From Streptacidiphilus sp. PB12-B1b (GTDB taxonomy: Bacteria; Actinomycetota; Actinomycetes; Streptomycetales; Streptomycetaceae), in the NCBI RefSeq assembly GCF_014084125.1, contig NZ_CP048405.1:5580001-5644000 (forward strand): a stretch of DNA of 64,000 bases, read 5' to 3'. The position numbers were made by a program, and so were the translations under genes. Numbering within the stretch: position 1 is the stretch's first letter; each line of letters opens with the position of its first letter. The notes beneath the pieces are model-generated. The model worked only from the letters and a program-made list of their open reading frames with translations. It did not search any database and had not been told where the DNA came from. Shown here piece by piece: positions 1-64,000 of the stretch.

Positions 1-145
1 TTGCCCAGAGAACGGAGCTCAGCCGCCCGAACGGCGATGCCCGCGGTCCGCGCCTCCAACTTCAACATGTCGACAGCCAGCCGGGCACGATGAGTCCGGC
101 GGGAGCTCTGAAGGCTCCTCACCAGCAGCTGCCCGGGGTTCAGCC

Positions 146-188
146 CATGTGGTTGAGGTGAGGAGCTTCAGCCACATGATCGATCCTC
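146..188 (-). mobile_element. remnant end of an IS5-type element
   Basis: This 43-base stretch is nearly the same as 3594-3636, inside the left end of the IS5/IS427-type element further along; only a few bases differ. It contains the arms CATGTGG and CCACATG. Only the tip survives and no full transposase of this copy lies beside it. The bases to the left (1-145) contain no gene I can support, although one minus-strand frame that runs off the left edge looks faintly protein-like. Confidence 0.6.
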
Positions 189-366
189 TGACCTGAGCAT
201 CCGGTGGCACAGAGTGCAGCTGCAGAGGATCCTGGAAGCCGGCATCCGGCGTTGCAAGGCCAACCGGGCGTCCGAGGAGGAGCGGGAACGGGCCCGTCAG
301 CACGCCGCCGCGCCGGCTGCCGAGTTCGAGACCTTCGCACGCTGGGGCAGACCTACGCGGGGGTGA
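172..366 (+). pseudogene. degenerate coding fragment, unidentified
   Basis: One plus frame reads through about 60 codons with a protein-like, charged, helix-rich composition (including a run EEERERARQH) and ends at TGA 364-366. There is no start codon with a ribosome binding site, and the left side abuts the IS5 remnant. The family is not recognised. The same frame continues after the stop into the IS5-like fragment at 370, so this may be decayed sequence rather than two genes. Confidence 0.3.
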
Positions 367-369
367 TCC

Positions 370-525
370 GAAATCTGGCCCGATCAGGGCTTTGCAGGCC
401 GCCTGGTCGACTGGGCCGCCGGAACCCTCGGCCGGCAGTTGGAGATCGTCCGCAAGGACCCCGACCAGCGGGGTTTCCAGGTCCAGCCGAAGCGGTGGGC
501 GGTAGAGCGCACCTTCTCGTAGCTC
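370..525 (+). pseudogene. IS5-family transposase C-terminal fragment, broken by a stop
   Basis: The frame contains the actinobacterial IS5-type pattern DQGFAGRLVDWA, then VRKDPDQRGF, then KRWAVERTFS, which surrounds the catalytic glutamate of DDE transposases. In intact relatives the next residue after ERTFS is tryptophan. Here the codon is TAG (523-525), a single-base change from TGG. The N-terminal catalytic aspartates are absent. This is an inactive remnant, distinct from the intact element at 3573-4663. Confidence 0.65.
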
Positions 526-594
526 ACCCGCTCCCCCACTGCGGCCCAACCAATACCAACTGAACCAGGACAGAGGGACCGCTACTGTCATGCC

Positions 595-726
595 GTGATC
601 GACTTCAACGCAGCCCGTCTCGGGGCCGAGGCAGCGTACCGCCTACGGGAAGCCGACTGCCGCACCGTCGAATCCGGCCTCAACGACGACGAGTTCGAGC
701 GCATCGAGGCGACCTACGGCTTCTAG
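595..726 (+). pseudogene. 5' fragment of a SUKH/SMI1-KNR4-like gene
   Basis: From GTG 595, preceded by a purine-rich GACAGAGGGA, the frame gives about 43 residues. They include FNAARLGAEAAYRLREA and then DDEFERIEATYGF. This resembles the N-terminus of actinobacterial SMI1/KNR4 (SUKH) proteins, which often act as immunity proteins. The fragment stops exactly at the CTAG where the insertion sequences begin. The continuation is not found on the far side of the IS cluster at 4668, where a different fragment starts. The family call is tentative. Confidence 0.4.
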
Positions 727-1858
727 TGTCCTGCGCCTGAAGTTCGCTGTATATGTGTAGCCTTGGTCTGTGGCGCGAATGGGGCGGCCGATGGCCGAGC
801 TGACGTTGACGGACGATGAGCGCGAGACGTTGGTCCGCTGGTCGCGGCGGGCCAAGTCCTCGCAGGCGCTGGCGCAACGCTGCCGGATCGTTCTCGGCTG
901 TGCGGAGGGGAAGTCGAACCAGGTGGTCGCTGCCGAGTTGGGCATCTGGCCGCAGACGGTCGGCAAGTGGCGGCGGCGTTTCCTGGAGAGCCGTCTGGAT
1001 GGCCTGGCCGACGAGCAACGGCCCGGCGCCCCCAGGAAGATCGGCGATGACCAGGTCGAGGACCTGGTCATCGCCACGCTGGAGCGGGCTCCCAAGGATG
1101 CGACGCACTGGTCGCGGGCGTCCATGGCAGCCGAGAGCGGGCTGTCGAAGTCCACGGTCGGCCGGGTCTGGAAGGCGTTCGGCCTCAAGCCGCACCTGGT
1201 GGAGACCTTTAAGCTCAGCAAGGACCCGCAGTTCATCGACAAGGTCCGCGACGTGGTCGGGCTCTACCTGGACCCGCCGGAGCGGGCCCTGGTCCTGTGC
1301 GTGGACGAGAAGAGCCAGATCCAGGCGCTGGACCGCTCGGCACCGGTCCTGCCGATGATGCCCGGGATGCCCGAGCGACGCACCCACGACTACCTGCGCA
1401 ACGGCGTCACCACACTGTTCGCCGCACTGGACGTGGCCACGGGCGAGGTCATCGGCTCACTCCACCGCCGACACCGGGCCACGGAGTTCAAGAAGTTCCT
1501 CACCAAGCTGGACAAGGAAGTGCCGGCCGACCTGGACGTGCACCTCATCTGCGACAACTACGCCACCCACAAGACCCCCGCGATCCAGAAGTGGCTTGCC
1601 GCCCACCCGCGGTTCCACCTGCACTTCACCCCCACCAGCTCGTCCTGGCTCAACCAGGTCGAGCGGTGGTTCGGCCTGCTGACGGACAAGCAACTCCGAC
1701 GCGGAGTCCACACGTCCGTCCGCGCGCTGGAGAAGGACATCCGGGACTGGATCAAGACCTGGAACGGGAACCCACGGCCCTTCACCTGGACCAGGACCGC
1801 CGACGAGATCCTCGAACGACTCGCCACATATCTTGAACGATCTCCTGGCGCAGGACAC
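726..1858 (+). mobile_element. IS630-family insertion sequence, complete
   Basis: The ends are perfect 12-bp inverted repeats, GTGTCCTGCGCC (726-737) and GGCGCAGGACAC (1847-1858). The element is flanked by TA on both sides (724-725 and 1859-1860), the target dinucleotide duplicated by IS630/Tc1-mariner elements. It is about 1.13 kb and carries one intact transposase gene. The TA lies inside a CTAG that is also the left boundary of the neighbouring IS1182-type element, so this element inserted into that boundary. Confidence 0.92.
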
Positions 1859-1861
1859 TAG
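770..1861 (+). CDS. IS630-family DDE transposase
   Basis: This 363-residue protein catalyses cut-and-paste transposition. It has an N-terminal helix-turn-helix region (residues about 15-120, with VVAAELGIWPQTVGKW) and a C-terminal DDE catalytic domain. The acidic triad is visible as D179 in CVDEKSQ, D262 in ICDNYATH and E298 in NQVERWFG. It starts at GTG 770, 44 bp inside the left repeat. The stop codon TAG is completed by the duplicated TA target, so the last codon lies outside the element proper. All catalytic residues are present and the gene looks intact. Confidence 0.93.
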   Translation: MARMGRPMAELTLTDDERETLVRWSRRAKSSQALAQRCRIVLGCAEGKSNQVVAAELGIWPQTVGKWRRRFLESRLDGLADEQRPGAPRKIGDDQVEDLVIATLERAPKDATHWSRASMAAESGLSKSTVGRVWKAFGLKPHLVETFKLSKDPQFIDKVRDVVGLYLDPPERALVLCVDEKSQIQALDRSAPVLPMMPGMPERRTHDYLRNGVTTLFAALDVATGEVIGSLHRRHRATEFKKFLTKLDKEVPADLDVHLICDNYATHKTPAIQKWLAAHPRFHLHFTPTSSSWLNQVERWFGLLTDKQLRRGVHTSVRALEKDIRDWIKTWNGNPRPFTWTRTADEILERLATYLERSPGAGH

Positions 1862-3568
1862 AAGGCCGATGAAGATGTTGGGTTCTGGCCCTGCCGGGTG
1901 AGTGGTGGGGCCAGACTCGTTTTTGTGGTGATGGGTGAGTGGGGCGGGGAGGCCGTTGGGCCGGATGTGTGGGAGGCGTGCCGGGATCTGATTCCGGCGG
2001 GGAGCGTGTTCGCTTTCCTGGCCGGGCACCGTGGCACGCTGTTCCCAGCGGGGATGTTCGCGGACATGTGTCCCTCGGCGAACGGACGCCCCAGCATGCC
2101 GCCGCAGATCCTGGCAGCAGCGGTCACGCTCCAGGCCCTGCACGGGCTCTCGGACTTCGAGACCGTCCAGGAACTGCGCTGTGACCTGCGGTGGAAGGCC
2201 GCGTGCGGACTGGGCCTGCACGACACCGCGTTCGACTCATCGCTACTGGCCTACTTCCGCCGCCGCCTGGCCCGCTCCGCCCGCCCGAACCGCGTCTTCG
2301 AGGCCGTGCGCGAGGTCGTCCACGCCACCGGCGTCCTGAAGGGCAAGCAGCGCAGGGCACTGGATTCCACCGTGCTGGACGACGCGGTGGCCACCCAGGA
2401 CACCGTCACCCAGATCATCGCCGCGATCCGCACGGTGATCCGCGAAGTCCCCGCAGCCGACCGGCTCGCGGCCGTGCAGTGCACCGCCCACCACTACACC
2501 GACCCGGGCAAGCCCCGCATCGCCTGGAACGACGCCCAGGCCCGAGCGGACCTGGTCGACGCCCTGGTCGCCGACGCCCTGCGGCTCCTGGGCCACCTGC
2601 CCGAGCAGGAACTCGGCGAGAAGGCCGCCAGCGCGGTGGGCTGCTGGCCCTGGTCGCCGGCCAGGACGTCGAGCCCGCCGAGGACTCCGACGGCACCGAC
2701 GGACGCTGGCGCATCACCCAGGGCACCGCGCCCGACCGCATCGTCTCCACCGTCGACCCCGAAGCCCGGCACGTCCACAAGACCCGCAGCCACCAGCAGG
2801 ACGGATTCAAGGCCCACCTCGCCTTCGAACCCGAGACCGGGCTGTTCACCGCCGTCGCCCTGCGGCCCGGCGCCAGCGTCGAGCACCACGAAGCCACCGT
2901 CGCCCTGGACTTACTCAGCGAGGAGGATGGCCCTGTCGACGTGCTGGGCGACACCGCCTACTCCAGCAGCCGGGCCCGCCAGGCCCTGGAAGAAGCCGGC
3001 CACCGGCTCTTCGTGAAGCCGCCACCCCTGCGGCCCGCCGTCCCCGGCGGCTTCACCCTGGACGACTTCGCCATCGACACCACCGCCGCCACGGTGACCT
3101 GCCCCCAAGGCCACACCGTCGAACTCGCCCCACCACGCGGACAGCACCAGCAACGCAAGGCCACCTTCGGGAACCTGTGCACCGGATGCCCACTGCACGA
3201 ACGCTGCACCACAGCCAAGGCCGGGCGCATCCTGACCATCCGCCCGCACCACGACCACCAGGCCACCGCCCGCCACCAGGCCGCCACCGACCCCGCCTGG
3301 CAGGCCGAATACCGCCGATGGCGACCACCGGTCGAACGCGCCGTCGCCTGGATCGTCCACCACGGCAACCGCCGCCTGCACTACCGCGGCACCCTCAGGA
3401 ACGACACCTGGCTCCACACCCGAGCCGCCACCCTCAACCTCCGCCGCCTGATCAACCTCGGACTCACCCACACCAGCACCACCTGGCAACTCAACCCACC
3501 CACGGCATAGCAAAGGGGCCACCCGGCCAGCAGCCGGACAGCCCCTCGACAAGATCTTCATCGGCCTT
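1862..3568 (+). mobile_element. IS1182-family insertion sequence, transposase frameshifted
   Basis: The ends are perfect 15-bp inverted repeats, AAGGCCGATGAAGAT (1862-1876) and ATCTTCATCGGCCTT (3554-3568). The element is flanked by CTAG on both sides (1858-1861 and 3569-3572). The left CTAG was later split by the IS630 insertion. Both ends are intact, but the single transposase gene has a reading-frame break near 2636. Confidence 0.85.
1931..3510 (+). pseudogene. IS1182-family transposase with a 1-bp frameshift
   Basis: The first part (ATG 1931 to about 2637) has the DUF772-type N-terminus with SMPPQILAAAVTLQALHGLSD and LDSTVLDDAVATQD, holding a catalytic aspartate. The second part is in another frame (about 2638-3510). 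It has VDVLGDTAYSSS (second aspartate), the cysteine-containing CTGCPLHERCTT, and a C-terminal WRPPVERAVAWI (glutamate). The frames rejoin if one G is restored in the G run at 2638-2640. There is no slippery heptamer at the junction, so this is a mutation or a homopolymer sequencing error rather than programmed recoding. Confidence 0.85.
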
Positions 3569-3590
3569 CTAGGAGCTGTTGGGGTTCGGA

Positions 3591-4579
3591 TCATGTGGTT
3601 GAGGTGAGGTGCTTCAGCCACATGATCGAGCCTCGGAGGTGGAGTCCGGCCTCGAAGCTCTCCGGGCTCTTGTCGTAGCGGGTGGCCACCCCGCGCCAGG
3701 TCTTGACCTTCTGGAAACAGCGTTCGACGGTGTTCCTGTCCTTGTAGAGCTCGGTGTCGTGGCTGACGGGCCGGCCGCCCCTGCTGCCCTTCTTCTTGCG
3801 GTTGGCGGCCTGGTCCCTCTTCTCCGGGATGACGGCCTTGATGCCACGTTTGCGCAGGTAGGCCCGGTTGGCCTTGGAGGAGTAGGCCTTGTCGGCGGCG
3901 ACCGCGTCCGGGCGGGTACGCGGGCGGCCGACCGGCCCCGGGACCCTGATCTTCTCCAGCACGGTCCGGAACTGCGGGCAGTCCGCCGCCTGACCGGGCG
4001 TCAGGACGAAGGCCAGCGGCAGCCCGGCGGAGTCGACCGCGGCATGGATCTTGCAGCTCAGTCCGCCCCGGGACCGGCCGAGTCCGGCAGCCTTCGCACG
4101 GGCTTTGCGGCGACGCCGCGCCGCGGCACGATCCGCACCCGCCTGGTCTGCGGCGGCCGCGTCCGCTGCGGCCTGCGGTGCACCACCCGCCACACCGGTG
4201 GCTGGACCGCAAGCGGAGCCCCCTTTTCCTCGGTCAATGCCTGTTCGAGGGCATCCAGGGTCTCCCCGGCGACGGCCAGCCCGGCTGAGTCCTGGTGCGC
4301 GCGCACGACCGTGGAGTCCACGCTCACCAGTTCCAGGCCGACCACCCCCCGCCCGGCCGCCTCCGCGATCAACGCGTCCATCAACCCCTGGAGCACCCCG
4401 GCCCTGGCCCAGCTGTTGAAGCGGGAGTAGACCGTGGACCAGGGCCCGTACCTCTCCGGGACATCACGCCAGCCCGACCCGGTACGAAAACGCCAGATCA
4501 CCCCGTTGAACTGGTCCCGCACCCGCCGAGGCAACGGCCCCGTAGCCGCCACCGGCAGAAGAGGCTCGATCACATCCAC
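3591..4579 (-). CDS. IS5-family transposase, two frames joined by -1 frameshifting
   Basis: The first frame (4579 down to 4058) has the IS5 N-terminal domain: PLPRRVRDQFNGVIWRFRTG, YGPWSTVYSRFNSWA, and SVDSTVVRAHQ with the first catalytic aspartate. The second frame ends at 3591. It carries SRGGLSCKIHAAVDSAGLPL, VAADKAYSS (second aspartate) and DRNTVERCFQKVKTWR (glutamate). Ribosomes that slip back one base at 4220-4226 would make one continuous DDE transposase of roughly 330 residues. Both halves are otherwise open, so the element could be active. Confidence 0.85.
4220..4226 (-). promoter_or_regulatory. programmed -1 ribosomal frameshift heptamer
   Basis: Read on the minus strand and in the first transposase frame, the codons GAA-AAG-GGG contain A_AAG_GGG, a canonical X_XXY_YYZ slippery heptamer. 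A -1 slip here moves from the upstream frame into the downstream frame, which is open through the catalytic DDE motifs. The position, direction and frame all agree with the split gene. Confidence 0.7.
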
Positions 4580-4667
4580 TCGGCATCCGTCACATCAAAA
4601 CGCGCCACACCCGAGTTCTACCAGCAACCATCACGACAACGAGATCCGAACCCCGAACAGCTCCTAG

Positions 4668-5058
4668 ACCGCAAGCAGCACGAAGGATCCGAGGAGAGGG
4701 CGCAGCGCGCCCGGAGGGCCCTGCGTGCGCTGGATGTGATGCTCGACGGCCCGGAGCCCGGTGCGGCAGCGCCGGTACCGGCCGCCCGGGCGTGAGCGTC
4801 GAGGTCCTCATGGATGAAGATGGCCACCACCGTGAGGCAGGCGCCGATGATGAGGTGATCGCGCGGAGCATGCTGCTCTGGCAGATCACCGGAGGGCAGG
4901 TCGCCGTGGTGACCGCGGACACCGGCATGCGCCTGCGCGCGCAGGCCGCGGGGCTTCAAGTCGTGCGGCAGCGAGTGTGCGATGGCTTGAACCCCCTGCC
5001 GTCGCGCGTCGTCGCAGCGTTGGGCCGCCCTGTCGGCCGTGTACGGATGGCCGATTGA
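4668..5058 (+). pseudogene. PIN-domain protein, C-terminal remnant with frameshifts
   Basis: The frame ending at TGA 4793-4795 gives a helical stretch (RALRALDVMLDGPEP). The next frame, from about 4792, gives ADDEVIARSMLLW and then VAVVTADTGMRLRAQAAGL. Together these look like the C-terminal half of a PIN-like ribonuclease domain with its acidic residues (DDE and TADTGM). The N-terminal half is absent, the two pieces are one base out of frame, and the last about 30 residues are also out of register. The gene was truncated at the CTAG boundary of the IS cluster. Confidence 0.45.
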
Positions 5059-5368
5059 ATGCCTGTCGGGCCCCGGTCCGCGCGTGGTCACAGCCATGTC
5101 CCAGCCCCGGTGCGGTGCGAACGCCGACGACGCCTGGCAGGTGGAGCCGGCCAGGTGCACGGCGGGCCGCGCCACCGAAGCGGTGGTGCCCCGTCGCTAC
5201 TGGGCGCGGTCAGTGGTCCGTCCGGGTGGGCGGACAGTTCCGAACTGTCCGCCTATCTGGATCTTGCACCGACTCCTGTCAGGTACGCGATGAGTGGGAA
5301 AACCCCGGACCATGAGTGTGGCTGCGCCCTGGCGGGGTGCGCAGCCACAGCAGACGGTGCGACGGTGC
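5059..5368. other. no recognisable gene
   Basis: Short open frames exist on the plus strand up to about 5376 (one contains WADSSELSAYLDLAPTPVRYA), but none has a convincing start, ribosome binding site or recognisable family. This looks like decayed coding sequence between the IS cluster and the next pseudogene. Confidence 0.3.
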
Positions 5369-5941
5369 TCAGCTGATGTCGGTCAGGCCGTCTGCCCAGC
5401 CGGCGGCGGTCATGGGCTCGGGGTCCAGGACGGTGGCCTTTCCGTTGGCGTCGAGACTGGTGGGGACGAGTTGGAGGGTGCCGGTGGAGTCGACGGTCCA
5501 CAGTGCGGGGCCGTTGGTGCTGCCTGAACCAGTGAAGTTGGCGGAGGTGATCAGGGGATAGGTGCTACCGGTGAGAGGGCTGGTGAGGCCGCTCGTGGTG
5601 ATGGTGCTTCCGGTGAGGGTGCCGGTGGTGTCCGCGTCGATGTCCAGGTACTGGGTCAGCGCACCGGTGCTGGTGCTGCGGGTCCACAGGGCGTGGCTGC
5701 CGTTGATCAGGCCCGGGTTGATGAGGGTGACGCCGGACCAGGCGGCACCGCTGGCCAGCAAGGTGGGGGACCGGGGTTGGGGCCGTTCATGGGGAACTCC
5801 CACAGGTATTCGGTGCCGCCCGAGAGTTCGAGGGTGACCAGGTCGGTGGTGGTCAGGACGTTGTTAGCGTTCAGGCTCGACAGGGCGACGACCTGCTGGA
5901 CCTGGCTCCAGTCGCCGGCGTAGGCGGCGGCAGCCGCGGCA
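5369..5941 (-). pseudogene. secreted repeat-type protein, 5'-truncated by IS256 copy 1
   Basis: Reading away from the IS, the minus frame near 5941-5790 gives AAYAGDWSQVQQVVALSSLN. After a frame change near 5790 it continues as SGVTLINPGLINGSHALWTR, then repeated Thr/Ser/Gly-rich segments with LWTVDSTGTLQLVPTSLD, to the stop at 5369. The spaced LW-T-S-TG units resemble FG-GAP/VCBS-type beta-propeller blades of actinobacterial exported proteins. The N-terminus and any signal peptide are lost at the IS end (5942), and one internal frameshift is present. Confidence 0.55.
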
Positions 5942-7323
5942 GGGTCTGTACGGTCTTCGGTGTAACTCCCGATCATGGAAGTAGCACTGATGAGCGACGT
6001 GACTGCCAAGGTTGAGGCGGTTGAAGAGGTCCGTTCGGTCGAGTCGCCGGCGGACGTGCTGGACGAGCAGTTGATCAGCCAGCTGGTGGACCGGGCCCGC
6101 GCGGGCGGGCTCCAGCTGACCGGTGAGGGAGGGCTGCTGCAGCAGCTGACCAAGCGGGTGCTGGAGTCCGCGCTGGAGGGCGAGATCACCGATCACCTCG
6201 GCTACGAGAAGCACGATCCGGCCGGTTCGGGCAGCGGCAACAGCCGCAACGGTGTCCGCTCGAAGACCGTGCTGACAGATGTCGGTCCGGTGGAGATCAC
6301 CGTTCCGCGGGACCGTGATGGCAGCTTCGAGCCGCAGATCGTCAAGAAGCGCCAGCGCCGGCTGACCGGCATCGATGAGATGGTACTGTCGCTGTCCGCG
6401 CGGGGTCTGACGCACGGTGACATATCCGCCCACCTGGCCGAGGTCTACGGCGCGAGTGTGTCCAAGCAGACCATCTCGACCATCACCGACAAGGTCATGG
6501 ACGGCATGGCCGAGTGGCAGAACCGGCCCTTGGACCCGGTCTACCCGGTGATCTTCATTGACTGCATTCACGTGAAAGTCCGCGACGGCCAGGTGGCCAA
6601 CCGGCCGATCTACGTGGCTCTGGCCGTGACCGTCGAGGGCACCCGCGACATCCTCGGCCTGTGGGCCGGCGACGGCGGCGAAGGTGCCAAGTACTGGCTC
6701 CAGGTGCTGACCGAGATCAAGAACCGCGGCGTCCAGGACGTCTGCATGGTCGTCTGCGACGGACTCAAGGGCCTGCCCGACGCGATCGGCACCGTCTGGC
6801 CCCAGGCAGTGACGCAGACCTGCGTCGTTCACCTTCTGCGGGCCTCGTTCCGCTACGCGGGACGCCAGGACTGGGACAAGATCTCCCGCTCGCTCAAGCC
6901 CGTCTACACCGCGCCGACCGCGCAGGCCGCCGAGGACCGGTTCCTGGAGTTCCAGGAGGAATGGGACGACAAGTACCCGGCGATCGTGCGGCTTTGGGAG
7001 AACGCCTGGGCCGAGTTCGTTCCGTTCCTCCAGTTCGACGTCGAGATCCGTCGGATCGTCTGCACGACCAACGCGATCGAAAGCGTCAACGCGCGCATCC
7101 GCAAGGCCGTCCGCGCCCGCGGGCACTTCCCCAACGAGGCCGCCGCGCTGAAGTGCGTCTACATGGCCGTCATGAGCCTGGACCCCACCGGGCAGGGCCG
7201 CAAACGCTGGACCATGCGATGGAAGCCCGCACTGCAGGCCTTCGACATCGCCTTCGACGGCCGACTCTCCATCGGCCGCCGCTAACTCACACCAACGAGT
7301 TACACCGTTGACTGGACAGGCCC
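5942..7323 (+). mobile_element. IS256-family insertion sequence, copy 1
   Basis: The 1382-bp element begins GGGTCTGTACGG and ends in the complement of GGGCCTGTCCAG. The inner end sequences share GGTGTAACTC. It carries one intact transposase gene. The flanking 8-mers CCGCGGCA (5934-5941) and TGACAGCC (7324-7331) do not match, so this copy has no target-site duplication, unlike copy 2 at 60937-62318. The encoded proteins of the two copies are identical. Confidence 0.92.
5975..7285 (+). CDS. IS256-family (Mutator-type) transposase
   Basis: This 436-residue transposase has the IS256 arrangement. The N-terminal region includes LESALEGEITDHLGYEKHD. The catalytic core has D196 in FIDCIHVKVRD, D262 in VVCDGLKGLP and E369 in TTNAIESVNARIRKA. 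The start could be ATG 5975 or ATG 5990 (MSDVTAKV). No frameshift or stop interrupts it, so it should be able to move itself and act on copy 2. Confidence 0.95.
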   Translation: MEVALMSDVTAKVEAVEEVRSVESPADVLDEQLISQLVDRARAGGLQLTGEGGLLQQLTKRVLESALEGEITDHLGYEKHDPAGSGSGNSRNGVRSKTVLTDVGPVEITVPRDRDGSFEPQIVKKRQRRLTGIDEMVLSLSARGLTHGDISAHLAEVYGASVSKQTISTITDKVMDGMAEWQNRPLDPVYPVIFIDCIHVKVRDGQVANRPIYVALAVTVEGTRDILGLWAGDGGEGAKYWLQVLTEIKNRGVQDVCMVVCDGLKGLPDAIGTVWPQAVTQTCVVHLLRASFRYAGRQDWDKISRSLKPVYTAPTAQAAEDRFLEFQEEWDDKYPAIVRLWENAWAEFVPFLQFDVEIRRIVCTTNAIESVNARIRKAVRARGHFPNEAAALKCVYMAVMSLDPTGQGRKRWTMRWKPALQAFDIAFDGRLSIGRR

Positions 7324-7733
7324 TGACAGCCGGAGTTGCCCTGGGGGCTGACGCCGTGGCGACAGGTGATTCGCTCGTGAACACGGCGGAGGACATAAGC
7401 GGCGGTGCTTCTGCCGGAAAGACTGCGCTTGACGCCTTCGGCGCCGTCGCTGGACTCGCGGGATTGGGAACGGCGGGGTTCGGCAAGCTGGGAGTAGGCG
7501 CAATGCTCGACCGAAACGTTACGACAGCTGGCGGTGCCCTGGAAGATGCTGCGTCGGATGCAGCCAAACGCCCATGGTCATTTAAGGCAGCTGGGACATT
7601 GACGGCTGCACAGGTTGGCCTGGGTAACGCCATCAACGCTCAGAGTGTCGGATTGGGCATCAACCTCGGTGCGGCTAGTATTGGGGACACGATCACCATG
7701 TTCGGTAACGCCGGATACGCCCCGCAGGGCTAG
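7324..7733 (+). pseudogene. glycine-rich C-terminal region of a possible polymorphic toxin, 5'-truncated
   Basis: Coding begins at the IS256 end and runs about 135 codons to TAG 7733. The product is Gly/Ala-rich with small-residue spacing (AFGAVAGLAGLGTAGFGKLG) followed by a more polar tail (DAAKRPWSFKAAGTLTAAQ). This resembles the tail regions of large actinobacterial secreted polymorphic toxins, some of which use type VII secretion. The N-terminal secretion and trafficking part is gone. The next gene, 87 bp on, is a membrane protein that could be its immunity partner. Function is inferred from composition and context only. Confidence 0.4.
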
Positions 7734-7819
7734 CTGTACGGGCGCCTGCGGAGGCATAGCCTCCTTCCGCTGGAACCGCTAGCGATTGCGCCGGAAATTA
7801 CCGAACGATAGGAGTGGAA

Positions 7820-8320
7820 TTGAGCTTCGACTACTGGATCGTCTCAGAGCTCGGGTTTATCGTTCCCAAGTGGGCCAAGAGGATCTTTGGTTTGACGGGA
7901 GCCGAGCTGGATCTTCCGATCAGGTCCCCAAAGAAGAGTAGCCTCGACGCCAACGGGCTATTGCGATCTGAGATGTTCGCTTCAATATTTTGGCTGACCT
8001 TGTCCTTCGTCTCACTGGGTCTCTCCTTCATTTTCCTTGTGGTTTGTAGAATCATCGTTGGGGAGGGCTTCCTCTGCAGCCCGTGGCTGCTTCTTCCTGT
8101 GAGCATGGCAGCGGTCCTGGCCTTCTCCGTCGTGGAGTACATCATTTGCACTCTCAGGGCCCGGATGCTGTCGAATCACATCGATGCAACCCGCAGATCA
8201 AAGAGAGAACGGGCTGCCGGCCTCCCTGGGCGAGTAATTCCAAAAGCATATGATTTCTGGCTGGGCTTCGTCGTTGCATGGATCATTCTCATGGTGACCG
8301 CCTTCGCCACGATCCATTAA
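7820..8320 (+). CDS. multi-pass membrane protein, putative immunity protein
   Basis: This is a protein of about 166 residues. Two strongly hydrophobic segments lie near the middle (IFWLTLSFVSLGLSFIFLVV and WLLLPVSMAAVLAFSVVEYI), and a last one is at the C-terminus (FWLGFVVAWIILMVTAFA). A basic RRSKRER loop lies between. TTG 7820 is preferred as the start because GGAG (7811-7814) is correctly spaced; GTG 7814 would overlap that site. The family is not recognised. It sits between two glycine-rich toxin-like fragments and has visibly lower GC than the rest of the window, which fits an accessory immunity role but does not prove it. Confidence 0.6.
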   Translation: MSFDYWIVSELGFIVPKWAKRIFGLTGAELDLPIRSPKKSSLDANGLLRSEMFASIFWLTLSFVSLGLSFIFLVVCRIIVGEGFLCSPWLLLPVSMAAVLAFSVVEYIICTLRARMLSNHIDATRRSKRERAAGLPGRVIPKAYDFWLGFVVAWIILMVTAFATIH

Positions 8321-8329
8321 ATTCTCAGG

Positions 8330-8515
8330 ATGATTATGGCTGGATGGCGTGTCTGCAATGCCATCAATGGTGTTGCCTGGGGCGCGGGCACGGTACAGAC
8401 TTCGGCTAGCGCGTACAGCGACAGTGTTGTTGTGCCAGCAAGGTTCGAACCCGCAGTGGTGAATGTTGCGCAGAATGGGGAGCGTTATCCGCTCGGCATG
8501 ACGTATTCGTCATAA
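8330..8515 (+). CDS. small hypothetical protein, possibly upstream part of a broken toxin-like gene
   Basis: A 61-codon frame starts ATG 8330, 9 bp after the previous stop. It contains WRVCNAINGVAWGAGTVQTS and ends at TAA next to a run of six A's. It is in the same frame as the glycine-rich frame that starts at 8525, with only one stop and two codons between, so the two may be pieces of one gene. No family is recognised. Confidence 0.3.
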   Translation: MIMAGWRVCNAINGVAWGAGTVQTSASAYSDSVVVPARFEPAVVNVAQNGERYPLGMTYSS

Positions 8516-8524
8516 AAAATTTCC

Positions 8525-8827
8525 ATGGCGGGCGAGGCGATCGGGAAGTTCGGCACCGGCCTGACCCTCCTCGGCGGTGTCGGCTCGGCGACCTCTGGCT
8601 ATCTTGGCGCCAGGGACGGCAGCCACTCAGCTGCTGATTCCGCTGGCGTCGGCACAGCCGAGGGAGTCGGCGACACGGTGATCGGCCTGGGCGCCGCAGC
8701 CAATGGCGCACTGATCGGCACGATGGTGGGAGGTCCCGTTGGCGCAGGAGTGGGCGCGGTCGTCGGCCTAGGTATCGCCTACTTCAGCAGCAGTGCCTTC
8801 AATGATGCGGTTTCTCGCTGGTTCTAG
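8525..8827 (+). CDS. glycine-zipper protein, possible orphan toxin tip
   Basis: This 100-residue protein is dominated by small-residue repeats, with GAALIGTM-like spacing and GGPVGAGVGAVVGLGIAYF, the GxxxG pattern seen in membrane-inserting peptides and in some glycine-zipper type VII-secreted toxins. There is no clear ribosome binding site before ATG 8525, consistent with an orphan or displaced C-terminal module. Two membrane proteins follow at 9020 and 9462. A small bacteriocin-like peptide or a decayed toxin tail are both possible. Confidence 0.4.
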   Translation: MAGEAIGKFGTGLTLLGGVGSATSGYLGARDGSHSAADSAGVGTAEGVGDTVIGLGAAANGALIGTMVGGPVGAGVGAVVGLGIAYFSSSAFNDAVSRWF

Positions 8828-9019
8828 CCCGCATCACAAGAGATCGTCCGCTTACGGTGACATGCGCGCCGGCTCCACCCTCACTCACCGGCATGCCGGG
8901 GAACAGGTGAATGGGTGGGGCCGGAGTTAAGCATGTACGAACCAGAGGGGTGCATACCTGTTGCGCTGATCACAAGGGAGCACATATCGGGTTGATCCCC
9001 TGAGTGCTAGAATCGCTTC

Positions 9020-9484
9020 ATGTCCGATATCAGATATTCCTTGAACCGAGAACAACCTCAGCACTTTTTGAAGCTATTTCTCCTGATCGTCGTCATTTTC
9101 GCCGCAATCGAAGCCTCGATTATCACCCATTTCCCCCCGGTGGCCTCCTGGGCCGCAGGGGCAGTGATGATCGCGCTTCTGATCGGCACGTGGCTCACCG
9201 GATCGGGCTCAACCGTCCTGGAGTCGGCGGGAATCCGTATCCGATGGAGCCCCCTACCTTCCCGCTTGTATTCCTGGGAAGAAATCAGTGCCATTGTGTT
9301 GAAAGATTCCGGAACGGGCCTCTTCGGTGCTACACGCAGCCTGGAGCTGCGAACAAAAGCGGGGCGGAGGCACAGGGTGGCCGGTCTCGAGGACAGTCCC
9401 CGCCGCAGCGATCCCGAGCTGAAGGCCAAGCTCGAGGAGATTAGGCAGGCGTGGAAGGCCCATGGAGTTGAGCACACCCACTGA
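9020..9484 (+). CDS. membrane-anchored protein with a PH-like (bPH) domain
   Basis: This is a 154-residue protein. Two adjacent transmembrane helices (about residues 18-60, KLFLLIVVIFAAIEASII and AAGAVMIALLIGTW) are followed by a soluble beta-rich region, AGIRIRWSPLPSRLYSWEEI and LFGATRSLELRTKAGRR. That order, and the STVLESAGIRIR..W.EI pattern, match bacterial PH-domain membrane proteins. The Shine-Dalgarno is weak, and TAGAAT lies just 7 bp before the ATG, so the mRNA may be nearly leaderless. The end overlaps the next gene by 23 bp. An immunity role is inferred from the neighbourhood. Confidence 0.6.
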   Translation: MSDIRYSLNREQPQHFLKLFLLIVVIFAAIEASIITHFPPVASWAAGAVMIALLIGTWLTGSGSTVLESAGIRIRWSPLPSRLYSWEEISAIVLKDSGTGLFGATRSLELRTKAGRRHRVAGLEDSPRRSDPELKAKLEEIRQAWKAHGVEHTH

Positions 9485-9956
9485 GACCGTTGGTCGGACG
9501 GCTCTCCATTGGTTGGGCAAAGCCCGCGATGGATCCCAGAAGGAGTTCCCCGTGATCATCACTGCTTCTGCGGTCATGGCGGCGAATGCGGACTGGATCA
9601 TCCCCCTCTGTGCAGCTGCCGTCGTGATTTTTGCCGCGCGCATGACATCTTTGTGTGCGATACCCAAGCAGCGGCTGACGGTCGTCGTGTCCTGCGGCGT
9701 CATGCTTGTGACTGCCGGCGCCCTGGGCATTGTCAAGCATCAGACGGCACTGCATGCGATCACACTCTTCGGCATAGCCATGATTTCGTTTGCCTTTGGC
9801 ACCCTCGGAGTGGGGGCCGATCTGAGGGAGTTCTATAAGGCGAGGGCCGGGGGAGATCTTAAGCGTCAAATTTCTGCATCAACTTCACGCAGAATGCTGT
9901 GGCAGATCATGGCGTCGATCGTCGTGCTTCTAGTCCTCGACTACATCCTGTTTTGA
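9462..9956 (+). CDS. small multi-pass membrane protein
   Basis: This is a 164-residue protein with about four hydrophobic segments: WIIPLCAAAVVIFAARMTS, TVVVSCGVMLVTAGALGI, ITLFGIAMISFAFGTLGVG and the C-terminal MASIVVLLVLDYILF. It begins inside the previous gene (23-bp overlap), so the two are translationally coupled. The first about 30 residues are polar; a later start at ATG 9579 (MAANADW) is possible. The family is not recognised. It fits the series of membrane proteins in this low-GC island. Confidence 0.55.
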   Translation: MELSTPTETVGRTALHWLGKARDGSQKEFPVIITASAVMAANADWIIPLCAAAVVIFAARMTSLCAIPKQRLTVVVSCGVMLVTAGALGIVKHQTALHAITLFGIAMISFAFGTLGVGADLREFYKARAGGDLKRQISASTSRRMLWQIMASIVVLLVLDYILF

Positions 9957-10583
9957 TTTCCTTTGGGGTTGCCCACTGCGCTCACTGGATTGAGGCTAAA
10001 GATACGTCGCCGAACATTTGCCATCCTGAGATGACTGAAACGTGTCTCATGTGGCTCCGCGTGCCAGATTCTGGAATTGATCTTTATGCGGAATCTCGAC
10101 GCTTCGTCAGCTTCCGGTCGGCATGCCTCGGCGCCCCGCATGACAAACTCCTCACGCCACGCTGCTAGCCAGTGCTTGTCACCCCCCCCGCAGTCATAAC
10201 GTGGCCAACTCGGCCTCAACGAGCACGCATCTGTCTCAGGTCTCAGGTGGACTTGGTAGTCCGCATCGGACATACGCTCAGGTGCCCTGAGGTCTCCGAC
10301 CAGGGCACCTGCACACTCAGGCATCAAGGTACTATGTGGCTCGCTCACCGTTCTCGCCAGGCCCTTGACCGGGCCGTCGTCGAGCGAAGGGTCCTTTGGC
10401 CGGCGGCAGCGCCAGAGAACGATCACCGCAGACGGCCGTCCCGTCTGGTGCCGTCAGCGTGCCTCGGCACCCAGTGTGATGACAGCCTGGGCCTCTGGAC
10501 CCCAGCGTATCCAACGCGGTAAGCCAAAACTCCTTGCGCTATGCCCTAGGAGTTCTTTCTACATCCGGACCGCCGAGGGGCAG
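9957..10583. other. intergenic stretch, no supported gene
   Basis: Several short frames cross this 627-bp stretch on both strands, the longest on the minus strand (9941-10426), but none has protein-like periodicity, a ribosome binding site or a recognisable family. It includes a C8 run near 10185. I see no hairpin strong enough to call as a terminator. Confidence 0.4.
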
Positions 10584-10985
10584 ATGAACACGTACGCGAG
10601 TCCTATCCAGGGCGTCGGAATTTCCTGGCTGGTAGCGATTGCCATGGCGCTGGCTCTAGCTTTCCCGTTCAGCTTCTACTCGATAAGCGCCGCTGACAGG
10701 GCAGGGGTCCGACTGAGGCTGCTGGGGGCCTCCCTCGCAGGATTCGCAGTGACCGCCGGGCTCGGACTGCTCAGGGGAAACTCGGTCAGCGGAATCATAG
10801 TGCTCTACTGCGATGTGATGGTCACCGGAATCATAGGCGGCCTGCTGATCTCCTCCCTCGCCCGTAAAATCACTCCGGGTGTCCCCGTCGATCAAGAAAA
10901 GGCTCAAAAGCTCGGCTACAAGCTCGGCGGACTGCTGATGGCTGTCATCTGCATTCTGCTATTCCTTGAGTACGGGCCGATCTAA
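10584..10985 (+). CDS. small four-helix membrane protein
   Basis: From ATG 10584 (GAGGGG just upstream at 10575-10580) the product is 133 residues. It has about four transmembrane helices: ISWLVAIAMALALAFPFSF, LLGASLAGFAVTAGLGLL, IVLYCDVMVTGIIGGLLI and GGLLMAVICILLFLEYG. A polar loop containing PVDQEKAQK precedes the last helix. The family is not recognised. It closes the run of small membrane proteins after the glycine-rich fragments. A longer upstream frame exists but has no better start. Confidence 0.6.
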   Translation: MNTYASPIQGVGISWLVAIAMALALAFPFSFYSISAADRAGVRLRLLGASLAGFAVTAGLGLLRGNSVSGIIVLYCDVMVTGIIGGLLISSLARKITPGVPVDQEKAQKLGYKLGGLLMAVICILLFLEYGPI

Positions 10986-11069
10986 CTGGGCGTTTCACCC
11001 CCAGGGCTGTTGCAAGGTCGGCGTGATCTTGTGAGAGGCCTGGTCAGGTCTGGCGTGTGAGCGGATAGG

Positions 11070-11127
11070 CCGAAGCTCCGTTGAGGCGGGTGACATCCCA
11101 AGCCGCCTGCCAGCAACGGAGCTTCGG
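11070..11127. repeat. 14-bp perfect inverted repeat
   Basis: CCGAAGCTCCGTTG (11070-11083) is repeated inverted as CAACGGAGCTTCGG (11114-11127). Between them lie GGCGG and CCGCC, which extend pairing inside the loop. The repeat immediately precedes a truncated ISAs1-like transposase frame, so it may be an IS end or its regulatory leader, or it may act as a terminator for the gene ending at 10985. Confidence 0.6.
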
Positions 11128-11385
11128 TGTTGTGTGAGTCCGCCACGCCTGTCCGCGTGCTGTCCTGTGCTGTCGCCGGTTCAGGGGACGCGGTCGAGCC
11201 GTTGGATCCGCGGACAAGGCGGGGTCGGCGCCATCCGCTGCTGGCGGTGGTGCGGGCCGCAGGGTGCGCGGTGGCGGCCGGGGCACGCTCGTAACACGGC
11301 GATCGGCCAGCGGCTGTGCCGAGCGCCTCAGCACACCCCGGCCCGCCTGGGCTCCCCCGCCCGCGGCGGGCTCGGGGTACGGCCG
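11127..11385 (+). pseudogene. ISAs1-family transposase N-terminal fragment
   Basis: The frame from GTG 11127 gives LDPRTRRGRRHPLLAVVRAA and GCAVAAGARS, the typical start of ISAs1-type transposases (PDPRxxRGxRHPL, then AGARS). After a frameshift near 11292, TAIGQRLCRAPQ and ARLGSPARGGLGVR continue the same family pattern. The catalytic domain is absent and the sequence passes directly into an unrelated fragment. Confidence 0.55.
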
Positions 11386-11571
11386 GCCGCACACCTGGCC
11401 GCGGTCCTCGACCAGGACGACCAGCTCTTGGCCCAGCTGCGCGTACCGGTCGCCGAAGACCGGGCCCTGCGGCTTAAGGGATATCAGGTCTACCGATTCG
11501 GCGGCTACGAACTCGGACTGAGAACCGCACCGGCGCCGCTTCGCGAGTTCTTTGCCGCATTGATTGGCTGA
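11386..11571 (+). pseudogene. C-terminal fragment of a hypothetical nuclease-fold-like protein
   Basis: The open frame joined to the ISAs1 fragment reads LDQDDQLLAQLRVPVAEDRA, then RLKGYQVYRFGGYELG and LREFFAALIG before TGA 11571. The pattern of a charged helix, then GYxVYRFGGxEL near the C-terminus, is seen at the end of some actinobacterial proteins with a restriction-endonuclease-like (Vsr/DUF559-type) fold. The upstream catalytic part is missing. The assignment is weak. Confidence 0.3.
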
Positions 11572-11649
11572 CGGCGGAACCATCCTGCCTGTCGCACGGG
11601 CAATCGCCCAAGGAATGCAGTGCTGCAGAGCGGCTGCGCCACGGCGCAG

Positions 11650-11875
11650 CTATTCGGTGATATCGAGGCGCTGCGGTATCGGGTTCTCGAAGAGGACGAC
11701 GTCATAGTGGTGCGACAGCTCATCTCTCGCCAACCGGAAGCTGTTGGCCAGGTCAGATGAGGAATCGTCGTTGTCGTGCAGGACTCAGTTGCCGTGAAAG
11801 GTGACACGCTGCTCCAGCCATTCGCAGGCTTGTGCCGTAGTTGTCGCACGGGGCTCGTCGTGCTCCATCAGCCCG
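11650..11875 (-). pseudogene. hypothetical gene fragment interrupted by a stop
   Basis: One minus frame reads AQACEWLEQRVTFHGN, then a TGA, then VLHDNDDSSSDLANSFRLA and DELSHHYDVVLFENPI before the stop at 11650-11652. Both halves are in the same frame and look protein-like, so a tryptophan codon probably became TGA. No family is recognised; small acidic proteins of this kind are often immunity-like, but this is only a suggestion. Confidence 0.35.
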
Positions 11876-11959
11876 GCAGAGCCCGTTTCGGGCCAGCACT
11901 GGACAGAACCCGGGGGCTGCGGTTCGCCGGCTTGCTCTCCCGGGCCGCCCCGAAGCCGT

Positions 11960-12250
11960 GATCCCTGGCCGACCGGCACCAGCGGCTGGATCTGCTGGTG
12001 CTCAACGCCGGATCGCCGGACCCGGGCGCCGCACCCTCACCAGCGAGGGCAACGAACTGTGCTTCCAGGTCAACCACCTGGCCCCCTGCTCACCCGTCTC
12101 CTGGAGCGTCCGCCGGCGCGTGGCACGAACAGCGGGACCGTGGCCCTGAGTTCCGGTCTGCACCGCAAGCTGGCACTGACCACCTTCGTCACTGCACTCG
12201 CCCGCTGGCTCCCCGAGAATCAGACCGCGATCAGCGTAGGCGCCAGCCGG
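11960..12250 (+). pseudogene. short-chain dehydrogenase/reductase remnant
   Basis: Pieces in different frames follow the order of an SDR: RLDLLVLNAGS (the NAG motif), then GNELCFQVNHLAP, then VALSSGLHRK (strand containing the catalytic serine) and LALTTFVTALARWLPE (the helix after the usual YxxxK). Frameshifts separate the pieces, and the YxxxK motif and nucleotide-binding N-terminus are missing. It lies just downstream of the convergent TetR gene. Confidence 0.55.
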
Positions 12251-12297
12251 CCCGCACGTGTTGCACGGTGAAGTTGACCCCGGCGCCGGCCGCCGTT

Positions 12298-12918
12298 TCA
12301 GCGGGCGGGGGTGTCCGAGGCCGCCGGGGCCGGGACGGCTGACGCGGCGGTCTCGAAGAGTGCGAGGGCGGTCGTGGCGGCGTTGTCGAGAAGTTCGTCT
12401 GCCATGGCTCGGTCGGCGAGGGCACGTGAGATCTGGATGCTGCCGGCCATCATGGCGAAGGCGGTGGTGACGGCGGTGCGGGAGGCGGCGGGGTCGGCCG
12501 GGGTCAGTCGGCGGGCGATCTCCTCCATGAGGAGGGTCAGTCCCTGGGTGTATGACTGCCTGACGCCATCGGAGCAGCGGCCGATCTCGTCGAGCAGCGC
12601 GGCGGAGACGCATCCGTCGGATTGGCCGTCGCGGTGTTGGGCGGACAGGTAGTACCGGACGAACTCCTCGACTCCGGCGCGGCCGGGAGGCAGGGCGTCG
12701 ACGATGCGCTGCTGGAGCGCGAGCTGATCGGCGACGGTGTGGGCGACCAGGTCGTCCTTGGAGCTGAAGTGCTTGTAGAAGCCCCCGTTGGTCAGTCCGG
12801 CGTCCGCCATGAGTCCGGCGATGCCGGTGCCGTCGATGCCGTCGGCTTTGAACAGCCGGCCGGCCGAGTCGAGGATCCGCTGCCGGGTCTCGTCCTTGTC
12901 TCCCTTGGATCGCCTCAT
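12298..12918 (-). CDS. TetR/AcrR-family repressor
   Basis: This is a 206-residue protein with an N-terminal TetR DNA-binding domain (residues about 10-56, RQRILDSAGRLFKADG and GGFYKHFSSKDDLV) and a variable C-terminal ligand domain typical of the LmrA/YxaF-type subgroup (DGCVSAALLDEIGRCS). It is divergent from the hydrolase at 13083. A 20-bp palindrome in the shared 164-bp promoter region is the probable operator, so it likely represses both itself and the hydrolase. Confidence 0.9.
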   Translation of the reverse strand: MRRSKGDKDETRQRILDSAGRLFKADGIDGTGIAGLMADAGLTNGGFYKHFSSKDDLVAHTVADQLALQQRIVDALPPGRAGVEEFVRYYLSAQHRDGQSDGCVSAALLDEIGRCSDGVRQSYTQGLTLLMEEIARRLTPADPAASRTAVTTAFAMMAGSIQISRALADRAMADELLDNAATTALALFETAASAVPAPAASDTPAR

Positions 12919-12967
12919 GCTCTTCTCCCGCGCCCGGATGTTGCTTGTGTGCCAGGCACCACTCTAA

Positions 12968-12987
12968 TAGATTATGGTCGTAATCTA
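12968..12987. promoter_or_regulatory. TetR operator palindrome
   Basis: TAGATTA-TGGTCG-TAATCTA: perfect 7-bp arms around a 6-bp centre, AT-rich in otherwise GC-rich DNA. It lies between the divergent TetR gene (start 12918) and the hydrolase (start 13083). TAGATTA/TAATCTA-type sequences are typical operators of the LmrA/YxaF TetR subgroup. Confidence 0.75.
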
Positions 12988-13082
12988 AACGGTGCCCCGT
13001 CGACGCACGGGATCCCGCCGTCGACGACACACCCATGCACATGCACCGCACGTTCCGCCCTCGCTGTCTACAGGAGCCCGCC

Positions 13083-13919
13083 ATGAGCACGTACGCCACC
13101 CTCACGACCCAGACCGTCGAAGCCGCCGACGGCGTCGAGTACGCCTACCGCAGCCTGGGCGACGACACCGGCCACCGGCCGACGCTCGTGCTCCTCCAGC
13201 ACTTCCGCGGCAACCTCGACAACTGGGACCCCGCCCTGCTCGACGCCCTCGCCACCGGACGCCGGGTCATCGCCTTCGACAACCGCGGCGTGGGCGCCAC
13301 CACCGGCACCACCCCCGACACCGTCGCCGCCATGGCCGAAGACGCCGTCGCCTTCATCACCGCCCTCGGCCTGACCAGCGTGGACCTGCTCGGCTTCTCC
13401 CTGGGCAGCTTCGTCGCCCAGGAGGTCGCCCTGATCCGCCCCGACCTGGCCCGGCGCATCGTCCTCGCCTCCTCCGCCCCACAGGGCGCCACCGGCATGC
13501 ACGGCTGGGCGCCCGAGGTCATCGACGCCGTCGGCCGCGAGACCCCCTCCGCCGAGGACTACGTCAGCGTGTTCTTCACCGCCCCCCACAACGCCGCCGC
13601 CGCCGGCCGGGTCTTCGGCACCCGCACCGAGGGCCACGACGCCCCCACCACCTGGGCCACCCGACTCGCCCAGTACGACGCCGTCACCCGCTGGGGCATC
13701 CCCAATCACGCCCTCCTGCAGCGCCTGCAGGCCATCACTCAGCCCGTCTTCGTCGCCAACGGCGACAGCGACCCGATGATCCTGCCCCGCTACTCCCACC
13801 TCCTCGCCGGACTCCTGCCCGACGCCACCATCAAGATCTACCCCGACGCCGCGCACGGCTTCCTGTTCCAGCACCACGAGGAGTTTGCTGCCGACGTCGC
13901 CACGTTCCTCGACCGCTGA
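13083..13919 (+). CDS. alpha/beta-hydrolase fold protein
   Basis: This 278-residue cytoplasmic hydrolase has the expected triad: S106 in GFSLGS, D228 or D230 in NGDSDPM, and H258 in AAHGFLF. An oxyanion segment follows LLQHFRGNLDNWDP, where the usual HG is HF. The start at ATG 13083 follows AGGAGCCCGCC; an upstream in-frame ATG (13035) lacks a site. The substrate is unknown. The divergent TetR regulator and the operator between them suggest induction by a small hydrophobic molecule, perhaps the enzyme's substrate. Confidence 0.88.
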   Translation: MSTYATLTTQTVEAADGVEYAYRSLGDDTGHRPTLVLLQHFRGNLDNWDPALLDALATGRRVIAFDNRGVGATTGTTPDTVAAMAEDAVAFITALGLTSVDLLGFSLGSFVAQEVALIRPDLARRIVLASSAPQGATGMHGWAPEVIDAVGRETPSAEDYVSVFFTAPHNAAAAGRVFGTRTEGHDAPTTWATRLAQYDAVTRWGIPNHALLQRLQAITQPVFVANGDSDPMILPRYSHLLAGLLPDATIKIYPDAAHGFLFQHHEEFAADVATFLDR

Positions 13920-14049
13920 TCCGGCACGCACACCCCGCCCCGGACGGCCGTCGGCTGGATGTCGTTGCAGGGCAGCAGCGGCCGGCGAGAACGCCACGCG
14001 CTGTTCCGTCCGGGCGGGGGCAGGGTTTCGGTGGGCAGCGGCCGAAGCC

Positions 14050-14237
14050 CGGCGCAGCGGCGTCGCCGAACACATCGGCGCCCTGATCGCGGCCGGGACC
14101 GACTGGCGCGTCGCCCACGCCGTCCACGCCTGTCGGCCGACCGCCGACCGTCCCGCCGGACGAATCGTCCTGACCGTCCAGTCCGAGCTCTACGCCGGCG
14201 CGGTGTCGACCCGATCGACCCCGGCAAGATCAGCTGA
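14050..14237 (+). pseudogene. possible oxidoreductase C-terminal remnant
   Basis: Fragments such as HIGALIAAGTDWRVAHAVHA and PAGRIVLTVQ resemble the C-terminal end of zinc-type quinone oxidoreductases, where a helix is followed by GRIVL. The frame is not continuous with any catalytic domain and no start is visible. Between 13920 and 14050 I see nothing else. Confidence 0.25.
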
Positions 14238-14486
14238 CCCGGGCGGCGAACCTGCCATGAGGCCGCAGGCCTGGGCACTCGCCGGCTCGGTCCACCCGCA
14301 CAGGTGCGCGGTCAGGCTCGGCGAGCTGATACCGGACAGCCCCACGGGCGCGATCCCCAACAGGTCCACAGCGCACCGCAGCCGGTTCCGAGTGCCTGGT
14401 GCGATCCCGGCGATGTACTCGTTCCAGAACCTCGGGATGTCGATCGACTGTACGATCGTGGCCCGCGCCAGCTCGCGGCCGACCAT
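14190..14486 (-). CDS. small hypothetical protein with a strong ribosome binding site
   Basis: A 98-codon minus-strand frame starts at ATG 14486, preceded by GGAGGTGATCC, a near-perfect match to the 16S anti-Shine-Dalgarno partner at good spacing. The product begins MVGRELARATIVQSIDIPRF and includes NEYIAGIAPGTRNRLR, a protein-like mix with no recognised family and no signal peptide. It overlaps, on the other strand, the doubtful oxidoreductase remnant. The start signal is the main reason to believe it. Confidence 0.45.
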   Translation of the reverse strand: MVGRELARATIVQSIDIPRFWNEYIAGIAPGTRNRLRCAVDLLGIAPVGLSGISSPSLTAHLCGWTEPASAQACGLMAGSPPGSADLAGVDRVDTAPA

Positions 14487-14842
14487 CACCGGATCACCTC
14501 CGTGGTGTCCAGGCCGTCCAGCTCGCGGGTCACCTGTCTCACGGGGCGTCATGTGTATACCGTCGAGGTGTCCAAGGGGCATCGGCAGGGCGCCCCGGAC
14601 CGATCTCACCCACCGGCGCAGCACGCAGGCCCTTCGGCCCCCGCACCTCCTGCGGCACCTGCTCGCAGGAGCTCGCTGGAAGGCCGACCGGAGTGCCGGT
14701 GCTTGGGCACAATTCATGCGACGTTCCAGCGGTATCCCCCCATGAGCCTTGTCGTGTCCCCTAGGTTTCCTTGCGATCCGCTGTACCTGTCCGGACAAGT
14801 CAGTCCGGGGTGCATCCGTCATCGAAGGGAAGTAATCGGCTC

Positions 14843-16963
14843 ATGCCCATGCGATCATGGCGTTCTTCGGCCGCCCGACGTGCGATACCGGCCGCATTGC
14901 TGTGCACAGCCCTCGGGGTCACCGGCCTCGGCCCGCTGGGGGCCGTCCCCGCCGCCGCCACCGGGATCTCCGTTGCCACCGGGGCCGTCCTGGGCAGCAA
15001 TCTGGTCACCGACGGCGGCGCGGAGCAGGCCACCGGCGACCCGACCGGGTACACCCAGGTCCCGATCCCGGGCTGGACCGTCACCGGCAGCCTCACCGCC
15101 GTCCCGTACACCGCCGGGGGCGGCTTCCCGACCGCGAGCAGCCCCGGCTCGCCGACCCGGGGCAGCTACTTCTTCGCCGGCGGCAACGGCAGCGGCACCG
15201 CCACCGCCACCCAGACCGAGGACGTCTCCGCGCTGGCCGCCCGGATCGACACCGGGACCATCGGCTACAACCTGTCCGGCTGGCTCGGGGGCTACAGCAC
15301 CCAGGGCGACGCCGCCCAGGTCACCGCCACCTTCCTGAACTCCGCCGGAGCCGCGCTCGGCAGCAGCACCATCGGCCCGGTCACCGCCTCCGACCGCGGC
15401 GAGACCACCGAGTTCCTCCAGCGCGCCGCCACCGGCAACCTGCCCGTGGGCACCCGCAGTGTGCAGATCGTGCTCAGCGCCGTCGACTCCTACGGCTACA
15501 ACGACGGCTACGCCGACGACCTGTCGCTGGTCCTGAGCCAAAGCAGCACCAGCGGCAACCTGCTGGCCAACCCCGGCGCGGAGGCGGGCGAGGGCTCGGG
15601 CACGGGGTACGACCAGACCACCATCCCGGGCTGGCAGGAGTACGGGATGGTCACCGCCGTCAAGTACGCCGCCGGCGGCGGCTTCCCGACCGCCTCCTCC
15701 CCCGGCTCGCCGAACCGGGGTGCCAACTTCTTCTCCGGTGGCGCCGAGGGCAACTCCTCGCTCACCCAGTCGGTGAACGTCTCCGCCGCCGCCTCCGCCA
15801 TCGACACCGGCACGGTCACCGCGAACCTGTCCGGCTGGCTCGGCGGCTACGCGACCCAGGGCGACAGCGCGCAGGTCACCGCCACCTTCCTGAACGCCGC
15901 CGGGGCCTCGCTCGGCACCGGCTCGATCGGCCCGGTCTCGGCCACCGACCGCGGGCTGGCGACCGGCATGCTGCAGCGGTCCAGCACCGTGGCGGTGCCC
16001 GTCGGCACCCGCAGCATCAGCGTGGTGGTCCAGTTCACCGTGTCCACCGGCCCCTACGACGACGGCTACGCCGACGACCTGGCGCTGACCCTGTCCACCC
16101 CGCTGCCCGCCGCCCCCGCGCCGGTGCCGCCGGTGTCGACCGTGCCGGTGCTGGACCACGTCTTCTTCGTGATGATGGAGAACGAGGACAACTCCCAGAT
16201 CATCGGCAACACCAGCCAGGCCCCCTACCTCAACAGCCTGGCCACGAAGTACGCCGTCTCCGGCAACGAGATCGCCCTCGCCCATCCGAGCGACCCCAAC
16301 TACGTCGGCTTCTTCAGCGGCAGCACCTGGGGCTACGACGAGGACTCGACCAGTACCGCGCTGAACGTGAACAATCTCGCAGACGAGATCGAGGCGGCCG
16401 GCAAGACCTGGAAGTTCTACAACCAGACCATGCCCAGCCCCTGCTACACCTCCAGCAGCGGCGAGTACGAGGCCGACGACACGCCCTTCACCTGGTTCAG
16501 CGACATCGCCGGCAACACCGCCCGCTGCGACGCCCACATCCTGCCGCTGACCAGCATGGCCGGTGACCTCTCCAGCACCGCGACCACTCCCGACTTCGCC
16601 TGGCTGTCGGCCGACGACTGCTACGACATGGAGGGCTGCGGCATCACCTCCGGGGACACCTGGCTCAGCCAGACCCTGCCGACCATCCTCAACTCGCCCT
16701 CCTGGCAGACCCAGAAGGACGTCATCATCATCACCTGGGACGAGGACGACAAGGCCAACGACCAGACCCCCGAGCAGCACATCCCCACCCTGGTCATCGG
16801 CTCGCCGAACGCCCCGGTGAAGACCGGCGGCTTCACCTCGCAGAACCGCTACACCGGTTACAGCCTCACCCGTACCGTCGAGGGCGCGCTCGGCCTGCCG
16901 CCGATGACCCTGAACGACGCGTACGCAGCCCCGCTCAACGACTTCTTCACCCACGCGGGCTGA
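14843..16963 (+). CDS. secreted phosphoesterase with two tandem N-terminal beta domains
   Basis: This is a 706-residue exported protein. Residues 1-40 form a signal peptide (SSAARR, a hydrophobic core, and AVPAAA as a likely cleavage site). Two tandem repeats follow, about 53-238 and 239-425. They share GWxGGYxTQGDxAQVTATFLN and DGYADDL, and are probably carbohydrate- or surface-binding beta-sandwich domains. The C-terminal domain (437-700) is of the phosphoesterase family (PF04185) that includes phospholipase C and acid phosphatase. It has HVFFVMMENEDNS, FAWLSADDCYDMEGC and DVIIITWDEDD, with metal-binding acidic residues visible. ATG 14843 follows GAAGGGAAG. It may release phosphate from extracellular esters. 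Confidence 0.85.
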   Translation: MPMRSWRSSAARRAIPAALLCTALGVTGLGPLGAVPAAATGISVATGAVLGSNLVTDGGAEQATGDPTGYTQVPIPGWTVTGSLTAVPYTAGGGFPTASSPGSPTRGSYFFAGGNGSGTATATQTEDVSALAARIDTGTIGYNLSGWLGGYSTQGDAAQVTATFLNSAGAALGSSTIGPVTASDRGETTEFLQRAATGNLPVGTRSVQIVLSAVDSYGYNDGYADDLSLVLSQSSTSGNLLANPGAEAGEGSGTGYDQTTIPGWQEYGMVTAVKYAAGGGFPTASSPGSPNRGANFFSGGAEGNSSLTQSVNVSAAASAIDTGTVTANLSGWLGGYATQGDSAQVTATFLNAAGASLGTGSIGPVSATDRGLATGMLQRSSTVAVPVGTRSISVVVQFTVSTGPYDDGYADDLALTLSTPLPAAPAPVPPVSTVPVLDHVFFVMMENEDNSQIIGNTSQAPYLNSLATKYAVSGNEIALAHPSDPNYVGFFSGSTWGYDEDSTSTALNVNNLADEIEAAGKTWKFYNQTMPSPCYTSSSGEYEADDTPFTWFSDIAGNTARCDAHILPLTSMAGDLSSTATTPDFAWLSADDCYDMEGCGITSGDTWLSQTLPTILNSPSWQTQKDVIIITWDEDDKANDQTPEQHIPTLVIGSPNAPVKTGGFTSQNRYTGYSLTRTVEGALGLPPMTLNDAYAAPLNDFFTHAG

Positions 16964-16984
16964 AACCCACGCGGGCTGGAACAA

Positions 16985-17023
16985 GACGGGTTGCCCGCCC
17001 CGGAGACGGGTTGCCCGCCCCGG
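16985..17023. repeat. tandem direct repeat after the phosphoesterase gene
   Basis: GACGGGTTGCCCGCCCCGG occurs twice (16985-17003 and 17005-17023), a 20-bp period. The rest of the gap to 17306 holds no gene. Just before it, CCACGCGGGCTG also occurs twice across the end of the coding region. These may form weak hairpins that end transcription. Confidence 0.6.
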
Positions 17024-17244
17024 CCGCGGGGAGCCGGTGCGGCCGCCGACCGGGCGGACCGCACCGGCCGCCGTCAGGGCCGCGACGGGCCGGCCACCGG
17101 CGTGCTGGTCTGCGGCTGCGAGGGCGAGACCACCGACCGGCCGCGAGCGGACACCGGCCCGTGCCGAGGCGCAGCCGGATGCGCCTGCGGCAGCTGAGGC
17201 CCGGTCCGCCGGGACCGGCGCGGCCTGTGCCGTCCGCCCGGCTG

Positions 17245-17261
17245 CTACCTGCGGCAGGTAG
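17245..17261. promoter_or_regulatory. palindromic operator upstream of chrA
   Basis: CTACCTGC-G-GCAGGTAG is a perfect 17-bp palindrome ending 45 bp before the chrA start codon. Its position fits an operator overlapping the promoter. No regulator gene is adjacent, so the protein that binds it must be encoded elsewhere. Confidence 0.55.
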
Positions 17262-17306
17262 GGTCGCGCCGCCAGCAGGCGACACGGTTGGCAGAGAAGG
17301 AGTCCG

Positions 17307-18488
17307 GTGGACAGCAAGGAGCAGACTGAACGGCGCCCGGTCGCTCTGGGGGCCGTCCTGCGCGAGTGGGGCCGGATCGGCTGCACCGGCTTCGGTGGCC
17401 CACCGGCCCACATCGCCCTGCTGCGCAAGCTCTGCGTCGAGCAGCGCGGCTGGATCACCGAGGGCGATTTCGAGGACGGCATCGCGGCGACGAATCTGCT
17501 GCCGGGCCCCGCCTCCACGCAGCTGGCGATCTTCACGGCCTGGCGTCTGCGGGGCGTTCCCGGGGCGCTGGTCGGCGGGATCGCGTTCATCGTGCCCGGC
17601 CTGGCGATGATCCTCGCCCTGGCGGCCCTGTTCCTCGCGGATAGCCCGCCGCTGTGGGTCAAGGGTGCCGCTGCCGGAGCCGGGGCGGCCGTCGCGGCCG
17701 TCGCCGTCCAGGCCGCCGCCTCGCTGGCCCCCGCGAGCTGGAAGCGGGCCGGGGCCCTGCGGGCCGCCCGGGCCCGCTGGGCGGCCTACGCCCTCGCGGG
17801 CGCCCTCGCCGCCATGCTGATCGGCCCGTGGATGGTCCTGGTGCTGCTCGCCGCCGGTGCCGCCGAGGTCGCCGTCCGCACCCGCCGCACCCAGCCGCAC
17901 CAGGGGCGGCGGACGGCCTGGCCGCTGCCGCTGGCCGCCGCAGCCCCCGCGGCAGGCGGACTGCTCGCCGTGGCCTGGGTCGCCTTCAAGGTCGGCGCAC
18001 TGTCCTACGGCGGCGGGTTCGTGATCATCCCGCTGATGCAGGCCAACGCTGTCCACACCTACCACTGGATGACCGACAGCCAATTCCTCAATGCCGTCGC
18101 GCTCGGCCAGATCACCCCCGGACCCGTCGTCCAGACCGTCGCCGTCGTCGGTTACGCCGCCGCCGGAGTCCCCGGCGGACTCCTGGCCGCTGCCGTCGCC
18201 TTCACCCCCTCCTTCCTGTTCGTCATCCTCGGCGCACCCCGCTTCGACCGCCTACGGGCCGACGCCCGCGTACAGGCGTTCCTCACCGGAGCCGGCCCCG
18301 CCGTGATCGGCGCCATCACCGGCTCCGCGGTCCCCCTCGCCCTCGCCCTGCAGCACCCCTGGCAGGACGGCGTCCTGGCCGCGGCGGCGGTATGGCTGCT
18401 CGCCGCGCGCCGGGGCGTGGTCGGCACCCTGCTGGGAGCCGCAGCCCTCGGCGTCGGCGCGGCCCTCATCGGCTGGCCCGTCTCCTGA
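17307..18488 (+). CDS. chrA: chromate transporter ChrA
   Basis: This 393-residue inner-membrane protein is of the CHR family, which exports chromate and gives resistance. It has two homologous halves. The first has GCTGFGGPPAHIALL and NLLPGPASTQLAIF. The second has GALSYGGGFVIIPLMQ and ALGQITPGPVVQTVAVVGY. These are the paired FGGP and LPGP-type signatures of long-chain ChrA. About ten hydrophobic segments are visible. GTG 17307 follows AGAAGGAG. A palindrome at 17245-17261 may control it. The gene stands alone, without chrB. Confidence 0.93.
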   Translation: MDSKEQTERRPVALGAVLREWGRIGCTGFGGPPAHIALLRKLCVEQRGWITEGDFEDGIAATNLLPGPASTQLAIFTAWRLRGVPGALVGGIAFIVPGLAMILALAALFLADSPPLWVKGAAAGAGAAVAAVAVQAAASLAPASWKRAGALRAARARWAAYALAGALAAMLIGPWMVLVLLAAGAAEVAVRTRRTQPHQGRRTAWPLPLAAAAPAAGGLLAVAWVAFKVGALSYGGGFVIIPLMQANAVHTYHWMTDSQFLNAVALGQITPGPVVQTVAVVGYAAAGVPGGLLAAAVAFTPSFLFVILGAPRFDRLRADARVQAFLTGAGPAVIGAITGSAVPLALALQHPWQDGVLAAAAVWLLAARRGVVGTLLGAAALGVGAALIGWPVS

Positions 18489-18704
18489 GCCGAGGAGTCG
18501 GACCGGTTGCCGCCCTCCAGCACGCCGACCTCGTCCGCCGGCGCGAGGGCCTCCGTCTCGGGCTGGCGGAACATCCCGGCGACGAAGGGGTAGCGGCAGC
18601 GGAACGGTCGGTGAACAAGCGCGACAGGCTCTCCCGCAAGGGGGCGGGGTGGGGCAGGATCCGGGCCGATCCCTCCCTCTGCCTCTCCCATCGAAGGGCT
18701 CCCC

Positions 18705-20741
18705 ATGTCTCGTCGTCGTATCGCGACGGCAACGGCGGTCGGCGTGGTCGCGCTGGCCTCCGTCGCGGCCGCCACCTCCACGGCGCTCGGCGCGTCCCTG
18801 CCGCAGCACCGAGGACACGGCCGCAGCACCCTGAGCTACACCGTCGGCACCCCGGTGGTCGACAAGATCAGCGGTGGCCCGTGGACCCTGTCCCAGGGCG
18901 ACGCCTCGGTCGGCGGATCCACCATCACCGTGGACGGGGTCACCTACCCCAACGCGGCGGTCAACCCCTCCGGCACCGGCGCCGTCCCCGCGCAGAGCGG
19001 CACCACCGGCACGCCCAGCCCGCTCACCGGCTACTGCTCGGTCAGCAACGGCACCGGGCCGGCCACCGGCACCGTGCTGCGCCAGCCGAAGAACACCTCG
19101 CTGGCCATGCAGCCGTACTACTTCCCGTTCGTGACCAGCAGCGACAACGGGAAGGTGCTCACCGGCTACTTCGACTACCGGCCGAAGGACACCGACGAGG
19201 CGGTCGTCTCGGCGACCTCCACCGACCACGGCAAGACCTGGAAGTACACCGGCGAGGCGCTGGAGCAGAACCCCGGCCTGTGCGCCGACGGCAACACCGA
19301 CGACGACGGCCAGGGCCACGCCTTCGTGATGACCGTGCCCGGTTTCGGCGGTAGCGGCCAGGCCCACAGCGGCCGCCCGGCCCAGGTGCTCTACACGCTG
19401 AGCCGCCCGCTCGGCGACGCGCTCGGCGTCAACCTGATCGTCCACAAGCTCACCCCGAAGAACGGTGACCCGCTGGCCGGGCTGCCCGCCGGCGAGCCGG
19501 TCGGCGAGGGCGGCAGCACCACCGCCACCGCTGCCGTGTCCGTCCCGGCCGGTCCCACCGGCGCCGGGGTGACCGTCGACGTCGGTTCGACCGACAACTT
19601 CGAGCAGCCGGGCCACTTCACCGTGGACGGCCACGTGGTGGACTGCAACGACGCCACCGCCACCGCCACTGCCTTCACCGGCTGCACCACCCGCGACGCC
19701 GCCGGGGTGACCATCGCCGCCGGTGACGCGGTCACCGCCGACCCGGTGATCCCGGCGACCGCCGACCAGACCTCGGGCCTGATCGCCCCGGACGGCATCA
19801 TCAGCACCCTGGCGCACTACCCGGGCGCCCCCCAGGGCAGTGTCGCGGTGCTCTACACCGAGAAGATCGTCGACTACTACATCCCGACCACCACCACCGC
19901 CGCGGTGACCCTGCCCGCCGCGACCGTGCCGGTGGCCTCCACCGCGGCGCTGCCGCTCAGCAACGGCTCGATCACGGTCAGCCTCGGCACCGTGGCCGGC
20001 ATCGTGCAGACCACCTGCACCGGTGAGACCGCCACCAGCCTCACCGGCTGCACCGGCGGCGCCGGCGCCGTGGCCAAGGGCAGCGATGTCGGTGCCCCGG
20101 GCGCGGCGACCGTGCCCTACTCCACCCTGGCGCTGACCGGCGAGGGCAAGAACAAGCCCAAGTCGCTGTTCGGCAACAACGAGGACTACTCCGTGGTCCG
20201 CGCCGCCTACACCTACGACGGCCTGCACTTCACCGACCTCGGCCAGGTCTCCGGCCTGAACGACCCGACCAGCGGCAGCAGCACCGAGCTGCGCTGGGTC
20301 GGCTCGCGCGGCACCGTCATCCGGAATCCCGACGGCAGCTACGGCCTGTTCCTGTCCGGCGCCTACGCCGCCGACGGCGACAGCGACGCCTTCAACCAGA
20401 TCTTCTACTCCTCCTCCCGGGACGGGGTGGACTGGAGCGCACCGCAGAAGCTGCTCGGCACCGACTACACCTTCTCCGCGCTCGCCCAGCAGGCCGCCGA
20501 CGGCGGCGCGCTCGGCGTCAGCGGCTACTACTCGGGCCGCGTCTACGACCCGACCGTGGTGCCCAACGGCAACGGCACGCTGACCCTGCTCTTCGCGGGA
20601 TACGGCACCCCGAAGCCGCTGCCGGTGACCGGCTCCACCATCGGCACCGACCCGGCCGCGCTGTACACCGTCCCGGCGGCCTCCGCCGCGGACTACCGCA
20701 CCATCCTCAGCGTCACGCTGCACCCGCACTGGAGCAGGTGA
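18705..20741 (+). CDS. secreted protein with Asp-box (sialidase-like) repeats
   Basis: This is a 678-residue exported protein. It has a signal peptide of about 30 residues (MSRRRIATATAVGVVALASV) and an ALGAS cleavage region. Two Asp-box motifs are visible, STDHGKTW (172-179) and SSRDGVDW (570-577), typical of BNR/sialidase-like beta-propellers. Between them (about 275-470) lies a Thr/Ala/Val-rich region with cysteine-bearing repeats (VDCNDATATATAFTGCTT, and TTCTGETATSLTGCTG), likely an inserted beta domain. Catalytic sialidase arginines cannot be assigned, so the enzyme activity is unknown. It is convergent with the next gene and shares a terminator with it. Confidence 0.7.
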   Translation: MSRRRIATATAVGVVALASVAAATSTALGASLPQHRGHGRSTLSYTVGTPVVDKISGGPWTLSQGDASVGGSTITVDGVTYPNAAVNPSGTGAVPAQSGTTGTPSPLTGYCSVSNGTGPATGTVLRQPKNTSLAMQPYYFPFVTSSDNGKVLTGYFDYRPKDTDEAVVSATSTDHGKTWKYTGEALEQNPGLCADGNTDDDGQGHAFVMTVPGFGGSGQAHSGRPAQVLYTLSRPLGDALGVNLIVHKLTPKNGDPLAGLPAGEPVGEGGSTTATAAVSVPAGPTGAGVTVDVGSTDNFEQPGHFTVDGHVVDCNDATATATAFTGCTTRDAAGVTIAAGDAVTADPVIPATADQTSGLIAPDGIISTLAHYPGAPQGSVAVLYTEKIVDYYIPTTTTAAVTLPAATVPVASTAALPLSNGSITVSLGTVAGIVQTTCTGETATSLTGCTGGAGAVAKGSDVGAPGAATVPYSTLALTGEGKNKPKSLFGNNEDYSVVRAAYTYDGLHFTDLGQVSGLNDPTSGSSTELRWVGSRGTVIRNPDGSYGLFLSGAYAADGDSDAFNQIFYSSSRDGVDWSAPQKLLGTDYTFSALAQQAADGGALGVSGYYSGRVYDPTVVPNGNGTLTLLFAGYGTPKPLPVTGSTIGTDPAALYTVPAASAADYRTILSVTLHPHWSR

Positions 20742-20748
20742 CCCCGTG

Positions 20749-20783
20749 GCGGCACCCGGGCCTGACCGGCCCGGGTGCCGCCC
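20749..20783. terminator. bidirectional hairpin terminator
   Basis: GGCGGCACCCGGGCC, loop TGACC, GGCCCGGGTGCCGCC: a perfect 15-bp stem in the 47-bp gap between two convergent genes (stops at 20741 and 20789). It has no U-tract, as is usual in actinobacteria. Confidence 0.85.
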
Positions 20784-20788
20784 ACGCG

Positions 20789-21613
20789 TCAGCGCACGGC
20801 TGCCGGGTCCTGCTGCGTGAGGTGCTCCGCATCGGGGGCGCTCGGGCGCTGGACGTCGTTGCGGGTGACGACCGCGTAGGCCACCAGGGCCACGATCAGC
20901 ACGGATGCCACCGCAGCCACGGTTCCGTCACCGAAGTCGAGTCCGCCGATGTTCTTCGGCTTGCCGAGGTAGTCGGCGAAGGAGGCACCGAGCGGCCGGG
21001 TGACCACGTAGGCGAACCAGAACGCCAGGATCGCGTTCATCCGGAACTTCCACCAGGCGATCAGCGGCACCGCGATCAGCACCGTGAACGCGATCCCGGC
21101 GTCCCGGAAACCCAGGTTCAGCGTGGTGGCACTGAAGTCGCCCAACGCGGTGCCCAGCGCGAATGTCGCCAGCACTGTGCACCAGTAGTAGACCTCGCGG
21201 CGGCGGGTGGTGATGCTGTGGATCGACAGAGTCCCCTCGCTGCGGTACCAGGTGACCAGCACGGCGGCCAGCAGCACGGCGTACAGCGTCACCGTCCCGG
21301 TGTAGGGGATGCCCAGGGCGATGTGCACACCGTCGGCGGCCATGGTGCCGAAGACCGCCACCGACACCGCGGCCAGCCAGTACACGGCCGCGTGATAGCG
21401 GCGCACGTGGAACTGGAGCCACAGCGCGAGGCAGAACCCGCCCACGCCCACGATCCCGGCCACGGCGGGGTTGCCGTTCGCCAGGAAGTCCGAGGTTGCC
21501 TCGCCCATCCCGGTGGTCAGGATCTTGACCACCCAGAACAGTGCGGTGATCTCGGGCACCTTCGCCGCCAGCGGCTCCCGACCGGATCCTGCCGCCTTCG
21601 CGGTACCTCGCAT
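20789..21613 (-). CDS. COG4705-type multi-pass membrane protein
   Basis: This is a 274-residue protein with about seven to eight transmembrane helices. The signature KVPEITALFWVVKILTTGMG near the start and FWFAYVVTRPLGASFADYLG later identify the uncharacterised COG4705 membrane family, whose N- and C-terminal halves are related. ATG 21613 is chosen because GAGAGGGAAG precedes it; a frame extending 24 residues further has no such site. Substrate and function are unknown. It lies downstream of the two-component system on the same strand but 135 bp away, so co-transcription is uncertain. Confidence 0.8.
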   Translation of the reverse strand: MRGTAKAAGSGREPLAAKVPEITALFWVVKILTTGMGEATSDFLANGNPAVAGIVGVGGFCLALWLQFHVRRYHAAVYWLAAVSVAVFGTMAADGVHIALGIPYTGTVTLYAVLLAAVLVTWYRSEGTLSIHSITTRRREVYYWCTVLATFALGTALGDFSATTLNLGFRDAGIAFTVLIAVPLIAWWKFRMNAILAFWFAYVVTRPLGASFADYLGKPKNIGGLDFGDGTVAAVASVLIVALVAYAVVTRNDVQRPSAPDAEHLTQQDPAAVR

Positions 21614-21747
21614 GGACTTCCCTCTCGCCTCGTTCGTGCGTCGTACCCGGAGCCGTCGGCGGTCCGGGGTTGGCTGGATGGTCATTTCGAGGAACCGGAC
21701 ACGACTCCCGGCCGTGACGGACCCCGGCAGCAGCGCAGAGGCATCGC

Positions 21748-22431
21748 TCAGCGCCCGTCCGGCGGGAGCGGGCGGACCAGGCCGAGGTCGTAGGCGAGGA
21801 TCACGGCCTGGATGCGGTCACGGGCCCCGATCTTCGCCAGCACCCGGCCGACATGAGTCTTGACCGTGCTCTCCGAGAGCACCAGGCGCTCGGCGATCTC
21901 GGCGTTGCTCCAGCCCTGACCGATGGCGTGCAGGATCTCGTACTCCCGCTCGGTCAGCGCCCGCAGTCGGGGGTGGGTCTGCGGATCCGACGGCCGCGGC
22001 GCGCCGGGGAGGCGGTCGGCGTAGGCGTCGAGGAGCCTGCGGGTGAGGCCGGGAGCGATCACGGCATCCCCTGCGGCCACGGCCCGGATGCCCGCCAGCA
22101 GTTCCTCCGGCAGAGCGTCCTTGAGCAGGAACCCGCTGGCCCCGGCACGCAGCGCCGCGTACGCGTAGTCATCCACGTCAAAGGTGGTCAGCACCAGGAC
22201 CCGGGACCGGCCGCCGGAGGCGACGATCCGGCGGGTGGCCTCGATACCGTCCATCCCGGGCATCCGCACGTCCATCAGCACCACGTCCGGACGCAGGGCC
22301 GCGGTCTGGCGTACAGCTTCGGCGCCGTTCCATGCCTCGCCGAGCACCTGCGTACCCGCGGCGCTCTCCAACAGCATGCGGAACCCGAAGCGCTGCAACG
22401 GCTGGTCGTCCACGATGAGCACGGTGGTCAT
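21748..22431 (-). CDS. NarL/LuxR-family response regulator
   Basis: This 227-residue protein has a receiver domain (residues 3-118), with phospho-acceptor D54 in VVLMDVRMPGMDG, acidic D8/D9 and a conserved K in SGFLLKDALP. A LuxR helix-turn-helix follows (about 160-220, LTEREYEILHAIGQGWSNAE and LSESTVKTHVGRVLAKIG). Its ATG overlaps the stop of the kinase gene by four bases (ATGA, 22428-22431), so the two are translationally coupled. It probably controls the ABC-2 exporter encoded just upstream. Confidence 0.95.
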   Translation of the reverse strand: MTTVLIVDDQPLQRFGFRMLLESAAGTQVLGEAWNGAEAVRQTAALRPDVVLMDVRMPGMDGIEATRRIVASGGRSRVLVLTTFDVDDYAYAALRAGASGFLLKDALPEELLAGIRAVAAGDAVIAPGLTRRLLDAYADRLPGAPRPSDPQTHPRLRALTEREYEILHAIGQGWSNAEIAERLVLSESTVKTHVGRVLAKIGARDRIQAVILAYDLGLVRPLPPDGR

Positions 22432-23774
22432 GACGCCGCTACGGCCATCTGCGCCGGGTTGAGCACGGCCTCCACCACCCAGCCACCGCCCGGGCGACCG
22501 GCGGCGGTCACCCACCCGTCGTACAGGGCGGCCCGCTCCCGCATCCCGGCGATGCCCTGCCCCTCGTTGTTCCGGGGCTCCGTTCCGACACGGCCGGTCG
22601 TGTCGTCGGGGCGGCCGCTGTCCTCAACCCGGATCCTGACCTGCGGGGCTTCCCCGGTTCCCGCCACGGCGACGGTCAACTGCGCCCTGGTGTCGGTACC
22701 CGCGTGCTTGAGGGAGTTGGTGAGCGCCTCCTGTGCGATCCGGTACACCGTCAGCTGATGGCTCCGATCGAGCGCGTCCAGGTCGCCGACGGTCCGGTAG
22801 GTGACCGTCGGTCCGGCGGCGCGGACCCGCGCGCACAGCGCGTCCAGGTCGGCGACCCCGGGCTGCGGGCTCAGTTCCGGGCCCTGGGGTGAGAGCTCCC
22901 CGATCCGGGACGGCTCCTCGCGTAGCACGCCCAGCATCCGGCGCAACTCGTCAAGGGCCTGCCGACCCGTCCCGGCGATCAATCGCAGCGCCTCCTGGCC
23001 GCGCTGCGGCGAGGCGGCGGCGGCATAGCTGCCTCCGTCGGCGAGCCCGATGATCACGGCCAGGTTGTGGCCGATGATGTCGTGCATCTCGCGGGCGACC
23101 CGGGTGCGCTCGGCAGCTGCGGCCAAGCGGCTGCGCTGGTCGCGCTCGACCTCCAGCCGGGCGGCGCGCTCGCGCAGCGCGCCCAGGTAGGCCGTGCCGA
23201 TCCGCACGGCCAGGCCCAGCGCGGCGGCGGCCGTGGCCGCGCTGCACAGGAAGAACAGCGCGACCAGCGGCGAGACCACCACCGACACCTGTACGACCGC
23301 GGGCACCAGCGCCGCCGCGGTGGCCGCGCCGACCCAGGGGAGTCGGCGAAGCGGGCCGTTCCGAACCACGCTGTACAGGGCCAGGAAGAGGGTGACATCG
23401 GTGTGCAGCCACACGTCCGCGCTCCACTGCGCGGTGAAGACGGCGGCCACCACGGCGAAGACCGGGACCGGGTAGCGCCGCCGCCACAGCAGTGGCAGCG
23501 CCAGTCCGAGTTGCACGGAGACGGCCAGGCCCAGCGGCAGCGCGTTGACCCGGTCGCCGCTCGGCTGGTGGTCGCCGTGCTGCAGCAGGTCCGGCAGGCC
23601 GAAGACCAGCAGCACGGCGACCACCAGGAAGGCGTCCGCCAGCCAGGGCCGCAGCCGGTCGCTCCGCTGGAGGCGTCGGCACAACCGGAGCAGACGGGCC
23701 ACCAGGGGATGGCTCCAGATCGCCTCCTCGGCGCTCAAGCCCGTCATCACAGTCACCCGCCCGTCGTCGTCCAT
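22428..23774 (-). CDS. sensor histidine kinase (HPK7 / NarX-DesK type)
   Basis: This 448-residue membrane kinase has several N-terminal transmembrane helices (about 45-200) and a HisKA_3 dimerisation domain with phospho-acceptor H231 in VAREMHDIIGHNLAV. The C-terminal ATPase domain has an N-box YRIAQEALTNSLKHAG and the G-boxes VEDSGRPDD and GQGIAGMRERAAL. It pairs with the overlapping response regulator. The short extracytoplasmic loops suggest it senses membrane stress, as in exporter-linked Bce/Lia-like systems; that is inference. Confidence 0.93.
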   Translation of the reverse strand: MDDDGRVTVMTGLSAEEAIWSHPLVARLLRLCRRLQRSDRLRPWLADAFLVVAVLLVFGLPDLLQHGDHQPSGDRVNALPLGLAVSVQLGLALPLLWRRRYPVPVFAVVAAVFTAQWSADVWLHTDVTLFLALYSVVRNGPLRRLPWVGAATAAALVPAVVQVSVVVSPLVALFFLCSAATAAAALGLAVRIGTAYLGALRERAARLEVERDQRSRLAAAAERTRVAREMHDIIGHNLAVIIGLADGGSYAAAASPQRGQEALRLIAGTGRQALDELRRMLGVLREEPSRIGELSPQGPELSPQPGVADLDALCARVRAAGPTVTYRTVGDLDALDRSHQLTVYRIAQEALTNSLKHAGTDTRAQLTVAVAGTGEAPQVRIRVEDSGRPDDTTGRVGTEPRNNEGQGIAGMRERAALYDGWVTAAGRPGGGWVVEAVLNPAQMAVAAS

Positions 23775-23826
23775 ACGCCCATCGTCTCAGCCCGCCGTGC
23801 AGGACCCCGGGCCCCGTGCCCGTCGC

Positions 23827-24663
23827 TCAGGCGTCGCTGCGCTTGAGCCGGTAAGCCGCGCCCGCCAGCGCCAAGGCGGTCCAGCCCGCGAGCACCAGCA
23901 ACCCGGCGGTGGCGGAAAGCGTGTGCACATCCTGGTGCAGCGCGTACATCGAGTCGCCCGCGTGGTCCGGCAGGAACTGGCTGACGTTGTTCTGCCAGCT
24001 CGTCGGCAGCAGTTCCATCAGCCCGGGGACCAGCAGCAGGGTGCCCAGCAGCACGGCGATTCCACCCGCGACCGAGCGCAGCAGCGAGCCCAGGGCGACG
24101 CCGCAGATGCCGATCAGCGCCAGATACGCCCCCGCCATGATCAGCGCCCGCACCACCCCGGCGTCACCGAAGCCGAGCGCGGCCCTGGTCCCGGAGAGGA
24201 TGCCGGTACCGATGCCGAAGGCCGTGAACGCGGCGACGACGCCCAGCAGGAACGCGACCACGCCGAAGATCAGCGCCTTGGACCAGAGCACCGGCAGCCG
24301 GCGCGGCACGGCCGCCAGCGTCGAGCGGATCATCCCGGTCGAGTACTCGCCGGCGGTGACCAGGACGCCGAGCACGCCCACGGCGAGTTGCCCGAAGTTC
24401 AACCCGAACAGCGAAAGGCCGACCGCGTTCGCGCCCAGCACCTCCGGATCGTGCACATGGCCGGCGTTCATCATCACCGTGTAGCGCCAGTCCCGGATCA
24501 GACCGAATGCGAGGATGAAGACCAGGGCCACACCGAGCGTGATCCAACTGGACCGCAGCGACCAGAACTTGGCCCACTCCGCCCGTACCACCCGGGTGGT
24601 GGTGACCTTGTAGGCCGGGCGCTCGGCGCGAGCCGGGGCCTCAGGAACCGTGGTGGTGCTCAT
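23827..24663 (-). CDS. ABC-2 type transporter permease
   Basis: This is a 278-residue protein with six hydrophobic segments in the ABC-2 permease pattern, beginning VVRAEWAKFWSLRSSWITLG, where the EW.K..S.RS motif precedes the first helix. A large loop (residues about 55-85) follows helix one. The gene start overlaps the ATPase stop by four bases (ATGA at 24660-24663), indicating one operon and a 1:1 exporter complex. Confidence 0.92.
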   Translation of the reverse strand: MSTTTVPEAPARAERPAYKVTTTRVVRAEWAKFWSLRSSWITLGVALVFILAFGLIRDWRYTVMMNAGHVHDPEVLGANAVGLSLFGLNFGQLAVGVLGVLVTAGEYSTGMIRSTLAAVPRRLPVLWSKALIFGVVAFLLGVVAAFTAFGIGTGILSGTRAALGFGDAGVVRALIMAGAYLALIGICGVALGSLLRSVAGGIAVLLGTLLLVPGLMELLPTSWQNNVSQFLPDHAGDSMYALHQDVHTLSATAGLLVLAGWTALALAGAAYRLKRSDA

Positions 24664-25604
24664 GCTGCGCTCCCTGCGAGCTCGGCGGTCGGGACGGTGG
24701 TGCTGCCGTGGTACTCCACGTCGTCGCGGGTGAGCTCCATGAAGGCCTGCTCGAGCGAGACGCCCTTGGTGCTGAGCTCGAACAGGGCGATGCTGTGCTC
24801 TGCCGCCTTCAGTCCGATCGTGCGCGCGGCCAGGCCGGTGACCTCCAGTTCCTCGGAGCCGGACCGGCCGGTGATCTCCACACCGGGACCGGCCAGCAGC
24901 TCACGCAGCCGGGCCGGGTCGGAGCTGGCGACCTTGACGGTGTCACCGCCGGACTGCCGGATCAGGTCCTTGACGGTGGTGTCGGCCAGCAGCCGTCCCC
25001 GGCCGACGACGATCAGGTGGTCGGCGGTCAGCGCCATCTCGCTCATCAGGTGCGAGGACACGAAGACCGTGCGGCCCTCGGCCGCCAGACCGGTCAGCAG
25101 GTTGCGGATCCACAGCACGCCCTCCGGATCCAGCCCGTTGACCGGCTCGTCCAGCATGACCGTGGCCGGGTCACCCAGCAGCGCGGCCGCGATACCCAGC
25201 CGCTGGCCCATGCCGAGCGAGAACGCTCCGGCCCGGCGGCGCGCCACCGACTGCAGGCCGGTCAGCTCGATGACCTCCTCCACCCGGCGGCGAGGGATGC
25301 CGTGGGTCAGCGCGAGTGAGTTGAGGTGGTTGAACGCCGAGCGCCCGGGGTGGATCGACTTGGCCTCCAGCAGTGCGCCGACCTCCTGCAACGGAGCGGT
25401 GTGCGCCGCGTAGCGGCGGCCGTTGACGGTGACCGATCCGCTGCTCGGCGCGTCCAGGCCGACGATCATCCGCATCGTGGTGGACTTTCCCGCGCCGTTC
25501 GGCCCCAGGAACCCGGTCACCGTACCCGGCTTGACCGTGAAGTCCAGCCGGTCCACCGCCGTCTTCTCGCCGTACCGCTTGGTCAGCTGCTGCGCCACGA
25601 TCAT
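24660..25604 (-). CDS. ABC transporter ATP-binding protein (DrrA-like)
   Basis: This 314-residue ATPase energises the permease encoded next. It has Walker A GPNGAGKSTT (starting near residue 34), a signature FSLGMGQRLGIAAALLG, Walker B TVMLDEPVNGLDPEG and the H-loop SSHLMSE. A C-terminal domain of about 90 residues matches the DrrA-type drug/antibiotic exporter group. The start at ATG 25604 lies downstream of a pair of palindromes at 25687-25735. The likely order of transcription is ATPase, permease, then kinase and regulator; a 52-bp gap separates permease and kinase. Confidence 0.94.
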   Translation of the reverse strand: MIVAQQLTKRYGEKTAVDRLDFTVKPGTVTGFLGPNGAGKSTTMRMIVGLDAPSSGSVTVNGRRYAAHTAPLQEVGALLEAKSIHPGRSAFNHLNSLALTHGIPRRRVEEVIELTGLQSVARRRAGAFSLGMGQRLGIAAALLGDPATVMLDEPVNGLDPEGVLWIRNLLTGLAAEGRTVFVSSHLMSEMALTADHLIVVGRGRLLADTTVKDLIRQSGGDTVKVASSDPARLRELLAGPGVEITGRSGSEELEVTGLAARTIGLKAAEHSIALFELSTKGVSLEQAFMELTRDDVEYHGSTTVPTAELAGSAA

Positions 25605-25686
25605 TCGGATGTCGTCCCTCGGTCCCGGCCGTCGGAGCGTCCCGGCGGCGTCGTCCCCACGCTAGAAGCGCCGCACCCGGCGAGCC

Positions 25687-25735
25687 GTAGTACCGAGGGC
25701 CGATCTTGGTCGCCGGAGTGGTACTCCGGTACTAC
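25687..25735. promoter_or_regulatory. nested inverted repeats upstream of the ABC exporter
   Basis: The outer arms GTAGTACCG (25687-25695) and CGGTACTAC (25727-25735) are perfect complements 31 bp apart. Inside lies CCGGAGT-GGT-ACTCCGG (25713-25729). On the minus strand a TAGCGT-like -10 lies downstream of them, before ATG 25604. The arrangement suits binding by the neighbouring LuxR-type response regulator. The remainder of 25605-25989 holds no gene. Confidence 0.6.
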
Positions 25736-25989
25736 CCGGGAGCGGGGCGGAACGCTCAGGGGGCAGGGAGGGCGGTTCGCCGGGCCGGGCGGCAGGGGAT
25801 TGCGGCGGCGTGCCTTCGGCCCCTGCCCGCATGGGAGCCGGGGGTGACGGGTCATCACTTCGGGGTATAGTTTCTGTGCGTACTATCCCTGTCGGGTGGG
25901 CATGGTCAGCGCGGGGGCCGTCACACGGTCCCCGCGGTTCGCGTGTGCGGGCCGCGAGAACGTACCAGGCCAGCGCAGAGGAGCCCTTC

Positions 25990-27507
25990 ATGACCGGTCA
26001 GATGCCCGACACCGCGCAGCAGCCGGTGCAGTTCCCGATCACCGAATCGTTCACCGGCGCAGCCCCCGAGAATCCGCACTGGCGGCTCCTGGGTACCGCG
26101 CGGCTGAGCGAGGGCGCCCTGGAGCTGACGCCGGACACCCAGTCGAAGGCGGGCACGGCCTTCCTCGACCAGCCGTTCTCCTCCTCGCTGGGGGTGAGCA
26201 TCGACTTCGACTACTCCTGCGAGGGCGGCAGCGGCCAGGGCCTCGGCGACGGGTTCAGCCTCTACCTGATCGACGGGAGCCGCACGACCGAGCCCGGGGC
26301 CCGCGGCGGCGCACTGGGCTACTCCTACATCAAGGACGGCTCGGTCAACCTCCCTGGTGTCAGCGCCGGCTACGTCGGCGTCGGCTTCGACAACTTCGGG
26401 AACTTCGCCGCGCCCTCCAGTGGCCCCGGCGGTCCCGGTCGACGCCAGGACACCCTTGGCGTTCGTGGCTCCGGCGACTTGCTCACCGGCTTCGCCTGGC
26501 TGGCCGGCGCGGAGGTGCCCGGCGGCTTCCGGGCCGGATGGCAGGCGGGCGCGCACCTGCAGGTGACCATCATCGGCGGGCGCCTGACCGTGCGGTGCTC
26601 CAGCACCTCGGACCCCGACGGCACCGTGCTGATCCAGGACCTCGACCTCGCCGCCGGCCCCGGCCAGACGCAGATGCCGGCGACGTTCAAGCTCGGGTTC
26701 GCGGCCGGAACCGGCGGGGCCACCGCCGCCCACCGCATCCGCAACCTGAACGTCGCCCTGCCCGTCCTCATGCCGCTGGAGATGACCGGCCCGCTGACCG
26801 CCAAGGCCGGCCACCGGATCTCGTACACCATCGGCGTCCAGAACCAGGGGCCCAACGACGCCCCCGACGCCGTCGTGCGCGGCGAGGTGCCTGCCCAACT
26901 GGTCGATACGGAGGTGACCTGCCGCGGGGAGAACGGCGCGGTGTGCGGCGCCGGATCCACCGACGGCGGCCTCGAACAGCCGGTCAGCCTGCCCAGGGGC
27001 AGCAAGGCGGTGATCACTCTGAGGGGCACCGTCGACCCCCACTACGAAGGCACCCTCACCACCACCAGCCGCATCACCTCGGCCACCCGGGCCAACACCG
27101 CCGCCCAGCAGTCCGGACAGGTCACCACCACCGCCGAACTGCCCCTGATCACCGTCGGCCAGAAGATCGCCGGCCAGTGGGACCAGACCTGGCCCGAGGA
27201 CGCCAAGGGCTGGCTCGTCAGCTACAACCTCACGCTGGCGGCCAACGAGCACCGTGTGACGGCCTGGGAGATCTCCTTCGACGTCCCCGAGCGCACCCGC
27301 ATCAACCCCCAGCAGACCCAGTGGTACCGGGTCATCAAGGACGGCCTGGAGGGAATCGTCGTCATCGGCTCCCCCGGCGGGGGCTCCCACACCATCGACC
27401 CCGGCACCCCGCTGCCCGTCGACGTCCAGCTCCTCTACCCCTCCCAGTCCGCCGCCGGCAACGGTGAGCTCCGCGGCCTGTACGCCGTCGAGGTCGCCAA
27501 CCCCTGA
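25990..27507 (+). CDS. L-type lectin-domain protein with DUF11-like domain, no signal peptide
   Basis: This 505-residue protein starts at ATG 25990 after AGAGGAG. Residues about 15-245 form an L-type (legume-lectin-like) beta-sandwich: ITESFTGAAPENPHWRLLG, SIDFDYSCEGGSGQGLGDGF, and GYVGVGFDNFGNF with the metal/sugar-site aspartate. Residues about 255-375 resemble a DUF11 domain (SYTIGVQNQGPNDAPDAVV). The C-terminal part (about 380-505) looks like a CBM2-like domain (WLVSYNLTLAANEHRVTAWE). A normal signal peptide is not seen, which is odd for a lectin; it may be released by lysis or by a specialised system. The partner glycan is unknown. Confidence 0.75.
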   Translation: MTGQMPDTAQQPVQFPITESFTGAAPENPHWRLLGTARLSEGALELTPDTQSKAGTAFLDQPFSSSLGVSIDFDYSCEGGSGQGLGDGFSLYLIDGSRTTEPGARGGALGYSYIKDGSVNLPGVSAGYVGVGFDNFGNFAAPSSGPGGPGRRQDTLGVRGSGDLLTGFAWLAGAEVPGGFRAGWQAGAHLQVTIIGGRLTVRCSSTSDPDGTVLIQDLDLAAGPGQTQMPATFKLGFAAGTGGATAAHRIRNLNVALPVLMPLEMTGPLTAKAGHRISYTIGVQNQGPNDAPDAVVRGEVPAQLVDTEVTCRGENGAVCGAGSTDGGLEQPVSLPRGSKAVITLRGTVDPHYEGTLTTTSRITSATRANTAAQQSGQVTTTAELPLITVGQKIAGQWDQTWPEDAKGWLVSYNLTLAANEHRVTAWEISFDVPERTRINPQQTQWYRVIKDGLEGIVVIGSPGGGSHTIDPGTPLPVDVQLLYPSQSAAGNGELRGLYAVEVANP

Positions 27508-27529
27508 CGCCGCACAGGCGGCACCCGGA

Positions 27530-27573
27530 CCGGATGGGTCCCGCGCATCGCTTCAGCCGCGGGACCGATCCGG
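27530..27573. terminator. hairpin terminator after the lectin gene
   Basis: CCGGATGGGTCCCGCG pairs with CGCGGGACCGATCCGG with a one-base bulge around a 12-base loop. It lies 23 bp after the lectin stop, before the convergent VOC-protein gene. Confidence 0.7.
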
Positions 27574-27657
27574 CGGAGGCCCCAGTGCACGTGCAGGAGG
27601 GCGATGCGGTGCACCGGGCTGTGGCTGTCTCCCGGCTCGGCGCACCGCCGTGCGGTG

Positions 27658-28569
27658 TCAGTGGGACGGTGTGGCGTGGATCTCGGCGGTGTAGCCGCCG
27701 GGGAACTGGAGGATGGCGCTGTCCAGGGTCTTGGAGGTGTAGGGGCCCCAGAGCACCTTCGCTCCGGCGGTCTGGGCCTTGGCGATGGTGGCGTCGAGGT
27801 CGGTGACCGAGTAGCCGGTGGTCTCGCGGCCGAAGGGGTAGGGCAGGTGGCCGTCGGTGACGGTGACCACCGTGTCGCCGAAGGGTGAGCTGATGGTGAT
27901 CCGGCGGTACTGGGTGCCGGGCAGGCCGATTTGCGCGCCGTCGGCGTGCCGGTTGTCGGAGGTGGTGCGGCCGTCGGTGAACCGGAGGTAGGTGTGCAGG
28001 AAGGCGTGGACCGCGTCCGGTGAGAGGTAGATGCGGTTCTGCGGGACGCTGGCCAGCGGGGCGTAGGACGGTGGGGTGTTGTGGACGTACAGCTGGGCGT
28101 CGATGCCGCCGGGGAACTGGATCACCGCGTCCTTGCCGATGGGGTCGTCGAAGGGGGAGACCACCAGGTCCGCGCCGTCGGCCTCGGCGGCGCGGACGCC
28201 CTGGTCGAGGTCGGTGACCAGCCAGCCGGTCCGTTCGGCGCCGAACGGGTAGGGGGCGGGGGTCTGGTAGTCGAAGACCGACAGGGTGCCGACCGGGGAG
28301 AGCACCAGCTCCGAGACGGTGCTGCTGGGTGTCGGGGTGACGTCGGTGACCACCTGCTTGGTGTTGGTGCCGCCGAAGGTCGCCTCCCAGCTGGTGACGA
28401 AGGCGTTGACTGATCCCGGGGTCACGTAGACGTGGGTGGAGTCGTACTGCGTGCCGACCGCCAGCCGCGCACGGGCGGCCGGGGTCTGTGCCGAGGACGC
28501 TGTCGGGACTGCGAGCACGGCGACGGCGGCAACCGGGATGATCAGGTTGAGGAGGAGCGTGCGCTTCAT
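27658..28569 (-). CDS. secreted VOC (glyoxalase-fold) protein with two domains
   Basis: This is a 303-residue protein with a signal peptide (MKRTLLLNLIIPVAAVAVLA, with cleavage near SSAQ). Two related halves follow: residues about 40-165 (THVYVTPGSVNAFVTSWEAT to AVIQFPGGIDAQLYVH) and about 175-300 (IYLSPDAVHAFLHTYLRFTD to AILQFPGGYTAEIHA). Each ends in the QFPGG strand and has the beta-alpha-beta-beta-beta order of the vicinal-oxygen-chelate fold. Export of a two-domain VOC protein is unusual; most are cytoplasmic. It could be a lyase, dioxygenase or antibiotic-binding protein. Confidence 0.72.
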   Translation of the reverse strand: MKRTLLLNLIIPVAAVAVLAVPTASSAQTPAARARLAVGTQYDSTHVYVTPGSVNAFVTSWEATFGGTNTKQVVTDVTPTPSSTVSELVLSPVGTLSVFDYQTPAPYPFGAERTGWLVTDLDQGVRAAEADGADLVVSPFDDPIGKDAVIQFPGGIDAQLYVHNTPPSYAPLASVPQNRIYLSPDAVHAFLHTYLRFTDGRTTSDNRHADGAQIGLPGTQYRRITISSPFGDTVVTVTDGHLPYPFGRETTGYSVTDLDATIAKAQTAGAKVLWGPYTSKTLDSAILQFPGGYTAEIHATPSH

Positions 28570-28852
28570 AGGGTGCGCGGCGCGGCTGCCCGGCGGTAGA
28601 ACGCGGGACCCGCACCACTCCCTCCTTCCGGAGAAAGGGTGGACTGGAGCTTGCACCGTAGGGTCGGCGGGGTGAGGGCGGTCGCCCCTCAGTGCACACG
28701 GCGTGTGCGCCGAGTGCCCAGCAGCGGGCCGAGAGGACCAGGCCGTGCCGGCGGGGCCGGCCGTTTCTTCTGGGAAGGCATCGGGCATCGAGGACCCCGC
28801 GGCACGCTGCCCGTCGCCCTGGTGGCCGGTCAGCCCGTAGGCGCACGTGCGG

Positions 28853-28884
28853 GGAGCGGGCCACGCACCTGCGTGGCCCGCTCC
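28853..28884. terminator. strong hairpin terminator
   Basis: GGAGCGGGCCACGC, loop ACCT, GCGTGGCCCGCTCC: a perfect 14-bp stem, 17 bp beyond the stop of the monooxygenase gene read on the minus strand. The rest of 28570-28901 contains no gene that I can support. Confidence 0.85.
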
Positions 28885-28901
28885 CTGCGGCGCCGCCGCG
28901 C

Positions 28902-29201
28902 TCAGGGCAGTTTGGCCGCCAGCAGGTCGACGGTGCGGATGTCGGGGGCGACCGCGAGCATGGTGGGGGCGATCTCCATCAGCGCTGCGGCGATCTTGCC
29001 GTTGAGGTGTGCGGTGCGACCCTCCTCGTCCTCGAAGGTGTCGAAGATCCCGAACACGGTGGGGCTCTCCTTGAAGGCGAACCAGGTCAGGGTGAGGTCC
29101 TCCGCTCGGGCCAGCTCCAGTGCTCCCCGCAGCAGGGCCTCCACCTGGTCGGCGAACTCGGGCTTGGCCTCGATGCGGGCCAGCAGACCGATCTTCGACA
29201 T
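28902..29201 (-). CDS. ABM-family quinol monooxygenase-like protein
   Basis: This 99-residue single-domain protein is of the antibiotic biosynthesis monooxygenase (ABM) ferredoxin-like family: KIGLLARIEAKPEFADQVEA, WFAFKESPTVFGIFDTFEDE and GRTAHLNGKIAAALME, as in YgiN-like quinol monooxygenases. ATG 29201 is chosen over ATG 29213 because GGAG stands in front of it and because the large palindrome at 29218-29256 comes almost up to the upstream ATG. It is divergent from a GlxA-type regulator, which probably controls it. Confidence 0.82.
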   Translation of the reverse strand: MSKIGLLARIEAKPEFADQVEALLRGALELARAEDLTLTWFAFKESPTVFGIFDTFEDEEGRTAHLNGKIAAALMEIAPTMLAVAPDIRTVDLLAAKLP

Positions 29202-29217
29202 TTCGCGCTCCATCCTC

Positions 29218-29256
29218 GGTTCGTGGTTACCGGCGTCCTGCCGGTAACCACGAACC
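29218..29256. promoter_or_regulatory. 17-bp-arm perfect palindrome between divergent genes
   Basis: GGTTCGTGGTTACCGGC, spacer GTCCT, GCCGGTAACCACGAACC. The arms are perfect complements. The site lies in the 116-bp gap between the monooxygenase (start 29201) and the GlxA-type regulator (start 29318), beginning 17 bp from the monooxygenase ATG. It is probably an operator of the regulator or of another dimer; in RNA it would form a very stable hairpin in the monooxygenase leader. Confidence 0.75.
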
Positions 29257-29317
29257 TACGGCCAGGCCCGCGCCCCGGAGCAGTGGCGCACCCGGCACAT
29301 CCGATACCGTTCCCGCC

Positions 29318-30331
29318 ATGCGGATAGCTGTGCTCGTTCTTGACGGGGTCTTCGACTCGGGGCTGGCCTCGGTCCTGGACGTCCTGCAGTGGGCCAACGA
29401 GCTGCGGGAGCAGGTGCCCCAGCCGCCGCCCGCCTGGCAGGTCACCATGGTCGGCTTCAGCAGCACCGTGCGCACCGGCGCGGGTCACGCGGTCGAAGCC
29501 GCTCCGGTCGACCGGGCCGCGCAGTGCGATCTGCTGCTGGTGCCTGCAGTGGCCGAGCGGCGCCCCGAGGCGCTGGTGGGCTACGTGTCCGGGCCCGCTG
29601 CGGCCCCCGCGCGGGAACTGCTCGTCGACGCCCGGGCCAAGGGCACACAGGTCGCCTCCGCCTGTGCGGGAACGTTCCTGTTCGCCGAAGCGGGAATCCT
29701 GAACGGTCTGCGGGCCACCACCACCTGGTGGCTCTCCCCGCTGTTCCGGAGCCGCTATCCGCAGGTGGCACTCGATCAGAGCCGGATGGTCACCAGCTGC
29801 GAGGGTGTCACCACCGCCGGAGCGGCCTTCGGCCACGTCGACCTGGCGCTGAGCATCGTGCGCCGCCGCAGCCCCGCCCTGAGCGATCTGGTCGGCAATT
29901 ACCTGGTGATCGACGAACGCCCCTCCCAGGCCGCCCACACCATGACCGGTACCCTGGCGGCCAGCGATCCGACCGTCGCCGCGTTCGAGCGCTGGGCGCG
30001 CGAGCACCTGCACGAGCCGCTCAGTGTCAAGGACGCCGCCGGGGCCCTCGGCATCAGCGAACGCACCCTGCAGCGCACCACCCGGGCTGTCCTGGGCACC
30101 TCGCCGGTCCGCTTCGTTCAGGACCTGCGCATCGAGCAGGCCACCCACCTGCTGCGCAGTACCAACCACTCGATCGAGGCCATCTCCCGACGCGTCGGCT
30201 ACGAGAACGCCAACACCCTGCGCATTCTGCTGCGCGAACGCACCGGTACCACCGCCGGACACCACCGCCGCGGCGGGGACAGCGCCTCCGGGGCCGGCAG
30301 CACCGGACGCACCACCGGTGTCGCAGGCTGA
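29318..30331 (+). CDS. GlxA/FtrA-type transcriptional regulator (DJ-1/PfpI + AraC HTH)
   Basis: This is a 337-residue regulator. The N-terminal amidotransferase-like domain (residues 1-190) has VASACAGTFLFAEAGILNG around the nucleophile-elbow cysteine and RATTTWWLSPLFRSRYP. The C-terminal AraC helix-turn-helix pair (about 215-315) has LSVKDAAGALGISERTLQR and SIEAISRRVGYENANTLRIL. Such proteins usually act as activators in metabolism of small nitrogen or aromatic compounds. It is divergent from the ABM protein, with a large palindrome between them. Confidence 0.9.
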   Translation: MRIAVLVLDGVFDSGLASVLDVLQWANELREQVPQPPPAWQVTMVGFSSTVRTGAGHAVEAAPVDRAAQCDLLLVPAVAERRPEALVGYVSGPAAAPARELLVDARAKGTQVASACAGTFLFAEAGILNGLRATTTWWLSPLFRSRYPQVALDQSRMVTSCEGVTTAGAAFGHVDLALSIVRRRSPALSDLVGNYLVIDERPSQAAHTMTGTLAASDPTVAAFERWAREHLHEPLSVKDAAGALGISERTLQRTTRAVLGTSPVRFVQDLRIEQATHLLRSTNHSIEAISRRVGYENANTLRILLRERTGTTAGHHRRGGDSASGAGSTGRTTGVAG

Positions 30332-30347
30332 CGCGCAGCCCGACCTG

Positions 30348-31343
30348 TCAGGAGTCCAGCAGTCCTGGCACGAAGATGTCCTGGCTGGTCAGGAGATGCT
30401 TCGAGAGTCCCTGCTCGTGGTGGTAGCGCAGGAAGGTGTCGACCGCCTTGCGGTTCGCCGCCAGGCCGTAGGGCCACCAGTCCTCTCCGAGCAGGTTGCG
30501 GTTCTCGGCGAAGAGTTCACTGAACCAGGGGGTCATGACGGCCATGTGCTGCTTCGCGGCACCCGCGCGGTACTTCTGCGCAGTGACGTCCTTGGCCTGC
30601 GCGAAGGCCCGATAGATCGCCTGGACCAGGCCGGGGCGCTGCGCGAGTTCCTTGCGGATCGCGACCAGGTGCATCATCGGGAAGATGCCGGTACGTCGGT
30701 AGTACGCGCGCTCCACCGGCTCGTAGTCGGGGAACAGGCGCGTGATCCTCCGGGAGCCGTCGAGGAACGCCCGGGGGACGTCAACCGACAGGAGTGCATC
30801 GATTGCGCCGGCTTCGAGCATGGCCCCCAGGGTCTGGCCGTCGGCCGCGTGGCGGATGTCCACGCCTGCGGGCACGGGCTGGGGGATCCAGTCGAAGGAG
30901 GGGATCGGGTGGTCGGTACCGCCGATGACCCAGCGGCACTGGTCCGGGCTGACGCCGTAGTCCTCGGCGAGGATGCCCTTCATCCACACGCCCGGGTCGT
31001 GGCCGAAGAGGGCGAACTCTCCGATGGTGCGGCCGGCCAGGTCCTGCGGCTTCTCGATGCCGGCGGCGGTGTTGACGAAGAGCGCCGAGTGCCGGAAGTT
31101 CCGGTTGGGGAAGATCGGCAGCGCCAGGAACGGTGCGTCGTCCAGGTCGAACGTGCGAAGGAAGTACGTCAGCCCCAGCTCCGCGACGTCGAAGTCGCCC
31201 TGCACCATGCGCCGGAAGGTGTCGGATATCAGAGGTGCAGTCTCGAAGGTCGCGTCCACCCCTTCGATGGCCACGGTCCCGTCGATCAATGCCGCGGTGT
31301 GCTCGTACAGGTAGGTGCCGATGGTCAGGTCGAGGTCGGGCAT
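30348..31343 (-). CDS. 4,5-dihydroxyphthalate decarboxylase-like protein
   Basis: This 331-residue protein has the periplasmic-binding-protein fold of the 4,5-dihydroxyphthalate decarboxylase family: LTIGTYLYEHTAALIDGTVA at the start, FDVAELGLTYFLR, PIFPNRNFRHSALFVNT, and GRTIGEFALFGHDPGVWMKG. It may decarboxylate an aromatic acid or bind a related ligand. ATG 31343 follows AGGTGGGAAAG and is better than the upstream GTG. It is divergent from a TetR regulator and covered by two copies of a palindromic site. There are no other aromatic-degradation genes here. Confidence 0.8.
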   Translation of the reverse strand: MPDLDLTIGTYLYEHTAALIDGTVAIEGVDATFETAPLISDTFRRMVQGDFDVAELGLTYFLRTFDLDDAPFLALPIFPNRNFRHSALFVNTAAGIEKPQDLAGRTIGEFALFGHDPGVWMKGILAEDYGVSPDQCRWVIGGTDHPIPSFDWIPQPVPAGVDIRHAADGQTLGAMLEAGAIDALLSVDVPRAFLDGSRRITRLFPDYEPVERAYYRRTGIFPMMHLVAIRKELAQRPGLVQAIYRAFAQAKDVTAQKYRAGAAKQHMAVMTPWFSELFAENRNLLGEDWWPYGLAANRKAVDTFLRYHHEQGLSKHLLTSQDIFVPGLLDS

Positions 31344-31408
31344 GCTTTCCCACCTTCGGTGCCTTGGTGGAAGCGATGCGGGCACACGTGACACCGCACG
31401 ACTTCCGC

Positions 31409-31471
31409 GAATGATCGTTCACTATTAAGCTAGCCTGGAGTGAACGGCAGGTCAACGCGAATGGACGTTCA
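31409..31471. promoter_or_regulatory. two TetR operator copies
   Basis: GAATGATCGTTCA (31409-31421) and GAATGGACGTTCA (31459-31471), consensus GAATGnnCGTTCA, are 50 bp apart. Each is preceded by CGC. One is next to each divergent gene (decarboxylase start 31343, TetR start 31508), so the TetR protein probably represses both. GAATG/CATTC-type arms are common in TetR operators. Confidence 0.75.
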
Positions 31472-31507
31472 TTTTGTTGGCCTTGGCACGGTAGGGAGAG
31501 GGGAGCG

Positions 31508-32218
31508 ATGCCACGGATCACCGAGGCTCGACGTGAGGCGAAGCGTGCCGAGATCGTGGCCGCCGCGCGCCGCTGCTTCTCGCGCGACGGCTTCCACCAG
31601 ACCTCGATGCCGGACATCGCCCAGGAGGCAGGGGTCTCCGTCGGGGCCTCCTACCGCTACTTCGCCGGCAAGGAGGACATCATCCTGGAAATCGCCGGCG
31701 ACGCCTTCCGCTTGATCTTCGCGCCAGTAGAACGACTGGTCGAGGGCACCGAGGCCCCCACCGTCGCCGACCTCGTCGCCGCCTCGGTCGCCCGCGTCGC
31801 CGGCGAGGTGACCACCGACGCGGCCGGACAGCCTGTGCCCGTCGACGAACTCCTGCGCTGCGCCGTCCAGGCCTGGGGGGAACTGCTGCGGCACGACGGG
31901 CTGCGCCAACGCGCCGCCGACGGCTTCGAGCAGGTCCGCCGACGCATGGCCGACGTGCTCCGCCACGGCCAGGCCGTCGGCACGGTCCCGGCCGATCTCG
32001 ACCCCGACCGGGGCACCCGGGTCGTGATGGCCCTCCTGCACGGCTTCGTCCTGCAACGCGTCGCGTTCGGGCTCGACGACACCGACGGATTCACCCGCGA
32101 CGTGCGGGCAGTCCTGACTGACGCAGGCGTCCTCCATCCCTCGCCCCGCACCACGACTCGGACCTCGGTCAGGACCGTACCGCCGGGGTCGAGCGCGGAG
32201 AGTCCGCGGCAGCCGTAG
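31508..32218 (+). CDS. TetR-family regulator
   Basis: This is a 236-residue repressor. It has an N-terminal TetR helix-turn-helix (residues about 10-58, AEIVAAARRCFSRDGFHQTS and VGASYRYFAGKEDIIL) and a C-terminal ligand-binding domain with RGTRVVMALLHGFVLQRVAF. The last about 25 residues are Thr/Ser/Pro-rich. ATG 31508 follows GGGAGAGGGGAGCG. The two operators upstream suggest it controls itself and the decarboxylase-like gene. Confidence 0.9.
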   Translation: MPRITEARREAKRAEIVAAARRCFSRDGFHQTSMPDIAQEAGVSVGASYRYFAGKEDIILEIAGDAFRLIFAPVERLVEGTEAPTVADLVAASVARVAGEVTTDAAGQPVPVDELLRCAVQAWGELLRHDGLRQRAADGFEQVRRRMADVLRHGQAVGTVPADLDPDRGTRVVMALLHGFVLQRVAFGLDDTDGFTRDVRAVLTDAGVLHPSPRTTTRTSVRTVPPGSSAESPRQP

Positions 32219-32402
32219 CCGTGACGGACCGCACCGCGCCCGGGCCGACGACCAGGTGCCATGGCAGCGACCGCCGCCGCGGCGGGTTAGCCTTCAGATG
32301 CCCCGACGACGGGCACCCGCTGGACGCGCGAGCACCGCGTCCCAGCGTCCGGGGAGCGACAGAGGATCGCCTCCGGGAGGCCGGCCGACACAGGGAACAC
32401 GT

Positions 32403-35126
32403 ATGCGGCGCGACACGCCATGCCAGGCTCTGGTCGGGCGACAGCGGGAGACGGAGCTGTTGGAGGCAGCCCTGGAGCGGGCCGCGGGCAGCGAGGGCGG
32501 CGGCTCGGCCGCTCTGCTGCGTGGCGAGGCCGGCATCGGCAAGAGCGCGCTACTGGAGTGGGTCGCTCACCGGGCGCGCGAGCGCGGCTTCTGTGTGCTG
32601 CGGGTGGTCGGCGTCGAGGCGGAGCGGGAGCTGTCCTTCGGCGCCCTGCACCAAGCCGCCTGGCCGTTGCTGCAGCACTCCCGTGCCTTGTCCTCCCATC
32701 ATCGGGATGCGCTGGAGGGCGCGCTCGGCGGCCGGACGGAGACCCCGCCGGGGGGCTTCGCGGTCGGGGCGTCCGCGCTCGCGCTGCTCGCCGAGGCGGC
32801 GCAGCACAGCCCGCTGCTGCTGGTCCTCGACGACCTGCACTGGATCGACTCGTCGAGCGCGACCGTGTTCGCCTTCCTGCGGCGGCGCTGCGCGGAGCTG
32901 CCGCTGGTGATCCTGGGGGCGAGCCGCCCGGACGCCGCTGCAGTCGAGGCGTGGCCCACGGAGCCGCTCGAGATAGGGGCGCTGTCCGGCCCGGACGCGG
33001 CCTCACTGCTGCGGCAGTGCTACCCGGAGCTGGCCGCCGGCACGGCAGGCCGGCTCCTCGAGGAGGCGGCGGGCAACCCGCTGGCGCTGGTGGAGCTGCC
33101 GCGGCAGCTGCGGGTCGCGCAGCAGCGGGGTGTCGCTCCGCTGCCCGACCGCCTGCCGCTGGGGAGGCGCTTGGAGCGCATGTTCGCCGAGCGTCTGGGG
33201 GCGTTGTCCCCTGCGGCCGACCGCGTTCTCCTGCTGGCGGCGCTTGCCACGGGCACGGAGTGCGGAAGCGGAGCGCTGGTGTGCGCGATGGCGGGGAAAG
33301 ACGGGGGAGAAGCACTGGAGCGGATCGAAGCCGGCGGACTCGCCCGGCTCGATCCGGTCGGGCGGCTGGTCTTCCGGCACCCGCTGGTACGTACGGCCGT
33401 GATCTCCAACGCGTCGGAGTCCGCGCAACGCGAGGCCCACCGCATCCTCGCCGCGTTCCTCCCGCCCGACGACCCCCGGCGGCTGGTCCACGAGGCATCG
33501 GCGGCGCTGGTCCCGGACGAAGCTCTGGCGGCCCGCCTGCAGGCGGCGGGCAGCCGGCTCGCCCGGCGCGGCGGCGACGCGGAAGGGGCGCTGCTGCTCA
33601 ACCGGGCGGCCGCACTCAGCGCCGACCCCGCCGAGCGGGCCCGCAGGCTCACCTGGGCCGCAGTGATGGCGGCCCGTGGCGGGCAGCTGCGCCACACCGC
33701 CGCCCTGGTGCAGGAGTTGAAGCGCGGCTCGGTGCCGTCGGACATTGCCCCGCTGTTCGCCTACGCGGTGGTGTACGTCGACCAGAGCCACCTGATCGAC
33801 TTCGAGTCCTCCTCCGCCCTGCTGCCCGCCGCCCTGGACGCCCTCACCGCCCCGGGCGCCGAGTCCTTCGGCGGGCTGGCCGAGCAGGTCTACTTCAAAC
33901 TGTTGCTCGCCGCGACCTGCACGGACGACCCCAGAGCGTGGGAGGCCCTGGAAAGGCACCGGGGAAGCGTTTCCGAGGCGGGCCGACTCTGCCTCCGGGC
34001 CTGGACCGATCCGGCGCGGGGCGTGGCCGAGGAACTGCGGGAGGTGGTCGACGCAATGAACGCGGAGCAGGAGGCGGGGGCGGCCTGGCTCCTGTTGTGG
34101 ACCGCTTCGGCGGTCGACAGTGCCGACGGTGACCTGTGGCGGCGCTTCACCGGGCTGCACGTCTATGCGACGCAGGGCTCCGTGGCGAAGGCCAAGTGCT
34201 ACCAGGACTATCTGCGGGGCCGCTGGGACCTGGCCCCCGTCTGCCTGCGCGAGGCCGAGGCGGCGGAGGAGCTCGGCTACCACTGCAACGCGTTGATCTT
34301 CCGGCACTACTACGCCCACTTCCTGGCCGGCCGCGGCGACGAGGCAGGGCTTCGGGAGATCGAACGGCTCATCAGACCGACGGCTGCTCGCGCCCGGATG
34401 GGTTTCGTGCTGGACCGGTTGACCCATCTGCAGGGCCTGGTGGCGCTGGCCTACGGTCGCTACGAGCAGGCATACGCACATTTCGCCGGGATAGCCCCGC
34501 CCGGACGGCTGCCCAAGAGCCTGCCCTGGCTGCCCACCCTTGCCTTCGACCTCGTGGACGCCGCCGTGCACACCGGCCGACGCGACGAGGCACTGGCGCA
34601 CATCTCGGCCGGGCATGCGGAGCGGGCCGCGGAGATATCCGGACGCCAGGCCTTCCTGCTGGCCGCGGCAGCCGCCCTGGCCGCGGACGACGACGAGGCC
34701 GACGCGGCCTACCGCACGGCGTACGCCGTGCCGGGATGCGAGCGATGGGTCTTCGAACTCGCCCGCCTGCAACTGGCACACGGCTCGTGGCTGCGCCGCC
34801 GCCACCGCGCCGAGGCCCGGGAACTCCTGCGCGTGGCACAGCACGCCTTCCGCAGGCTCCAGGCCGATCCCTGGGTGAAGCGCACCGAGGAGGAGCTCCG
34901 GGCCGCAGGCGACACGCCGGCAGCGGTGCGGAGCATCTCGGTCGCAGAGCTGACCGGCCAGGAACTGCGCATCGCCCGGCTCGCGGCGACGGGTCTGAGC
35001 AACAGGGAGATCGGGGAGGTGCTCAGTCTGTCGCCGCGCACGGTCGGGTCGCACCTCTACAAGATCTTTCCCAAGCTCGGCATCACCTCCCGGGCAGCGC
35101 TCGCCCATGCCCTCGCCACCCGCTGA
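32403..35126 (+). CDS. LAL-type LuxR-family ATPase regulator, first of a tandem pair
   Basis: This is a large regulator of about 907 residues. The N-terminal AAA/NACHT-like ATPase has Walker A GEAGIGKS (residues 41-48) and Walker B LLLVLDDLHWIDSS (D143/D144). A helical repeat-rich middle region follows, then a C-terminal LuxR helix-turn-helix (about 842-905, LTGQELRIARLAATGLSNRE and LSPRTVGSHLYKIFPKLG). LAL proteins are pathway-specific activators of secondary metabolism or carbon use. ATG 32403 is preferred; the in-frame extension to 32256 is low-complexity. No biosynthetic genes adjoin it. Confidence 0.9.
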   Translation: MRRDTPCQALVGRQRETELLEAALERAAGSEGGGSAALLRGEAGIGKSALLEWVAHRARERGFCVLRVVGVEAERELSFGALHQAAWPLLQHSRALSSHHRDALEGALGGRTETPPGGFAVGASALALLAEAAQHSPLLLVLDDLHWIDSSSATVFAFLRRRCAELPLVILGASRPDAAAVEAWPTEPLEIGALSGPDAASLLRQCYPELAAGTAGRLLEEAAGNPLALVELPRQLRVAQQRGVAPLPDRLPLGRRLERMFAERLGALSPAADRVLLLAALATGTECGSGALVCAMAGKDGGEALERIEAGGLARLDPVGRLVFRHPLVRTAVISNASESAQREAHRILAAFLPPDDPRRLVHEASAALVPDEALAARLQAAGSRLARRGGDAEGALLLNRAAALSADPAERARRLTWAAVMAARGGQLRHTAALVQELKRGSVPSDIAPLFAYAVVYVDQSHLIDFESSSALLPAALDALTAPGAESFGGLAEQVYFKLLLAATCTDDPRAWEALERHRGSVSEAGRLCLRAWTDPARGVAEELREVVDAMNAEQEAGAAWLLLWTASAVDSADGDLWRRFTGLHVYATQGSVAKAKCYQDYLRGRWDLAPVCLREAEAAEELGYHCNALIFRHYYAHFLAGRGDEAGLREIERLIRPTAARARMGFVLDRLTHLQGLVALAYGRYEQAYAHFAGIAPPGRLPKSLPWLPTLAFDLVDAAVHTGRRDEALAHISAGHAERAAEISGRQAFLLAAAAALAADDDEADAAYRTAYAVPGCERWVFELARLQLAHGSWLRRRHRAEARELLRVAQHAFRRLQADPWVKRTEEELRAAGDTPAAVRSISVAELTGQELRIARLAATGLSNREIGEVLSLSPRTVGSHLYKIFPKLGITSRAALAHALATR

Positions 35127-35430
35127 GACCCGACTCGGAGACCGCCGTCGTCGCCTGCGCCGACCGGGCACAGCCGGTCCGACACGAGGCTGCCCTCCAA
35201 CTGCCCTCCGTCCAGCGGTTCGTCACCGCCTTCCGGGGCCGACGGTGCGCACCAGGAGCACCGTCGGCGTTCCGAACGCTGGAATGTCAAAAGAAGCGCA
35301 GGTGAGAGCCCTGTGCATCGAGCGCGGGCTCGTCCTGGACAGCCGGTAGGCTACCGATACGTGGTGGGCATGGAGCAGGCCGGACGCCATGGTGAAGCAG
35401 GCCTATCGGCCGCGACAGGTTGGGAGTCCG

Positions 35431-38325
35431 ATGATGCAGGGAGCCGCTGTCGCCGCGCCTGCTGCGGGCCCCGGCGGGTCTGCCCGAGCCGGCTCCGGGC
35501 CGGGTGGCGCGCCGCTGATCGGTCGGGAGGCGGAGGTCGGACGCATTCTGGAGTGCGTCGAGGCCGGTCGCGACCGGCCCCGGTTCCTCCTTGTGCTGGG
35601 CGAGGCCGGTAGCGGCAGGACCGAGCTGCTGAACATCGCGACGGAGCGGGCGAGCCGATCCGGTACGCGCGTCTTGGCTGCCCAGGGTTGTGAGACGGAG
35701 ATGCGGCAGTCGTTCGCGGCGCTGCATCAGCTGCTGCTTCCACTGCTGGGCGATCTCGCGGGGCTGCCGGAGCATCAGCGTGATGCACTCCGCAAAGCCT
35801 TCGGGGTCGTACCGGCCACGGGGCCGGCTGAGCCCATGGTGTTCCGTGTCGCCGTCCTGACGCTGCTCGGGCTGGCCGCGCAGGCAGGCCCGGTCCTGCT
35901 GGCCGTCGACGACATCCAGAGCTGCGATCGGGACTCCCTGGATGTCCTCTTCTTCGTGACCCGGCGCCTCACCAGCGAGTCCGTGACGGTGCTGCTCGCG
36001 GGGCGCGGTGAAGTCCCGCCGCCGGGCGTCTCCGCCGAGCTCGAGGTGCTGCTGCTCGGTCCGCTGGCACCCAGGGCAGCGGCCCAGCTGCTGGACGCGC
36101 AGCCGGGTGCGCCCACCGGAGGCGCCCGGCTGGAGCTGCTCCAGCAGGCGGAGGGCAATCCGCTGGCGATCATCGAACTGTGCCGGGCTCTGCGCAGTGG
36201 TGGCGCGCACGCGCTGAGGAACGACGGCACGCCGCAGACCTCGCGCATTCAGCAGATGTTCGCCGCCCAGCTGGGCGCACTGCCTGCGGCGACGCGGCGC
36301 GCACTGCTCTATTCGGCCGCCGCGTCGACGCACGAGGAACTCACGACACTCATGGCCGCTCTGGGGGCCGGGAGCGAACTGTCCGTGTGGGCACCGGCGG
36401 AGGCGGCGGGCCTGATCACCGTCGCCGACGGACGCGTGGTCTTCCGGCATCCGCTGATCCGCACCGCTGCCTTCCATCGCGAACCCGTGCAAGCCAGACA
36501 GCAGGCACACCAGGACCTGGCAGCTGTGCTCGGAGACCAACCCTCTCGTCAGGCCTGGCACCTGGCCGGTGCGGCGATCGGCCCGGACGAGTCGGTTGCC
36601 GCGGCCCTGGAGGCCACCGCCCTCCTGGCCCAGCGCCGAGGAGGGCTCTACGCCACTGCCAAGGCCTTGGAGCAGGCCGCGCGCTTCAGCCCCCTGGACC
36701 GTGACCGGGCGCGCCGCCTCGCGAAGGCCCTGACCGCCGCGAACGACTTCGGCGACCCGGCCTGGGTCCGTGAGCTGTACGCCGGCTTCGCCGCCGTGAA
36801 CCGCGACCCGGAACTGCTGGCCGTCGCCCTCTGTGCCACCAGTTGGGCGCTGTCGTTGTTCTCGTTCCAGCGTGAGGCATTCTCCCTGCTGTTCGACGCG
36901 TGGGAGCGCAACCCCCCGCTCGACAGGACCACCGCCACCGCCATGGTCACGATCGCCGGCGGCATCGCCCACCAGTCCGGGCTCGAGCAGCACCTGCGCG
37001 TCCTGCCGGGGATGCTCGACCGGGTCACCCGGACCAACCGGGCCGGGGAGCTCGGCCCCGGGACCACGGAACCGCACTACCCCCACCTCACCCGCGACGA
37101 CATCGCCACCGCCGTCCTGGGCGTCGTACGGGCCACCAGCGACCCGGCGGCCCACGCCACCCGCTTGTCGGAGACCCTGGCCTCGCTGCCGCGACCATCC
37201 GATCCGCACGATTCGGCAACCGTGCACCGGATGGTCGCGGTCGGCACGATCGCCTACTACGCGGACGAGTCCGATGTGTGCGTGGACCTGTTTCGGCAGG
37301 TGTTCGTGCCGCTGCGGGCGGCGGGGGCGATGGGCCCGGTCGCGCATCTGCTCGCCGTGCAGGTGGACGTGCTGCTGGCCACCGGACGATGGACGGAGGC
37401 TCAGGAACTGATCGAGGAGGCGCAGGCCCTCGCGGCGGTCCACAGGCTGACGTATGCCGAGCTGGATCTCGACGCCCTCCGCGTGACCCTGCACGCGCTG
37501 CGCGGGGACGGCGAGCCGGGGGCCGGCCTCATCGGACCGGGTCGGCACTTCGTCAGCCTCGACGAGAACCGCGCCACGCTCGCCCGGATGCTACGGGCCC
37601 GGGGGCTCGCAGCCCTGGCCCTGGGGGACCACGAGAGCGGCTTCCGCCACCTGAGATCCCTGTTCGCGGACGACGGCACCCCGGTGCACAACTTCCTGTC
37701 CAGCCGTTCCATCGCCGTCCTTGCCGCCGCCGCCCAGAGGCTCGGTCGGCAGAGCGAGGCAGCACAGGTCCTGGCGGCGGTACGACAGGCCGAGGGCCGC
37801 AGGCCGACCACCCGGATGACGCTGTTGATGCACCACGCGGCGGCCCTGGTCGACCAGGATGCCGACACGGAACAGCATTTCCGCCTCGCTGTAGTCGATC
37901 CGGGAGCGGAGCAGTGGCCGATGGAACGCGCACTGGCCCGGATGAGCTATGCGGTCTGGCTGCGCAGGAAGCGGCGACCTCTCGAAGCGCGCGAGCAACT
38001 GGCGACTGTCATCGAGGCCGCGACCCGGCTCGGCGCGACCCGACTCGCCGCCGAGGCCGGCGCTGAACTGCGCGCGAGCGGCGCGGCCACCGTTGTCGAG
38101 GTCACCGCCCCGCTCGCGCAGCTGACCGCTCAGCAGCAGCAGATCGTCGAGCTGGCCGCGAGCGGTCTCTCGAATCGCGAGATCGGAGAACTGCTGTTCC
38201 TGTCCCCCCGTACCATTGGCACGCACCTGTACAACGTCTATCCCAAGCTCGGGATCAGCAGTCGCCGTCAGTTGCGGGACGTGATCGAGAGGCGCCCGCG
38301 ATGGGAAGGGACAAGCGAGGAATGA
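35431..38325 (+). CDS. LAL-type LuxR-family regulator with a non-canonical P-loop, second of the pair
   Basis: This protein of about 964 residues has the same layout as its neighbour. The Walker A is GEAGSGRT (57-64): the invariant lysine is arginine (R63). Walker B is VLLAVDDIQSCDRDS. The LuxR helix-turn-helix is at the C-terminus (LTAQQQQIVELAASGLSNRE and LSPRTIGTHLYNVYPKLG). The start is ATG 35431 with GGGAG before it; ATG 35389 is the alternative. Loss of the P-loop lysine suggests weak or absent ATP hydrolysis. The 304-bp gap before it holds no gene. Confidence 0.88.
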   Translation: MMQGAAVAAPAAGPGGSARAGSGPGGAPLIGREAEVGRILECVEAGRDRPRFLLVLGEAGSGRTELLNIATERASRSGTRVLAAQGCETEMRQSFAALHQLLLPLLGDLAGLPEHQRDALRKAFGVVPATGPAEPMVFRVAVLTLLGLAAQAGPVLLAVDDIQSCDRDSLDVLFFVTRRLTSESVTVLLAGRGEVPPPGVSAELEVLLLGPLAPRAAAQLLDAQPGAPTGGARLELLQQAEGNPLAIIELCRALRSGGAHALRNDGTPQTSRIQQMFAAQLGALPAATRRALLYSAAASTHEELTTLMAALGAGSELSVWAPAEAAGLITVADGRVVFRHPLIRTAAFHREPVQARQQAHQDLAAVLGDQPSRQAWHLAGAAIGPDESVAAALEATALLAQRRGGLYATAKALEQAARFSPLDRDRARRLAKALTAANDFGDPAWVRELYAGFAAVNRDPELLAVALCATSWALSLFSFQREAFSLLFDAWERNPPLDRTTATAMVTIAGGIAHQSGLEQHLRVLPGMLDRVTRTNRAGELGPGTTEPHYPHLTRDDIATAVLGVVRATSDPAAHATRLSETLASLPRPSDPHDSATVHRMVAVGTIAYYADESDVCVDLFRQVFVPLRAAGAMGPVAHLLAVQVDVLLATGRWTEAQELIEEAQALAAVHRLTYAELDLDALRVTLHALRGDGEPGAGLIGPGRHFVSLDENRATLARMLRARGLAALALGDHESGFRHLRSLFADDGTPVHNFLSSRSIAVLAAAAQRLGRQSEAAQVLAAVRQAEGRRPTTRMTLLMHHAAALVDQDADTEQHFRLAVVDPGAEQWPMERALARMSYAVWLRRKRRPLEAREQLATVIEAATRLGATRLAAEAGAELRASGAATVVEVTAPLAQLTAQQQQIVELAASGLSNREIGELLFLSPRTIGTHLYNVYPKLGISSRRQLRDVIERRPRWEGTSEE

Positions 38326-38515
38326 GCGGGACGCCGCCGGATCCCTGCTGACTGCAGAGGCGCTGCACGGGTACTGGGGCACAGTGCACGATTTCGCGTC
38401 ACTGTCCGCGGTGCGGGACAGCCACCCGCCCGGACCGCCGCGCGGCAGGGGGGCCACCTTCCTGTGAAGGATGCTCGCCTGAGCGCACCGCGACCACGGG
38501 GGCTGGCATGCGGAC

Positions 38516-38549
38516 CAGTCGACTGACGTATGCAGATCAGTCGACTGAC
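38516..38549. promoter_or_regulatory. two palindromic operator sites upstream of the AraC gene
   Basis: CAGTCGACTG occurs at 38516-38525 and again at 38538-38547; each is a perfect 10-bp palindrome (the second extends to TCAGTCGACTGA). Their spacing of 22 bp is about two helical turns, placing both on the same DNA face. They end 68 bp before the GTG start of the AraC-type regulator and are candidates for its own or a LAL protein's binding sites. Confidence 0.6.
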
Positions 38550-38616
38550 TCACGCGTCAGCCACGGGCTTACGGCAGGCTGGATTGCAGGCAGATCCAAC
38601 GTCCAGGGAGGCGCCT

Positions 38617-39564
38617 GTGCCCACTGTCCTCTCCACAGCGCCGCTGTCCGCCACCGACCGGGCGGAGATCTGGCACGAAGCGGTTTCCGGCACCTTTGTG
38701 CCCATGGAGGTGAACCTGCTCGAGAGGGAGCCCTCGCCCGGAACGATCGTCAGCAGTCGACTCGGCTCCCTGCAGATCTCCCGCGTCCAGGCCGGACCAC
38801 AAGTGGTGACGCGCAACAAGCACCATATCTCCCGGGCAGACAGCGAGTCCCTTATCGTCAGCCTTCAGCAGCGGGGCACCGCAATAAAGGAGCAGGACGG
38901 GCGGGAAACCCTGATCAAGCCGGGTGAATTCTCCATCAGTGATTCGTCCCGGCTGTTCCGGAAGAAACTCGAAGGAGAGTTCACTTTCACCTCCTTTCAT
39001 TTCCCTCGTGAAGACCTCCACGTTCGGGACGAGGACCTGCAGGCGCTGACCGCCACCACCTTCACCAGCGAGCAGGGCAGCGCCGCGCTGGTGGCCACCT
39101 ACCTTGCGCGCATGGCGCGCGAAGTCGAGTGCTTCGACGACGCCGTCGGCCGTCGACTCGCCGCTACCGCGCTGGATCTGATGGTGCTCCTCATCGACGA
39201 GCGGCGCGGCCGCTTCGCTTCCGAGGGCCCACAGGTTGCCGCAGCCACACTCGAGCGCGTGAAGGATTACATCATGCGCAACCTCGACGACCCCGACCTG
39301 TCACCATCCAGGATCGCCGAGGCGCACTTCATGTCTGTGCGCTACTTGCACAAGCTGTTCCAGTGCGATGACACGACGGTGAGCGCGTGGATTCGGATGC
39401 AGCGACTGGAGCGGTGCCGCCGGGAACTGCTGCGTCCCATGGGCAGGGAGCGGGGGGTGGCGGCCATCGCCCACCGCTGGGGTTTCGCAAGCCACAGCCA
39501 TTTCAGCCGGGCCTTTCGCGCGGCCTACGGCACCACGCCCAGTGAATGGCGGGTCCAAGGATAG
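38617..39564 (+). CDS. AraC-family regulator with AraC-binding-like sensor domain
   Basis: This is a 315-residue regulator. The N-terminal sensor (residues about 1-190, with LSATDRAEIWHEAVSGTFVP and LIKPGEFSISDSSR) matches the AraC-binding-like domain found in ToxR/FeaR-type activators. The C-terminal double helix-turn-helix (about 215-315) has LSPSRIAEAHFMSVRYLHKL and IAHRWGFASHSHFSRAFRAA. The start at GTG 38617 is chosen for GGGAGG just upstream. It precedes and probably controls the hydrolase genes downstream, two of which share a leader sequence. Confidence 0.9.
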   Translation: MPTVLSTAPLSATDRAEIWHEAVSGTFVPMEVNLLEREPSPGTIVSSRLGSLQISRVQAGPQVVTRNKHHISRADSESLIVSLQQRGTAIKEQDGRETLIKPGEFSISDSSRLFRKKLEGEFTFTSFHFPREDLHVRDEDLQALTATTFTSEQGSAALVATYLARMAREVECFDDAVGRRLAATALDLMVLLIDERRGRFASEGPQVAAATLERVKDYIMRNLDDPDLSPSRIAEAHFMSVRYLHKLFQCDDTTVSAWIRMQRLERCRRELLRPMGRERGVAAIAHRWGFASHSHFSRAFRAAYGTTPSEWRVQG

Positions 39565-39631
39565 GGCGGAGCGCAGTTCGGGAACACCCGCGGTGCACCC
39601 GGGGACAAGTAACCGGTGGCTTCCGCCCATA

Positions 39632-39682
39632 GCGTGGTGGTGAGGAGAATTCCCACGACGCAAGGAATCGCAGATGTCCGAC
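39632..39682 (+). promoter_or_regulatory. promoter/leader copy 1, duplicated at 41501-41550
   Basis: From CATAGCGTGGTGG through AGGAG, CAAGGA and CAGATGTCCGAC this leader is very similar to the one before the hydrolase at 41542. TAGCGT resembles a -10 element. Its ATG (39674) opens an 18-codon frame whose TGA (39728-39730) overlaps the TTG start (39727) of the hydrolase, so the peptide may be a leader or a frame-shifted former N-terminus. Confidence 0.55.
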
Positions 39683-39726
39683 CCGACAACTCACGTCCCG
39701 CCCTTTCCCGGGGGCGGGGAACGGCC

Positions 39727-40449
39727 TTGAACGGCAGCTCCTGCCCCACTGTCGTCCTGGTGCACGGCGGCTTCACCGATGCCGGCAGCTGGGCCCGTGT
39801 CATCACCGAACTCCGGAAGCACGACATTCCGGTGTACGCGCCACCCAATCCGTTGCGAGGACTCGCGGCGGATTCGGCGTACATCGCGTCGGTCGCGGAA
39901 CGGATCCGGGGTCCGGTGATCCTGGTCGGGCACGCGTACGGCGGCGCGGTCATCAGCGTTGCCGGCATGGCGGACAACGTGGTCGCCCTGGTCTATGTCG
40001 CCGCCTTCATCCCCGATGAAGGGGAAAGCGTCGCCGAACTGCAGGGGCGCTTCCGGGACTCGCTGCTGGCCGCGCACCTGTCTGCCGCGCCCCGTCCGAT
40101 TGACGGCTCCGAACCGGGCACCGACTTCTCCATACGTCCGGACGCCTTCCGGGCGGTGTTCGCTGCCGACCTGCCCCAGCAGGTCACCGCAGTCCTCGCC
40201 GTTGCCCAGCGCCCTGTGGCCGAAGCGGCCCTGGCGGAGAAAGCCACCGCACCCGCATGGCGGTGCAAGCCGTCCTGGGCCCTGATCGCGGGCGCCGACC
40301 AGGTCATCAATCCTGAAGTCGAGCGATTCGGGGCCGACCGTGCGGCCTCCGCCACGGTCGAGGCCGACGGCGCCTCCCACGCGGTCGCGCTGTCCCGGCC
40401 GGCAGTGGTCGCCGCCCTCATCCGCGACGCAGTGGACGAAATCAGCTGA
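39727..40449 (+). CDS. alpha/beta hydrolase paralogue 1, catalytic serine replaced by alanine
   Basis: The protein has about 240 residues if it starts at TTG 39727, the length of paralogue 3; GTG 39616 is another in-frame start. The fold is clear: PTVVLVHGGFTDAGSWARVI, LVGHAYGGAVIS, ALIAGADQVINPEVERFG. The nucleophile elbow is GHAYGG, with A70 (GCG) where the paralogues have serine, while D191 and H218 remain. It is therefore probably not a classical hydrolase; a binding or regulatory role, or a recently inactivated gene, are possible. It is 50 bp upstream of paralogue 2 on the same strand. Confidence 0.8.
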   Translation: MNGSSCPTVVLVHGGFTDAGSWARVITELRKHDIPVYAPPNPLRGLAADSAYIASVAERIRGPVILVGHAYGGAVISVAGMADNVVALVYVAAFIPDEGESVAELQGRFRDSLLAAHLSAAPRPIDGSEPGTDFSIRPDAFRAVFAADLPQQVTAVLAVAQRPVAEAALAEKATAPAWRCKPSWALIAGADQVINPEVERFGADRAASATVEADGASHAVALSRPAVVAALIRDAVDEIS

Positions 40450-40499
40450 CAGACCACATCCACGTCCAACACCGTTCAACCGAAGGAGAACGCACCATC

Positions 40500-41342
40500 A
40501 TGAGTTCCGACATCTCCCGCCGCACCGTCACCACGACGCTCCTGGCCGGAGCGGCCACGCTGGGGACCAGCCGACTGGCTGTCGCCGCCCCGCAGCCGAG
40601 CGGAGCCGCCGCTGCTCCGCATCGGCCGCGGCCCGAACCCACCGTGGTGCTCATCCACGGCGCCTTCGCCGACGCATCGAGCTGGAAGGGCGTCGTTGAA
40701 CGCCTGCAGACCCGGGGCCACCGGGTCCTGGCAGCCGCGCTCCCGCTGCGCGGCCTGGCGAGCGACGCAACGTACATCCGCAGCCTGCTGCAGAGCATTG
40801 CCGGACCCGTCGTTCTGGTCGGCCACTCCTACGGCGGTTCTGTCATCACCCAGGCCGCAGCAGGGCTGCCGCAGGTCAAGGCACTCGTCTACATCGCTGC
40901 CTTCGTTCCCGACATCGGGGAGAGCGCACTGGAACTGACCGGGAAGTTCCCCGGCTCGACCCTGGCCCAGGCCACCTCGACCCTGACCTACCCCCTGCCC
41001 GGCGGAGGAACGGGCGAGGAGCTGCTCATCAGGCAGGACCTGTTCCACCAGCAGTTCGCGGCCGGCGTCCCCACCGAGACCGCGCGGGTCATGGCCATCG
41101 GGCAGCGGCCGATCACTCTGAGCGCTCTACAGGAACCCACCAGGGCCGCCGCGTGGAAGACCATTCCCAGCTGGTACCTGGTGGCCACCGAGGACCGCAA
41201 CATCCCCCCGGCGGCCGAGCGGTGGATGGCCCAGCGAGCACGCGCCCGCACTGTCGGCGTCCGAGCACCGCAAGCCGCCTCGGTGACCGACCCGGGCGCC
41301 GTGACCAACCTCATCCTGGGCGCAGCCCGCTCCGTCCACTGA
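40500..41342 (+). CDS. Tat-exported alpha/beta hydrolase paralogue 2, catalytic histidine replaced
   Basis: This is a 280-residue protein. The N-terminal Tat signal is SRRTVTTTLLAGAATLGTSR, then a Pro/Ala linker, then the same fold as paralogues 1 and 3: VVLIHGAFADASSWKGVVE, nucleophile S110 in GHSYGG, and D232 in ATEDRNIPP. Where the catalytic histidine is expected (RAPHAAS in typical relatives, SHAVAL or SHLVML in its neighbours) it has Q258 (RAPQAAS). Loss of the general base should cripple esterase activity. ATG 40500 follows CGAAGGAG. It is probably co-transcribed with paralogue 1. Confidence 0.85.
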   Translation: MSSDISRRTVTTTLLAGAATLGTSRLAVAAPQPSGAAAAPHRPRPEPTVVLIHGAFADASSWKGVVERLQTRGHRVLAAALPLRGLASDATYIRSLLQSIAGPVVLVGHSYGGSVITQAAAGLPQVKALVYIAAFVPDIGESALELTGKFPGSTLAQATSTLTYPLPGGGTGEELLIRQDLFHQQFAAGVPTETARVMAIGQRPITLSALQEPTRAAAWKTIPSWYLVATEDRNIPPAAERWMAQRARARTVGVRAPQAASVTDPGAVTNLILGAARSVH

Positions 41343-41500
41343 GCAGCACGCCCGCCCCTTCCTCGCCGCCGGAACGGGCGGGCGCTCACGCCAGGATGCG
41401 CCGGACCAGCCGGTTCCGTGGTCCAGGCCGACGACAGGGCGCGCATGGAGAGACCAGCTGCGGTGCACGGGATGACAAAGCAGAGGTGGCGGCGGCTCAT

Positions 41501-41551
41501 AGCGTGGTGGCCAGGAGTTCCCCCTACACAAGGAGTCACAGATGTCCGACG
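41501..41551 (+). promoter_or_regulatory. promoter/leader copy 2
   Basis: CATAGCGTGGTGGCCAGGAG through AAGGAGTCACAGATGTCCGAC mirrors 39632-39682. Here the AAGGAG and ATG (41542) open the hydrolase directly. The shared bases span a -10-like TAGCGT, the leader and the first codons, so the two operons were probably duplicated with their control region. Confidence 0.6.
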
Positions 41552-42513
41552 CCACCGTTCCGGTTCAGCCCGTTCTGGAGCCCGAGGCCCTCGCTTTCGC
41601 CGAGGCGACCGCCAACCCCCCGTACCTGTTCGATCTGGCCCCGGCCGACGGGCGCAAGGCCGTGGACGAGGTCCAGTCGGGCGAGGTCCGACTGCCCGCG
41701 ATCGACGAGGAGTGGACCACGGTCGCCGGCGGGCCCACCGGCAGCGTGCGGGTCCGCATCGTTCGCCCGGCAGGGGCCGCCGGGGTGCTCCCGGTGATCC
41801 TGTACATCCACGGCGCCGGCTGGGTGTTCGGCAACGCCCACACCCACGACCGGCTGGTGCGGGAACTGGCCGTGGGATCCGGGGCCGCAGTGGTGTTCCC
41901 CGAGTACGACCTGTCGCCCGAGGCCCGCTACCCGGTGGCCATCGAGCAGAACTACGCCGTCGCCCGGTGGATCGTGGCCGAAGGCGCGTCCAAGGCCCTG
42001 GACGGCACCCGCCTGGCCGTGGTCGGGGACTCGGTCGGCGGCAACATGAGCGCCGCCCTGACCCTGATGGCCAAGGAGCGCGGCGACGTCTCCCTGGTCC
42101 AGCAGGTCCTGTTCTACCCGGTCACCGACGCCGGCTTCGACACCGGCTCCTACCACCAGTTCGCCGAGGGCTACTTCCTGCGCCGCGACGGCATGCAGTG
42201 GTTCTGGGACCAGTACACCACCAGCGAGAGCGACCGCGCCCAGATCACCGCCTCCCCGCTGCGCGCCACCACGGAGCAACTGACCGGCCTGCCCCCGGCC
42301 CTGGTCATCACCGGCGAGGCCGACGTGCTCCGCGACGAGGGCGAGGCCTACGCCGCCAAGCTCCGCGCCGCGGGCGTGGCCGTGACCGCCGTCCGCATTC
42401 AGGGCGTCATCCACGACTTCGTCATGCTCAACGCCCTGCGCCCCACCCACGGCGCCCAGGTGGCCATCACCCTGGCCACCGACGCCCTTCACAGCGCCCT
42501 GCACCAGGCCTGA
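41542..42513 (+). CDS. HSL-family alpha/beta hydrolase (esterase/lipase)
   Basis: This is a 323-residue hydrolase of the hormone-sensitive-lipase family. The oxyanion motif is HGAGWVFGNAHTHDRL (usually HGGG, here HGAG). The triad is S164 in VVGDSVGGNMS, D261 in ITGEADVLRDEGEAY and H291 in GVIHDFVM. All catalytic residues are present. It probably hydrolyses short acyl esters in the cytoplasm. It shares its leader with paralogue 1's transcription unit, suggesting common control by the AraC regulator. Confidence 0.9.
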   Translation: MSDATVPVQPVLEPEALAFAEATANPPYLFDLAPADGRKAVDEVQSGEVRLPAIDEEWTTVAGGPTGSVRVRIVRPAGAAGVLPVILYIHGAGWVFGNAHTHDRLVRELAVGSGAAVVFPEYDLSPEARYPVAIEQNYAVARWIVAEGASKALDGTRLAVVGDSVGGNMSAALTLMAKERGDVSLVQQVLFYPVTDAGFDTGSYHQFAEGYFLRRDGMQWFWDQYTTSESDRAQITASPLRATTEQLTGLPPALVITGEADVLRDEGEAYAAKLRAAGVAVTAVRIQGVIHDFVMLNALRPTHGAQVAITLATDALHSALHQA

Positions 42514-42564
42514 CCGGCCCGGCAGACCCACAGCAACCCCGTCCTCATGCGAAGGAGGGTCTCC

Positions 42565-43290
42565 GTGACCCAGCCGACCTCTCCGACCGTCGTCCTCGTG
42601 CACGGGGCATTCGCTGACGCCTCGAGCTACGCCCGGGTCATCCCCGAGTTGCTCGCCGACGGCTTCGACGTCGTGGCCCCGGCCGTGCCCAACCGCAGTC
42701 TGATCGGCGATGCGGCCTACATCGCCTCGTTCGTCCGGCAGATCCCCGGCCCCGTGGTGCTGGTCGGCCACTCGTACGGCGGCGCGGTGATCACCGTCGC
42801 CGGCGTCGAGGACAATGTCAAAGCCTTGGTCTACCTGGCCGGCTATGCCCTCGAGCAGGGCGAGAGCCTGGGCGAACTGCAAGGCCGCTTCGCCGACTCG
42901 GACCTGGCCCAGGCCCTGGTCTACACCCCGTTTCCGATCGAGGGCTCCACCGGGTCCGGCACCGACGTGTCCGTGGACGCCGCCAGGTTCCCCGCAGTAT
43001 TCGCCGCCGACGTCGAGCCCGAACTCGCCGCTGTCCTGGCCGTTTCCCAGCGCCCGCTGGCTGCCCAGGCGTTCGCCGACGCGGCTCCCGCCGCGGCCTG
43101 GAAGACCAAGCCCTCCTGGGGTCTGGTCTCCACCGCGGACCGCGCCATCAACCCCGAGGTCGAGCGCTTCGGGTACCAGCGCGCCGGAATGACCACCATC
43201 GAGGTCCACTCCTCGCACCTGGTCATGCTCGCCCACCCCAAGAAGGTCGCCGAGCTGATCCGCGAGGCCGTCCACGCCACGGTCCACTGA
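42565..43290 (+). CDS. alpha/beta hydrolase paralogue 3, intact triad
   Basis: This is a 241-residue protein close to paralogues 1 and 2: PTVVLVHGAFADASSYARVI, S70 in GHSYGG, D192 in TADRAINPE and H218 in VHSSHLVML, so the triad is complete. GTG 42565 follows CGAAGGAGGGTC; the ATG 18 bp upstream overlaps that site. It lies 51 bp after the HSL-type hydrolase and is probably in the same operon. It looks like the functional member from which the others diverged. Confidence 0.9.
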   Translation: MTQPTSPTVVLVHGAFADASSYARVIPELLADGFDVVAPAVPNRSLIGDAAYIASFVRQIPGPVVLVGHSYGGAVITVAGVEDNVKALVYLAGYALEQGESLGELQGRFADSDLAQALVYTPFPIEGSTGSGTDVSVDAARFPAVFAADVEPELAAVLAVSQRPLAAQAFADAAPAAAWKTKPSWGLVSTADRAINPEVERFGYQRAGMTTIEVHSSHLVMLAHPKKVAELIREAVHATVH

Positions 43291-43378
43291 CCACGACCGC
43301 CCACACGCTGCTGCCGTCCGGCCACCACGACAGGACCGGCGGCAGCCGCCAGGAGCGCCACCCCTTCCAGGAGCCCCC

Positions 43379-43933
43379 ATGAGCGATCAGCCGCTGCTGC
43401 ACCAAAAAGCACACCAGGTACGGGGGTTCGGAACTCTCCACCAGTTCCCGCTCGGCCTGGGCCACGACGCCCGGATGTACTCCTGCCAGCGCCTGAACCA
43501 GGCCCTGGCGGACACCCAGTTCCTCTACGCGCTCTACAAGAAGCACCACTGGCTGATGCGCGGCGCCACCTTCTACCAGCTCCACCTGCTCCTGGACAGC
43601 CACGCGGAGCAGCAACTCGCCCTGGTCGACACCCTGGCCGAGCGGGTCCAGAGCCTGGGCGGCGTCGCCGTGGGCGATCCCCGCCACGCCGCCGAGATCA
43701 CCGCCATACCGCGTCCGCCGGACGGAGTCGAGGACGTCCCCGCCATGCTGTCACGGCTGTTGGAGGCACACGAGACGATCCTCGTCGACGCACACGACGC
43801 GGCCGCCCGTGTCGCCGCGCTCGGTGACGACGGCACCAACGACCTGCTCGTCTCCCAGGTCATCCGCACTGGAGAGGCCCAGGCCTGGTTCCTGGCCGAG
43901 CACCTCGTGGACACCCCGCTCGTCCGCAGCTGA
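43379..43933 (+). CDS. dps: Dps-family DNA-binding ferritin
   Basis: This 184-residue protein forms dodecamers that oxidise and store iron and shield DNA. The ferroxidase-site pattern is visible: LYALYKKHHWLMRGATFYQL (histidine), then LLLDSHAEQQLALVDTLAER (aspartate and glutamate), with the C-terminal QVIRTGEAQAWFLAEHL helix. The short N-terminal tail has a lysine and histidines (HQKAHQVRG) that may bind DNA. It lies 88 bp after the hydrolase and shares its direction, so it may be stress-induced with the cluster. Confidence 0.9.
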   Translation: MSDQPLLHQKAHQVRGFGTLHQFPLGLGHDARMYSCQRLNQALADTQFLYALYKKHHWLMRGATFYQLHLLLDSHAEQQLALVDTLAERVQSLGGVAVGDPRHAAEITAIPRPPDGVEDVPAMLSRLLEAHETILVDAHDAAARVAALGDDGTNDLLVSQVIRTGEAQAWFLAEHLVDTPLVRS

Positions 43934-44034
43934 CGTCCACCCAGCGGCGTCGCCCTGTCCGGGCACACCTCTCGCATGACCGGGCCGGGGAACCGCTTCG
44001 GCTCCCCGGCCCACCCCCCGACATCCCCGACCCT

Positions 44035-44313
44035 ATGGAGCAGATGATGCGCAGCAGTTCCCTCGTCCCCCTCCTGGACTCCTGGCAATGGCAGGCCGGC
44101 GCCGCCTGCCGGGGCATGGCCTCCGCCGTGTTCTTCTCGCCCCCCGGTGAACGCGGAAGTGCCCGCCGCTCCCGCGAGCAACGCGCCCAGCGGGTCTGTG
44201 GCACGTGCCCGGTACTGGACCAGTGCGCTGCCTTCGCCCAGGGCACCGACCAGCCGTTCGGCGTCTGGGGCGGACTGACCGAACGGCAACGCCATGCCCG
44301 GGCCACACCGTGA
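44035..44313 (+). CDS. WhiB-family iron-sulfur regulator
   Basis: This is a 92-residue Wbl protein. Four cysteines bind a [4Fe-4S] cluster: AACRG, then VCGTCPVLDQC (C-x2-C-x5-C). The conserved GVWGG turn follows, and a basic C-terminal tail (TERQRHARA) contacts DNA or the sigma factor. The stop overlaps the STAS gene start by four bases (GTGA, 44310-44313), indicating translational coupling and perhaps a joint stress-signalling role. The start could also be ATG 44044. Confidence 0.92.
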   Translation: MEQMMRSSSLVPLLDSWQWQAGAACRGMASAVFFSPPGERGSARRSREQRAQRVCGTCPVLDQCAAFAQGTDQPFGVWGGLTERQRHARATP

Positions 44314-44765
44314 GCGCCGCCCAGGTACCTCTGACGCGCCTTCCGGCCCTTCTGCCGTTCGAGAGCACCGCCCGACATGCGTGGAACGGTGTGGTCGTGG
44401 TCGCGCGCGGGGAGCTCGACCTGGCCACCGCACCGCACTTCGAGGCAGCACTGGCAGCCCACCTGCGCAATCGGCCACAGACCCTGACCATCGACCTGAG
44501 CGCGGTGACATTCATCGACTGCGCGGGCCTCAACGTCCTCCTGCGCGCCCGGGTCCACGCCCGGCGCAGCCAGACGGACCTGCACCTGGACCCCATCAGC
44601 AGACCGGTGACCCGGCTTCTCACACTGACCGACAATCTTGATCTTCTCGCCAGACCGCATCGCGCAACCCGCTCCGTCGGCAGCGTTTCCCCTCCCACAT
44701 TGAGCTTCATCCCGGGGCCCCCGGGCAAGCCGCTGCGGCGCACCAGCCGCATCCGGGACGCTTAG
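44310..44765 (+). CDS. STAS-domain anti-sigma-factor antagonist
   Basis: This is a 151-residue protein. A STAS domain covers residues about 18-115: VVVVARGELDLATAPHFEAA, LTIDLSAVTFIDCAGLNVLL (the phosphorylatable position next to D is C/S-like: FIDCAGL, where many relatives have FIDSSGL). The last about 35 residues are basic and disordered. The cysteine in place of serine may change or abolish phosphorylation by anti-sigma kinases. It overlaps the WhiB gene and is followed 20 bp later by the MFS exporter. Confidence 0.85.
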   Translation: MSAAQVPLTRLPALLPFESTARHAWNGVVVVARGELDLATAPHFEAALAAHLRNRPQTLTIDLSAVTFIDCAGLNVLLRARVHARRSQTDLHLDPISRPVTRLLTLTDNLDLLARPHRATRSVGSVSPPTLSFIPGPPGKPLRRTSRIRDA

Positions 44766-44785
44766 GCATGACACATGGAGAGACA

Positions 44786-46426
44786 GTGAGCACCGAACCC
44801 CGTACGGCCACCGCCTGGGCACCGATGGCGATCCCGGTCTTCAGGATCCTGTGGTGCGCACAGATGGCCTCGAACATCGGCACCTGGATGCAGACCGTCG
44901 GCGCGCAGTGGATGCTGGTGCACCAGCCCGACGCGACCGCGCTGACCTCGGCCGTGCAGGCCGCAAGCCTGCTGCCGGTGCTGTTCGTCTCCCTGCCGGC
45001 GGGCGTCCTGGCCGACGTCCTGGACCGCCGCCGGATCCTGATCGTGCTCTCCCTGCTGATGACGGCCCTCGCCGGGGCCCTGGCTGCCCTGACCCGGGCC
45101 GGACTGACCACCCCCGCCGTCCTGCTCGCCCTCACCTTCCTCCTGGGCTGCGGCCAAGCCGTGGTCAACCCCGCCTGGCAGGCCATCCAGCCCGAACTGG
45201 TACCCCGCGAGTTGATCCCGGCCGCCGCAGCGCTCAACAGCCTCAACGTCAACATCGCCCGCGCGGTGGGGCCGGCCCTGGCCGGACTGCTCATCGCCGC
45301 CAGCGGACCCTTCGCGGTCTTCAGCGTCAACGCAGCCAGCTTCGCCGTGATCACCCTCGCCGTCCTGGCCTGGCACCGCCCCCCGGGTGACCGGACCACC
45401 ACCGAACACCTGCTCCCCGCCCTACGCTCGGGAACCCGTTACGTCCGCAACGCCCCAGGCGTACGACGCATCCTGCTGCGCTCGGCGCTGTTCGTCGTCC
45501 CCGCCTCGGCCCTGTGGGCCCTCCTGCCGGTCACGGCCAGCCGCACGCTGCACCTCGGCGCCGGAGGCTACGGCCTGCTGCTCGCCGCCCTGGGCGCCGG
45601 AGCGGTCGCCGGCGCGCTGCTCCTCCGCCCGCTGCGCACCCGTGCCACCGACACCTTCCTGCTGGCCGGTGCCACCCTGGTGTTCGCTGCAGGCACCGCT
45701 GCCTGCGCCCTCACCCACAGCGCTGCCCTGGCCGCCGTCGTGCTGGTGCCCACCGGGGCGGCCTGGCTGGTCAACCTCTCCTCGTTCAACACCGCCCTCC
45801 AACTCCTGCTCCCCGCCTGGGTACGCGCCCGCGGACTCGCCCTCTACCTGGTGGTCTTCATGGGTGGCCAGGGCATCGGTGCCCTGTTCTGGGGCCTTGC
45901 CGCGGGCGCCGCCGGCCTGACCACAGCGCTCCTGGCCTCGGTGGCCCTGTTGGCCACCGGTACCGCGACGCTGCCCCTGTGGCCGATGCACTCCCACCCC
46001 GCAGGCCTGGACCGCACCATCACCTCGACCTGGCCCGAACCCGCGCTCGACCTGGACCCCGACCCCGACGACGGACCCGTCCTGGTCGAGGTGACCTACA
46101 CCGTCACCCCCGAGAACGCCGAAGCGTTTCTGGCCGCCATGCGCCCCGTCGGAGTCTCCCGCCGCCGCACCGGCGCCGAACGCTGGACCATGTTCCGCGA
46201 CGCCGCACAACCCGACCACTACATCGAGGTCTTCCAGGTCCCCTCGTGGGCCGAACACCTTCGCCAGCACAACAGCCGTACCACCGCCACCGACACCGAC
46301 TTCATCGGCGCCGCCACCGCGCTCACCGCGCAGCCCCCCGGCGTCCGCCATCTGCTGCCGCCGGCGCCCGCAACGCCCGCCGGCAGGGACGATGGACCAC
46401 GGGCGACACCGGTAGCTCAAGCCTGA
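44786..46426 (+). CDS. MFS exporter with a C-terminal ABM-like domain
   Basis: This is a protein of about 546 residues. Residues about 10-420 are a 12-helix MFS transporter of the MFS_3/EntS group (FRILWCAQMASNIGTWMQT and LPAGVLADVLDRRR). A soluble C-terminal domain (about 432-530) begins VLVEVTYTVTPENAEAFLAA and has HYIEVFQVPSWAEHLRQHN, resembling an antibiotic biosynthesis monooxygenase-like ferredoxin fold. GTG 44786 is preferred because GGAGAG lies in front; ATG 44768 adds six residues. The substrate is unknown. This fusion recurs in actinobacteria and may bind or modify the cargo. Confidence 0.85.
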   Translation: MSTEPRTATAWAPMAIPVFRILWCAQMASNIGTWMQTVGAQWMLVHQPDATALTSAVQAASLLPVLFVSLPAGVLADVLDRRRILIVLSLLMTALAGALAALTRAGLTTPAVLLALTFLLGCGQAVVNPAWQAIQPELVPRELIPAAAALNSLNVNIARAVGPALAGLLIAASGPFAVFSVNAASFAVITLAVLAWHRPPGDRTTTEHLLPALRSGTRYVRNAPGVRRILLRSALFVVPASALWALLPVTASRTLHLGAGGYGLLLAALGAGAVAGALLLRPLRTRATDTFLLAGATLVFAAGTAACALTHSAALAAVVLVPTGAAWLVNLSSFNTALQLLLPAWVRARGLALYLVVFMGGQGIGALFWGLAAGAAGLTTALLASVALLATGTATLPLWPMHSHPAGLDRTITSTWPEPALDLDPDPDDGPVLVEVTYTVTPENAEAFLAAMRPVGVSRRRTGAERWTMFRDAAQPDHYIEVFQVPSWAEHLRQHNSRTTATDTDFIGAATALTAQPPGVRHLLPPAPATPAGRDDGPRATPVAQA

Positions 46427-46498
46427 CAGCACCACCCGCAGCTGGACGTCCTCCCGCTCCGCCTCGCGCTTCCGGGGCGGGCGCCCATGACACGCGAC

Positions 46499-48367
46499 TC
46501 AGCGGGGTGCGTCGAGCACGTTGAGGATGCGGGTGGCGACGTGCAGGTTGAGGCGGTCCTCGACGTCACCGAGGTCGTGCCCGGTGATCTCGCGGATGCG
46601 CCGGAGGCGGTAGCGGACGGTGCTGCGGTGGATGAGCAGCGTCTCCGAGGTCGTGTCGTAGCTGCCGCCGCTCTCCAGATAGCGCGAGAGAGTCATCACC
46701 AGCTCGGTGTGGTGGCGGGCGTCGTAGTCCAGTAGCCGGCCCAGCCACTGGCGGACGAAGCGGTCGGCTTCCCGTTCGCCGTCGCCGGTGCCCATCATGC
46801 GGCACAGGCCCAGCTCCTCGAAGGCCGTGCTGCCGTACGGGTCCTGGGACCGGCGGCGGACGGTGAGGGAGCGGACCGCCTCGTTGTAGGAGTGCGGCAG
46901 GTCGGTGAAGACGTCGCAGTGGCCGCCGACCCCGATCGCACCGGCCCCGGTGCCGAGTTCCTCCGAGACGGCCCGGTACAGCTCGTCTCCCGGGTCGCGC
47001 CGGTCCTCACCGGCCACCAGGACGACCGTGGTCGCGCCACGAGAGCCGACCAGTACGTCCCGGTGCAGCCGTTCGGCCGCCCGCACCACCGCGTCCCCGA
47101 GCGCGGCCCTCTCGGCCGTCCCGGGCCATTCCAGTACGGCGACCTTGTGCGGCCGGTGCAGGTCGTGGCCCAGGGCTGCCGCCTGGGTGAAGACGTCGTC
47201 GGTCGCCTCGCCTGAGATCAGCCGGTTGACCAGGTCGCGTCTCAGTTGGGGCTCCAGCTCGGCCAGCCTGCGCTCGTACGCGAGCTGGGGAGCCAGCACC
47301 AGCGCGGCCTGTTCGAGCGCCGAGGTGTCCGTTTCCGCCGCCCGCCGGTCCGGGTCCACCAGCGCGACGATGCCGAGCAGATCACCGGCCATCTCGATGG
47401 GGACGATCAGCCGTTCCCGGTCCCGGACGGTGCCGGGCCGGCGTTGCGCGCCTTGTATCAGGACGTCCCGGCGCCGGTTGTCCGCGCCCGGGGGCGGCCC
47501 ACTGCTGGGTCCCCTCCGGGGGTCGTCCTGGCCGGGACCGGCCCAGGCCCGCGTGTTGCCGAAGCGGTCCTCGGTGAGGGCCGCGAATCCCGTGTGGTCG
47601 TACAGTGCCTGCAGGACTCCCTGCTCGCCCGTGCCGGAGACGGCGGCGCGGGAGAGCGCCTCGCGGATGGCGAGCCGAGAGGTGAGGGCCGAAACGGTCG
47701 CGCCGAGTCCTGCGGTGGGTGAGCCGCCCTCGGTCCCCAGCAGGCTGCCCGTCTCTGGCAGGTCCCCTGTCCCCGGCATGCTCCCGGACCCGACGCGGGC
47801 CGACGCTCCCGGGTGCCCGGCGAGGTGCGCGAGGACGATCCCGGTCTGCTGTGCGAGCAGATCGGTAAGGGCGGTCTCCTCGGCCGAGGGCGTGGTCAGG
47901 GACCGGACGACGAGATAACCGAGGCAGTGGTTCCGGTACCGCAGCGCGATGGCCCGGACCCACAACCCACCCGGCTCGTGCAGGCGACGGCTGCGGCCGT
48001 CCAGGGCGTCGATCCGCCGGTCGAGCCGTTCGGCGGCCGCCACGCCGGCGGCGGCTGCTTCAGCCGGGGCTCGGCCGGTGCAGTCCGCCGCCGGTTCCCG
48101 CGCCGCCGCACTTCCCGGTCGGGCGGCGGCGGAGGCGCCCACCCGGCGCGGTGGGCAGCGCCGCACCAGACCGTCGTGCACGGCATAGGCCGCTTCGGCG
48201 GTGAAAGGGCCGGTGGCGGCGATCGCCGCCAGGGCCCCCCACAGCACCTCGCGCTCGTCCTTGCCGTCGAGCATGACCGTCACCAGCCGTAGCACTGCGT
48301 GTTGCGCGGCCTCCGCCTGCGGGATGGGGTGGAGGGGGCCGGCGGCCGGAAAGGGAACAGCGTGCAT
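46499..48367 (-). CDS. PucR/CdaR-family transcriptional regulator
   Basis: This is a 622-residue regulator. A GAF-like N-terminal region covers about residues 20-190, and a central GGDEF-related CdaR domain about 260-500. The C-terminal PucR helix-turn-helix (about 560-615) has LVMTLSRYLESGGSYDTTSE and LLIHRSTVRYRLRRIREITG. It is divergent from dnaK, with 245 bp between the start codons, and may control the chaperone operon. Arg- and Ala-rich linkers (about 90-130) are probably disordered. Confidence 0.88.
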   Translation of the reverse strand: MHAVPFPAAGPLHPIPQAEAAQHAVLRLVTVMLDGKDEREVLWGALAAIAATGPFTAEAAYAVHDGLVRRCPPRRVGASAAARPGSAAAREPAADCTGRAPAEAAAAGVAAAERLDRRIDALDGRSRRLHEPGGLWVRAIALRYRNHCLGYLVVRSLTTPSAEETALTDLLAQQTGIVLAHLAGHPGASARVGSGSMPGTGDLPETGSLLGTEGGSPTAGLGATVSALTSRLAIREALSRAAVSGTGEQGVLQALYDHTGFAALTEDRFGNTRAWAGPGQDDPRRGPSSGPPPGADNRRRDVLIQGAQRRPGTVRDRERLIVPIEMAGDLLGIVALVDPDRRAAETDTSALEQAALVLAPQLAYERRLAELEPQLRRDLVNRLISGEATDDVFTQAAALGHDLHRPHKVAVLEWPGTAERAALGDAVVRAAERLHRDVLVGSRGATTVVLVAGEDRRDPGDELYRAVSEELGTGAGAIGVGGHCDVFTDLPHSYNEAVRSLTVRRRSQDPYGSTAFEELGLCRMMGTGDGEREADRFVRQWLGRLLDYDARHHTELVMTLSRYLESGGSYDTTSETLLIHRSTVRYRLRRIREITGHDLGDVEDRLNLHVATRILNVLDAPR

Positions 48368-48523
48368 CGCAGGTCCATTCGCGGGTCGACAGCGGCTTCC
48401 CGCCTTTCACGCTACGCCGTTCGGCAGGGGGACTCACCTGCGAACCGTGTCCCGTCCGTCCTCGCGGACCGGAACGCCGGCGCGGATTGGTCCTGCCGGG
48501 GCGAGGAAGCGCGCCGCGTACCG

Positions 48524-48572
48524 TGCCAGGCTGCGAGTAGGTGCGGTGTTCCCGGGCTCCGTAAGCCTGGCA
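48524..48572. promoter_or_regulatory. inverted repeat in the dnaK promoter region
   Basis: TGCCAGGCT (48524-48532) and AGCCTGGCA (48564-48572) are perfect 9-bp complements 31 bp apart, ending 40 bp before the dnaK ATG. I find no CTTGAGT-N7-ACTCAAG (HAIR) site for HspR in 48368-48612, so this operon is probably not under the usual HspR control. Confidence 0.4.
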
Positions 48573-48612
48573 GCCCGCCGATCGGTCCCGCGTCGCGACG
48601 GAGGAGATTCCC

Positions 48613-50523
48613 ATGGCGAAGGCAGTAGGCATCGATCTCGGCACCACCAACTCGGTCATCGCGGTCTGGGAGGGCGGTGAGCCCGCTGTCGTCCCGAATG
48701 CGGAGGGGGCCAGGACGACCCCGTCGGTGGTCGCCTTCTCCGATGACGGCCAGCGGCTGGTCGGACAGCTCGCGCGCCGGCAGTCGATCCTCAACCCCAA
48801 AGGCACCATCACCTCCGCGAAGCGGTTCATCGGCCGTCGCTACGACGAGATCTCCGACGAGGCCAAGGCGGTCTCCTTCGACGTGGTCGAGGGGCCCGGC
48901 GGGGTGGCCCGCTTCGAAGTGAGAGGAAAGCAGTACGCGCCGGAGGAGATCAGCGCGCAGGTCCTGCGCAAGCTCGCCGACGACGCCGGGAAGTCGCTCG
49001 GCGAGAAGGTGACCGAGGCGGTCATCACCATACCGGCGTACTTCAACGACGCGCAGCGTCAGGCCACCAAGGACGCCGGGAGGATCGCCGGCCTTGAAGT
49101 CCTGCGGATCATCAACGAACCGACGGCCGCGGCGCTGGCCTACGGGTTGGACAAGAAGGGCCATGAGACGGTCATGGTCTTCGACCTCGGCGGCGGCACG
49201 TTCGACGTCAGCCTGCTGGACGTCGGCGACGGCGTCGTGGAGGTCCGCGCCACGGCAGGCGACTCCCACCTGGGCGGCGACGACTTCGACCGCCGGCTGG
49301 TGGACCACTTGGCGGACGGCTTCCAGAAGGCCGAGGGCATCGACCTGCGCAAGGACCCGCAGGCTCTGCAGCGCCTGTTCGAGGCGGCCGAGAAGGCGAA
49401 GACCGAGCTGAGTTCGGTCAGCCAGACCCAGGTGAGCCTGCCGTTCATCACGGCGGACGCCTCCGGGCCGAAGCACCTCACCGAGACGGTCCGCCGCTCC
49501 ACCTTCGAGCAGATCACCTCGGACCTGGTGGAGCGCTGCCTCGAACCGGTCAGGACGGCGATGAGCGACGCCAAGGTCACTGACAACGACATCGACGAGG
49601 TCATCCTCGTGGGCGGCTCGACCCGTATCCCGGCTGTGCAGAACCTGGTCCGCCGGATGACCGGCGGCAAGGACCCGAACATGAGCGTCAACCCCGACGA
49701 GGTCGTGGCGCTGGGCGCCGCCATCCAGGCCGGGGTGCTCAAGGGCGAGGTCAAGGACGTCCTGCTGCTGGATGTCACTCCGCTGTCGCTGGGTGTCGAG
49801 ACGGCCGGCGGCGTGATGACCAAGATCATCGACCGGAACACCACCATCCCCGCCCGCCGGTCCGAGACCTTCTCCACGGCTGAGGACAACCAGCCGGCTG
49901 TGGACATCGTGGTGCTCCAGGGCGAACGCGAACTGGCCGCCGACAACAGGGTGCTGGGCCGCTTCCGGCTGGAGAACCTGCGGCCGGCCCGGCGCGGGGA
50001 GACCCAGATCGAGGTCACCTTCGACATCGACGCCAACGGCATCCTCAAGGTCAGCGCCAAGGACCGGGACACCGGTGCCGAGCAGTCGATCACCATCAGT
50101 GAGGGCTCCAACCTCGACCCGTCCGAGGTCGAGCGGATGATCAACGAGGCCGAGAGCAACCGCACCAGCGACCTGGCCCTGCGCGAGGCCATCGACGCCC
50201 GCAACGAGCTCGACGCCGCCGCGTACCAGGTGGAGCGCCGACTGGACGACCTCGGCGGCGCCGCACCGGAGCACGAGCGCGCCCGCGCCCACCTGCTCAT
50301 CGACGAGGCGCGTACCGCCGTCAAGGAGGAGGCGTCCGCGGAACGGTCCCGGAGCCTGACCTCCGAGCTCCAACAGGTCCACGCGGCGCTGGCCGCCCAC
50401 GCCGCCGCCCCCGGCGGAGCCGCGGGCGGAGCCCGGCCCGGCCCGGCGCCCGGCCAGGGTTCCGAGGGCGGCTCCCCGAGCGGCGACGACGACGTCATCG
50501 ACGCCGATTTCGACAAGAGCTGA
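48613..50523 (+). CDS. dnaK: Hsp70 chaperone DnaK
   Basis: This is a 636-residue chaperone. The nucleotide-binding domain (1-385) has GIDLGTTNS at residues 6-14, [14 protein letters not shown] and [19 protein letters not shown]. The linker [18 protein letters not shown] leads to the substrate-binding domain, and a helical lid ends in a Gly/Ala/Pro-rich tail closing with [11 protein letters not shown]. It folds and disaggregates proteins with GrpE, DnaJ and ClpB, all encoded downstream. ATG 48613 follows GGAGGAG. The lack of a HAIR site suggests a second, specially regulated dnaK copy. Confidence 0.97.
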
Positions 50524-50532
50524 GGCGGCGAC

Positions 50533-51105
50533 ATGTCGGATCAGGAACAGACGCGTGCTGCCGAGGACCGCTCCCCGCCCCCGCCCCCGCAGACGCCGCT
50601 CGAGCACACGCCCGCACCGCAGACGACCCCGCGGCCCCCCGAAGCCGGGGAGCAGGAGCAGGCGGCCTGCAGCCCCGAGGTGGAGGAGTTGGAGGACCGG
50701 TGGCGGCGAGCCCTCGCTGACCTCGACAATCTCCGCAAGCGCTACGGCCGTGAGCTCCCCCGGGAAAGGGAGGCCGAGCGGGCCAAGGTGGCCGCGGCGT
50801 TCCTCCCGGTCGTCGACAACCTCGAACTGGCCCTCGCCCACGCGGGCGCCGACGACCCCGGCGCGATCGTCAGCGGAGTCCGGGCGGTACGCGACCAGGC
50901 CGTCGAGGTGCTGCGAAGCCTCGGCTACCCCCGCTACGAGGAGACCGGCGTCCCCTTCGACCCCGAGCAGCACGAGGTGGTGTCCGTGGTGGATGAAGCG
51001 GACACCACTGCGGGCACCGTCGTCCAGGTGCTGCGGCCCGGCTACGGCGAACCCGGCCACCAGCTGCGCCCGGCCGCGGTAGCGGTCAGCCGCAAGCCGG
51101 AGTGA
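50533..51105 (+). CDS. grpE: nucleotide exchange factor GrpE
   Basis: This 190-residue protein releases ADP from DnaK. A proline-rich disordered N-terminus (1-50) leads into a long coiled coil ([20 protein letters not shown]) and the beta domain with [20 protein letters not shown] and VVQVLRPGY. It starts 9 bp after dnaK. Confidence 0.96.
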
Positions 51106-51112
51106 GGCCGCC

Positions 51113-52090
51113 ATGGCAGACGACTTCTACGAGGTGCTGGGCGTCCCCCGCACCGCCGACGCCGCCGAGATCCAGCAGGCGTTCCGTACGCTGGCCCGTC
51201 GCTACCACCCGGACGTCAACCGCGACCCGGCCGCAGAGGAGCGCTTCAAGCAGATCAATGAGGCGTACAGCGTGCTGTCGGATCCCGGCACCCGGGCCCG
51301 CTACGACCGCTTCGGCCCCGACTTCCGGCAGGTTCCGGAGGACTACGACGAGCGTGTCGCGGCCGGCCGGGGTTTCGGCGGCGGAGCCGGCGCGTACCGC
51401 GGCAGTCCCTTCGGAGGCGCCCGTGGCGACGACCGGGCAGGTACCCGGAGCTGGACGCAGACCGGCTTCGACGGCTCTGGCGTCGACTTCGAGGACCTCT
51501 TCGGGGGCATGTTCGGCGGCCGGGCGGGCGGCGCAGGGCGGGGCAGCCCGATCCCCGGCGCGGACCAGGAAGCCGAACTCACGCTCAGTGTGGAGGAGGC
51601 GTACCGGGGCGGCCGGCGGAAGATCACCCTCGGCGGACCCGGCGGGGAGCGCAGCTACGACGTCACCGTCCCGGCCGGCGTCGTCGACGGGCAGCGCATT
51701 CGGCTCGCAGGGGAGGGCGGCCGGGGCCGCGGCCCGGGCGCCGCCGGGGACCTCTATCTGGTGGTCCGCATCGCCCCCCATCCCCGCTATCGGCTCGTCG
51801 GGCGCGACATCCACGTCGATCTGCCGGTCACCGCCTGGGAGGCCGCACTGGGGGCGACGGTGCCGGTCTCCGGTCCGGGCGGAACGGTCAAGGTGCATGT
51901 GCCGCCCGGTACCTCCACCGGCCGCCGACTGCGGTTGCGCGGCGAAGGGATGCCCCACCCCACAGGTTCCCCCGGTCACCTCTACGCCGAGATCCAGGTG
52001 ATGGTGCCGCCCTCGCCCAGCCCGCGCGAGCGCGAGTTGTTCGAGGAGCTGGCCGCCGTCTCCTCCTTCGACCCGAGGAGACAGACATGA
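51113..52090 (+). CDS. dnaJ: class B J-protein (DnaJ/CbpA type)
   Basis: This 325-residue co-chaperone stimulates DnaK ATPase. The J domain (4-68) has HPD at 32-34 (YHPDVNRDP). A Gly/Phe-rich linker ([22 protein letters not shown]) and two C-terminal beta domains follow. It has no cysteine zinc finger, so it is CbpA-like, which fits the CbpM-like gene next door. The stop overlaps that gene by four bases (ATGA). Confidence 0.95.
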
Positions 52091-52466
52091 GAGCCGAACA
52101 CCGTTCTCCCGCCGAAGGCGCCGGACAGCCCCGCACCAGGGCTGTCTACCCCCTGGTGCGGGTCTACCGGACCAGCCCCAGCCCCTACCAGCTCCCCCTC
52201 GCCGGAGCGGCCAGCAGGAGTGGGCTGCCGCCCGAACTCGTCAGCCGCTTCGTCGCCCTCGGGCTGGTGGACGCCGAGCGTGACGCCCGGGGTCGACTGT
52301 GGTTCCGGCCGAGCGCGCCGTCGGCCATCGCCCGGGTGCAGCGGCTGCGGGCCGGACTGGGCCTCAACTACGCGGCCATCGGCGTCGTCCTGGACCTGCT
52401 CGGCCGCGTCGAACGCCTGGAAAACGCACTGCGGCGCAGCGAACGAGCCGCCAAGGAGCCCACACC

Positions 52467-52476
<10 letters not shown>
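52087..52476 (+). CDS. CbpM/MerR-like chaperone modulator
   Basis: This is a 129-residue protein. A winged-helix MerR_2/CbpM-like domain covers residues about 20-110: [40 protein letters not shown] and [20 protein letters not shown]. CbpM-type proteins bind the J domain of CbpA and restrain it; the MerR relative HspR represses chaperone operons. Either role is possible: modulator of the overlapping dnaJ product or repressor of the operon. It overlaps dnaJ by 4 bp and clpB by 10 bp. Confidence 0.82.
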
Positions 52477-55090
<2,614 letters not shown>

Positions 55091-55091
<1 letters not shown>

Positions 55092-55621
55092 TGACTACTT
55101 CTCCGGAAAACCGTGCCGACCGTGCCGACCGCGGCGGCGGTAACGACGGCGCCGAGACCTCGGTGCGGACGGTCGCCTGCGCCAACTGCGGCCGGACCAA
55201 CCGCGTACCCGCCGCGGCGCAGGGCAGCCCGCGCTGCGGAAACTGTCGGGCCCCGCTGCCGTGGATCACCGAAGCGGGCGACGCCGACTTCGGGGTGGTC
55301 GCCGAGCAGGCGAGCCTGCCCGTGCTGGTCGACCTCTGGGCCACCTGGTGCGGCCCCTGCCGCCAGGTGAGCCCAGCGCTCGAACGGGTCGCCGAGGACC
55401 TGGCTGGCCGGATCAAGCTGGTGAAGGTCGACATCGACAAGTCCCCGCTCCTGGCACGGCGGTTCGAGGTCCAAGCCGTACCCACCCTGCTGCTTCTCGA
55501 CCACGGCAGGCCCATCGCCCGCCAGACCGGTGCCGCACCCGCGAACGCGCTGCGCCACTGGCTGGACAAGTCGCTGCCGGCGTCCCACGCACCGGCCGAT
55601 CCCACCTCTGGGAGGCTGTGA
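55091..55621 (+). CDS. thioredoxin with N-terminal zinc ribbon (Trx2/TrxC type)
   Basis: This is a 176-residue protein. A zinc ribbon carries C30, C33, C49 and C52 (ACANCG and RCGNC). The thioredoxin fold has the active site WCGPC (C87/C90) and the cis-proline region AVPTLLLLDHG. The domain order matches thioredoxin-2, which responds to oxidative and heat stress and, like Hsp33, uses zinc-bound thiols. It directly overlaps clpB and the next gene, so it should be made in step with the chaperones. It has a Ser/Ala/Pro-rich tail. Confidence 0.93.
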
Positions 55622-55884
55622 TGACCGGACTTCCCGACCCGCACCTGTCCATGGTCCAGCCCGTGGTGCCCAGAACACCGCAGGGCTGCGAAGACTGCCT
55701 GCGCATGGGGACTCCCTGGCTGCACCTGCGCCTGTGCCTGACCTGCGGCCACGTCGGCTGCTGCGACTCCTCGCCGATGCGGCACGCCCGTGCTCACTCG
55801 GCGAGCGACGGGCACCCCATCGTTCGGTCGTTCGAACCCGGCGAGGACTGGCGGTGGTGTTTCGTGCACGAGGCGATGGTCTGA
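55621..55884 (+). CDS. UBP-type zinc finger (ZnF-UBP) protein
   Basis: This is an 87-residue protein with cysteines and histidines spaced as in a ZnF-UBP/BUZ domain: CEDC (23-26), CLTCGHVGCCD (39-49), then H55, H59 and H65. In eukaryotes this fold binds the free ubiquitin C-terminus (LRGG). Bacterial members are unexplained and may bind a peptide C-terminus, perhaps of a Pup- or ThiS-like protein, or a misfolded client. It overlaps the thioredoxin gene by 1 base (TGATG). Its conserved tryptophan and arginine surface (GEDWRWCF) is retained. Confidence 0.85.
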   Translation: MTGLPDPHLSMVQPVVPRTPQGCEDCLRMGTPWLHLRLCLTCGHVGCCDSSPMRHARAHSASDGHPIVRSFEPGEDWRWCFVHEAMV

Positions 55885-55908
55885 GCCCGGCGAGCCCGCC
55901 CGGTGCTT

Positions 55909-55946
55909 CTTCCGCCTCCGCCACTGCCTTCCGCCTCCGCCACTGC
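55909..55946. repeat. 19-bp perfect tandem repeat
   Basis: CTTCCGCCTCCGCCACTGC occurs twice head to tail (55909-55927 and 55928-55946) in the 84-bp gap before the flavoenzyme gene. It lies just before the ribosome binding site GAAGGGAGCG and may affect translation or mark slippage. Confidence 0.75.
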
Positions 55947-55968
55947 TTTCCGTCGAAGGGAGCGAATC

Positions 55969-57651
55969 GTGCCGACGCCCACGCCCACGCCGACAGCCGA
56001 CGTCCATGGCGCCTATCCGCCGCTGACGGACGACCAGATCGCGATCCTGAGATCCTGCGGACAGGTACGGCCGGTCCGCGAAGGGGAACAGCTCTTCCGG
56101 GCGGGCGAACCCAGCGAGGAGTTCTTCGTCGTCCTCAGCGGCACGGTGGCCGTGGTCGAAGGCCACGGCGACCACGAGCAGGTCGTCCAGTTGCACGGTC
56201 CGCACAGCTTCCTCGGCGAACTCGGCGTACTGGAGGGCCAGACCGCCTTCCTCAGCGCGGTGGTGAGAACACCTGGCGAGGTTCTGGCGGTGGGTTCGGC
56301 CGCCCTGCGCGACCTGCTCAGCGGCGAACCCGCGCTCGGCGACGTGATCGTGCGGGCCTACCTGCTGCGCCGTACGATGCTGGCCGGCGCGGGCACGGGC
56401 TTCCGCATCATCGGCTCCGCCTTCTCCCCCGACACCCGCCGGCTGCTGGAGTTCGCCGCCCGCAACCGCCTCCCGCACCGCTGGGCCGACCTGGAGAAGG
56501 ACACCGAGGCGGAGGCGCTGCTCACGCGTCTTGGCATCGCTCCGGAGGACACCCCGATCGTCGTCTGGCACGACTACCGGGTGCTGCGCAATCCCTCCGA
56601 CGTCGAACTCGCCCAGGTGATCGGGCTGCGGACCGAGACCGTCGCGCGGACCGTCTGCGAACTGCTGGTGGTCGGCGCCGGGCCCGGGGGCCTGGCCGCA
56701 GCGGTGTACGGAGCCTCCGAGGGGCTCTCCACCGTCGTCCTGGACGCGGTGGCGACCGGCGGCCAGGCCGGTACGTCGTCCCGGATCGAGAACTACCTCG
56801 GTTTCCCCGCGGGGATCTCCGGCATGGAGCTCGCCGAACGCGCCGTCGTGCAGGCCACCCGGTTCGGCGCCCGTATCGCCGTCCCCGCCGAGGCCGCCGG
56901 ACTCGAACAGCGCGACGGGACCAACGTGGTGCGGTTCGCCGACGGCAGCACTGTCACCGCCGGCAACGTGGTGGTGGCCACCGGCGCCCGCTACCGGCGG
57001 CTCGCCGTCCGCGGCGTCGAGCGGTTCGAAGGGCTGGGGATCCACTACGCCGCCACCCTCTGGGAGGCACGGACCTGCCGTCTTGACACGGTCGCCGTCG
57101 TCGGCGGCGGCAACTCCGCCGGCCAGGCAGCACTGTTCATGGCGCGCGAGTCGCCTGCCGTACATCTGCTGGTCCGCGGCGGAGACCTGGGCCACAGCAT
57201 GTCGCGCTATCTGATCGACCGGATCGAGCGGCACCCGCGGATCCACGTCCGGCTGCACACCGAGGTCCGGGAGGTCGTCGGCGAGGACCGGGTCGAATCC
57301 CTCGTCGTCGAGGACAACCGCACTCGCGAGCAGGGGGTGCTGGCGGCCCGTGCCCTGTTCGTCTTCATCGGCGCGCGCCCCGCCACCTCCTGGCTCGCCG
57401 ACGCCGTCACCCTGGACCGGCGCGGCTTCATTCCGACCGGGCAGGACGTGGCCCGGGCAACAGCGGACCTCTGGAAACCCCTGGCCCGTACCCCGCTCGC
57501 CCTGGAGACCAGTCTGCCGGGAGTCTTCGCCGTCGGCGACGTCCGCAGCGGCTCGGTCAAGCGGGTGGCCTCCGCAGTCGGCGAGGGCGCTATGGCCGTC
57601 CGCTTGGTGCACGAGCACCTCGGGGAGGTGGGACCACCCGCCATCCGGTGA
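55969..57651 (+). CDS. cNMP-domain / FAD-dependent thioredoxin-reductase-like oxidoreductase
   Basis: This is a 560-residue fusion. Residues about 15-125 form a cyclic-nucleotide-binding beta roll (EGEQLFRAGEPSEEFFVVLS, HSFLGELGVLEGQTAF). Residues 130-225 are a linker that looks thioredoxin/glutaredoxin-like. Residues 230-560 form an FAD/NAD(P)H domain with VVGAGPGGLAAAV, GGQAGTSSRIENYLGFP, VVGGGNSAGQAA and FAVGDVRSGSVKRVASAVGE. The CxxC disulfide of classical thioredoxin reductase is not present. It is probably a redox sensor or flavoprotein partner of the operon's thioredoxin, switched by a ligand at the cNMP domain. The start is GTG 55969. Confidence 0.9.
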   Translation: MPTPTPTPTADVHGAYPPLTDDQIAILRSCGQVRPVREGEQLFRAGEPSEEFFVVLSGTVAVVEGHGDHEQVVQLHGPHSFLGELGVLEGQTAFLSAVVRTPGEVLAVGSAALRDLLSGEPALGDVIVRAYLLRRTMLAGAGTGFRIIGSAFSPDTRRLLEFAARNRLPHRWADLEKDTEAEALLTRLGIAPEDTPIVVWHDYRVLRNPSDVELAQVIGLRTETVARTVCELLVVGAGPGGLAAAVYGASEGLSTVVLDAVATGGQAGTSSRIENYLGFPAGISGMELAERAVVQATRFGARIAVPAEAAGLEQRDGTNVVRFADGSTVTAGNVVVATGARYRRLAVRGVERFEGLGIHYAATLWEARTCRLDTVAVVGGGNSAGQAALFMARESPAVHLLVRGGDLGHSMSRYLIDRIERHPRIHVRLHTEVREVVGEDRVESLVVEDNRTREQGVLAARALFVFIGARPATSWLADAVTLDRRGFIPTGQDVARATADLWKPLARTPLALETSLPGVFAVGDVRSGSVKRVASAVGEGAMAVRLVHEHLGEVGPPAIR

Positions 57652-57687
57652 CCTCAGCCCATCCACCAACGCGAGAAGGGAAATGAG

Positions 57688-58137
57688 ATGCCTGTCATGG
57701 GAGTTACCAAGTTCGAGCGCTTCTTCCGCGCAGCCGCCGGCCTCGACGTCAACAAGAATGACCTCAAGCGCTACAACGACTTCGTGGACGCCAAGCTCTA
57801 CGACCTCTTCCTCATCGGCACGGCCCATGCCAAGGCCAACGACCGGGACATCATCGAGCCACAGGACCTCCCGGTCACGAAAGGCCTGCAGGAGAGCATC
57901 CACGCCTTCCAGAAGCTGGAGGAGAGCATCGAACTGCGCCCCCTGCTCGACCAGCTCGCCGCCCGCCCCGACCTCGGCATGGACGCCACCGAGGACACCC
58001 GGCAGCGGCTGCCCGACCTGGCCGGCGGCCTCAGCGTCGCCCTCGCCCGCGCCGTCCACGCCCTCGCCGGCGACACCCGCCGCCCCTCCGCGGACCAGTG
58101 GGACGAGGCTTTCGAACTCTTCGACCTGCTGATCTGA
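57688..58137 (+). CDS. DUF1931 histone-fold protein
   Basis: This 149-residue protein is of the DUF1931 family, whose known structures show two fused histone folds. Matching features: VTKFERFFRAAAGLDVNKND, RYNDFVDAKLYDLFLIGTAH, IIEPQDLPVTKGLQESIHAF. The product could bind DNA or the stress proteins encoded upstream; its role is unknown in any organism. ATG 57688 follows GAGAAGGG. It closes the operon, 36 bp after the flavoenzyme. The 112 bp after it hold no gene. Confidence 0.9.
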   Translation: MPVMGVTKFERFFRAAAGLDVNKNDLKRYNDFVDAKLYDLFLIGTAHAKANDRDIIEPQDLPVTKGLQESIHAFQKLEESIELRPLLDQLAARPDLGMDATEDTRQRLPDLAGGLSVALARAVHALAGDTRRPSADQWDEAFELFDLLI

Positions 58138-58249
58138 TCCACCGGTCGACGCTGGGAAGAGAGCATCCAGCCGAGCTGATCCGCGCCTGCGCGGCGATGC
58201 TGCCCTCGGCGGTGGACCGCGTCCATCGGGTCGCGGCTGGGCCGACGCC

Positions 58250-58770
58250 TCAAGCGTGTTCCTCCGTGGCGTGGGAGTCGGTGAGGGTGGGGGCGCCGGC
58301 TGCCGCGATCGCACCGACGACGACCGCCAGGACGGCGTAGGCGATCCGCTCGCCGTGGAAGAAGGACTGCACCGGGGCGTCGCTCCAGGTGCCTGCGGGC
58401 AGCCGGGTGGTGACCAGCAGGGCGATCATGGTGCCGGTCACGGCGGTGCCGACGCTGGTGCCGACCTCCTGGGCGGTGTCGTTGAGTGCGGTGCCCATCG
58501 ACGTGCGGTTCTCCGGCATCGCACCGACGAGCGCGATGGCGCAGATCGTCATCACGGTGCGCAGACCGATGGTCATCACCACCATGCAGACCGCGATGAC
58601 GAGGCACCCGTGGCGGACGCCCCAGGCGAGACCGGCCAGCGAGCCGCCCAGGCAGGCGGCGCCCACCAGGCAGGCGATGCGGTGGCCGAACCTTTTTGTG
58701 AGCCACTCGGACAGCGGGGTCGCCGCGATCATGGTCATGATGACCCAGCGCATGGAGGTCTCGGGCGAGC
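58250..58770 (-). pseudogene. MFS transporter C-terminal remnant
   Basis: The minus frame gives a DHA2-type MFS C-terminal half: MIAATPLSEWLTKRFGHRIA, LGGSLAGLAWGVRHGCLVIA, NRTSMGTALNDTAQEVGTSV and a last helix IAYAVLAVVVGAIAAAGAP. The N-terminal helices are missing. Upstream, near 58770, the coding shifts to another frame that reads HLPMLEDGILPLGG and PATNLAYEWLARDL, probably part of a different gene, so this looks like a deletion fusion. Confidence 0.65.
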
Positions 58771-58879
58771 CATTCGTACGCGAGATTGGTCGCCGGGCGG
58801 TGGCCGCCGAGCGGCAGGATCCCGTCCTCCAGCATGGGGAGGTGGTAGGCCGTGGGTGACTCGGGCGGGCCGGCGGTCG

Positions 58880-59329
58880 GCCTGTGCCAGTGGGCCCTTG
58901 GCCTGGATGGGTCTCGGTTCGCAACTCGATTGTGGGCGTTGTACCTTGTGGCTGGTTCGGGATCGGGTACCACGCGAAGTTCAAGCGGCCGGGGTGCCCG
59001 TCCTCGCCGTCCGGCGGCTGGGTGATCGTGCCGCGGATCTCTACGGGGAGGATGCTGTACAGGCCCAGGGCGGATCCGAATGCGGGGAAGTTCGTCTGGA
59101 CCAGGTCCAGGTACCCGGTGACGGCGACCGTAAGGGTTAGGGCCATCAGTTCCTCGGCGCGTGGGTGTGAGTATCCCTGTGACATCCGCCGGTTTCGCAG
59201 CGTCGGCTGGTCCGGGGACGGCCAGGGGCGTGGGAGGGCCGTGCCCCCGAAGCGTTGGAGCTGCGCGTCCAGCCAGAGTACGTCGGCCGAGTTGATGCTG
59301 TGTCTGCCCTTGTGCCAGGTGGATGACAC
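58880..59329 (-). CDS. hypothetical protein, N-terminal part, possibly truncated
   Basis: From about GTG 59329, a frame encodes about 150 protein-like residues (SADVLWLDAQLQRFGGTA, LALTLTVAVTGYLDLVQTNF, SALGLYSILPVEIRG) before running into the degenerate join with the MFS remnant near 58880. No family is recognised; a later start at ATG 59185 (MSQGYSHPRAEEL) is possible. Confidence 0.35.
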
Positions 59330-59695
59330 CTCGACATTCGACGTTTTCGCAGGTGCGATGGGATGCGCCTGATCGGCCGGGTTACGGCGGTTGCGGGCTG
59401 ATCGCCCAGGACTCCAGCACGACGCTCAGCGGCGGAGGGCAGCGTCCAACAGGCGAGTCAGTTCGCCGATGCGTCTGCCGCCGGCCGGTGCCACCGGATA
59501 GCGCTTGAGCACGTCGACGAGCGCCGGGGTCGCGTGGCCCGGCCCTTGCCGATTACCTCATCCATGCAGGTGGGATGGCCCTTCGATGTCGAGTGCAGGG
59601 GTGCTCAAGTAGGCGCCGTCGCACGGTGGCGGCAAGTGCGGCATGATGATCGGTCGTGCTGCTGAAACTGGCGTACCTGGGCATGACGAACACGT
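59330..59695. other. no supported gene
   Basis: About 365 bp with only short overlapping frames on both strands; none has a ribosome binding site or a recognisable family. It lies between the hypothetical fragment and an IS3 tail and is probably eroded sequence. Confidence 0.4.
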
Positions 59696-59698
59696 TCG

Positions 59699-59806
59699 CG
59701 CTGGATCAAGGACTACAACGAACGAAGACTCCACTCCGCCACCGGCTTCCAAACACCGACGGCAGCACGAACCGCTTGGCAAGATCGAATGGCCATGGCC
59801 GCATAG
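59699..59806 (+). pseudogene. IS3-family transposase C-terminal tail
   Basis: One plus frame reads RWIKDYNERRLHSATGFQTP and then ARTAWQDRMAMAA before TAG 59804-59806. The W-I-x-x-Y-N-x-R-R-x-H-S-A-x-G-x-x-T-P pattern is the end of the integrase core of IS3-type OrfB proteins. Only this tip remains. Confidence 0.65.
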
Positions 59807-59891
59807 CCGCAGGGGTTGAAAACCGTGTCGACTCCAACGCAACGCGCACGGCCGTCCCAGTGCAACCCACCATACTGCTGGAGCCCGGCAT

Positions 59892-60221
59892 TCAGGCGAC
59901 TTTGACGGCATGCGGGCCGATGCTGACCGTGACGTCGACGTGGCCGCCGAGCGCGGCTGCATAGGCGCGCAAAGTCTCCAATTCCATGGCTTCGATGTCG
60001 CCGTGCTCAATCTGGGAGATCCGCGACTGCGAAACTCCCACGAGTGCGGCGACCTCAGCCTGGGTCTTGCCCACCAGCTTGCGCAGCTCCGCCAAGTGGA
60101 AGCCGGCCACCTGCGCATCAAGCTGGGCATCCGCCCGTGCCCGCAGCTGCGGATCGGCCAGTTCCGGATGACGCCGGTGCGCCTCCGCCTTCACATCCTG
60201 CCAACGCCGTGCCGGACTCAT
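59892..60221 (-). CDS. HigA-type antitoxin (XRE helix-turn-helix)
   Basis: This is a 109-residue protein. A helical N-terminal part (PELADPQLRARADAQLDAQV) is followed by a Cro/C1 helix-turn-helix (about 50-100, KTQAEVAALVGVSQSRISQI). The stop-start overlap with the toxin gene (ATGA, 60218-60221), toxin first, is the HigBA order. It should neutralise the toxin and repress the operon. The start at ATG 60221 fits the overlap; a longer upstream frame is on the toxin coding sequence. Confidence 0.85.
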   Translation of the reverse strand: MSPARRWQDVKAEAHRRHPELADPQLRARADAQLDAQVAGFHLAELRKLVGKTQAEVAALVGVSQSRISQIEHGDIEAMELETLRAYAAALGGHVDVTVSIGPHAVKVA

Positions 60222-60598
60222 CGCCTCTCCTCCTTCACCTGCTGATCCCGTTCGGCCTTCTTCTCGTCCCGATAGGCCGTGTAGCGCTGCTCCGCCAGCG
60301 CCATCGCCTCCGGATACCACCGCGACCAACGCCCGGCCTTGTCGCCCGCCACCAGGAAGACCGCCTCCCGATCCGGGTCGAACACGAACAACAGCCGCAA
60401 CTCACTACGACCGCGCGAACCGGGCCTCAGCTCCTTCAGCTTGGGCAAGCTGCTTCCGGCCAGCGTGTCGACCAACGGCCGACCCAGCGCCGGTCCCACC
60501 TCGGACAGGCGGTCCAGAGCACGCTCTACCAGCACCGCCGTCTCCGGTTCAGACTCACACAGCCCCAGGAACCACAGCTCTACCGGCTCCAGAAGCAC
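60218..60598 (-). CDS. HigB/RelE-superfamily toxin
   Basis: This 126-residue protein is of the HigB-like (Gp49/PF05973-type) mRNA-interferase family: VELWFLGLCESEPETAVLVE, then LPKLKELRPGSRGRSELRLL and FVFDPDREAVFLVAGDKAGR, with the basic catalytic surface (R and K in KELRPG, RSELR) visible. It cuts mRNA on the ribosome when unneutralised. GTG 60598 has GTAGGAG just upstream. It is translationally coupled to the antitoxin. Confidence 0.85.
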   Translation of the reverse strand: MLLEPVELWFLGLCESEPETAVLVERALDRLSEVGPALGRPLVDTLAGSSLPKLKELRPGSRGRSELRLLFVFDPDREAVFLVAGDKAGRWSRWYPEAMALAEQRYTAYRDEKKAERDQQVKEERR

Positions 60599-60620
60599 GA
60601 TCTCCTACGACACGCCTACC

Positions 60621-60649
60621 AATATAACCCACAGCTCATATCAGGACCA
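60621..60649 (-). promoter_or_regulatory. candidate promoter of the toxin-antitoxin operon
   Basis: Read on the minus strand, TGGTCC and TATATT are separated by exactly 17 bp, about 23 bp before the toxin start. This is an AT-rich patch in GC-rich DNA. The -35 match is weak. The rest of 60599-60936 has no gene. Confidence 0.4.
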
Positions 60650-60883
60650 GGCCACCACCAAAATTCACCCAACCAGCCGCACTCCCCCTCACACGCCTCA
60701 CGTCCGAACGTCCGCACCGACGTCACCGACAGGACAGCTCCATCTCCCACCCGGGCCGACCCAAGGAGACCCCCACGCGCGATGACCTGCACGGACGGCA
60801 CATCCGACAGGAACAAAGCCGCCCTATACCTGCAGCGATGAACATATGAGCCCTACAGCACCGCTGGCCCTCTTCGCGCCCGC

Positions 60884-60909
60884 GCCCCCGCGAGGCTGGG
60901 CGCGGGGGC
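60884..60909. terminator. hairpin terminator separated from its gene by IS256 copy 2
   Basis: GCCCCCGCG, loop AGGCTGGG, CGCGGGGGC: a perfect 9-bp stem. Removing the IS (60937-62318 plus one target repeat) puts it about 25 bp after the original stop codon of the fibre-like gene, so it was that gene's terminator. Confidence 0.7.
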
Positions 60910-60936
60910 CACCGGGCGGGTGCGGTCAGGCAGCCA

Positions 60937-62318
60937 GGGCCTGTCCAGTCAACGGTGTAACTCGTTGGTGTGAGTTAGCGGCGGCCGATGGAGAGTCGGC
61001 CGTCGAAGGCGATGTCGAAGGCCTGCAGTGCGGGCTTCCATCGCATGGTCCAGCGTTTGCGGCCCTGCCCGGTGGGGTCCAGGCTCATGACGGCCATGTA
61101 GACGCACTTCAGCGCGGCGGCCTCGTTGGGGAAGTGCCCGCGGGCGCGGACGGCCTTGCGGATGCGCGCGTTGACGCTTTCGATCGCGTTGGTCGTGCAG
61201 ACGATCCGACGGATCTCGACGTCGAACTGGAGGAACGGAACGAACTCGGCCCAGGCGTTCTCCCAAAGCCGCACGATCGCCGGGTACTTGTCGTCCCATT
61301 CCTCCTGGAACTCCAGGAACCGGTCCTCGGCGGCCTGCGCGGTCGGCGCGGTGTAGACGGGCTTGAGCGAGCGGGAGATCTTGTCCCAGTCCTGGCGTCC
61401 CGCGTAGCGGAACGAGGCCCGCAGAAGGTGAACGACGCAGGTCTGCGTCACTGCCTGGGGCCAGACGGTGCCGATCGCGTCGGGCAGGCCCTTGAGTCCG
61501 TCGCAGACGACCATGCAGACGTCCTGGACGCCGCGGTTCTTGATCTCGGTCAGCACCTGGAGCCAGTACTTGGCACCTTCGCCGCCGTCGCCGGCCCACA
61601 GGCCGAGGATGTCGCGGGTGCCCTCGACGGTCACGGCCAGAGCCACGTAGATCGGCCGGTTGGCCACCTGGCCGTCGCGGACTTTCACGTGAATGCAGTC
61701 AATGAAGATCACCGGGTAGACCGGGTCCAAGGGCCGGTTCTGCCACTCGGCCATGCCGTCCATGACCTTGTCGGTGATGGTCGAGATGGTCTGCTTGGAC
61801 ACACTCGCGCCGTAGACCTCGGCCAGGTGGGCGGATATGTCACCGTGCGTCAGACCCCGCGCGGACAGCGACAGTACCATCTCATCGATGCCGGTCAGCC
61901 GGCGCTGGCGCTTCTTGACGATCTGCGGCTCGAAGCTGCCATCACGGTCCCGCGGAACGGTGATCTCCACCGGACCGACATCTGTCAGCACGGTCTTCGA
62001 GCGGACACCGTTGCGGCTGTTGCCGCTGCCCGAACCGGCCGGATCGTGCTTCTCGTAGCCGAGGTGATCGGTGATCTCGCCCTCCAGCGCGGACTCCAGC
62101 ACCCGCTTGGTCAGCTGCTGCAGCAGCCCTCCCTCACCGGTCAGCTGGAGCCCGCCCGCGCGGGCCCGGTCCACCAGCTGGCTGATCAACTGCTCGTCCA
62201 GCACGTCCGCCGGCGACTCGACCGAACGGACCTCTTCAACCGCCTCAACCTTGGCAGTCACGTCGCTCATCAGTGCTACTTCCATGATCGGGAGTTACAC
62301 CGAAGACCGTACAGACCC
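60937..62318 (-). mobile_element. IS256-family insertion sequence, copy 2
   Basis: It is 1382 bp, the same length as copy 1, in the opposite orientation. It is flanked by a perfect 8-bp target duplication, GGCAGCCA (60929-60936 and 62319-62326). It inserted at the stop codon of the fibre-like gene. The two copies form inverted repeats around 53.6 kb, so recombination between them could invert everything from 7324 to 60936. The intact duplication here argues that this has not happened since insertion. Confidence 0.94.
60975..62285 (-). CDS. IS256-family transposase, copy 2
   Basis: It is identical in amino-acid sequence to the copy at 5975-7285 (436 residues, DDE residues D196, D262, E369). 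No mutations separate the copies, so both are recent. Confidence 0.95.
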   Translation of the reverse strand: MEVALMSDVTAKVEAVEEVRSVESPADVLDEQLISQLVDRARAGGLQLTGEGGLLQQLTKRVLESALEGEITDHLGYEKHDPAGSGSGNSRNGVRSKTVLTDVGPVEITVPRDRDGSFEPQIVKKRQRRLTGIDEMVLSLSARGLTHGDISAHLAEVYGASVSKQTISTITDKVMDGMAEWQNRPLDPVYPVIFIDCIHVKVRDGQVANRPIYVALAVTVEGTRDILGLWAGDGGEGAKYWLQVLTEIKNRGVQDVCMVVCDGLKGLPDAIGTVWPQAVTQTCVVHLLRASFRYAGRQDWDKISRSLKPVYTAPTAQAAEDRFLEFQEEWDDKYPAIVRLWENAWAEFVPFLQFDVEIRRIVCTTNAIESVNARIRKAVRARGHFPNEAAALKCVYMAVMSLDPTGQGRKRWTMRWKPALQAFDIAFDGRLSIGRR

Positions 62319-63920
62319 GGCAGCCACGCCCAGCGGGAGCCAGTAGATGGAGATCTGGGGCTCGTACTCCTGGCCGGCGGACGTGATCTCCACCTTGTAG
62401 GTCTGGTTCGCCTTGACGGGGATGGGCGTGGACCAGGCTCCGTAGAAGTTCCTGATCGAGATCCCCGGGCAGGAGACGTTGGCCGTCATGGAACCCACCG
62501 TCACCGTCGCCACGGTGAACCGGTAGAGCCGCTCGTCCGTTGACGGGTTCAAGTTCGCGTAGGTGTTGCTTGCCAGGCGGACCAGCAGAAACCCGTCGGT
62601 GGTGGGCTGCCCGGTCTTGCTGTACGTGCTCACCGCCGTCGTGCTGGACTGGATCGTCGTCATCGTGCCGAGGGCCTTGACGTTCGCACCGGTGACATCG
62701 AGCGCGCCGGACACCCCCAAGCCGGCCTTCGCATCCAGCTTCGCGCCGGAAACCTCCAGGCCCGCCTTCGCGTTCAGCTTTCCGCCCGACACGTCGAGCC
62801 CCGCCTTCGCGTCCAGCTTCCCGGCGGACACGTCCAATCCCGCCTTGGCATCCAGTTTCCCGCCGGAGACGTCGAGCCCCGCCTTCGCGTCCAGCTTTCC
62901 GCCCGAGACGTCCAGACCCGCCTTCGCGTCCAGTTTCCCGCCCGACACGTCGACCCCCGCCTTCGCGTCCAGCTTGCCACCGACGGTGAGGGTGTTCCTG
63001 GCCATGACGTCTCCTTCGAAGGTGGTGGGGCCGAACGCGGTGACGCTGTGGTCCGTGCTGTCGGCGGTGAAGGTGGCGGGGACGGTGATGCTGTTGCTGG
63101 CGGTGAGGGTTTTCGCCCTGATGTCGGCGTCTTTGACGGTGACCGTGGTGGACAGGTAGTGGTGCACGGGTTCGCCGTCGGGGCCGGTGGTGCGGGCGTC
63201 GAGGACGAAGGTGGTGGTGTCGGTGAGGCCGCTGACCGGGTGGCTCTGGCCGGTGACCAGCTCTTCGTCGAACGGTCCCCCGGACAGGTAGTACGCGGTG
63301 TCGTTCTCGCTGCCCTCCCAGCGCAGGATCACCGTGCCCGCGTCCCCGGTGGTGTTGGTGACCTGGGGCTTCTCGCAGGAGAAGCTGCGGAAGAAGAAGA
63401 AGAAGTCGTCGAGGGACTTGGTGACGTTGGGCATGGCGATGTCCTGTTCGGTCCAGTCGTCGTCGTTGTCGAAGTCCGGGTCGTCGTCTGTGGTGACCTG
63501 GGCGGTTACGGTGAACGCGACCTCGCCCGGGGTGCGGCTCACCGAGATGCGTTGGAGGGTGAGCGTGAAGTACGACTCGTCCTCGAAGCTGAACCATTTG
63601 TCGCCGCGCCCGCTCTTGGTGCAGGTGAACGTCGTGTGGTCGTCGGCCTCAAGGGTGTCGATGGCCCAGCTCCCGGTGCTGGTCTCGTACTCGGTCTGGA
63701 TGCCGGGGTTGCTGGTCAGGTCGTCGTGGGCGGTACCCACCGGGACGGTGACGGTGATCCACCGGCACTTCACCTCGGGCTGCGCCGGCGGTTTAGTGAA
63801 GAAGAGGTCGATGTCGCCCAGCTTGGCCTTGCTGGCCGTGGAGACCGCCAGCGGCAAAGGCAGCGTGGTGGGGGCGACCTGGAGCAGTACGTCGGAGGTG
63901 GTGGTTCGGGTCAGGGACAT
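62295..63920 (-). CDS. fibre-like protein with seven 13-residue repeats; C-terminus altered by IS256
   Basis: This 541-residue protein has no signal peptide. Residues 1-300 are beta-rich and acidic (PDFDNDDDWTEQDIAMPNVT). About 313-404 are seven repeats of consensus GGKLDAKAGLDVS. The C-terminal head (about 410-530) reads TTDGFLLVRLASNTYANLNP and GISIRNFYGAWSTPIPVKAN. The order of shaft repeats then a beta head resembles trimeric fibres of phage or contractile particles, but no family is certain. The gene originally ended LPLGVAA-stop; IS256 supplied seven new codons (GSVRSSV) and the current stop at 62295. Confidence 0.7.
   Translation of the reverse strand: MSLTRTTTSDVLLQVAPTTLPLPLAVSTASKAKLGDIDLFFTKPPAQPEVKCRWITVTVPVGTAHDDLTSNPGIQTEYETSTGSWAIDTLEADDHTTFTCTKSGRGDKWFSFEDESYFTLTLQRISVSRTPGEVAFTVTAQVTTDDDPDFDNDDDWTEQDIAMPNVTKSLDDFFFFFRSFSCEKPQVTNTTGDAGTVILRWEGSENDTAYYLSGGPFDEELVTGQSHPVSGLTDTTTFVLDARTTGPDGEPVHHYLSTTVTVKDADIRAKTLTASNSITVPATFTADSTDHSVTAFGPTTFEGDVMARNTLTVGGKLDAKAGVDVSGGKLDAKAGLDVSGGKLDAKAGLDVSGGKLDAKAGLDVSAGKLDAKAGLDVSGGKLNAKAGLEVSGAKLDAKAGLGVSGALDVTGANVKALGTMTTIQSSTTAVSTYSKTGQPTTDGFLLVRLASNTYANLNPSTDERLYRFTVATVTVGSMTANVSCPGISIRNFYGAWSTPIPVKANQTYKVEITSAGQEYEPQISIYWLPLGVAAGSVRSSV
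62709..62981 (-). repeat. seven tandem 39-bp repeats encoding 13-residue units
   Basis: The coding repeats are KLDAKAGLDVS with GG, AG or GA between them; the 39-bp units vary mainly at third codon positions. The three units nearest the 3' end diverge most (KLNAKAGLEV, KLDAKAGLGV). The lack of spacers and the in-frame period show this is protein repeat expansion, not a CRISPR array. Confidence 0.9.
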
Positions 63921-64000
63921 CGGGAGCCTCGCAGTTCCGGGGGTGTGGGTCTTCCTGCTGGGGTGCGGGGAGGCCGGATGACCAGGGGCTCAGGTGACGG

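Follow-up and report, generated by a model that had tools for sequence, protein, structure and literature searches.

Why should two of three neighbouring alpha/beta-hydrolase genes in Streptacidiphilus sp. PB12-B1b lack a catalytic residue, and a different one each? The genes lie in a window of 64,000 nucleotides (the whole stretch of contig NZ_CP048405.1 that was analysed, to which all coordinates refer) and are named here P1 (39727-40449), P2 (40500-41342) and P3 (42547-43290), all on the forward strand. P1 and P2 are Abhydrolase_6 proteins and P3 is a paralogue of the same type; the PF12697 scores of 83.1, 88.9 and 91.0 bits, respectively, exceed the curated cut-off of 26.3 and place all three in the family. 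The nucleophile elbow of P1 is GHAYGG, with Ala70 (codon GCG at 39934-39936) in the place of the nucleophilic serine, and the protein retains Asp191 and His218. Both P2 and P3 have the elbow GHSYGG. P2 contains Ser110 and Asp232, has Gln258 (codon CAA at 41271-41273) in the place of the catalytic histidine, and starts with a Tat-like N-terminus (SRRT); P3 has an intact Ser76-Asp198-His224 triad. These assignments agree with the initial annotation of all three proteins, and in a family alignment the residues fall in the Ser, Asp and His columns: Ser is missing in P1, His is missing in P2, and Asp is present throughout. The 302 rows of this alignment include 265 with Ser-Asp-His, 31 with Ala-Asp-His, two with Gly-Asp-His and one with Asp-Asp-His. 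At the His position only P2 shows a different residue; two further rows have a gap there, one from the cut-off end of a locus (L165) and one from a degenerate paralogue in the same genome (L015).

The proposal that the genes form a tandem family under one regulator was only partly upheld. P1, P2 and P3 are indeed paralogues, but a gene from another Pfam family, Abhydrolase_3 (hormone-sensitive-lipase-like; 41542-42513, forward strand), intervenes between P2 and P3. Genes for a large AAA_16-LuxR regulator (35389-38325) and an AraC-type regulator (38530-39564) are located upstream of the hydrolase cluster, and the downstream neighbour is a Dps-like ferritin-family gene (43379-43933), all on the same strand. 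The cluster contains a direct repeat, also in forward orientation: one copy (41438-41575) covers the first codons of the Abhydrolase_3 gene together with its upstream region, and the other (39568-39707) is the same segment, displaced, now ahead of P1. The upstream element is therefore present twice, once for P1-P2 and once for the Abhydrolase_3 gene and P3, and the control by a single regulator finds no support. The displaced ATG opens an 18-codon frame (39674-39730, forward strand) with a TGA that overlaps the TTG start of P1, and translational coupling between the two is possible. A frameshifted N-terminus of P1 was considered for this frame and rejected, as comparison with locus L219 identified it as the displaced start of the Abhydrolase_3 gene. 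An alternative P1 start is the in-frame GTG at 39616. A start at TTG, or at a distant GTG, behind a displaced leader counts against the functional reading of P1 given below.

All 14 P2 orthologues carry His at the position of Gln258, the outcome that the initial annotation had named as a sign of strain-specific decay or error. As judged from the aligned sequences, Gln258 is thus a private change found in this genome alone and not shared by orthologues; either the lineage lost His recently or the Gln is an error. A sequencing error, or a polymorphism of the strain instead of a settled change, seems a somewhat unlikely explanation; a single residue is affected, His is otherwise uniform and no other conserved position is broken, but the assembly consists of one contig with a completeness of 100. 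The losses in P1 and P2 had been regarded as complementary. We reject the view of them as one system: each arose separately and has its own history, Ala being recurrent in the P1 subfamily and Gln private to this genome.

The distribution of Ala70 had to be assessed with attention to how relatives were found. One pattern search (80 of 110 relatives kept) favours Ala, because HAYGGAVI was among its patterns. We therefore based the counts on 210 motif-independent rows, excluding 92 of the 302: 87 found only by pattern or motif scans (22 of them with Ala), P1-P3 themselves, and two rows known only from loci of the same genome. The 120 listed places from the relative search that had no locus were all read, through genomic stretches or, for three of them, other loci, so that the scope is the matches listed. 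In the P1 subfamily, Ala occurs in eight of 60 motif-independent rows and 52 keep Ser; outside it, non-Ser residues are found in three of 150 (two Gly, one Asp). Asp and His are retained in all 210. The subfamily accounts for 21% of the tree length yet for five of the six parsimony changes (binomial p 0.002). In a more careful tree, built with the catalytic columns (the FastTree tree was built without them), the 13 Ala rows require seven changes, five of them forced by starred branches, with a bootstrap range of 5-8; P1 itself forms a long branch of unsure placement. In the Ser-less lineages (34 rows, with stems and pattern-found rows included), whose branches sum to approximately 9.7 substitutions per site, neither Asp nor His is ever lost. 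Sequence comparison hence indicates that Ala70 is shared beyond P1 and arose several times in the P1 subfamily. That orthologues share it is borne out only in part: the closest relatives by identity among the matches listed (62-67%, L056-L083) all have Ser, and, taken by its letter, the refutation test of the initial annotation is mixed for P1, because 52 of 60 subfamily rows keep Ser.

Does the loss of Ser mark the decay of P1? In one orthologue group that includes L208 and L212, dN/dS is 0.25-0.38 for Ala-Ala (6 pairs), 0.18-0.46 for Ser-Ser (15 pairs) and 0.22-0.48 for Ala-Ser comparisons (24 pairs). The Ser protein of L208 and the Ala protein of L212 are 92% identical, at the upper end of the Ala/Ser pairs; the Ala and Ser loci of this group have neighbours in common, and the mixing of residues could come partly from recombination. 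For P1 and L056, dN/dS is approximately 0.29, at a dS near saturation. Among 39 columns conserved at 95%, which exclude the Ser column (conserved below 95%), P1 breaks none, P2 one, and the degenerate paralogue L015 as many as 15. Neither P1 nor P2 resembles a pseudogene, both having open frames and few broken conserved positions, and the base composition of P1 is of coding type, with a third-position GC of 0.83.

P1 could still be redundant or in early decay, its Ser having been lost because the activity is supplied by P3 and further paralogues. In genome G078 (locus L219), which has the nearest gene order found, P1 is reduced to a remnant, which shows that loss of the gene is possible; Ser is retained in the majority of subfamily rows, the P1 branch is long, and its own genome encodes further family members and the degenerate copy L015. 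However, the recurrence of Ala with fixed Asp and His, the similar dN/dS values and the absence of broken conserved positions argue against decay, and the coding-type composition and the dN/dS against L056 stand on the same side; we consider decay of P1 unlikely. The earlier suggestion of pseudo-enzymes, binding proteins or stepwise decay is partly supported: P1 does not look like a case of simple decay, with Ala recurring, Asp and His kept and constraint seemingly unchanged, and P2 has a private change.

The predicted structure of P1 (pLDDT 94.3) best matches SABP2, hydroxynitrile lyase, PytH, MES16 and MKS1 (Z 23.5-28). Among the 50 listed structural matches, SABP2, hydroxynitrile lyases, MES proteins and MKS1, together with 8hfw, PytH, 6tj2 and BioH3, have Z of 23.5-28.0, and the remaining hydrolases 20.5-21.3; by its model, the predicted fold of P1 groups with the plant SABP2/hydroxynitrile lyase/MES/MKS1 proteins. 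The top PDB sequence matches of P1 are 8hfw, 6tj2 (Paenibacillus, SABP2-like) and the pyrethroid hydrolase PytH (5y57), at 22-25% identity and Z 24.7-28, with an elbow Ser visible in their alignments with P3. SABP2/MES proteins and hydroxynitrile lyases (1xkl, 1y7h, 9clr, 3dqz, 5hk8; Z approximately 25-27) resemble P1 in fold, length and the nucleophile-Asp-His order along the chain, but are 16-22% identical to it and have the Ser that P1 lacks. Hydroxynitrile lyases have a Lys after the catalytic His, and an entry title with K236L is present among the structural matches. P1, with Ala70 instead of Ser and His218-Ala219 instead of His-Lys, is not assigned to these lyases.

According to the available part of PMC11644291, MES proteins are found only in plants. 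Tomato methylketone synthase 1 (MKS1; 3stt, 3stv, 3stx, 3sty), of the same structural group as P1 (Z 23.5-24.5, 17-18% identity), has a natural Ala at the nucleophile place and keeps His, as stated in the accessible portions of PMC11644291 and PMC10548524; the former gives its triad as Ala-His-Asn instead of Ser-His-Asp. The initial annotation had pointed to plant hormone receptors with similar folds; the precedent found for Ala at this place in the fold group of P1 is, as far as these excerpts go, an enzyme. P1 itself is not an MKS1, having the Ala and His of the MKS1 described there but Asp191 in place of Asn. A second comparison is with the dioxygenases HOD, QDO and AqdC. The portions available of PMC10548524 and PMC3961685 describe HOD as functional without its Ser and AqdC as naturally Ala-bearing; the former depicts a His-Asp base with a non-essential Ser and natural Ser/Ala interchange. 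The P1 subfamily shows the same interchange and would share the other two features. We reject an assignment of P1 to this group, since the acid of HOD lies 25 residues past the elbow (Ser101/Asp126, from the part of PMC3961685 available) and that of P1 121 (Ala70/Asp191). No HOD, QDO or AqdC entries are among the 22 PDB sequence matches of P1, and no HOD entries among the 50 structural matches listed, where a longer list could hold them. The string GHAYGG was not found in the literature searched; the excerpt of PMC3292560 places EstC of S. coelicolor, whose motif is GHSLGGQ, among the family V lipases.

We tentatively favour, at somewhat below even confidence, the following reading of the locus. 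P1 would be a selected, folded alpha/beta-hydrolase-fold protein from a subfamily with a dispensable nucleophilic Ser, in which His218, paired with Asp191, would serve as general base, much as in HOD and AqdC or in MKS1. P1 may therefore catalyse a reaction without an acyl-enzyme, such as a cofactor-free oxygenation, a decarboxylation or a lyase step, and because such chemistry needs no acyl-enzyme, Ser and Ala could interchange at the elbow over evolution. The catalytic role of the dyad, the type of chemistry and the substrate are what we infer here from residue states, distribution, constraint and predicted fold. Against this reading stand the Ser of the closest relatives, the long branch of P1 with its unsure place, and the mere remnant of P1 in G078. 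P2 would be a serine hydrolase of Tat type whose His disappeared recently in this lineage, with esterase activity probably gone, and P3 a seemingly ordinary serine hydrolase.

The main rival for P1, possible though doubtful, is a binding role: P1, and perhaps P2, would be a non-catalytic binding protein or sensor whose pocket, Asp and His included, takes up a ligand such as a substrate of P3 or the Abhydrolase_3 protein, or an inducer for the adjacent AraC or LuxR-type regulator. P1 preserves its fold and all 39 conserved positions without a nucleophile, and regulator genes adjoin P1-type genes whether the locus carries Ala or Ser, but Asp-His is present in every Ser-less row, beyond what a pocket alone need require, and the same constraint acts on Ser-bearing orthologues, which reach 92% identity. 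The retained Asp and His could also serve ligand binding, which counts against our reading. Very unlikely, in our opinion, is that P1 still hydrolyses, with His-Asp activating water for direct attack on a reactive substrate and no covalent intermediate formed; Asp and His are in place and P1 belongs to the same family as intact hydrolases, but direct activation of water by His-Asp is weak in principle for ordinary esters, and no documented example for this group was found in the literature searched.

A separate Ala clade, with the elbow SHAYGG, is spread over several phyla, having been found almost wholly by the Ala-biased pattern. Its neighbours include flavin-reductase, ABM-type monooxygenase, CMD-type, peroxiredoxin-type and LysR genes. 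A protein search added a further member, L331 (84% identical to L157), also with Ala; plasmid searches point to a wide family, with a top identity of 48% to the SHAYGG protein in one search. We speculate, as a possibility of rather low confidence, that P1 belongs to a bacterial nucleophile-free alpha/beta-hydrolase subfamily with His-Asp chemistry, carrying out a cofactor-free reaction in Streptomycetaceae, and that the SHAYGG clade is a second such enzyme. If so, evolution would have repeated the Ser-to-Ala experiment in HOD several times over, between orthologues with identities of as much as 92%. The recurrence of Ala with the other active-site residues fixed suggests that the function of the P1 branch differs from ordinary ester cleavage. 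Very many genes for alpha/beta hydrolases are labelled as esterases by fold alone. Repeated loss of the nucleophile, with His and Asp never lost in the rows examined, may be a cheap route to non-hydrolysing enzymes of this fold, for which Ser/Ala orthologues such as those of L208 and L212 are ready-made test pairs.

The three Abhydrolase_6 paralogues P1 (39727-40449), P2 (40500-41342) and P3 (42547-43290) are encoded in the same direction on the plus strand of a genome that forms a single contig of 7.67 Mb. P2 and P3 are separated by an Abhydrolase_3 gene (41542-42513). Upstream of P1 lie an AraC gene (38530-39564) and a large LuxR-type gene (35389-38325), and downstream of P3 a Dps-like gene (43379-43933). 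The initial annotation reported alanine instead of the nucleophilic serine in P1, glutamine instead of the catalytic histidine in P2, and an intact P3. The translated sequences and residue positions bear this out: Ala70, Asp191 and His218 in P1; Ser110, Asp232 and Gln258 in P2; Ser76, Asp198 and His224 in P3. Two large AAA_16-LuxR regulators stand in tandem ahead of the AraC gene (32256-38325). Beside the hydrolase locus are consecutive Hsp70, GrpE, DnaJ and ClpB-type genes (48613-55091), adjoined by a PucR-type regulator (46499-48367). The GC content dips to 0.586 at 8001-10000, and a Mutator-family transposase (60975-62285) lies close to the window end.

Searches with P1, and in the same way with P2, covered 14 genomes of the genus, the source genome among them, and 394 of the family. 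P1 had a match at 1e-60 in 117 of the 394, and the family-wide relatives that were read comprise all of the matches listed. Search patterns that favour Ala added 80 further loci from named genomes. Members with a matched stretch of more than 170 residues gave 302 distinct aligned rows, 210 of them found independently of such motif patterns. The catalytic columns are Ser-Asp-His in 265 rows, Ala-Asp-His in 31, Gly-Asp-His in two, Asp-Asp-His in one and Ser-Asp-Gln in one, P2 itself; two rows have gaps. An exact scan for GHAYGG followed by Ala/Ser-Val-Ile/Met gives six of the 394 genomes, counting the source genome; Ala rows with another continuation, e.g. GHAYGGAL, fall outside this number.

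Alanine at the nucleophile place is recurrent in the P1 subfamily. A FastTree phylogeny made without the three catalytic columns needs 15 changes at this place. A careful IQ-TREE phylogeny of the subfamily with seven P3-type outgroup rows (72 rows, 13 with Ala; catalytic columns kept in) needs seven, five of them forced by starred branches, and 5-8 over the bootstrap trees. Among the motif-independent rows, Ala occupies the place in 8 of 60 subfamily members, and the other 150 include three non-Ser cases (Gly, Gly, Asp) in one lineage. Five of the six nucleophile changes in these rows fall within the subfamily, which accounts for 21% of tree length (binomial p 0.002; Fisher p 0.002, relatedness uncorrected). 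The Gly/Asp lineage (loci L029, L261 and L314, with Gly, Asp and Gly at this place) is separate and long-branched and retains Asp and His.

The two substitutions that the initial annotation paired as complementary losses differ among orthologues: A70 recurs, but Q258 is not shared. P2 has RAPQA where the other 14 members of its clade carry His without exception (RAPHA, but DAPHA in one and HAPHA in two). The Tat-like twin arginine is found in 12 of 14 clade N-termini, P2 included; genome G078 has Arg-Pro, and that of L095 is unreadable. Against the G078 orthologues, dN/dS is 0.27 for P2 and 0.18 for P3, averages over the whole divergence that say little on recent change. The His loss is either recent and private or an error.

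G078 has the closest gene order among the genomes found. There the AraC gene adjoins the Abhydrolase_3 gene, and a P1 remnant and P2 follow Dps. The remnant (L219, 8949-9046), comprising the last 26 residues and a short piece, lies directly before the His-bearing P2 orthologue; since only this end remains, P1 was lost there. In the window, the region upstream of the Abhydrolase_3 gene is present twice, in copies 70-74% alike that flank P1-P2, one before P1 (39568-39707) and one after P2 (41438-41575). The former retains the old ATG, opening an 18-codon frame whose stop overlaps the TTG of P1. The simplest account is that P1-P2 arrived with a duplication of this upstream element; alternatively, the move may have been the reverse one, in G078.

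A second group of Ala-bearing proteins, with SHAYGG, forms one clade of 13 rows (L138, L139, L142, L146, L147, L153, L157, L159, L178, L184, L186, L187 and L190), 69-96% identical and with 129 of 244 columns invariant; L331 is a further member (84% to L157). Ascertainment of the clade is biased, L331 excepted. It looks horizontally spread across several phyla, with hosts in Sphingomonas, Methylocella, Lichenifustis, Caulobacter, Granulicella, Burkholderiales, an unplaced proteobacterial bin and Methylacidiphilales, and is rare (at E 1e-80, in 1/199 genomes of one family and 2/150 of another, counting the centre genomes). By automatic grouping, the neighbours over the 13 loci include LysR-type (9), flavin oxidoreductase (Oxidored_FMN; 7), CMD (4), ABM (4), AhpC/TSA (3) and GST (3) genes.

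Asp and His are both present in 210 of 210 motif-independent rows. Summed over the Ser-less lineages (34 rows), with stem branches and pattern-found rows counted in, the tree length comes to about 9.7 substitutions per site, and neither residue is lost along it. Two sites free of constraint should not have survived such divergence, so selection acts on the Asp-His pair even where the nucleophile is gone; the purpose of that selection we infer. The initial annotation had also considered stepwise decay, of which the Ala-bearing copies give no sign in dN/dS, gene neighbours or 39 columns conserved at >=95%. Within one set of ten orthologues, four with Ala and six with Ser (Ala-Ser pairs up to 92% identical; codons GCG or GCA versus TCG or TCC), dN/dS is 0.25-0.38 in six Ala-Ala pairs, 0.18-0.46 in 15 Ser-Ser pairs and 0.22-0.48 in 24 Ala-Ser pairs. 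P1 against L056 gives about 0.29, with dS near saturation. Seven loci that belong to this set or neighbour it were compared (Ala: L212, L237, L215; Ser: L206, L208, L205, L217); LuxR-type and PucR-type genes stand beside all seven, AraC beside five and an alpha/beta-hydrolase beside four (automatic labels; families checked for representatives). P1 breaks none of the 39 columns and P2 one. Non-Ser rows break slightly more than intact ones (mean 1.4 in 34 versus 0.7 in 265), which is not a picture of decay. L015 (G000:C1:1134215-1134715), an own-genome paralogue that breaks 15, is without the first strand and catalytic His and is likely a pseudogene.

Against the predicted P1 model (pLDDT 94.3), Z is 23.5-28 for SABP2, hydroxynitrile lyases, PytH, MES16, polyneuridine aldehyde esterase and MKS1, and 20.5-21.3 for the other hydrolases among the structure matches listed. 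The base of HOD is a His-Asp pair with Ser inessential, AqdC naturally has Ala at the nucleophile place (PMC10548524; PMC3961685), and MKS1, with Ala-His-Asn, decarboxylates 3-keto acids (PMC11644291). P1 resembles all three in a dispensable nucleophile and a retained His; by membership tests on defining features it fits none of them. A small Klebsiella plasmid (L319, 1815-4426) carries a MarR gene and a pair of adjoining alpha/beta-hydrolase genes, of which one has a product about 48% like P1; a MarR gene also adjoins two such genes on Agrobacterium fabrum pAt (L320).

Our best reading is that P1 may be a selected nucleophile-free variant using His-Asp. Against it count the loss of P1 in G078, the Ser in all its nearest relatives by identity among the matches listed (62-67%, L056-L083), and its long branch of unsure placement on the careful tree. 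The main rival, a binding protein, appears rather unlikely. The family is ordinary; the subfamily is interesting.
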